A stretch of 32,402 nt of DNA, taken from NCBI GenBank assembly GCA_013362315.1, contig JABFWL010000304.1, forward strand, positions 1 through 32,402. The letters are read 5' to 3'. Below, piece after piece: positions 1-32,402 of this stretch (within the stretch, counting starts at the first letter, position 1; each line of letters starts with the position of its first letter). The translations under genes were made by a program, and so were the position numbers. The notes beneath the pieces are model-generated. The model was given only the letters and a program-made list of their open reading frames with translations, searched no databases and was not told where the DNA came from. The DNA is from Catenulispora sp. (GTDB lineage: Bacteria > Actinomycetota > Actinomycetes > Streptomycetales > Catenulisporaceae).

Positions 1-3000
1 GTGGGCTGAGATTCCAGCACGGACAGCCGTCCTTCCCAGTGAGTCGGTGAGTCTGGCCCTGGTGATTCCGCTATCGGGCCCGGCCCGGCGGCGTGCGCCC
101 CGCGCACCGCGGTCGGATGCTCCTCGAGGATCCAGGCGGCCGCCTCCGCGACACTGGGCCGGTCGAAGAACAGCGTCGGCGAGACCGCGAAGCCCAGCTG
201 GTCCGAGGCTCGGACCGCCAGTTGCTTCATCGTCACGGATTCCAGTCCGTAGTCGAAGAACTTGCCCTTCGGATCGATCCGTTCCGGTGCTGTGCCGATC
301 ACCTCGGCGACGGCTTCGGTCAGCAGCTCGCGAAGCCATGGTTCGGTGTCTGCGTCGTCGGACACCGAGGCGGGCAGCGCCTCAGCCGGAACCGATGGCG
401 AAGCTTTCGGCACAGGCCTGTGAGTCTGCCCGGTCTCCGGTTCAGCTCCCGGCTCGACCGGGAGCCAATGGCGCTCGCGGGCGAACGGGTAACCCGGCAG
501 CGGCACCCGACGGCGCGGTCTGCCGCCGTGCAGCAGTTTCCAGTCGATTCCGGCGCCCCCGGCCCAGAGCGCCGCCACCCGATCGAGCCGGCCCTGTTCG
601 GTCAACGAACGCAGGTACTCGCGGCCGGCAGCATCGGACAGGTCCAGCACCGGACGATCCTCCGTGGCCGGGCCGAATCCGCCGAGCCGCGCTTCCGGCA
701 CCTGTTCGCCCGCGGCGAAGGCGCTCAGGACCCTGATCGCATCGCGCAGATCCGCCGCGACGAACGCCAGACGGACGGGCATCGGTTCCCGACCGGACTG
801 CAGGGTGAACGCGATGTCGGCCAGGCGCGGCGCCGCACCCCGCGCTTCGCCGGTCGTGCCGGTCGCGGCATCCGCGGGGACCACGAGCCGGCCGCGCAGC
901 CAGTCGGCCATCCGGGCCACGGTGGTCAGCGTCTCCGGCAGGCCCTGCTCCGCCAAGCCATAGCGTTGCGCGAGCCAGCCTTCCAGGACCGAGCGCGCGG
1001 CCGCGTCGAACCCGCAGTCCTCGAGCGGATCGTCCGAGCCGAGGTCGTCCGGTCCGACGCCGAGCAGTTGCTGAACGTGGATCAGCAGTTCCCGATCGAG
1101 TCCTGCCGCATCGGGCCGGGCCTTCAGCCCTTCCCCGGCCGGGACGAGACCGTCGAGGTGCGCCGCCAGCCGGCGGGCCGACTCGGCGAGCCGCTCGGGC
1201 GACTTCGCGCTGAGCGCGATGATCTGGTCCCCGACCGGCTCCTGGGGCACCGCCGGGGCGGTCAAGGACTCCAGGACCAGATGCGCGTTGGCACCGCCGG
1301 CCCCGAAGGAGCTGATCCCGGCGATCAGGCGGCCGGAGTCGGGCTGCCAGGCGGCCGCCTCCCGCTGGACCCGGAACGGCGTGCCGGAGAAGTCGATCTC
1401 CGGGTTCGGCTCCTCGGCGTGCAACGAGGGAACCAGAGTCCGGTGCTCCATCTGGAGGATGACCTTGGTGATCGCGGCGATGCCGGCGGCCGCCTCCAGG
1501 TGGCCGACGCCGGACTTGACCGAGCCGATCGGGATGCTCCGCCCGGCCGGGACGTCGGCCAGCGCGCGCCCCAGTGCGGCGATCTCGATCGGGTCGCCGA
1601 GCGCGGTGCCGGTGCCGTGCGCCTCGATGTATCCGATGTCGCCGGCCGCGACCCCGCCGACGCGCAGCGCGGTGGCGATCGCGGACGCCTGGGCCCGGGG
1701 ATCGGGCACCGTGTAGCCGTTGGTCTTCCCGCCGTGGTTGATCGCGCTGCCCCGGATCACCGCGCGGACGTGGTCACCGTCCTCGATCGCCTTGGCGAGC
1801 GGCTTGAGCAGCACCGCGCCGACGCCCTCCCCGGGCACATAGCCGTCGCCGCCGGCACCGAAGCTGCGGCACCGCCCGTCGGAGGACATGAACTCCGCGA
1901 GGCTCAGCTGCAGGTACTTACGGGGATGGACGGTGACGTTCACCCCGCCGGCCAGCGCCGCGTCGCACTCCCCGCCGGCGATGCTCGCGCAGGCGAGGTG
2001 CACCGCGGTCAGCGACGAGGAGCACATCGTGTCCAGGGCGATGCTCGGCCCGTGCAGGTCGAGGTGGTAGGACACGCGGTTCGCGATGGAGGCGTAGGAG
2101 GACACGCCCATCCGTCCGTCCGGCGCCATGGGCAACAGCTCGTAGTGGCCGTACATCACGCCGACGAACACGCCGACACTGCTGCCCGACAGGCTGGACC
2201 GGCTGTATCCGGCGTCTTCCAGCGCGTGCCAGGCGGTCTCCAGAAACAGCCGCTCCTGGGGGTCGAGCATGTCAGATTCTTTGGGGCTGATGTTGAAGAA
2301 GAGCGGATCGAAGCATTCGACGTCGTCGAGGAAGCCGCCCCACTTGGAGTAGCTGCGGCCCGGCCCGCGCTCGGCATCGTAGAAGCCGGCCAAGGGCCAG
2401 CGGTCGGGCGGGATCTCGGTGACGCAGTCCCGGCCGTCCTTGAGGTTGCGCCAGAATCCGGCGAGGTCACCGGCCATCGGGTAGCGTCCGGCGATGCCGA
2501 CGACCGCGATGTCGTAGCCCGATCCCGGCCGCTCCACCGGCGCGACGGAAGCGGCACTGCGGACGGCACGGGACGGCTCCGCGATCTCGGCACGGTCCTC
2601 GACGATCGGCTGCGGGACCGCCGACGCCCGGCGGGCGACGGCCGCGGCCGATCGGGCTGCGAGGTATCCGGCCAGTTCGTTCAGGGTGCGGTGCTCGAAG
2701 AAGGCCGTCTTGGGCAGCTCGCCGAAGTCCGGCTCCAGCCGCTTGGACAGCTGCATCACCATGACCGAGTCGATGCCGTAGTGCTCGAGTTCGGTGTCAG
2801 GGTCGATACGCGCCGCTGGGATGCGTAGCTCTTGTGCGAGCCGTTCGGTGAGGACGGATACTGCTTCCTCGCGTGTTCGCGCCACTGCTTCATCGCTGAT
2901 GACCTCGGGGGTGTGATCGGCCTCCTGCGGCACGAGCAGCCCCCGCACCTCGACCGGGTCTCCGTAAGCGACGACCGCGTGCGGGACACCCCAGCCGAGC

Positions 3001-6000
3001 GCCTCCTCGAAGGCGGCCAGCCCCTCGGCGCGGTCGAGCGCCGATACCCCGTCTTCGAGCACTATCTCTTGGGCCATGCCGCCGCCGGCCCACGCGGGCC
3101 AGCCGATCGAGAGCGTGACGCCGGATCCGCCGCGGGCTGCGCGGCGTCGTGCGAGGGCGTCCAGGAAAGCGTTCGCGTAGGCGTAGTCGGTCTGTCCGGC
3201 GTTGCCCGTCACGGCGGCGACCGAGGAGAAGTAGACGACGAAGTCCAGTGGGTCCTCGCGGGTCAGACGGTCCAGGACCAGGGCCCCTTCGACTTTCGCC
3301 CGCAGGACTTCGGCCACGTCGGCTTCCGGCTTCGCGCGCAGCAGGCCGTCGCGGGTGACGCCGCAGGCGTGCACGACGCCGTGGACAGCGCCGAAGCGCG
3401 ACCGGATCCGACGGAGTGCCTCGGCCATCGCTGTCTCGTCGGCGACGTCGGCACGCTCGAAGTGGATGCGCGCTGAGTCTTCAGCCCGGGCTGAGCGGCC
3501 GACCACGACGACTTCGGCGCCCCGGCCGGCGAGCCGGCTCGCCACCAGCGAGCCGAGGTAGCCGGTTCCGCCGGTGACGACGTAGGTGCGGCCGGCGTGC
3601 GACGCCGGGGCCGAAGGTGTGGCCTCGGAAAGCTCGCGCAGCCGCCTGGCCGACACCGCGCCATCGACGACGCGGATCTCGACCGGCTCGTCGGCGCTCG
3701 CGGCGGCGGACAGGACCTCCCAGTCCGGGCCGTCGGCGAGCGCCACAGTCTGGCAGCGCAGATCGGGGTTCTCCAGGCGCACGCTTCGGGCGAACGCGCC
3801 GAGGGCGGCCAGCGCGGGCTCGTCGGCGTCGCCGCGTCCGGGATAGCCGATCCGCACACCGACCGGCCCGGCCAGCCGGGCGTCCATCAGGGCCCTGCAG
3901 AGCGCGGAGGCGGCGTGGAAGGCGAACAGGTCGCCGGGCTCCCGCGCCGGGCCGGTGAGCAGCACGATGGTCGCGGGCGAGACGGCGGCCAGCAGACGGC
4001 GGTAGTCCTCAGGCGATTGGGGATCGAGGGTGTAGCGGCCGTCGCCGGTCCGGGCGAAGGCATCGCCGGGCACGGCCACGTCGGCCCCGGACACCATCGC
4101 GGACCGGCCTGCGGTCAGGTCGACGACCAGCATGGCTCCGGCCGCTTTGACCGCCGCACCCGGCCGGGGCACCGGCACCCAGACCGGCTCGAACCGGAGC
4201 ACCTGGTCCGAACCCGCGCCGTTGGCGACCGTGAGCCCGCGCAGTACGATCAGCGCCCTGCCGTCCTCGTCGGTCAGCTCCAGGTCCGCAGTGCCATCCG
4301 GGCTGGTCCGCAGCCGGCTGCGGCGAGCCGCTGCCAGGGATCCGTGGAGCTCACAACCGCGCAGCGCGTAGGGCACCCCGACCTCGGCGCCGGGTTCGTC
4401 GAGCCCGAGCGCGAGAAGGGTCTGCAAGGCGCCGTCGAGCAGCACCGGATCGATCTCGAATCCGGCCGGGGTGACCGGGGCGAGGTCCGCGTCGGCCCGT
4501 CCGGCGCCGAGGCGGACCCGGCGCAGCACCTGAAAGGCCGGACCGTAGTCGAACCCGTATTCGCGGAATCTTCGGTAGCACTCCTGCCCGTCGAGAACCT
4601 GCCGGTCGAGAACCTGGCCATCTGGCACCGGCTCGAGCAGCGCTTCGGCTGGACCTGCCGGCAGCAACACGCCCTCGACCGCGGGCTGCGCCTCGGCCGA
4701 ATCCGCGAGGTCGATCGAGAACCGCACACCCCGGCCCTCGGCCTGATAGACGACCTGGACGTTTCCACCAACAGGCAGCGGCCGACGCCAGCGCACATCT
4801 TCCATACGAGTCAGCTCGGAACGCCCGGCCCGGCGGACACCCTCCCGGGCGAGGGCGAGCGACCAGGCAGCTGCCAGGATCGGCCGGCCCAACACCACAT
4901 GGCCCGCGACAGCGGGGTCGTTCTCGGTCGGCTGGAATGAGAACGCCGGTATGGCGCCGTCCTCAGACTCCGACGGCATGGGCCGGTTCCAGTATTTCTC
5001 GCGGGCAAACGGATACGTCGGCATCGGAATACGACTCGCGCGCACACCACTGAACAGGACGTTCGCATCTGGAAGGCCGCCCCGCTCGTAGGCTCCGGCG
5101 GCCTCAGCCAATGCGGCGAGCGCGGCATCCGGGTCTTCGCCCGCCGCGGCCAGCCGCTGATGGACGGCGGCGAGTTCTTCGCGCGCGGACATCGTCGAAC
5201 CCGTGGTCAGCCGGCCCGAATCGCGCCACGTGTCCAGCACGGCCCGGAGTTCGGCCACGTCGCGGACCGCGAACGCCGCGCGCTCGGTGAAGTGCGCCCG
5301 CCCGACCAGCAAGGTGAAGGCGATGTCGGTAAGGCTGCGGGCGGCACCTTCACCATCGAGCCAGGACCGCAGATCCGCGATCCGCTCGGCCAGCGCCTCC
5401 CGGGTCTTGGCCGAGACCGGCACAAGCCGCGGCGCACTCAGCGTGCTCGACGTGCCCGGCCCGCTCAGCGCACCAGCCGACTCCCGCTCCGGACCCTCCT
5501 GCACCACCAAGTGCGCATTAGTCCCGCTGTACCCGAACGAGCTGACCGCCGCCACCCGCGGCCGCTCGGCACGCCGAGGCCACGCCACCGGCACCGTCGG
5601 CACGTAGAACGGCGTGTCCTGGAAAGCGATCCGCTCGTTCGCCGTCTCGAAGTGCAGGTTCGCCGGAATCACCTGATGCTCCAGCGCCAGCAGGACCTTG
5701 AGCAGCCCCGCGATCCCGGCCGCCTGACCGGTGTGCCCCAGGTTCGTCTTGATCGACCCGATCGCGCAGTACCCGCGCCGGCTGGTGTGTTCAGCGAATG
5801 CCCGGGTCAGCGCCTCGATCTCAATGGGGTCACCGAGCTGGGTGCCGGTCCCGTGCGCCTCGACGAAGTCGATCGCGTCGGCGCTGATCCCGGCCCGGCG
5901 GTAGGCGGCCTGCTGGACCGCGGTCTGCGACCGCGAGCTCGGGGCGGTGATGCCGTTCGTCTTGCCGTCCTGGTTCACCGCGCCGCCCAGGATCACGCCG

Positions 6001-6902
6001 CGGATGGTGTCCCCGTCGCGGACCGCCGCATCGTAATCCTTGAGCACCACCAGGCCCGCGCCCTCGCCGGGTACGAACCCGTCGGCGGTCCGGTCGAACG
6101 TGCGGCACCGGCCGGTCGGGGAGAGCATGCCGCCGTTCGATGCGGACAGGTAGAAGCCGGGTCCGACGAACAGGCAGACCCCGCCGGCCAGCGCCGTCTC
6201 GCACTCGCCGGCCGCGATGGCCTGGCAGGCCAGATGGACGGCGACCAGCGAGGAGGAGCACGCCGTGTTCAGCGTCAGGCTCGGGCCGTGCAGGTCCAGC
6301 AGGTAGGACAGGCGCGAGGCGAGGAAGGCGTTGTCGTTGCCGGTGAGCACGTGCACGTCGGAGTAGACGTCGCCCAGATCGTTGTCGACCGGGTAGTCAC
6401 TGGCCGGCGCGCCCGCGAACACGCCGAAGGACGCGCCGCGCACCCCCGGGCCGCAGTACCCGGCGTCCTCCAGCGCCGCCCAGCCGCACTGCAGGAAGAG
6501 CCGCTGCTGCGGATCCATCTGCTCGGCCTCGGTGCCCGAGAGGTTGAAGAACAAGGGGTCGAACTCGTCCGCGTCGAGCAGAAAGCCGCCCCATCGGGAG
6601 TTGGTGCGACCTGGAGTACGCGCGTCAACGTCGAAGAAGGCGTCGGCGTCCCAGCGCTCGCGCGGCACCTCGCGGATCGTGGACCGGCCCTCCTTCAGCA
6701 TCCGCCACAGGTCCCGGTAGGAGCGGCCGGAGCTGAAGTGTGCGGCCATGCCGATCACGGCCGTACGCCGGGCGGTCGGGGCGGCGGGGTGCGGCCGCGG
6801 TTCGGCGGCCGAGCGAAGCTCGCGCAGCCGTCGCTGCCCCTCGGCGGCCGAGATCGACTGCTCGCGGACCAACTGGAGCACCTGTGCGACCTCGCCGTTC
6901 AC
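1..6902 (-). CDS. Trans-AT type I PKS, N-terminal >2300 aa (3' partial, runs off left window edge): dock-KS4-DH-KR-ACP-KS5-[degenerate ACP]-ACP...
   Basis: Hand translation from GTG 6902 (GTGA overlap with the fkbH stop) stays in one frame to base 1 without a stop, which explains its absence from the ORF track. KS4 ~6768-5491 (LNTACSSSLVAVHLAC); DH ~4926-4200 (HVVLGRPILA, FDYGPAF, LDGALQT); KR catalytic part ~3595-2950 (VTGGTGYLG...YAYANAF); ACP YGIDSVMVM (Ser ~2768); KS5 ~2517-1264 (DTMCSSSLTAVHLAC); degenerate ACP ~1100-880; ACP YGLESVTMKQL (Ser ~239). No AT. Confidence 0.95.
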   Translation of the reverse strand, partial: MNGEVAQVLQLVREQSISAAEGQRRLRELRSAAEPRPHPAAPTARRTAVIGMAAHFSSGRSYRDLWRMLKEGRSTIREVPRERWDADAFFDVDARTPGRTNSRWGGFLLDADEFDPLFFNLSGTEAEQMDPQQRLFLQCGWAALEDAGYCGPGVRGASFGVFAGAPASDYPVDNDLGDVYSDVHVLTGNDNAFLASRLSYLLDLHGPSLTLNTACSSSLVAVHLACQAIAAGECETALAGGVCLFVGPGFYLSASNGGMLSPTGRCRTFDRTADGFVPGEGAGLVVLKDYDAAVRDGDTIRGVILGGAVNQDGKTNGITAPSSRSQTAVQQAAYRRAGISADAIDFVEAHGTGTQLGDPIEIEALTRAFAEHTSRRGYCAIGSIKTNLGHTGQAAGIAGLLKVLLALEHQVIPANLHFETANERIAFQDTPFYVPTVPVAWPRRAERPRVAAVSSFGYSGTNAHLVVQEGPERESAGALSGPGTSSTLSAPRLVPVSAKTREALAERIADLRSWLDGEGAARSLTDIAFTLLVGRAHFTERAAFAVRDVAELRAVLDTWRDSGRLTTGSTMSAREELAAVHQRLAAAGEDPDAALAALAEAAGAYERGGLPDANVLFSGVRASRIPMPTYPFAREKYWNRPMPSESEDGAIPAFSFQPTENDPAVAGHVVLGRPILAAAWSLALAREGVRRAGRSELTRMEDVRWRRPLPVGGNVQVVYQAEGRGVRFSIDLADSAEAQPAVEGVLLPAGPAEALLEPVPDGQVLDRQVLDGQECYRRFREYGFDYGPAFQVLRRVRLGAGRADADLAPVTPAGFEIDPVLLDGALQTLLALGLDEPGAEVGVPYALRGCELHGSLAAARRSRLRTSPDGTADLELTDEDGRALIVLRGLTVANGAGSDQVLRFEPVWVPVPRPGAAVKAAGAMLVVDLTAGRSAMVSGADVAVPGDAFARTGDGRYTLDPQSPEDYRRLLAAVSPATIVLLTGPAREPGDLFAFHAASALCRALMDARLAGPVGVRIGYPGRGDADEPALAALGAFARSVRLENPDLRCQTVALADGPDWEVLSAAASADEPVEIRVVDGAVSARRLRELSEATPSAPASHAGRTYVVTGGTGYLGSLVASRLAGRGAEVVVVGRSARAEDSARIHFERADVADETAMAEALRRIRSRFGAVHGVVHACGVTRDGLLRAKPEADVAEVLRAKVEGALVLDRLTREDPLDFVVYFSSVAAVTGNAGQTDYAYANAFLDALARRRAARGGSGVTLSIGWPAWAGGGMAQEIVLEDGVSALDRAEGLAAFEEALGWGVPHAVVAYGDPVEVRGLLVPQEADHTPEVISDEAVARTREEAVSVLTERLAQELRIPAARIDPDTELEHYGIDSVMVMQLSKRLEPDFGELPKTAFFEHRTLNELAGYLAARSAAAVARRASAVPQPIVEDRAEIAEPSRAVRSAASVAPVERPGSGYDIAVVGIAGRYPMAGDLAGFWRNLKDGRDCVTEIPPDRWPLAGFYDAERGPGRSYSKWGGFLDDVECFDPLFFNISPKESDMLDPQERLFLETAWHALEDAGYSRSSLSGSSVGVFVGVMYGHYELLPMAPDGRMGVSSYASIANRVSYHLDLHGPSIALDTMCSSSLTAVHLACASIAGGECDAALAGGVNVTVHPRKYLQLSLAEFMSSDGRCRSFGAGGDGYVPGEGVGAVLLKPLAKAIEDGDHVRAVIRGSAINHGGKTNGYTVPDPRAQASAIATALRVGGVAAGDIGYIEAHGTGTALGDPIEIAALGRALADVPAGRSIPIGSVKSGVGHLEAAAGIAAITKVILQMEHRTLVPSLHAEEPNPEIDFSGTPFRVQREAAAWQPDSGRLIAGISSFGAGGANAHLVLESLTAPAVPQEPVGDQIIALSAKSPERLAESARRLAAHLDGLVPAGEGLKARPDAAGLDRELLIHVQQLLGVGPDDLGSDDPLEDCGFDAAARSVLEGWLAQRYGLAEQGLPETLTTVARMADWLRGRLVVPADAATGTTGEARGAAPRLADIAFTLQSGREPMPVRLAFVAADLRDAIRVLSAFAAGEQVPEARLGGFGPATEDRPVLDLSDAAGREYLRSLTEQGRLDRVAALWAGGAGIDWKLLHGGRPRRRVPLPGYPFARERHWLPVEPGAEPETGQTHRPVPKASPSVPAEALPASVSDDADTEPWLRELLTEAVAEVIGTAPERIDPKGKFFDYGLESVTMKQLAVRASDQLGFAVSPTLFFDRPSVAEAAAWILEEHPTAVRGAHAAGPGPIAESPGPDSPTHWEGRLSVLESQP
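880..1100 (-). other. Degenerate ACP-like domain inside the KS5 post-KS linker (phosphopantetheine Ser replaced by Ala)
   Basis: DRELLIHVQQLLGVGPDDLGSDDPLEDCGFDAAARSVLEGWLAQRYGLAEQGLPETLTTVARMADWLRGRL; GFD[S] position is GCG (Ala) at plus 1002-1004. Flanked by IIALSAKSPERLAESARRLAAHL and RLADIAFTLQSGREPMPVRLAFVA. Confidence 0.78.
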
Positions 6903-8041
6903 GAGTCCGCCCCGTCAATGCCGCGATCATCGCCCTGGGCAAGGCCCCAGACGATGCCCTCCGCAGCCGCGTCGCGCAGATCGACAGCATGCACCGTCAT
7001 CGTGACCGGCGCCTCCTGCGCCACGGGCGTCAGGTGCAGTCGCTCGACACCCGCCTCGGGCGCCGGCGGAATCGCCGCCTGGCAGCCGCAGTCCTCGACC
7101 CGGAAGCCGGCAAAGCTGTAAGCGACCTCGGCCATCCGGTTACGATCCGTCTTGCGGAAGTCCGCGACCAGGTGAACCCCCGCGCCGGCGGCGGCATCGG
7201 CCAGCCATCGCAGCAGCACCGAACCCGCCCCGGAGAAGACCACGCGACACGAGGTGGCCAGCAGCTTGACGTTCCACACCGGCTCGAACTTCTCGATCAG
7301 CAGCACGCCGACCGCGCCATACCCGCCGAACTTGTCGTCGAGCGTGACCACCAGCACCTCATGGGACTCATCGGCCAGCAGCGAACGCAGCGCCGCGTCC
7401 GAGTAGTGCACGCCGGTGGCGTTCATCTGGCTGGTGCGCAGGGTGAGTTCCTCGACCCGGGTGATCTCCTCGTCGGTGGCCCGCGCGATCCGCAGGACGA
7501 TTCCGAGCGTGCGCAGGAAGTCCTCGTCGGGGCCGGCGAATTCGGCCCGGGCATCCTCCCGCCGGGCCGCCGCCTGGTACATCTGGCGGCGCCGCCGTCC
7601 GTCGGCGGTCACCACCTTCGGCGTGAACTCGGGCAGCCCGGTCAGCTCGGCGGCGCGCTCGGCCGGGTAGCAGCGCACCTCCGGAAGGTGGTGGGAGACC
7701 TCGGCGCGCTCGGCGGGCATGTCGTCGATGAACGCGATGGCCTTCGGGGCGAAGGCGAGTTCGTCGGCGATCTGGCGGACCATGCCGGACTTGGCCGACC
7801 ACCCGATGCGCGGCGCGACGAAGTACTCCGCCACACCCAGCTTCTCCAGCCGGCTCCACGCGTGGTCGAAGTCGTTGCGGCTGGCCACCGACTGCAGGAT
7901 GCCGCGCTCGTCGAGGCCGATGATCGCCGCACGGACGGCGTCGCTCAGGACGACCTCGTCCTGCTCGGCGATCGTCCCCTGCCACAGGGTGTTGTCGAGG
8001 TCCCAGATCAGGCATTTGACAAGGGTCGGGTCGTTCGGCAT
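6899..8041 (-). CDS. fkbH: FkbH-like HAD-superfamily glyceryl-ACP-forming protein
   Basis: KCLIWDLDNTLWQGTIAEQDEVVLSD (HAD motif I as in FkbH), IAFIDDMPAERAEV, ELTLRTSQMNATGVHYSDAAL; 380 aa. Confidence 0.95.
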   Translation of the reverse strand: MPNDPTLVKCLIWDLDNTLWQGTIAEQDEVVLSDAVRAAIIGLDERGILQSVASRNDFDHAWSRLEKLGVAEYFVAPRIGWSAKSGMVRQIADELAFAPKAIAFIDDMPAERAEVSHHLPEVRCYPAERAAELTGLPEFTPKVVTADGRRRRQMYQAAARREDARAEFAGPDEDFLRTLGIVLRIARATDEEITRVEELTLRTSQMNATGVHYSDAALRSLLADESHEVLVVTLDDKFGGYGAVGVLLIEKFEPVWNVKLLATSCRVVFSGAGSVLLRWLADAAAGAGVHLVADFRKTDRNRMAEVAYSFAGFRVEDCGCQAAIPPAPEAGVERLHLTPVAQEAPVTMTVHAVDLRDAAAEGIVWGLAQGDDRGIDGADS

Positions 8042-8053
8042 GTTCGGGGCTCC

Positions 8054-9016
8054 CTAGATTTCCCAGAGCGTGACGATCCAGGCCGCCACAGGGCTGTTGT
8101 TGAGGACCAGTACGAGGTCGCCCCGGCCCAGGCCGCCCATGGACACCACGCGCTGCAGGTTGAGGACGACGTCCATGGCTCCGAGGTGGCCGACGTCGGC
8201 GAGATGGACCCGGCAGAATCGGTGGATCGGCAGGTCCAGGGTCTGCTCGTAGAAGTCGAAGGCGCTGTTCGTGACGTTCTGCATCACGGTCGCGCCGACG
8301 TCGGCCTTGGTGACCCCGGCGTCCGCGAGCACGCCGTCGACCAGCGCGCTGAGCCGGTGTCTGCTGTGCATGGCCAGCTCGAAGCTGTACCGGTCGATGG
8401 AGCGGCACTCCTCGCGCCACTCCTGCTGGCCCGCGCTCTTGTAGTCGACATAGAACAGGTCGTGGAAAGTACCGTCGGTCTCCTGCCGGTGCGCTCGCAG
8501 CACCGGCCGGCCGCCGCGCACGACGGTCATGGCGTAGGCCCCGTCGCCGATGACGGTGACCGGGTAGCGGATCCGGAAGGCACCGGTCGGCAGGCTGGCG
8601 AAGGTGATCAGGACGCTCTCGCGGGACGGGTCGGCGATCAGCAGGTCGCGGGCGAGCGCCCACGCGGCCGAGGAGCCGGCACAGCCCAGTCCGTCGACGG
8701 TGAAGGCGAAGGCGTCCTTGACCTCGCCGAGCGCCTGGGCCTTGCAGACGTCGGACCCGATCAGGACGTCCGGGGCGCGCGGCCCCACCATGATCATGAC
8801 GTCGGGGTTCCCGCCGTGCTCGGCGAGCAGCTGCCGGCAGGCCCGGCCGGCCAGGGAGCCCACGTCCGTGTCCTCGAACACCCCGACCGTGCGCACCCCG
8901 GCCGTCTGCAGGAACTCCAGTCCCTGCGGCCCCAGCTCGGACAGTTCGGGCAGCTCGCCCACGGCGACCCGCCGCTGCGGCAGCAGGCAGCAGATCTCTC
9001 CGATGCCGATCGTCAT
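8054..9016 (-). CDS. Divergent 3-oxoacyl-ACP synthase III (KAS III/FabH-like)
   Basis: Cys loop FTVDGLGCAGSSAAWALARDLL, VIGDGAYAMTV, C-terminal VMQNVTNSAFDFYEQ...VHLADVGHLGAMDVVLNLQ...LVLNNSPVAAW. KAS III fold pattern is clear, but the FabH HQAN-like position reads MQNVTN and the GNTS-like position reads GHLG. Confidence 0.85.
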   Translation of the reverse strand: MTIGIGEICCLLPQRRVAVGELPELSELGPQGLEFLQTAGVRTVGVFEDTDVGSLAGRACRQLLAEHGGNPDVMIMVGPRAPDVLIGSDVCKAQALGEVKDAFAFTVDGLGCAGSSAAWALARDLLIADPSRESVLITFASLPTGAFRIRYPVTVIGDGAYAMTVVRGGRPVLRAHRQETDGTFHDLFYVDYKSAGQQEWREECRSIDRYSFELAMHSRHRLSALVDGVLADAGVTKADVGATVMQNVTNSAFDFYEQTLDLPIHRFCRVHLADVGHLGAMDVVLNLQRVVSMGGLGRGDLVLVLNNSPVAAWIVTLWEI

Positions 9017-10113
9017 CGCCCCACCCCCATCGCGCGATCGGCCAGCACGAGCTGGCAGATCTCAGTGCTGCCCTCGATGATCTCCATGAGCTTGGCGTCC
9101 CGGTACGCCCGCGCCACCACGCCCCCCTCCCGCGCCGCGGCCGAGGCCAGCACCTGAACCGCCCTCGCAGCACCCTGCGCCGCCGCCCGCGAGGCGACGT
9201 ACTTGGCCAGCACGGCCCGCGAGACCTGGTCCGGCGACCCGGCGTCCCAGCATCGGCTGGCGTCCTCGCAGACCAGGGTCGCGGTGCGCTCGGCGACGTA
9301 CAGGTCCGCCAGGTGGCGGGCGACGAGCTGGTGCCGGGCGATCGGCACACCGGCTTGCTCCCGGCTGCGCGCGTGTTCGGTGGCCGCGTCCAGGCAGGCC
9401 CGCAGGATGCCGACGCACCCCCAGGCGACCGACAGACGCCCGTAGGTCAGCGCGATCGTGGTGAGCATCGCCAGCGAATTCCCGGCCGCGCCGAGCAGGT
9501 TCTCGCGGGGGACGCGCACCGCGTCGAGCGTGACCGTGGCGTGCCCGGCGGCCCGGCAGCCCAGCGGCGCGGGAACCGGATCGATCCGGACGCCCGGGGC
9601 CGTCGCCGGGACGATCACCGCCGCGCCGCCGTCGCCGTACCGGCCGAACACGACGACCAGATCCGCGTACGCCGAGGCCGTGATCCAGGTCTTGACCCCG
9701 TCGACGACCAGGCTGTCGCCGTCCTCGCCGATCCCGGTGGACATGGCCGACAGGTCGCTGCCGGCGTCCGGCTCGCTGAACGCCACGGCCACGAGCTCGC
9801 CGTCGGTCAGCCGGCGCAGATACTGCTCGCGCTGGGCGCGGTCGCCGAGCCGCCGGATCGTCCAGGCCCCCATGCCCTGCGAGGTCATCACGCTTCTGAG
9901 CGAGCTGCACAAGGAGCCGACGTGGGCGGTGAGGCGCCCGCACTCCCGGCCGGTCAGGCCGAGCCCGCCGAAGCCGGTCTCGACCTCCGGGCACAGCAGG
10001 CCCTTGCCGCCCAGGCCCCGCAGCAGGTCCACGGGGATCTCGCCGGCCAGGTCCCATTCCGCGGCGGAATCGGCGACCGCCTCGGTCACGATCCCCGCCA
10101 GGTCCTCAGGCAT
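9013..10113 (-). CDS. fkbI: Acyl-CoA dehydrogenase-like (FkbI-like)
   Basis: LVAVAFSEPDAGSDLSAMSTGI, DSLVVDGVKTWITASAYAD, YRDAKLMEIIEGSTEICQLVLADRAMG are acyl-CoA dehydrogenase signatures. Overlaps fkbJ and the KAS III gene at its ends. Confidence 0.95.
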   Translation of the reverse strand: MPEDLAGIVTEAVADSAAEWDLAGEIPVDLLRGLGGKGLLCPEVETGFGGLGLTGRECGRLTAHVGSLCSSLRSVMTSQGMGAWTIRRLGDRAQREQYLRRLTDGELVAVAFSEPDAGSDLSAMSTGIGEDGDSLVVDGVKTWITASAYADLVVVFGRYGDGGAAVIVPATAPGVRIDPVPAPLGCRAAGHATVTLDAVRVPRENLLGAAGNSLAMLTTIALTYGRLSVAWGCVGILRACLDAATEHARSREQAGVPIARHQLVARHLADLYVAERTATLVCEDASRCWDAGSPDQVSRAVLAKYVASRAAAQGAARAVQVLASAAAREGGVVARAYRDAKLMEIIEGSTEICQLVLADRAMGVGR

Positions 10114-10381
10114 CGGCGGCTTTCCTCAGCCGCAGCACCAGGTCGGTCATGGCGCTGATGGTGCGGAAGTTGTCCATCGCCAGGTCCTCGCGCTCAACGA
10201 CGACGTCGAAGGCCTTCTCCACGAAGACCACGAGCTCCATCGCGAACAGCGACGAGACCACGCCGGAGGCGAACAGGTCCTGGCCGGGCTCCCACTCGGT
10301 CTTCGTCCGCTCCACGAGGAACTCGTGCAGCCGGTGCTCGATCCCGGCGGCCGACAGTCGTTCGGAGGCCGATTCAGGCAT
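10106..10381 (-). CDS. fkbJ: Discrete acyl carrier protein (FkbJ-like)
   Basis: 91 aa; LHEFLVERTKTEWEPGQDLFASGVVSSLFAMELVVFVEKAFDVVVEREDLAMDNFRTI matches the free-standing ACP of methoxymalonyl cassettes. Preceded by AGGAAAAGGGATCGCATC-ATG. Confidence 0.92.
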   Translation of the reverse strand: MPESASERLSAAGIEHRLHEFLVERTKTEWEPGQDLFASGVVSSLFAMELVVFVEKAFDVVVEREDLAMDNFRTISAMTDLVLRLRKAADA

Positions 10382-10421
10382 GATGCGATCCCTTTTCCTG
10401 TGGTGGTCGGTCGTCTTTGGT

Positions 10422-10458
10422 GTGGTGGCGTCGCTGGTGGTGGCGTCGCTGGTGGTGG
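10422..10458. repeat. 15-bp direct repeat (gtggtggcgtcgctg), about 2.5 copies, in the fkbJ-fkbG intergenic gap
   Basis: Two perfect consecutive copies at 10422-10436 and 10437-10451, then gtggtgg. Lies between the fkbG stop (10497) and the fkbJ start (10381). Confidence 0.9.
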
Positions 10459-10496
10459 TCGTCTCCAGGCGGTGATCGCCGCGCGCGCCGGGCAGG

Positions 10497-11159
10497 CTAG
10501 AGCTTGCGCGCCAGGGTGATGCCGTCGGCCATCGGGATGAGCGACAGCTCGACGCGGTCGTCGCCGCGCAACGCGGCGTTGAGCTCCCGGATCGCCAGCG
10601 TGTCCGGGTCCTGCGCGGCCGGATCGACGACCCGGCCGAAGAACAGGGTGTTGTCCAGGACGATCAGGCCGCCGGGCCGCACCAGGGTCAGCGCGCGTTC
10701 GAAGTAGTCGGGGTATCCGGTCTTGTCGGCGTCGACGAAGACCAGGTCGAAGCTGTCCGGGCCGGGATCGGTCAGCAGCGCGTCGAGGACCTTCGCGGCC
10801 TCCTCCAGGCGCAGCTCGATCCGGTCCTGCAGTCCGGCACGCGCCCAGTACCGCCGGGCGATGCGCGTCCAGCGTTCGCTGACGTCGCAGGTGATGAGGC
10901 GGCCGCCCGGCGCCAGGGCGCGCGCCATGCACAGCGCGCCGTAGCCGGTGAACGTGCCGAGCTCCAGCACCAGCCGGGCGTCCACGAGCCGGGTGAGCAG
11001 GGCCAGCAACTGACCCTCCTCCGGCATCGTGACCATCGCGGCCATGGCGCTCATGCCGGCCGTCTCGGCCCCGAGGTCCCGCAGGATCTCGTCCTCGCGC
11101 AGGGAGACGTCGCGCACGTATTGCCGCACTGCGTCGTCGACCGCCACCTGGCCCGCCAT
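10497..11159 (-). CDS. fkbG: SAM-dependent O-methyltransferase (FkbG-like, hydroxymalonyl-ACP O-methylation)
   Basis: LVLELGTFTGYGALCMARAL, FDLVFVDADKTGYPDYFERALTLVRPGGLIVLDNTLFFGRV is class I O-MT (CCoAOMT-like). ATG at 11159 shares one base with the fkbK stop; the listed 286-aa ORF start at 11357 overlaps fkbK and is too long. Confidence 0.92.
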   Translation of the reverse strand: MAGQVAVDDAVRQYVRDVSLREDEILRDLGAETAGMSAMAAMVTMPEEGQLLALLTRLVDARLVLELGTFTGYGALCMARALAPGGRLITCDVSERWTRIARRYWARAGLQDRIELRLEEAAKVLDALLTDPGPDSFDLVFVDADKTGYPDYFERALTLVRPGGLIVLDNTLFFGRVVDPAAQDPDTLAIRELNAALRGDDRVELSLIPMADGITLARKL

Positions 11160-12019
11160 CAGCGGGCCGCGTATTCGTAGAAGCCGCGGCCGGTCTTGCG
11201 GCCGTAGTCGCCCTCGGCGACCTTGCGCAGCAGCAGCGGGGAGGGGCTGCAACCGGCGTCGCCGGTGCGCTCGTGCAGCACCCGCAGCGAGTCCACGAGG
11301 TTGTCGATCCCGATCAGGTCGGCGGTCCGCAGCGGTCCGGTCGGGTGGCCCAGACACCCCTCCAGGAGCGCGTCGACGTCCGCGACCGTGGCCCGGCCCT
11401 GCTCCACGATGTCGGCCGCCGCGTTGATCATGCGGTGCAGCAACAGGCTGGTGACGAAGCCGGGCCCGTCGGCCACGACGATCGGCCGGCGCCCGAGTCG
11501 CTGGGCCAGTGCCCTGACGGCGGCCAGCGCGGCGTCGCCGGTCTGCGGCCCGCGGATCACCTCGATGGTCTTGATCAGCGAGGGCGGGTTCATGAAGTGG
11601 ACGCCGACCAGATCCTGCGGACGGGGCACCACCTCGGCGAGCTCGGCCACCGGGATCGACGACGTGTTCGTGATGCGCAGCGTGCCGGGCGCGGCCGCGT
11701 CCGCGATCGCGCAGTGCAGTTCGACCTTCGTCTTCAGGTGCTCGGTGACGGCCTCGATGACGGCGGTCGCGCCCTCGACGCCCTCCAGGGATGCCGCCGT
11801 GGTCAGCTCCCCGGGCGCCACCCCGGGCGGCAGCACCCCCATCAGCTGGGCCTGCCGGAGATGGGCGCGGATGTCGCCCGGCGCGGCGGCGAGCTTGTCC
11901 GGGTCGACGTCCAGCAGCCGCACCGGGACACCGTGCCCGAGCGCGAGTGCCGTGATGCCGGCTCCCATGACCCCGGCCCCGATCACCGCGAGCGGGCCGT
12001 CGCCCGCACCGCCGGTCAC
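11159..12019 (-). CDS. fkbK: 3-hydroxyacyl-CoA dehydrogenase-like, hydroxymalonyl-ACP pathway (FkbK-like)
   Basis: N-terminal LAVIGAGVMGAGITALALGHGVPVRLLDVD Rossmann motif; VGVHFMNPPSLIKTIEVIRG; PIVVADGPGFVTSLLLHRMINAA. Sits in a cluster with the other fkbGHIJ-like genes. Confidence 0.92.
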   Translation of the reverse strand: MTGGAGDGPLAVIGAGVMGAGITALALGHGVPVRLLDVDPDKLAAAPGDIRAHLRQAQLMGVLPPGVAPGELTTAASLEGVEGATAVIEAVTEHLKTKVELHCAIADAAAPGTLRITNTSSIPVAELAEVVPRPQDLVGVHFMNPPSLIKTIEVIRGPQTGDAALAAVRALAQRLGRRPIVVADGPGFVTSLLLHRMINAAADIVEQGRATVADVDALLEGCLGHPTGPLRTADLIGIDNLVDSLRVLHERTGDAGCSPSPLLLRKVAEGDYGRKTGRGFYEYAAR

Positions 12020-12081
12020 GGCCGTCGCCCGGCCGGCCGGCGCCCGCCGCCGCGGGCGTTCCCCTGGAAAATCAGTGACAT
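12016..12081 (-). CDS. Possible 21-aa leader ORF, MSLIFQGNARGGGRRPAGRRP, upstream of fkbK-like gene
   Basis: ATG at 12081 preceded by AAGGATATGAC (RBS-like AAGGA); TGA stop overlaps the GTG start of the downstream dehydrogenase in a GTGA configuration. Very short, so speculative. Confidence 0.3.
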   Translation of the reverse strand: MSLIFQGNARGGGRRPAGRRP

Positions 12082-12164
12082 GTCATATCCTTGTCTTGAC
12101 CGGTTGCCTGCATGCGTTGTCTGAACGGTTCGATCACAGTGGTTCGCCTCCAGTGGCCCGGCCG

Positions 12165-13985
12165 CTAGGCCCGCGATCCGCGACCCCGGAACGGCCGCGT
12201 CACAGCCCGCGTGCCGCGGCGCAGGAACGTGGTGCCGACGTCGAACGCGAGCGCGGCGGCGACCATCGGCGTCAGGATCGTGCCGAAGATCCCGAGCCCG
12301 GGCGGCAGCTTCCCGGACAGGTCTGGCGACAGGAACGCCGGCTCCTTGAAGGCCTTCGGGGACAGGTTCGGGTTGCGCATGCGGTTGACGTACGGAAGCC
12401 GCCACAACGCCGGCACCGCGGCGTCCGGCCGCATGACGCCGGTGGCGGCGCGCAGCCGGACCCCGTTGTCCAGCCGCCACTGGGCCCGCTTCGCCAGGCC
12501 CGCGCGGCGCCGGTCGATGATCTTCGCGACGGTGACCGGGTTCAGCCTGCCCCAGGGAGCGCTCTGCGACAGGGACAGCCGCCGTTCGAGCTTCCTGCGC
12601 GACGCCTTGAGCGGGTCGGTCTCCCGGCTGCTGTAGCCGCCGGTCTGGTACAGCCACTGCGCCGTCCGGAAGCGAGCCGGCAGGAAGGCGGCGAAGACGA
12701 GGTAGTCCACGACGTGGTCGAGGATGAAGAACCTGCTGTCGGCGATGGCCGGGCTGTACTTGTACTTCACCATCCCGCGCATGATCAGCCAGTCGGCCTT
12801 GGCCGCGCGGTTGATGTGGTCGATGTACCCCCGGTCCATGACTCCGTCGCGCAGGTGCCGCTCGACGATGTTGGCCGCGTGCCAGGAGTACACGGCCGAG
12901 AGCGACATGCCCTGGCTGTAGTAGGCGTCGATGATGGAGGCGGCGTCGCCGGATATCGCGTAGCGATCGGCCGAGACATAGGTGTCGCTGATGTACTGGA
13001 CGGACTTGTACGCGCTGAAGTCCAGTGTCGTGGCGCCCTTGACGAACTCCAGCAGCGGGTAGCGCCCGATGATCCGCCAGAACACCTCCCTGGCGCTGCC
13101 CTGGTGGTCCGGCCGGCTCCGGTCGTAGCTCACGCCGATGCTGACCCGGTCGCCGGCCAGCCGGATGATCCAGATCCAGTAGCCGTCGCCCCACAGGTGC
13201 ACGGTGTCCAGGTCGCGGCGGATCACCTCGTCCTTGCCCAGGACGAAGTCCCAGCGGTCGTCCGAGGGGTCGAAGGCGGACTCGAACTGCCCCCAGGCCG
13301 CGGAGGTGGTGAAGCCGTCGTCCAGCGGCACGTCGTGGCCCAACCGGTTGACCAGGAACCGCTTGCGACCCGAGCAGTCGACCACCCACCGGGCGCGCAC
13401 GGTCCCGGAGGCGCCCGAGTCCCGGGAGCTCCAGTCGACCTCGTGGTCGGCCTCGCCCGGCCCGAACCGCACGTCGCGGACCAGGCCCCGGTCGTTGAAG
13501 GTCACGTTCTCGAACTTCCCGAGCCGCTCGCGCATGACCGCCTCGATCTCGGGCCGCACGATCTGCGCGTCCTCGAACATCACGCGGGCGAAGCCGGGAT
13601 CGGAGATGCGGTCGATCCAGCGCTGCGGCAGCGCCCCCTGGAACCCCCACTCCGCGACGTCCGGCCCGAACTGCTCCTTGCCCTCCATCCCGTAGGCGAA
13701 CCAGACGCCGCGCTTGATGAACGAGCCGCTGATCGCCTCGTCGAGATCGCTCACCGTCCGGAAGAACGAGTTCGTCGCGCCGAACAGCGACTCCCCCACC
13801 TTGTAGCGGCTGACCGACCGGGTGGTCAGCTCGTCGATGATGACGACGCTGAAACCGCGTTTGGCGTACTGGATGGCGTTGTGCAGACCGATGATGCCGG
13901 CGCCGATTATGCAGATGTCGGCGCGGTCTTCCGATTCCCTGTGCGAACGCGCTTCGAGTTCTTCCATTTCCGCGCCCCCTATCAC
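12165..13985 (-). CDS. FAD-dependent halogenase-like (tryptophan-halogenase superfamily) oxidoreductase; halogenating activity uncertain
   Basis: FAD-binding DICIIGAGIIGLHNAIQYAKRGFSVVIID; YKVGESLFGATNSFF; GSFIKRGVWFAYG; VVDCSGRKRFL; WIWIIRLAGDRVSIGV; YAISGDAASIIDAYYSQGMSLS. Superfamily layout is clear, but the second Trp-x-Trp-x-Ile-Pro position is Arg and the late D-P motif reads D-A. The start could be the ATG ~18 nt downstream (MEELEARSHRES). Confidence 0.85.
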   Translation of the reverse strand: MIGGAEMEELEARSHRESEDRADICIIGAGIIGLHNAIQYAKRGFSVVIIDELTTRSVSRYKVGESLFGATNSFFRTVSDLDEAISGSFIKRGVWFAYGMEGKEQFGPDVAEWGFQGALPQRWIDRISDPGFARVMFEDAQIVRPEIEAVMRERLGKFENVTFNDRGLVRDVRFGPGEADHEVDWSSRDSGASGTVRARWVVDCSGRKRFLVNRLGHDVPLDDGFTTSAAWGQFESAFDPSDDRWDFVLGKDEVIRRDLDTVHLWGDGYWIWIIRLAGDRVSIGVSYDRSRPDHQGSAREVFWRIIGRYPLLEFVKGATTLDFSAYKSVQYISDTYVSADRYAISGDAASIIDAYYSQGMSLSAVYSWHAANIVERHLRDGVMDRGYIDHINRAAKADWLIMRGMVKYKYSPAIADSRFFILDHVVDYLVFAAFLPARFRTAQWLYQTGGYSSRETDPLKASRRKLERRLSLSQSAPWGRLNPVTVAKIIDRRRAGLAKRAQWRLDNGVRLRAATGVMRPDAAVPALWRLPYVNRMRNPNLSPKAFKEPAFLSPDLSGKLPPGLGIFGTILTPMVAAALAFDVGTTFLRRGTRAVTRPFRGRGSRA

Positions 13986-15757
13986 TTCTCGATGATGACG
14001 TCACCGATGACCAGGAGGTCGAGACCGGACGTGTAGAACACCGACAGCGCGTCCTCGACCGTGTGGATGATCGGTTTTCCCATGACGTTGAAGCTCGTGT
14101 TCAAGATGAGCGGCACGCCGGTCAGCCGGTAGAACTCCTCGATGAGGAGGTGGTACTTCTCGTTCCATTCCTTCTTCACGCTTTGCAGCCGGCCGGTGCC
14201 GTCCTCGTGCACGACGGCGGGAATCCGGTCGAGCACCTCATCCCGGAAGCGCAGAGTCCGTTCCATATACGGGGACTCCTGATAGTCGACCATGTATTCC
14301 GGCCCGTGCTCGTGCAGGATGGAGGGCGCGAAAGGCCGGTAGGACTCCCGGAACTTGACCCGGGAGTTGATCTTGTCCTTCATCCCCGGGTCGCGAGCGT
14401 CGGCCAGGATGGAGCGGTTCCCCAGGGCCCGCGGCCCGTACTCGGCCCGGCCCTGGACCCAGCCGACCAGCTTGCCCTCGGCCAGGGCCGCGGCCGTGCG
14501 CCGGCAGACCTCGGCGGTCTCCAGCTCCGTCTGCCGCACCGGGCCGAAGCTGCGCATCTTGGTCAGGGTGTCGGTGGACATCTCCGAGCCCAGATACGGG
14601 GACTGGAACGCGGGGGTGCGCTGCGCGCGCGCCTCGGGGTGGTCCTCGTAGTACGCCAGCCACGCCGCGCCCAGCGCGTTGCCGTCGTCGCCGGGGGCGC
14701 TGAAGATGTGCACCTTTGTGAAGGGCGTCTCCCGCAGGATCCGGCCGTTGGCCGAGGAGTTGAGCGCACAGCCGCCCCCCACGACGAGGTTCTCGGAGAT
14801 CCCGAGCTTCGCGAGGTTGTTCAGCAGCTCGAAGTAGACCTCGGAGAACACCCGCTGCCCGGCCAGGGCGATGTCCGCGGCGACGAACGGCGACTGGTCG
14901 GGCTTGCGGCGCAGGTCGTGGATCTTCTTGAACGGCCCGACGAGCGCCGCGTCGGGCGCGAACCGGACGGTGAGCCCGTCGACCTCCAGCAGCGGCCGGA
15001 ACAGGTTGTAGAGGTCGTCCCGGGGATTGCCGTAGGCGGCCAGGCCCATCACCTTCCACTCTTCACCGGTCAGGTGCCCGAAGCCACAGGTGGCGCAGAC
15101 GAAGGTGTAGAAGAACCCGAGGCTGCCCGAGCTGGCGTTCGGGACGTCCTTGATCTCGCTGATGCGGCCGTCGCGGTAGGTGTAGCAGCATGTGGAGGAT
15201 CCCTCGCCGAGGGCGTCCATCACCGCGACGGCCGCCTCGGAGAACGGGCTGGAGTAGCAGGAGACCGCGGCGTGGGTCAGATGGTGGTCGTAGCCGCGGC
15301 GCTCAAGGCTGCGCAGATAGGGGGCGTCGTCGCGTTGGTTCAGCTCGTACTTGAGGGTGTTGCCGGTCTGGCTCAGGACGTTGGTTTGCGAGGAGTACAG
15401 GAACTCCCGGGAGGAGATATGACCCCGCATGAAGTCGGGGAACTCCCCGAACAGCTCCACCAGGCGGCGCTCGTCGTCCCGGATCTCCTTCAGCCCCTGC
15501 TCCATGAGGCCGGCGGCCCGCTCGCTCCAACTCTGCGCGACGACCAGTTCGGCGTCGGGGTCGCAGTAGCGCGCGATCTCCTTCGCGGAATGTGCGAAGA
15601 AATCGGGAACGCAGTTGATCGAGCGCTTGTTCTGGAGATATCGCTCGGTGGCCTCGGCATACCGGACAACCCCCTGCGAGTCGACGATCGCCAGGGCACT
15701 GTCGTGGAGCGTGTTCGACAGCCCGACATAGTTCTTCTTCATCGTGCGGGGCCTCAT
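13982..15757 (-). CDS. NodU/CmcH/TobZ-family O-carbamoyltransferase
   Basis: N-terminal VGLSNTLHDSALAIVDSQG, HHLTHAAVSCYSSPFSEAAVAVMDALGEG, GGCALNSSANGRIL and C-terminal GWVQGRAEYGPRALGNRSILADARDPGMKDKINSRVKFRESYRPFAPSIL are hallmark carbamoyltransferase segments. ATGA overlap with the preceding SnoaL-like gene. Confidence 0.95.
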   Translation of the reverse strand: MRPRTMKKNYVGLSNTLHDSALAIVDSQGVVRYAEATERYLQNKRSINCVPDFFAHSAKEIARYCDPDAELVVAQSWSERAAGLMEQGLKEIRDDERRLVELFGEFPDFMRGHISSREFLYSSQTNVLSQTGNTLKYELNQRDDAPYLRSLERRGYDHHLTHAAVSCYSSPFSEAAVAVMDALGEGSSTCCYTYRDGRISEIKDVPNASSGSLGFFYTFVCATCGFGHLTGEEWKVMGLAAYGNPRDDLYNLFRPLLEVDGLTVRFAPDAALVGPFKKIHDLRRKPDQSPFVAADIALAGQRVFSEVYFELLNNLAKLGISENLVVGGGCALNSSANGRILRETPFTKVHIFSAPGDDGNALGAAWLAYYEDHPEARAQRTPAFQSPYLGSEMSTDTLTKMRSFGPVRQTELETAEVCRRTAAALAEGKLVGWVQGRAEYGPRALGNRSILADARDPGMKDKINSRVKFRESYRPFAPSILHEHGPEYMVDYQESPYMERTLRFRDEVLDRIPAVVHEDGTGRLQSVKKEWNEKYHLLIEEFYRLTGVPLILNTSFNVMGKPIIHTVEDALSVFYTSGLDLLVIGDVIIEK

Positions 15758-16191
15758 TTCCAGGAGAGCGAGGGGTCGATGGACTGCACTGGCACGTCAA
15801 GCTGCTCGGCGATCGTGAGGAGGTCGAGGTAATCCCAGAGCTCGGCGAGCTTGGAATCGCTGACGGAGTAGATCGCCACGCCGTCGGCGGCGATCGGCCG
15901 CCCGGTCGCGACCGCGCCCATGAAGGAGCCGCGATGGATGCCGGTGAGGCTGTAGCGGATCGCTATGCGCGCGCCGCGTGCCATCCAGTCGTCGACGGTG
16001 AACCGCAGGTCCGGGAAGGCGTCGGTGTAGTGGGTGACGTAGCGTGCGAACGCCGGCACCCCGGTGAACTCGCCCGATCTGCCGTGGCGGACGAAGCGCG
16101 GGTGGATCACCCGCTCGACGGCATCCAGGCCGCCGGGCTTCCACAGTTCGTTGTACGCGGTCAGGACCCGCAGGCTCTGATCCGACATCAT
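15754..16191 (-). CDS. SnoaL-like polyketide cyclase/isomerase-fold protein
   Basis: Sequence AYNELWKPGGLDAVERVIHPRFVRHGRSGEFTGVPAFARYVTHYTDAFPDLRFTVDDWMARGARIAIRYSLTGIHRGSFMG is typical of the SnoaL/NTF2-like family. The listed ORF starts at TTG 16206; ATG 16191, preceded by GGAGACC, looks a better start. Confidence 0.85.
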   Translation of the reverse strand: MMSDQSLRVLTAYNELWKPGGLDAVERVIHPRFVRHGRSGEFTGVPAFARYVTHYTDAFPDLRFTVDDWMARGARIAIRYSLTGIHRGSFMGAVATGRPIAADGVAIYSVSDSKLAELWDYLDLLTIAEQLDVPVQSIDPSLSWK

Positions 16192-16206
16192 CTGGTCTCC
16201 GATCAA

Positions 16207-19200
16207 TCAGCCTTGTGCGTCCAGGAGGGCGTAGGTGTCCTCGACAGAGAGCTCGCCGCTGGCCAACCGCTGTAGCAGGTCGAGTTCCTCCTCGTGCGCG
16301 GAAGGTTCCGGTGCGGACGGGACCGGGCCGGCTGCCCCCGACGAGGCAGGTGCCACCAGGTGCTCGGCGCAGATGAAGTCCGCGAGGTCGCCCAGCGTCG
16401 GGTAGTCGAACAGCGCGGTGGTCGGCAGGTCGATCTCGAGCCGCGCGTTCAGGGACTTGACCAGTTCCACCAGGATGATCGAGTCGACGCCGTAGTCGGT
16501 GAACAGCCGGTCCGGATCGAGTGCGGTGTCGGAGCGGCCGAGGCTCTCGGAGATGCTCGCGGCGAGCGCGTCCAGCACCGATTCGCGGGCGTCGCCGGAC
16601 GGCGATCGCCGCGGTTCCGGCTCGGCCCATACCGGAGCCGATGCCGGTGCCGGTGCCGGTGCGTCCGCGACCGGGGCCGACGCGCGCTCCGCGACCAGCG
16701 TCTGGTGGCCGAACGCCGCTCCGAACGAGCGCGCCTGGGCCGCCGTGCTCGGGAAGCCGGCGGCGGCCAGAATCCGTTCCCAGGTCGGCACGTCGGCCAC
16801 CGGCGATCCCGGCAGGCGCAGGCCGTCGGTCGCCCGCCACCAGCCTTCGAGCAGGCCGAAAGTGCAGGTCTCGAAGACGTTGAAGGCGGTCGGCTCGACC
16901 ACCACGAGCCGTCCGCCAGCGGCTGTCAGCCAGGCGACGTGCTCTGCCGTGACGCGCAGGTCGCCGGTGGCGTGCAGGACGTTCGCCGCGACGACGACGT
17001 CGAACCCACCCTGCTCGAACCCCTGCCCGGCCGGGTCGGCCTCGATATCCAGCCGGCGGAAGGCGATCGGCAGGCCGCGATCGCCGAACGACCGGCGGCC
17101 GTGCCGCAGGAAGCCCCGCGAGACGTCCGTGTAGGTGTACTCGACGCGATCGGCCCAGGCCGCCAAGGCGTCCAGGACGGCACCGGTCGTGCCGCCGGTT
17201 CCCGCCCCGACCTCGAGCACGCGCACCTTCGCCCCGGCCGGCTGCGCTTGTACGTATCCGGAGACGGCCGCCGCGGCGAGCTCGTTGAGCCGGCCGGACA
17301 ACGGATCGCCCCGGTAGATGCCCTCCACCTTGGCCGCGGACCCGGCGGGGAACATCACCTCGGCCGCCTCGACCTCGCCGGTCAGCAGCCGGGGGTAGTC
17401 GCGCGCGCAGTGCTCGAGCAAGTCGACGTGCGCTGATACGGCCGGGCGTTCGGTGCGCAGTCGTCGGGCTCGGGCGTCGAGGTCCTGCTCGGCTGTACGC
17501 GCCAACCGCTCGGTGGCGGCCAGCTCATCCCCGATACGGTCCAGCAGACCGCGATCGGCGAGGATGTCGAGCATTGTGGTCCACAACGGCCCGTGAGCAG
17601 GGGCGATGCCGAGGTCGGTGGCGAGCCGGTCGCCCGGATCGCCGAACGCGCCAAGACGCTGGACGGCGCGGGCGATCATGGCGACGCAGAGCTCTTCGAG
17701 TTCGCGGTGCGCCTCCCGGAGCTCTGGGTCGACGATGTCCGGCTCGCCTCCGCCCACGGGTTCCAGGCCGACACTGTCCGGCTTGCGTTCGCCGGCGGGC
17801 TCTACGCCAACCCTGTCCGGCTCGGCTCGGCCGATGGATCCGGTGTCAACGCGGCTTGGCTTTCCTGCGCCGACGGGATCGATGTCGAACCGGTCCAGGA
17901 TGCGCGCCTCGGCCTTGATCGCCATGACCTGCGGCAGGCCGGCGGCGATCACCGTCTCCAGGGCGCGCATCCCCTCGGCCGTGCCGATCGAGTGCACGCC
18001 CACGGCGCGCATCCGGCGGCGGTACCCCGCCTTGGCCACCACGCCGGTCTCGCCCCAGTAGCCCCAGTTGACGATGTGGACCGGCACTCCCTCGTCGGCG
18101 AGGTATCGGCCGTAGGCGTCGGAGAAGGTGCAGGCCGCCGCGTAGTTCGACTGGCCCTCGTTGCCGCTGAAGGAGTTCGCCGAGGAGAAGATCACGAACT
18201 GCTCCAGCGGCTCCCCGCGCACCGCCGCGGCGAGCGCCGCCAGGCCGCGCACCTTCGGGGCCAGGGCCGCGTCGAGGAGTTCGAGGTCCATGTTCGCGAT
18301 GCGGGTGTCCCGCAGGACGACCGCGGAGTGGAAGACCCCGTGGATCGGCCCGAACCGCGCTTTCGCAGTGGCCACCGCGTCGACGACGGCGCTTTCGTCC
18401 GCGATGTCGACGGCCAGGTAAAGGGCCTGACCCCCGGCGTCCCGCAGGTCACGCACCTGCTCCCGGATTCGCGCATCGGCAGGTCTGCGGCCGAGGATCA
18501 CGAGGTTCGCGGCGGCGTGGCGGGCGAGATGCAGGGCGAGTTGCGCGCCGATCCCCCGGGCTCCGCCGGCGATCACGTACGTGCCACCGGCGCGGAACGG
18601 CGGGCGGTCCGGCTCGGTCGCCCGGGCCGGGACCAGTTCCCGCGCCCAGCGGCGCCCGGCACGCAGCGCCACCTCGTTCCCGCGCGGGTGCGCCGGCTCC
18701 TCGATGATGGCCTGGACCACGTCCGCTCGGCTTCCGTCGGCCAGTTCGCGGGCGTCGATGTCCAGGCACCGGACGCGCCACGCCTGGTGCTCCTTGGCCA
18801 GAGATCTGAGCAGCCCGAACAGGGTGGCGGCCAGGGGTCTGGTGCGCTCTGCCGCGTTGACCGCGTGTGCGTTCGCGGTGACGGCCACCAGGTCGAGCGG
18901 ACGGTCGCCCGCGTCGGCTTCCAGGAGGAGCTTGATCACCCGGAACAGGGCTCGAACACCGTGGTCCTGACTTCGTTCCACCGTCTCGATCGACGGGGCG
19001 CCGAGGTCGTGGGAGCCGTCATCGAGGCCGCCGAGGAAGTAGACCCGGCGCGGCGGCTCACCGGCGGTGAGTACGCCGGCCAGGTCGTCGCGGCCGAGGC
19101 GGACCACCGCGGCGTCGGCACCGTGGCGGGCCGCGATCCGCTCCGCCAGCGAGTGGTCGTGGTCGGTCGCGACGACGACCACCCGGCCGCCGGGCGCGGC

Positions 19201-22200
19201 GGGGATGTCCATGTCCCGGACCGGTTCGAGCTCACGCCAGGTGGGCCGGTAGAGTTCGACGCGCGGGACCGCCTCCATCTTCCGGTAGGTGAATTCGTCG
19301 ATCACGACGCAGGGCTGTCCGCCGCTGTCGGTGATGATCACGGCGTACTTGTCCGTCTGCTGCCTGCGGACGCAGGCATAGGCGGTCCGCGGAATGGGGC
19401 CGAGGACGCTTACCCGCTCCATGGCGAAGGGAACGAACGGTCGCCCGTCACCGTCGTCGGGGATGAGCGCGCCGACCGTCTGAATCGCGCCATCGAGCAT
19501 GCCCACGGGGAGCGTGGGATCGTCGCCGTCGGAGCATTCGAGCCTTGCGATGCCCTCGCCGGCTCCGACACCGATCTCCTTGAGGGTGCGGAAGAGCGGT
19601 CCATAGTGCGTCTTCGTTCTCTCGAACTCCTCGTAGTACCCGCTCACGGAAACTTCGCGGGTGCACCGCGCGCGCAACGCGGCGATGTCCACCCGCTGCG
19701 CCTCGGCCGGCTCACGGCTCGCCGCACCGCGGGTGTACAACAGCGTCGCGCCGTCCGGGCCGGTGCCGCGGACCTCGAAGGTGAGCTTGCCCGGGGCCTG
19801 CTCGGCGATCAGCACCTCGATGCGCCGTTCCGCCTCGACGAACACCGGACGCAGCCAGACGGCCTGGTGAACGGTGATCGGCGCGCCTTCCGTCGCCCGG
19901 TGGAGCGCCTGGATCGCGAGCGCCAACTGGACCGCGGCGGGTAGCAGGGGCTGGCCGTCCACCACGTGATCGCGCAGCACGGGGTCGTCGGGGCGCAGTG
20001 TGTGAGGCACGGTCAGGGGCAGCTTCGGCGGCTTCGGCGGCTTCGGGATTTCGCGGCCTGGCAGTGGATCCGGCAGGGCCGCGGGCTTTGCGAGGGCGGT
20101 CCTGTCAGGTGCTTGCCCGTCGGGCGCTTGCTTGTCAGGCGCGCTGGCAGAACGCGGCTGGGGAACCCAATAGGTCTCCGTCGAGAACGGGTATGTCGGT
20201 AGCACGATCCGCCGGCATGACTCACCGCTGTAGAGCGCCTCCCAATCCACCGCCGCACCCGTGAGGAAGTCCGCAGCCACGTCGGCGAGGGGGCCGTGAT
20301 CCTGCCCGGCGTTCTCGCGCCAGTCCCAGATCTGCCGGCTGAGATCTCGGTGGTCCGTAGCGACGAACACCGCCCGCTCGGCGAAGTGCGAGCGACCCAC
20401 CCCCAGCGTGTAGGCGACGTCCCGCCAGTCGTGGTCGGAGCCGTGCTGGTCCAGCCAGTCCCGCAGCCGGGCCAGGGACTCCCCCAGCGCCTGCCGGGTC
20501 TTCGCCGAGACCGGCACCAGCCGCGGCCGGCCCGGCGTTTCCGGCGGCCGCTCCGCCCGCGCCGGGGCCTCGGCCACGACCGTGTGCACGTTCGTGCCGC
20601 TGAATCCGAACGAACTGACCGCGGCCAGTCGGCCCTGACCGGGCTCCGCGGTCCAGTCGCGCAGCCGGGTGTTCACATAGAAGGGCGTCTGGTCGAAGGG
20701 GATGTAGGGGTTGAGCGCGTCCACGTGCAGCGTGGGCACCAACTGGCGGTGCTCCAGGCACAGCAGGGTCTTGATCAGCCCGGCGATCCCGGCAGCCGTC
20801 AGGGTGTGGCCCAGGTTGGACTTCACCGACCCGACCGCGCAGTAGCCGCTGCGGTCGGTGTGGCGCCGGAAGGCGTCGGTGAGCGCCTCGATCTCCATCG
20901 GGTCGCCGAGGCGGGTCCCCGTGCCGTGGCACTCCACGTAGCCGATCCGCGCGGGGTCGATCCCGAAGCGCTCGTAGACCTCGAGCTCCAGCGCGGTCTG
21001 CGACGGGGCGCTCGGCGCGGTGATCCCGTTGGTCCGGCCGTCCTGGTTGGTCCCGGAGCCGAGGATCACGCCCCGGATCGGGTCGCCGTCCCGCAGCGCC
21101 TGAGCCAACCCCTTGAGGACGACCGCGCCGACCCCCTCGCCGGGGACGAAGCCGTCGGCGGAGGAGGCGAACGCCCGGCAGCGGCCGGTGGGCGAGAGCA
21201 TCCCGGCCTTGCTGGCCAGGACGTGCAGCTCCGGAGTGAACAGAGCGGCCACGCCCCCGGCCACGGCCATCTCCGCACGGCCCGAGCGGATGGCCTCGCA
21301 GGCCAGATGCACGGCCAGCAGCGAGGAGGAGCACGAGGTGTCCACGGCCATGCTGGGCCCGGTCAGATTCAGGAAGTACGACGCCCGCGAGGCGAGGATC
21401 GCCGGGTGCGTCCCGGTGAAGGTGTAGCCCTCGAGATCCACGCCGCGCGACCGCAGCAGGTGGTGGTAGTCGCCCGTGCTGGTGCCGACGAACGAGTGGA
21501 CCGCCAGGCCGTCCAGCGCCCGGTCGCTGTAACCGGCGCTCTCCAGCGCCCGCCACGCCTCCATGAGGTAGAGCCGCTGCTGGGGATCCATCAGCCGGGC
21601 TTCCCTCGGCGAGATACCGAAGAAGTCGGGGTCGAACTCCGCGGCATCGTCCAGAATCGAGCCCCACTTGCTGTAGGTCTTGCCCGCGGCCTGCGGATCG
21701 GGGTCAAAGAAGGCCTCGACGTCCCAGCGATCGCCCGGGATCTCCCGTACCGAGTCGCGCCCGGCGACCAGGTTGGCCCAGAACCGGTCGAGGTCGGGGG
21801 CGTCGGGGAAGCGGGCCGACATGCCGATCACGGCGATGCCCTCTGCCATCTCCGCCGCGACGACGGGCGCCTGAGCCGGTGCCGGGTCGACCCTGACGAT
21901 CTCCGGCGGGTGGACCGGCGGGTGGACCGGCGCGGTCACCTCGGCGCACAACTGTTCGACGTGGGCTACCAGACGTCGCAGGGTCGCGTGGTTGAAGAAG
22001 TCCGTCGGCCTCAGGTCCACGCCGAGCTGCCGGTTGACGCGATCGACGATCTCGACGGCGAGGATCGAGTCGATACCGAAGTCCAAGTGTGGGACATCGA
22101 GGACGAACTCCTCGGGTGGTACCTCCAGCACCGCCGCCATGGCCGAGACGATGATCCCGTGCACGTCCGGCATGTTCCGGTCGGCCACAGGCTCCGGCGT

Positions 22201-25200
22201 CGGTGCAGGCTCCCGTTCTGGCTCCGGTATCACCTCCAGGGGGACAGCGGCGTGCCGCACCACCTCCGGAACCCAGTAGCGGTCGCGGGCGAACGGGTAG
22301 AGCGCCAGCGACAGCCGGCGAGCTGCGGGTCCGGACCATGGGACATCCACCCCGGCGGCCCAGAGCCCAGCCAGCTTCTCCAGCTCCCCGGCGCGGTGCA
22401 GCCCTTCGACGAACGCCTGTCCGGCGCTGCCGTCGAAGAGCTCTGCCAGGGGCGTCTCGTCCCCGACGACGCGTCCGCGCGCGATTCCGGCCGGCGACTC
22501 GCCGGCGGCGAACCCGCGCAGGGTGCGCACCGTGTCGGCCAGGTCCCGGGCGACAAAGGCAAGCCGCTCGGCCAGCGGTTCGCGGCCGGCCCGCAGGGTG
22601 AAGGCGACGTCCCGCAGCGCCACGCTGTTCGAGGTCGCGACGGGCAACGGGGTGAGCAGCGCCGCCAGGTCGCGCAGGCTGCACCAGCCGTTCAGGCCGG
22701 CCGTGGAGATGCGCGCGCCGGTCTGCTCGCCGTACCGCGCCACGAGCCAGGAACGCGCGAACTGGTCAAGGCCCAGCGACTCCAGGTCGTCTTCCAGGGA
22801 GAAGTCCTCCCCCGGCACGCCGAGGATCTCGCCCAGCAGCGACCGCAGCACCGGCACCGGGTCCCCGGCCGAGTCTGGAGCCGAGTCCGGGGCCTGGGAC
22901 CGGTCCGCAGCCGATACCGGATCGAGCCGGTCAGCGAGCCGCCCGGCCAGCTCCCCGAGCTGCTCCTCAGTACGCGCCGAGAGCACGATCAGCTCCCCGA
23001 GCCCGCCGCCGGCATTCGCCTGCGCCGGCCGCGCGGCGACAGCCGGCCGGTACTCCTGGACCACCACGTGCCCGTTGGACCCACCGGCCCCGAACGAGCT
23101 GATGATCGCCACCCGCGGCCGCTCGGCCGGGCCCGCCGGCCACGCCTCGCGGACTCGCTGAACATGCAGGCGCCCGTCGAGGTCCAGGTGCGGGTTGAGT
23201 TCCTCGGCGTGCAGGGACGGCACCAGTTCGCCGTGCCGCATCTGAAGCAGCACCTTGGTGAGCCCGGCGATGCCCGCCGCCGACTCCAGGTGCCCGATGT
23301 TCGACTTGATCGAGCCCACCGGACACGACGGCCCGCGGCGCCCGCCGAGGTCGTCGAAAGCCTTGCGCAGCCCGGCGATCTCGATGGGATCGCCCAGCGC
23401 CGTGCCCGTGCCGTGGGCCTCGATGTAGCCGACGTCCTGCGGTTCGACCCCGGCGGCGCGCAGCGTGCGGCTGATCAGCTCGGCCTGGGAGACCGGCGTC
23501 GGGACCGTGAAGCCGTTGCTGCGCCCGCCGTGGTTCACCCCGGTCGCCCGGATCACCCCGTAGACGTGATCGCCATCGGCCAGCGCCCGTCGCAGCGGCT
23601 TGATGAGCACGGCGCCGACGCCTTCGCCCGGCACGTAACCGTCGCCGCCGGCCCCGAAGCTTCGGCAGCGTCCGTCGGTGGAGGCGAAATGGTTCTGGCT
23701 GAGCTGCAAGTACCGGTTCGGATGCAGGATCGCGTTGACCCCGCCTACCAGGGCCTCGTCGCAGTCCCCGAGCCGGATGCTGGAGCACGCCAGGTGCAGC
23801 GCGGTGAGCGAGGAGGAGCACATGGTGTCGAGCGCGATGCTGGGACCGGTGAGGTCCAGGCAGTAGGAGACCCGGTTGGCGACGGAGGCCGACAGGGAGG
23901 CGGGCACGAAGCCCTCGGCCTGCAAGCCCGGTTCGGCGCCGTACAGCTGGTATTGGGCGTACATGACGCCGACGAACACGCCGACGCACCGGCCGTCCAG
24001 CGACCGGCGGGTGTGTCCGGCGTCCTCCAGCGCGTGCCAGGCGGTCTCCAGGAACAGCCGCTCCTGCGGGTCCATCTGGCGGGCTTCCCGAGGCGGGATG
24101 TTGAAGAAGAGCGGGTCGAAGCGGTCCAGGTCCCGCAGGAAGCCGCCCCACTTGCTGTAGCCGGTCGCGGGACGCTCGCCGGACGGGTCGAAGTAGCGCT
24201 CCTTGTCCCAACGCTCCGGCGGGATCTCGGTGACGCAGTCGCGGCCGCTTCGCAGGTTGCGCCACAACTCCTCGAGGGTGTCGGCCATCGGGTAGCGGCC
24301 GGCCAGGCCCACGATGGCGATCGGCTCCGATGCCGCGGAATCCATCGATGCGACCGCGTCCGGTTCGGCAGAAGGCTTGGGTGGGACGGTAAGCGCGGCC
24401 CGGGGCGGGGCAGCCTGCGCATCCGGTCCATCCGGTCCATCCGGTCCATCCGGAACGTCCGGCGCGCCAGGGGAATCCGCCACGCCATCACCGCCCGCAG
24501 GCGCCCCGAACGTGGCGGCCTGCACGGGAAATGCAGCCTGCAGATACCCGGCCAGTTCCGCCACGCTCCGGTACTCGAAGAACAACGTCTTCGGCAGCCG
24601 GCCGAAAACGGTCTCCAGCTCCGCGGTCACATTCATGGCCATCACCGACTCGATGCCGACCTGGTCGAACCGGCGGTGCAGCGGCAACCGCTCGACCGGG
24701 AGTTTGAGCTCGTCAGCGACCAGGCGGCGCACATGGGCCAGCAGGGCCGGCGCGGTACCGGAAGCAGCCACGGGCACCGCCTGTTCGATCCGGCTCTGGC
24801 CCGACGGCGGAGCGGGGATCGCGCTGTTGTCCGGCACTCCGCAGGAGCTCAGGATCTGTGGACGATGCCCGAAGAAGACCGCCAGCTCCGGTTCGGCCCC
24901 ACCGAGCGCCGTCTCCAGCAGCCGCAGGCCGCGCGCCTGCGGCAGCGCGATCCAGCCGAGCTCCCGCCGGGCCGCCTGCTTGGCCGACTCGCCGATGTCC
25001 ATTCCGCCCGATTCCCACAGCGGCCACGCGATCGACACCGTGCGTCCGGACCGCTCGCCCGCCCGCCGCATGTCCTCCCGCCAGGCGGCGAAGGCGTCGA
25101 GGAAGCCGTTCGCGTAGGCGTAGTCGCTTTGCCCGGGGATGCCGATCACCGAGCTGGCCGAGGAGAAGAGGGCGAAGAAGTCGAGCTGGTCGCCGCGGGT

Positions 25201-28200
25201 CGCGAGGTCGAGGTGGTGCGCTCCCCAGATCTTGGGGGCCAGTACGGACTCTGCGTCACCGCGCTGTTTGCCGAAGATCAGACCGTCTCTGAGCACACCG
25301 GCCAGGTGGAACACCCCGTCGATGCGGCCGAACTCCGTGCGTGCCCGGAACGCGGCCTCGCACGCGCCGGCTTCGGTGGAGACGTCGGCCGCGACGGAAG
25401 CGACAGTGTCCAAGCTCACGGTGGCGTCCGACGCGGGCACCGAGCGGCCGACGAGCACCAGCCGCGCGTTATAGGTCTCGGCGAGGTACCGGGCCAGAGC
25501 GCGGCCCAAGCCGCCGAATCCACCGGTCACGATGTACACACCCTGCGAACGCAGCACGGTACCCGGCACCGCCCCGGTATCCGCCGACAGCATCTCGCGC
25601 ACCCGCCGCTGCCGCTCGCCGCCGACGTATCGGATCTCCTCGCCGCCGTCGGGGTCCCCGGCCAGCTCGGCGAGCAGCCGGGCCACGCGCGAGGACGGCC
25701 AGCCGGTCCAGCCCTCGGGGCCTGGTTCGATCCCGAGAGTGACCAGGCGGAATCCCGGGTGCTCGGCGGCCAGGGCCCGACCGAAGGCAGCGGTCGCGGC
25801 ATAGGCCGGGACGGCCCGCGCGTCGTGGATCGGATGAACGTGGAACTGGCGCACCGACGCGGCCGAGGCGTGCCGGGCCAGCGCCGTGGCCAGGGTGAGC
25901 GGGCGGTAGAAGCCTTCTTCCACCAGGCGGGGCGAGACGGCCGCGCCGTCGGCGGGGCCGTGGATGTGCACGATGTCGAAGCCGTCGACGCCCGCGGTGG
26001 CCCCGGCACTGCGGACATGACCGGCGCCGTCGAGCTCGGCCAGCAGCCGAGCGCAGTCGTCGGGGTCGGCGGGATCCATGCGGTAGGCGGCCGCGTCGAT
26101 CCGCTCGAACCGCGCGCCCGGCTGGATGCGGATGAGCCGGGCCACATCGGGCGCGGCCCGCAGAGCGGCGGTGAGGGCGCCGTCGGGGTCTCCCCCGTGA
26201 TCGACCAGCAGGATCCGGTGTCCGCCCCGGCGTCCGGCGGCCGGCTCGGCCGACACCCACTTCGGGCGCAGCACGACCGCTTCCCCGGCCGGGGCCGCGG
26301 CGGGGCGCACCAGCAGGCCGCGAACCCGCAGCACCAACCCGCCGTCTGCCGCCGCGACGTCGATGTCGAACATCCGAGGCCGGCCACTGTCATCGGTGCT
26401 CCCGCCGGCGGCCCGAGCGTGCACCCAGCGGGCGGTGTCCACCGGACCGAGCAGATCCAGCCGGTCCACGGCGAACGGCACCAACGCGGCACCGTCCGCT
26501 TCGGGCGGCTCGAATCCGACGAGTGTCTGGAACGCGCCGTCCAGGATCGCGGGCAGTCCGGCCGACGACGCGCCGTCCCGCAGCGCGCCGACGGCCTGGC
26601 CCGGGCCGCGGCGCACCTCGTCGAGGACGCGCAGTACCGGCCCGTACTCGAGACCGCGCCCGGCGAGCTGCCGGTAGCAGGCCGCCGCGTCCAGCACGGT
26701 GGGGCAGACGGCGGCAAGGGCCTGCGGGTCGAGGGCGGCTGCGGGATCGGCGCCGGTGCGCACCCGGCCTCGGGCATGGACGACCGGCTCGGCGTCGGCG
26801 CGCGGCCGGGACCGGACCAGGAACCCGACGTCACCGTCGGCGTCCGCCAGCTCGACGGTGACCTCGCCCGACCCGCCGTCCGCAACGGTCACCGGGCTCT
26901 GGAACACGATGTCCTGCACCGTCAACGGACCGCTCAGACCGATTCCCCGGGCGGCAGCCTGCACCAGATCCACGACCCCGGCGGCCGGCAGGATGCTGCG
27001 ACCGTGCACAACGTGGTCACGCAGCAGCGGATCGGTCGCGTCGAGCACCGTCACGGAACTGCGCGGATTGCCGGAAGCCGGTTCACCTACGGGCCGGGAC
27101 TCCACGGACGCGGGCACCGGGAGCATCCGCGGCCAGTGCCGCTCGCGTTCGAAGGGATACGCCGGCAGCGCGATCCGGCGGCGCGGAACGCGGTCCAGCG
27201 CGGACCAGTCGACCTTTGCCCCGTCGGCCCACAGGCGTCCGAGTCGGTCCAAGTCCCGGCCCGCCACCGCCTCGGCGACGGCCCGCTCGCCGCCGGCCGG
27301 GGCCGGGCGGTCGATGCCGCCGCGGATGACAGCCGCCGTCGCCTGGGCAGCGCCGAACCCGCGCAGCACGGCGACCGCTTCGGGCACCGACTCCGCGACG
27401 ATCGCCAGCCGTTCCTCCAGCGCCTGCCGTCCCTGTCGCAGGGTGTATCCGACGTCGGCCAGCCACCCGCGTTCGTCCCGCGCGGTCGCCGGCGTCACGG
27501 CGAGGTGATCCGCCAGCAGCGCGGCCTGTCGGCGCAGACCTTCCTCATTCGCCGCGGACAGCACGATCAGCTCGGGACCGTCAGCGCGCACCGTGTCGAT
27601 CGGGCTCTGCGCGGGCTCGGCGAGGTATTCCGCGACGATCACGTGAGCGTTGGCTCCGCCCGCGCCGAAGGAACTGATGCCTGCGACCCGCCGGTCCTGC
27701 CCCTGGGGCAGTTCCCACGAGGCCAAGGTGCGCTGCGGACGCAACGGCGCCGCGGTGAAGTCGATCTCGGGATTCAGCGTATCGGCGTGCAGCGAGGGCA
27801 CCAGCTGCCGGTGCCGCATCTGCAGCACGACTTTGATGAGGCCGGCAACGCCCGCCGCGCTTTCCAGATGCCCGATGTTCGACTTCACCGACCCGAAGGC
27901 GCACTCCCCGGCCTGCGGCGCGCGCCCGGCCATGACCTTGGACAGGGACGCCACCTCGATCGGGTCCCCGAGCTCGGTACCGGTGCCGTGCGCCTCGACG
28001 TAGCCGATCTGCGCCGGGGAGACCTCGGCTCGCCGGATCGCGGCGGCGATCACCCGTGACTGCTCGACGGGATTGGGCACGGTGTAGCCGTTGGTCTTGC
28101 CGCCGTGCCCGAGCGCACTACCCCGGATCACCGCGTGGATCCGGTCCCCGGCCGCCTCGGCGGATCGCAGAGGCTTGAGGATCACCACACCCGCGCCCTC

Positions 28201-29421
28201 GCCGGGGACGTAGCCGGTGCCGCCGGCGCCGAAGCTGCGGCAGCGTCCGTCCGTTGACGCGTAGCGGCCCTGGCTGAGGTCGATGTACTTGTTCGGGTGA
28301 ACCAGGAGGCTGACTCCGGCCGCGACGGCGACGCCGATGTCGCCGCCGCGCAGGGCGTCGCAGGCGAGGTGGATCGCGGTGAGCGACGAGGAGCACATCG
28401 TGTCGAGCGCCATGCTCGGGCCGCGGAAGCCGAAGGTGTAGGAGACCCGGTTGGCGATCGAGGCGTAGGAAGAGCCCAGGAAGAGCGGGTTGCCGAGGAG
28501 GCGCTGTTCCGCCGCGTGCAGTTGGTACTGCGAGGACATCGTGCCGACGTAGACACCGACGTCGTCGCCGGAGAGCCCGTCCGGGCAGATCCCGGCGTCC
28601 TCCATGGCGTGCCAAACCTCTTGCAGCAGCAGGCGCTCCTGCGGATCCATCCGCTCGGCCTCACGCGGGGAGAGGTGGAAGAAGGCCGCGTCGAAGCAGT
28701 CGACGTCGGCGATGAAGCCGCCCCATTTGGTGTAGTACTTCCCCGGCGTTCCGGGGGTCGGGTCGAAGTACCGGTCTGCGTCCCAGCGCTCGGCCGGGAT
28801 CTCGGTGACGCAGTCGCGGCTGTGCACCAGGTTCTCCCAGAACCGCTCCGCGTTCTCGGCCATGGGGAAGACGCAACTGAGGCCGACGATCGCGATGTCC
28901 TCGTCCCGGCTGCCGACCTCCGGCGCCCAGGACGGGAGTGAGGACAGCGCGGAAGGCGGTTCCGACGCGGGGGGCGGCGTCTCGGACGCGGCCGGCTTGA
29001 GCAGGAGGCGCCGGACCGCGTCGCGATGCGCGGCGATCAGGTGCTGGGCTATGGCCTCGATGCTCTGGTGCTCGAACAGGAGCGTGGTCGGCAGCTTCCC
29101 GAAGTCTCGCTCCAGCACCCGCACGACGTTGACGGCCATCACCGAGTCGAAGCCGTAGTGCTCCAACGGGAGTTCCGGGCGGTCGACCGCGACCTCGACC
29201 CGGGCCTCGGCGGCCACGATCCCGGCGAGCCAGCGCCGCAGACTGTCGAGTAGCGCCTCGGTATCGTCGGCTGTATCCGGCCCCTGTGATGCCTGTGTCG
29301 CCTCCGATTCAAGAGCCTGATGCGGCTCGCGACGCAGTCTGCTGACCGCGTCCTCCACACTCAGCCGGCCGGCCCGCACCGCCGCGAGCAACGACTTCCG
29401 GTCATTCACGCTGTCAGTCAC
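16207..29421 (-). CDS. Trans-AT type I PKS, 4404 aa: dock-ACP-KS1-DH-KR-ACP-KS2-[degenerate ACP]-ACP-KS3-DH-KR-cMT-ACP-dock
   Basis: ACP YGFDSVMAV (Ser codon ~29145); KS1 ~28900-27620 (DTMCSSSLTAIHLAC); DH1 ~27045-26240 (HVVHGRSILP, LDGAFQT); KR1 catalytic part ~25545-24930 (VTGGFGGLG...YAYAN); ACP VGIESVMAM (Ser ~24648); KS2 ~24325-23050 (DTMCSSSLTALHLAC); degenerate ACP ~22860-22650; ACP FGIDSILAV (Ser ~22068); KS3 ~21840-20565 (DTSCSSSLLAVHLAC); DH2 ~20040-19260 (HVVDGQPLLP, YGPLF, LDGAIQT); KR2 ~18590-17900 (IAGGARGIG...NYAAACTFSDAY); cMT ~17700-16690 (VLEVGAGTGGTTGAVLDAL); ACP YGVDSIILV (Ser ~16482); C-terminal LLQRLASGELSVEDTYALLDAQG. No AT domain anywhere. Start overlaps the upstream PKS stop by 8 nt. 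Confidence 0.97.
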   Translation of the reverse strand: MTDSVNDRKSLLAAVRAGRLSVEDAVSRLRREPHQALESEATQASQGPDTADDTEALLDSLRRWLAGIVAAEARVEVAVDRPELPLEHYGFDSVMAVNVVRVLERDFGKLPTTLLFEHQSIEAIAQHLIAAHRDAVRRLLLKPAASETPPPASEPPSALSSLPSWAPEVGSRDEDIAIVGLSCVFPMAENAERFWENLVHSRDCVTEIPAERWDADRYFDPTPGTPGKYYTKWGGFIADVDCFDAAFFHLSPREAERMDPQERLLLQEVWHAMEDAGICPDGLSGDDVGVYVGTMSSQYQLHAAEQRLLGNPLFLGSSYASIANRVSYTFGFRGPSMALDTMCSSSLTAIHLACDALRGGDIGVAVAAGVSLLVHPNKYIDLSQGRYASTDGRCRSFGAGGTGYVPGEGAGVVILKPLRSAEAAGDRIHAVIRGSALGHGGKTNGYTVPNPVEQSRVIAAAIRRAEVSPAQIGYVEAHGTGTELGDPIEVASLSKVMAGRAPQAGECAFGSVKSNIGHLESAAGVAGLIKVVLQMRHRQLVPSLHADTLNPEIDFTAAPLRPQRTLASWELPQGQDRRVAGISSFGAGGANAHVIVAEYLAEPAQSPIDTVRADGPELIVLSAANEEGLRRQAALLADHLAVTPATARDERGWLADVGYTLRQGRQALEERLAIVAESVPEAVAVLRGFGAAQATAAVIRGGIDRPAPAGGERAVAEAVAGRDLDRLGRLWADGAKVDWSALDRVPRRRIALPAYPFERERHWPRMLPVPASVESRPVGEPASGNPRSSVTVLDATDPLLRDHVVHGRSILPAAGVVDLVQAAARGIGLSGPLTVQDIVFQSPVTVADGGSGEVTVELADADGDVGFLVRSRPRADAEPVVHARGRVRTGADPAAALDPQALAAVCPTVLDAAACYRQLAGRGLEYGPVLRVLDEVRRGPGQAVGALRDGASSAGLPAILDGAFQTLVGFEPPEADGAALVPFAVDRLDLLGPVDTARWVHARAAGGSTDDSGRPRMFDIDVAAADGGLVLRVRGLLVRPAAAPAGEAVVLRPKWVSAEPAAGRRGGHRILLVDHGGDPDGALTAALRAAPDVARLIRIQPGARFERIDAAAYRMDPADPDDCARLLAELDGAGHVRSAGATAGVDGFDIVHIHGPADGAAVSPRLVEEGFYRPLTLATALARHASAASVRQFHVHPIHDARAVPAYAATAAFGRALAAEHPGFRLVTLGIEPGPEGWTGWPSSRVARLLAELAGDPDGGEEIRYVGGERQRRVREMLSADTGAVPGTVLRSQGVYIVTGGFGGLGRALARYLAETYNARLVLVGRSVPASDATVSLDTVASVAADVSTEAGACEAAFRARTEFGRIDGVFHLAGVLRDGLIFGKQRGDAESVLAPKIWGAHHLDLATRGDQLDFFALFSSASSVIGIPGQSDYAYANGFLDAFAAWREDMRRAGERSGRTVSIAWPLWESGGMDIGESAKQAARRELGWIALPQARGLRLLETALGGAEPELAVFFGHRPQILSSCGVPDNSAIPAPPSGQSRIEQAVPVAASGTAPALLAHVRRLVADELKLPVERLPLHRRFDQVGIESVMAMNVTAELETVFGRLPKTLFFEYRSVAELAGYLQAAFPVQAATFGAPAGGDGVADSPGAPDVPDGPDGPDGPDAQAAPPRAALTVPPKPSAEPDAVASMDSAASEPIAIVGLAGRYPMADTLEELWRNLRSGRDCVTEIPPERWDKERYFDPSGERPATGYSKWGGFLRDLDRFDPLFFNIPPREARQMDPQERLFLETAWHALEDAGHTRRSLDGRCVGVFVGVMYAQYQLYGAEPGLQAEGFVPASLSASVANRVSYCLDLTGPSIALDTMCSSSLTALHLACSSIRLGDCDEALVGGVNAILHPNRYLQLSQNHFASTDGRCRSFGAGGDGYVPGEGVGAVLIKPLRRALADGDHVYGVIRATGVNHGGRSNGFTVPTPVSQAELISRTLRAAGVEPQDVGYIEAHGTGTALGDPIEIAGLRKAFDDLGGRRGPSCPVGSIKSNIGHLESAAGIAGLTKVLLQMRHGELVPSLHAEELNPHLDLDGRLHVQRVREAWPAGPAERPRVAIISSFGAGGSNGHVVVQEYRPAVAARPAQANAGGGLGELIVLSARTEEQLGELAGRLADRLDPVSAADRSQAPDSAPDSAGDPVPVLRSLLGEILGVPGEDFSLEDDLESLGLDQFARSWLVARYGEQTGARISTAGLNGWCSLRDLAALLTPLPVATSNSVALRDVAFTLRAGREPLAERLAFVARDLADTVRTLRGFAAGESPAGIARGRVVGDETPLAELFDGSAGQAFVEGLHRAGELEKLAGLWAAGVDVPWSGPAARRLSLALYPFARDRYWVPEVVRHAAVPLEVIPEPEREPAPTPEPVADRNMPDVHGIIVSAMAAVLEVPPEEFVLDVPHLDFGIDSILAVEIVDRVNRQLGVDLRPTDFFNHATLRRLVAHVEQLCAEVTAPVHPPVHPPEIVRVDPAPAQAPVVAAEMAEGIAVIGMSARFPDAPDLDRFWANLVAGRDSVREIPGDRWDVEAFFDPDPQAAGKTYSKWGSILDDAAEFDPDFFGISPREARLMDPQQRLYLMEAWRALESAGYSDRALDGLAVHSFVGTSTGDYHHLLRSRGVDLEGYTFTGTHPAILASRASYFLNLTGPSMAVDTSCSSSLLAVHLACEAIRSGRAEMAVAGGVAALFTPELHVLASKAGMLSPTGRCRAFASSADGFVPGEGVGAVVLKGLAQALRDGDPIRGVILGSGTNQDGRTNGITAPSAPSQTALELEVYERFGIDPARIGYVECHGTGTRLGDPMEIEALTDAFRRHTDRSGYCAVGSVKSNLGHTLTAAGIAGLIKTLLCLEHRQLVPTLHVDALNPYIPFDQTPFYVNTRLRDWTAEPGQGRLAAVSSFGFSGTNVHTVVAEAPARAERPPETPGRPRLVPVSAKTRQALGESLARLRDWLDQHGSDHDWRDVAYTLGVGRSHFAERAVFVATDHRDLSRQIWDWRENAGQDHGPLADVAADFLTGAAVDWEALYSGESCRRIVLPTYPFSTETYWVPQPRSASAPDKQAPDGQAPDRTALAKPAALPDPLPGREIPKPPKPPKLPLTVPHTLRPDDPVLRDHVVDGQPLLPAAVQLALAIQALHRATEGAPITVHQAVWLRPVFVEAERRIEVLIAEQAPGKLTFEVRGTGPDGATLLYTRGAASREPAEAQRVDIAALRARCTREVSVSGYYEEFERTKTHYGPLFRTLKEIGVGAGEGIARLECSDGDDPTLPVGMLDGAIQTVGALIPDDGDGRPFVPFAMERVSVLGPIPRTAYACVRRQQTDKYAVIITDSGGQPCVVIDEFTYRKMEAVPRVELYRPTWRELEPVRDMDIPAAPGGRVVVVATDHDHSLAERIAARHGADAAVVRLGRDDLAGVLTAGEPPRRVYFLGGLDDGSHDLGAPSIETVERSQDHGVRALFRVIKLLLEADAGDRPLDLVAVTANAHAVNAAERTRPLAATLFGLLRSLAKEHQAWRVRCLDIDARELADGSRADVVQAIIEEPAHPRGNEVALRAGRRWARELVPARATEPDRPPFRAGGTYVIAGGARGIGAQLALHLARHAAANLVILGRRPADARIREQVRDLRDAGGQALYLAVDIADESAVVDAVATAKARFGPIHGVFHSAVVLRDTRIANMDLELLDAALAPKVRGLAALAAAVRGEPLEQFVIFSSANSFSGNEGQSNYAAACTFSDAYGRYLADEGVPVHIVNWGYWGETGVVAKAGYRRRMRAVGVHSIGTAEGMRALETVIAAGLPQVMAIKAEARILDRFDIDPVGAGKPSRVDTGSIGRAEPDRVGVEPAGERKPDSVGLEPVGGGEPDIVDPELREAHRELEELCVAMIARAVQRLGAFGDPGDRLATDLGIAPAHGPLWTTMLDILADRGLLDRIGDELAATERLARTAEQDLDARARRLRTERPAVSAHVDLLEHCARDYPRLLTGEVEAAEVMFPAGSAAKVEGIYRGDPLSGRLNELAAAAVSGYVQAQPAGAKVRVLEVGAGTGGTTGAVLDALAAWADRVEYTYTDVSRGFLRHGRRSFGDRGLPIAFRRLDIEADPAGQGFEQGGFDVVVAANVLHATGDLRVTAEHVAWLTAAGGRLVVVEPTAFNVFETCTFGLLEGWWRATDGLRLPGSPVADVPTWERILAAAGFPSTAAQARSFGAAFGHQTLVAERASAPVADAPAPAPASAPVWAEPEPRRSPSGDARESVLDALAASISESLGRSDTALDPDRLFTDYGVDSIILVELVKSLNARLEIDLPTTALFDYPTLGDLADFICAEHLVAPASSGAAGPVPSAPEPSAHEEELDLLQRLASGELSVEDTYALLDAQG
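22650..22860 (-). other. Degenerate ACP-like domain inside the KS2 post-KS linker (phosphopantetheine Ser replaced by Gln)
   Basis: LLGEILGVPGEDFSLEDDLESLGLDQFARSWLVARYGEQTGARISTAGLNGWCSLRDLAALL; GLD[S] position is CAG (Gln) at plus 22762-22764, in frame. Inserted between LIVLSARTEEQLGELAGRLADRL and VALRDVAFTLRAGREPLAERLAFVA. Confidence 0.8.
24422..24457. repeat. 9-bp in-frame tandem repeat (tccggtcca x3 plus one imperfect copy), encodes a (GPD)n interdomain linker
   Basis: Direct reading; encodes ...PDVPDGPDGPDGPDAQ between the ACP and KS2 of the 4404-aa PKS. Confidence 0.9.
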
Positions 29422-32402
29422 CGAGCATCACCTCCATGGTCGCCTCCGCTTCCTGTTCGCTGATCTCGCCGGCGCGCAGGCGGTGCAGGAGTGAGCGAAT
29501 GCCGTCATCGGGGCCGGGCGGCAGTGCCCCCCGGTCGGTGTCGTCCGAGTAGACGGTGTCGTTTTCTGTGAACCAGTGGCGGGTCCGGTCGAAGGCGTAG
29601 CCGGGCAATGGCGTCCGGTCGTGCCGTTCGCCGTGCCACAGCCGGCTCCAGTCGACCTGCTCTCCGGCCAGGTAGCGCTCGGCCTCCGGGAAGCCCTCAG
29701 GCACGACGGTCCCGTCGCCGGCGCGCAGCCGGTCCGCCAACTCGGTCAGGTCTGTCGCGACGAACACCGCCCGCTCGGCGAAATGGTCGCGGTAGAACTG
29801 CAGGGTGTAGGCGACCTCCGGCAGTGTCGGCACGCGCCCCTCGGCGATCCAGTCGGCCAGACGCCGCATTCCCGCGCTCAGCGCGGTGCCGGTGCGGGCC
29901 GAGAGCGGCACGACGTAAGGGCCGCCGATCGTGGATGCGCGCGCCGCGCGTGGCGGTGCCTCCTCGATGACGACGTGGGCGTTGGTCCCGCTGAACCCGA
30001 AGGCGCTGACGGCAGCCCGCCGTAGCCCGCCCGCCGGCGCCGTCCAGTCGCGCAGCACGGTGTTGACGTAGAACGGGGAATCGGCGAAGTCGATGTGCCG
30101 GTTGGGCTCGGCGAAGTTGAGCGAGGCGGGAATCTGGCGATGTCGCAGCGCCAGCAGGACCTTGATGACCCCGGCGATGCCCGCGGCGGCCGCGGTGTGG
30201 CCGATGTTGGTCTTGACCGAGCCGATCGCACAGAACCCGCGGCGCGCCGTGTGCTGGCCGAACGCGGCCGTCAGGGCGTCGACCTCGATCGGGTCGCCGA
30301 GCCGGGTGCCGGTGCCATGCGCCTCGACGTAGCCGATGGTGTCCGGGCTGATACCGGCCTGTTCGTAGGCGGCCAGCTCGACCTCGGTCTGGGCTCGGCC
30401 GCTCGGCGCGGTGATGCCGTTGGTCTTGCCGTCCTGGTTGACCGCCGAGCCCTTGATCACGCCGTAGACGTGGTCGCCGTCGCGCTGGGCGTCGGCCAGG
30501 GGCTTGAGGACCACCGCGCCCACGCCCTCGCCCGGGCCGAACCCGTCGGCGGCGTCGTCGAAGGTCTTGCACCGGCCGTCCGGGGCGAGCATGTTCCCGT
30601 TGCTGGCCACGACGAGGTAGTCGGGCGCCAGCATCAGGAACACGCCGCCGGCGATCGCCATCCGGCTCTCGCCGGTCCGGATGCTCTGGCAAGCCAGGTG
30701 CAGGGCGACGAGCGAAGACGAGCACGCGGTGTTCACCGCCACACTCGGCCCGCGCAGGTTGAGGCGGTAGGAGATGCGCGCTGCCAGAACCGACGCCTCG
30801 TTGCCCCAGAACGCCTGGGCCTCCTTGACGATCCCGGCCTTGTTCATCCGGGTCAGGTACTCGCTCGGGCCGACGCCGACGAAGACCCCACAGCGGCTCC
30901 CGTCCAGCGATCCGCTCGGATAGCCGGCGTCCTCCAGCGCGCGCCAGCTCTCCTCGAGGAAGATGCGCTGCTGCGGGTCCGTCTGCGCCGCTTCCTTGCC
31001 CGACATGCTGAAGAAGGCGGCGTCGAAGCGGTCGACGTCGTCGAGGAAGCCGCCGGTACGGCAGTAGGTGGCGTCGAGGCGAGCGGGGTCGGGGTCGAAG
31101 TAGCGGTCGGCTGCCCAGCGGGACGCCGGTACTTCGCCGATCGAGCTCGTTCCGTCGGCCAGGTTCCGCCACAGGCTGCCGACGTCCGGCGCGCCCGGGA
31201 ACCGGCCGGACAGGCCGATGACGGCGATGTCCACGTTCCCGGTGCCGCCGCCGGGGTCCCGCCGGAGCGGGGCGGCGGCCGGTTCCGGCTCTACGGTCTG
31301 CCCGACCTCCGGCATCGAGACCACGATCCGCCCGATCGTCGCCCGGTCCCGCTTCGCCGCGTAGGCCACGGGCAGCTCATCGAGGGTGAAGACCCGGGCG
31401 ACATGCGGCTTGATCGCCCCGTCCTCGATCCGGGAAACCAGTTTCTCCAGCTGCTCCAGCCGGCGCTCCGGGTGCGCCAGAAGGTACTTCTTGGTGTTGA
31501 GGCTGATCAGGCTCTGGTTGTCGACGAGGTGCGACAGGTCGACGCGTCCGGAGGACTGCAAGCCGAACACCGCGATCTCCACGTACCGGCCGTCGGGAGC
31601 CAGAAGGTTGATGCCGGTCTGCAGCGCGTCGCCGCCCTGCGTGTTGACGACCACGTCGACGCCCCGGCCGCCGGTCCGGCGCAGCACCTGCTCGGCGACG
31701 TCGCCGGCACTGTGGTCGATGGCATCCGCGACGCCCAGGCCCGCCAGGAACTCGACCTTGCGCGGCGACCCGGCCGTGGCGATCACCTCGGCCCCGAGGT
31801 GCTGCGCGAGCTGGACGGCCATCAGGCCGTTGGTTCCGGTCGCGGAGGGGATGAGGACCCGCTCGCCGGGGGCGACGGCCGCACGTTCCAGGGCCAGGTT
31901 CATGGCCAGGAAGGCGACCGGCAGCCCGCAGGCCTCCTCATGACTCAGCCCGGCCGGCTTGTGCACCGCCAGGTTCTCGTCCGTGACCACCACCGAGGCC
32001 TGGCCACCCATCTCGGGCGTGGTCAGCGCGATCACCTCGTCGCCGACGGCGAGCCGGCTCACCCCCGCACCGACCTGCCGCACGATCCCGGACACCTCCA
32101 CACCGGGGGTGAACGGGAAGTCCGGCATCATCGGATAGAGGCCCTTGGCCGCCAGGAAGTCGGAGAAGTTGATCGGGAAGGCTCGGACCAGCACCTCGAT
32201 CTGGCCGGGCCCGGGATCGGTCGGCTGCTGATCCACGATGCGCAACGTGCCGGGGTCGCCGGGGCGTTCGAAGCGGACGGCGCGCAAACCGGTGAAGCGC
32301 CCGGCGGTAGGCGGGGCCTGCGCCGGAGGATTCTCGGGGTGGAAGGCCTGCGCGGCCTGCGGACTCTCGCGACGGGAGGCTTGCCCGGCCGGCTCGTGAC
32401 GG
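29414..32402 (-). CDS. Trans-AT type I PKS, C-terminal part (5' partial, runs off right window edge): Q/P-rich linker - ER (~32290-31320) - KS0 (~31240-29955) - post-KS linker - C-terminal docking-like helix
   Basis: The listed 957-aa ORF starts at a TTG, but the frame stays open to the window end (upstream reads ...HEPAGQASRRESPQAAQAFHPENPPAQAPPTAGRFTG-LRAVRFERPGD), so the true start lies outside. ER: medium-chain reductase sequence FTPGVEVSGIV...LIPSATGTNGLMAVQLAQHLGAEV. KS: VNTACSSSLVALHLAC, VEAHGTGT, VKTNIGHTAAAAG. No AT after the KS; post-KS linker ends LPGYAFDRTRHWF. C-terminus is LLHRLRAGEISEQEAEATMEVMLGD. Confidence 0.95.
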   Translation of the reverse strand, partial: RHEPAGQASRRESPQAAQAFHPENPPAQAPPTAGRFTGLRAVRFERPGDPGTLRIVDQQPTDPGPGQIEVLVRAFPINFSDFLAAKGLYPMMPDFPFTPGVEVSGIVRQVGAGVSRLAVGDEVIALTTPEMGGQASVVVTDENLAVHKPAGLSHEEACGLPVAFLAMNLALERAAVAPGERVLIPSATGTNGLMAVQLAQHLGAEVIATAGSPRKVEFLAGLGVADAIDHSAGDVAEQVLRRTGGRGVDVVVNTQGGDALQTGINLLAPDGRYVEIAVFGLQSSGRVDLSHLVDNQSLISLNTKKYLLAHPERRLEQLEKLVSRIEDGAIKPHVARVFTLDELPVAYAAKRDRATIGRIVVSMPEVGQTVEPEPAAAPLRRDPGGGTGNVDIAVIGLSGRFPGAPDVGSLWRNLADGTSSIGEVPASRWAADRYFDPDPARLDATYCRTGGFLDDVDRFDAAFFSMSGKEAAQTDPQQRIFLEESWRALEDAGYPSGSLDGSRCGVFVGVGPSEYLTRMNKAGIVKEAQAFWGNEASVLAARISYRLNLRGPSVAVNTACSSSLVALHLACQSIRTGESRMAIAGGVFLMLAPDYLVVASNGNMLAPDGRCKTFDDAADGFGPGEGVGAVVLKPLADAQRDGDHVYGVIKGSAVNQDGKTNGITAPSGRAQTEVELAAYEQAGISPDTIGYVEAHGTGTRLGDPIEVDALTAAFGQHTARRGFCAIGSVKTNIGHTAAAAGIAGVIKVLLALRHRQIPASLNFAEPNRHIDFADSPFYVNTVLRDWTAPAGGLRRAAVSAFGFSGTNAHVVIEEAPPRAARASTIGGPYVVPLSARTGTALSAGMRRLADWIAEGRVPTLPEVAYTLQFYRDHFAERAVFVATDLTELADRLRAGDGTVVPEGFPEAERYLAGEQVDWSRLWHGERHDRTPLPGYAFDRTRHWFTENDTVYSDDTDRGALPPGPDDGIRSLLHRLRAGEISEQEAEATMEVMLGD

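Follow-up and report, generated by a model that had tools for sequence, protein, structure and literature searches.

A KAS III-like protein encoded within a methoxymalonyl-ACP cassette: a proposed trans-acyltransferase for AT-less polyketide synthases

Introduction

The methoxymalonyl-ACP cassette of a Catenulispora polyketide cluster contains, between fkbI and fkbH, a gene for a divergent KAS III-like protein. We suggest that this protein is probably a thiolase-fold trans-acyltransferase that moves methoxymalonyl or hydroxymalonyl units from the discrete carrier FkbJ to the acyl carrier proteins (ACPs) of polyketide synthase (PKS) modules without an acyltransferase (AT) domain. Since it has lost the residues needed for bond formation, travels with extender genes and recurs in AT-less assembly lines, it has probably replaced the usual loader with an unrelated one. 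We also think it fairly likely that KAS III-fold trans-acyltransferases form a class that delivers ACP-bound methoxymalonyl and hydroxymalonyl to AT-less modules, replacing the AT fold in full trans-AT PKSs, in NRPSs with a single KS-ACP-reductase module, and in cis-AT PKSs from which one AT has been excised. If so, assembly lines of several kinds have dispensed with the AT fold, and extender loading was solved twice, with unrelated folds.

To our knowledge, the loading of unusual ACP-bound extenders onto AT-less PKSs is documented in few cases, all of which use the AT fold. If our reading is correct, the AT is not the sole solution to building-block selection, and a ketosynthase fold does the same job; three genomes would then hold a natural design in which an AT was removed and a KAS III cassette added to place methoxymalonyl or hydroxymalonyl in a chosen module, and the fkbI-KAS III-fkbH signature could be used in genome mining to predict the entry points of such units. 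In the literature searched, in which subscription papers were thinly covered, no KAS III protein was linked to methoxymalonyl or hydroxymalonyl loading, and an earlier description is possible.

A sixth gene in the methoxymalonyl-ACP cassette

The window is the whole stretch of DNA analysed, 32,402 nucleotides of contig JABFWL010000304.1. Its PKS genes and cassette lie on the reverse strand:

3..6902 (-), downstream PKS with AT-less KS modules, continuing past the contig end
6899..8041 (-), fkbH, glyceryltransferase/phosphatase (TIGR01686, 341.8 bits)
8054..9016 (-), KAS III-like protein of 320 aa, ATG start; proposed trans-acyltransferase for methoxymalonyl-ACP
9013..10113 (-), fkbI, acyl-CoA dehydrogenase family; its stop codon overlaps the KAS III start (ATGA)
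10106..10381 (-), fkbJ, discrete acyl carrier protein, presumed extender donor
10497..11159 (-), fkbG, O-methyltransferase; absent from most distant cassette relatives
11159..12019 (-), fkbK, 3-hydroxyacyl-CoA dehydrogenase family
16207..29421 (-), upstream PKS of 4404 aa with three KS and no AT
29414..32401 (-), upstream PKS fragment (ER-KS) without AT; runs off the contig

In the direction of transcription, AT-less PKS genes are followed by genes for a SnoaL-like protein, a carbamoyltransferase and a flavoprotein, then by fkbK, fkbG, fkbJ, fkbI, the KAS III gene and fkbH, and finally by a further AT-less PKS gene. The stop codon of fkbI and the start codon of the KAS III gene overlap as ATGA, similar overlaps join fkbJ to fkbI and fkbK to fkbG, and only 12 bp separate the KAS III stop from fkbH. 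The open reading frame scores 32.2 bits against Pfam ACP_syn_III_C and 34.3 bits against the NCBIfam fabH model, for which the cut-off is 292.1; the product is thus KAS III-like, but far from FabH. Coordinates and scores together bear out the initial annotation, made from the sequence of the window, which had placed a divergent KAS III gene between fkbI and fkbH. The same annotation had listed fkbI, fkbK and fkbG as also present and had described the system as AT-less; homologs of FkbG, FkbJ and FkbK were indeed found, and the window's PKS genes encode six KS and no AT domain.

The three genes between the upstream PKS genes and the cassette, all on the reverse strand, encode the SnoaL-like protein (15754-16206), the carbamoyltransferase (13982-15757) and the flavoprotein, which has a weak likeness to the CmlS halogenase (12165-13985); together they suggest a decorated, carbamoylated product. 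In the fragment at 29414-32401 (-), the ER is fused straight to the KS, with no carrier protein in between.

Active site and predicted fold

The active site was compared in a 74-sequence alignment, which places the following codons:

8681..8683 (-), nucleophile Cys112 (GLGCAGSS), aligns with ChlB3 Cys113
8279..8281 (-), Gln246, in place of the catalytic His of FabH HQAN; invariant in the family and its sister clade
8186..8188 (-), His277 (GHLGAMD), in place of the catalytic Asn of FabH; aligns with ChlB3 His296
8171..8173 (-), Asp282 (GHLGAMD), aligns with ChlB3 Asp301

The alignment confirms the residues read earlier from the sequence, namely an intact GLGCAGSS loop, MQNVT at the HQAN position and GHLG at the GN position. 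What had been overlooked is that GHLGAMD also provides Asp282, five residues after His277. Arg148 and Arg150 are invariant and may contact the carboxylate or the pantetheine. The Cys-His-Asn triad of FabH, with its HQAN and GN motifs, is thus absent, its His and Asn being replaced by Gln246 and His277. All 25 family members and all three sister proteins have the Cys-His-Asp triad, and in every one of them the FabH His has become Gln. ChlB3, NatS and 9z38 show the same Cys-His-Asp set in this alignment, while DpsC has Ser and FabH has Cys-His-Asn. For ChlB3 the triad has been assigned as Cys113-His296-Asp301, and C113A abolishes transfer; the CerJ mutants C116A, C116S and H295N are all dead (PMC9573744).

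The structure of the protein, which the initial annotation had proposed to predict, comes out as a confident thiolase fold (pLDDT 90.4, pTM 0.90) that matches NatS, ChlB3, DpsC, CerJ and FabH about equally. By established KAS III chemistry, the loss of the decarboxylative-condensation residues, together with a charge-relay pair acting on the Cys, argues for acyl transfer, which would run via a Cys-bound intermediate.

A family with a fixed slot

In addition to the window protein, we found 24 orthologs with 57-88% identity, from many actinobacterial genera, in the fkbI-KAS III-fkbH slot; this many orthologs with the same slot and the same residues cannot be chance. A genome scan contributed 18 relatives, from Streptomyces, Micromonospora, Sphaerisporangium, Kibdelosporangium, Amycolatopsis, Umezawaea and others, and further ones came from genomes of the same genus and of Streptomyces. 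Culturable bearers include Streptomyces capoamus JCM 4253 and Streptomyces sp. ISL-10. As far as the contigs reach, the order fkbK-(fkbG)-fkbJ-fkbI-KAS III-fkbH is fixed in every ortholog with a visible neighbourhood. Most of the distant relatives have cassettes that lack fkbG and should for this reason make hydroxymalonyl-ACP.

In the tree, the family has a support of 98/98, the family together with a sister group (38-40% identity) 100/99, and FabH 100/99. Family and sisters are separate both from FabH and from the ChlB3/NatS/DpsC clade, although the deeper joins are unsure because of long branches. The phylogeny, likewise proposed by the initial annotation, thus puts the protein outside FabH, as suspected there, but does not support membership in a CerJ/ChlB3 clade (the CerJ sequence itself is not in the tree). 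The annotation had regarded a housekeeping FabH position as fatal to a special function; this identity is ruled out by the residues, by the fabH score of 34.3 against 292.1 and by the separate clade. Membership in the ChlB3 clade is ruled out by the tree, though the triad agrees. An FkbH tree, built to see whether KAS III entered the cassette once, was poorly resolved.

The sister clade (L025:9200-10162, L030:9681-10631 and L031:9419-10363) has a GLGCxSLT loop, and its genes directly follow an AT-less KS-ACP-C module of hybrid NRPS/PKS genes. Among these three loci an fkb cassette is nearby only in L030, so that a different unit may be used in L025 and L031. The Umezawaea sister gene is adjoined by its own divergent fkbJ, fkbI, fkbH and fkbK.

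Association with AT-less modules

KAS III cassettes occur with AT-less KS modules in the window, in one trans-AT cluster with 13 KS, in 15 NRPS/KS-ACP-TR clusters and in the sister clade, while KAS III-free cassettes occur with cis-ATs or with a Laj12-like discrete AT next to fkbK. As a control set, we compared 30 Streptomyces FkbH loci from a search of 296 genomes; KAS III is present in eight of them and absent from 22. Seven of the eight KAS III-bearing loci have an AT-less KS and no AT in the flanks first read, whereas an AT is present in all 16 KAS III-free loci examined (in G056, only after the region was extended). Fisher's test gives p = 2.3e-5 for this association, a value that ignores kinship, the seven loci representing two cluster families. 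Beyond the Streptomyces set, the association also holds in the window, in ten further NRPS/KS-ACP-TR loci and in three sister loci; it nonetheless draws on few independent cluster families.

Some observations count against our reading. All four KS modules visible in G004 carry an AT, which speaks against the AT-less rule, although the contig is incomplete. The clusters in L012 and L014 are minimal, consisting of an fkbK-J-I-KAS III-H cassette and one A-PCP gene with neither KS nor AT nearby, and speak against a function as a PKS loader. The contig of G022 ends within the neighbouring KS.

A widespread type of small cluster (L008-L011, L015-L020 and L022) combines an NRPS, one AT-less KS-ACP-reductase module, a KAS III hydroxymalonyl cassette and an acyl-CoA-ligase-like gene. 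The cassette of L012, from a record titled Rhodococcus rhodnii, is nearly identical to that of Kibdelosporangium aridum, and the species label is probably wrong.

Discrete ATs and KAS III in trans-AT clusters

The Laj12 AT (697 aa) is required for lajollamycin production and has been proposed as the methoxymalonyl-ACP loader (PMC10831120), and OzmC is cited as the methoxymalonyl-ACP AT of oxazolomycin (PMC6164871). In two KAS III-free trans-AT clusters, G117 and G167, the genes are arranged as for lajollamycin: after an OzmM-like AT-AT protein comes a separate AT (open frame of 702 or 728 aa) that adjoins fkbK, J, I and H, with fkbG on the opposite strand. The KAS III-bearing trans-AT clusters G220 and G204 have an OzmM-like AT pair with GASLG and GHSLG motifs, approximately 45 kb from the cassette. 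A Laj12-like discrete AT was found neither in the G220 genome, where the best match is 38% identical and lies inside a large PKS, nor in G204, where the best match (54%) lies inside a 9521-aa frame. Among the trans-AT clusters compared, KAS III and a Laj12-type discrete AT were thus not found together.

The window's own genome, an assembly that is 81.6% complete, likewise yielded no Laj12-like discrete AT; as the window contig ends inside a PKS at both sides, such an AT could be encoded elsewhere in the cluster. Another contig of the same genome (G000:C119, locus L173) encodes an OzmM-like AT-AT-ER protein and AT-less modules. It may be part of the window cluster; no end overlap between the two was found.

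An excised AT in three genomes

The three closest relatives of the window protein (87-88% identity) are from Streptomyces sp. ISL-10, a record titled Frankia sp. R82 and Actinocorallia sp. API 0066, and wherever the upstream PKS is visible their KAS III cassette stands beside a cis-AT module. On another contig of ISL-10 (G014:C50), there is a KS-DH-ACP module without AT. In the alignment, the KS-AT linker is followed by the post-AT linker, with the entire AT, approximately 290 residues, gone from between them, and the flanks are nearly identical to those of the AT-bearing module beside the cassette. The module, with its linkers kept, was found at three places:

L157:1565-2205 (G014:C50), excised-AT module
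L191:3-713 (G016:C15), excised-AT module
L192:1-432 (G015:C149), excised-AT module

Because the same excision junction recurs in three genomes, an assembly error is unlikely. In each of them the excised-AT module and the cassette are on different contigs; we assign them to one putative cluster on account of the PKS sequence that they have in common and of where the contigs end. Loci L005-L007, which had been taken as a contradiction of the AT-less rule, lose that standing through the excised-AT module. The module in itself is a natural example of an AT-less unit inside a cis-AT assembly line.

Proposed function and alternatives

We infer the chemistry, the donor and the acceptor as follows. 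Cys112, activated by the His277-Asp282 pair, would take methoxymalonyl from FkbJ as a covalent thioester, or hydroxymalonyl in clusters lacking fkbG, and would then pass the acyl unit to the ACP of an AT-less PKS module. The unit would be transferred rather than joined, since the FabH His and Asn of decarboxylative condensation are replaced. The protein would thereby take the role that AT domains have in cis-AT PKSs and OzmC and Laj12 in oxazolomycin and lajollamycin synthesis. Of the hypotheses in the initial annotation, that of a CerJ/ChlB3-like enzyme for extender delivery in an AT-less system finds strong support for its functional half, in view of the Cys-His-Asp triad, the fixed slot, the AT-less modules and the excised AT, but not for its phylogenetic half, as the protein forms a lineage separate from the ChlB3/DpsC/NatS clade.

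In its fold, Cys-His-Asp triad, His-Asp spacing and missing FabH His, the protein agrees with ChlB3, CerJ and NatS, of which CerJ works on malonyl units and ChlB3 carries an acyl group over from a PKS to an ACP. It differs from them in identity (~19-24% in fold alignments), in its separate clade (CerJ not being in the tree), in its Cys loop (GLGCxGSS in the family, QGCNGMF in the ChlB3/CerJ/NatS type), and in the proposed substrate and acceptor, an ACP-bound extender and a PKS module. Like OzmC and Laj12, it accompanies an AT-less PKS and an fkb-type cassette. The gene for Laj12 adjoins an fkbK homolog; the product is lost when it is deleted, and the enzyme is the proposed loader of methoxymalonyl-ACP. 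However, OzmC and Laj12 are FabD-fold ATs with a GHSxG serine, whereas the window protein has a thiolase fold and a Cys nucleophile. Our best reading of these features is a protein that would be OzmC/Laj12-like in role and ChlB3/CerJ-like in mechanism, and a member of neither group. The canonical methoxymalonyl-ACP module (FK520, geldanamycin, bafilomycin, oxazolomycin) has the same fkbG, H, I, J and K homologs, but is described as five genes without KAS III (PMC6395733), while here a sixth lies between fkbI and fkbH.

An acyltransferase with a different acceptor (a hydroxyl, an amine or another discrete carrier), or an enzyme that edits misloaded FkbJ by hydrolysis, is in our view rather unlikely. 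The triad is the same as in CerJ, a sugar malonylating enzyme, and the L012 and L014 cassettes have only an A-PCP protein and no KS; yet the AT-less KS association and the AT-excised module need a loader of PKS ACPs, and editing would leave the absence from AT-bearing clusters unexplained. We give still less credence to a condensing role, in which the protein would join an acyl or aminoacyl thioester to the FkbJ-bound unit through a C-C bond, in starter extension or tetronate-like off-loading. FkbH, an ACP and a KAS III do constitute the tetronate core (PMC7489565), and in L012 and L014 the protein is the sole KS-like one near an aminoacyl carrier. However, every member has Gln and His where FabH has its His and Asn, a KS with Cys-His-His motifs is already encoded in most clusters, many clusters have a reductase domain for release, and other FkbH-linked KAS III proteins, possibly tetronate enzymes, are elsewhere in the tree. 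Off-loading, raised by the initial annotation, also fits poorly with the wide range of host clusters.

The same range tells against the annotation's starter-loading hypothesis. DpsC and other KAS III-like proteins do select starters, but the gene follows the extender cassette across clusters with differing first modules, including NRPS-initiated ones, and a PKS starter loader is highly improbable. Just as improbable is a passenger or non-essential relic of housekeeping FabH: the remote resemblance to FabH fits, but not the separate clade (100/99), the invariant active site, the conserved slot and the overlapping start and stop codons. A trans-acyltransferase that loads extenders remains our preferred reading.

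The tetronate KAS III proteins, for instance Mad16 in a glycerate-utilisation operon, are also KAS III-like and linked to FkbH and an ACP, but act on glyceryl-ACP, while in the present cassette the glyceryl unit is processed further by FkbK and FkbI. The window operon, with both fkbI and fkbK, does not match a tetronate-type operon, which lacks these oxidation genes. The comparison with tetronate pathways drawn in the initial annotation is not supported: fkbK, fkbI and fkbJ are all kept, many clusters off-load by a reductase, and the family is distinct from the FkbH-linked KAS III proteins of L149-L156, which served as a stand-in in a tree with no confirmed tetronate sequence, and which do not group with the window family. 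In these Streptomyces loci, FkbH genes lie next to other KAS III-like genes with a Cys or Ser nucleophile plus His and Asp, on different branches of the tree; they are possibly glyceryl or tetronate-like systems.
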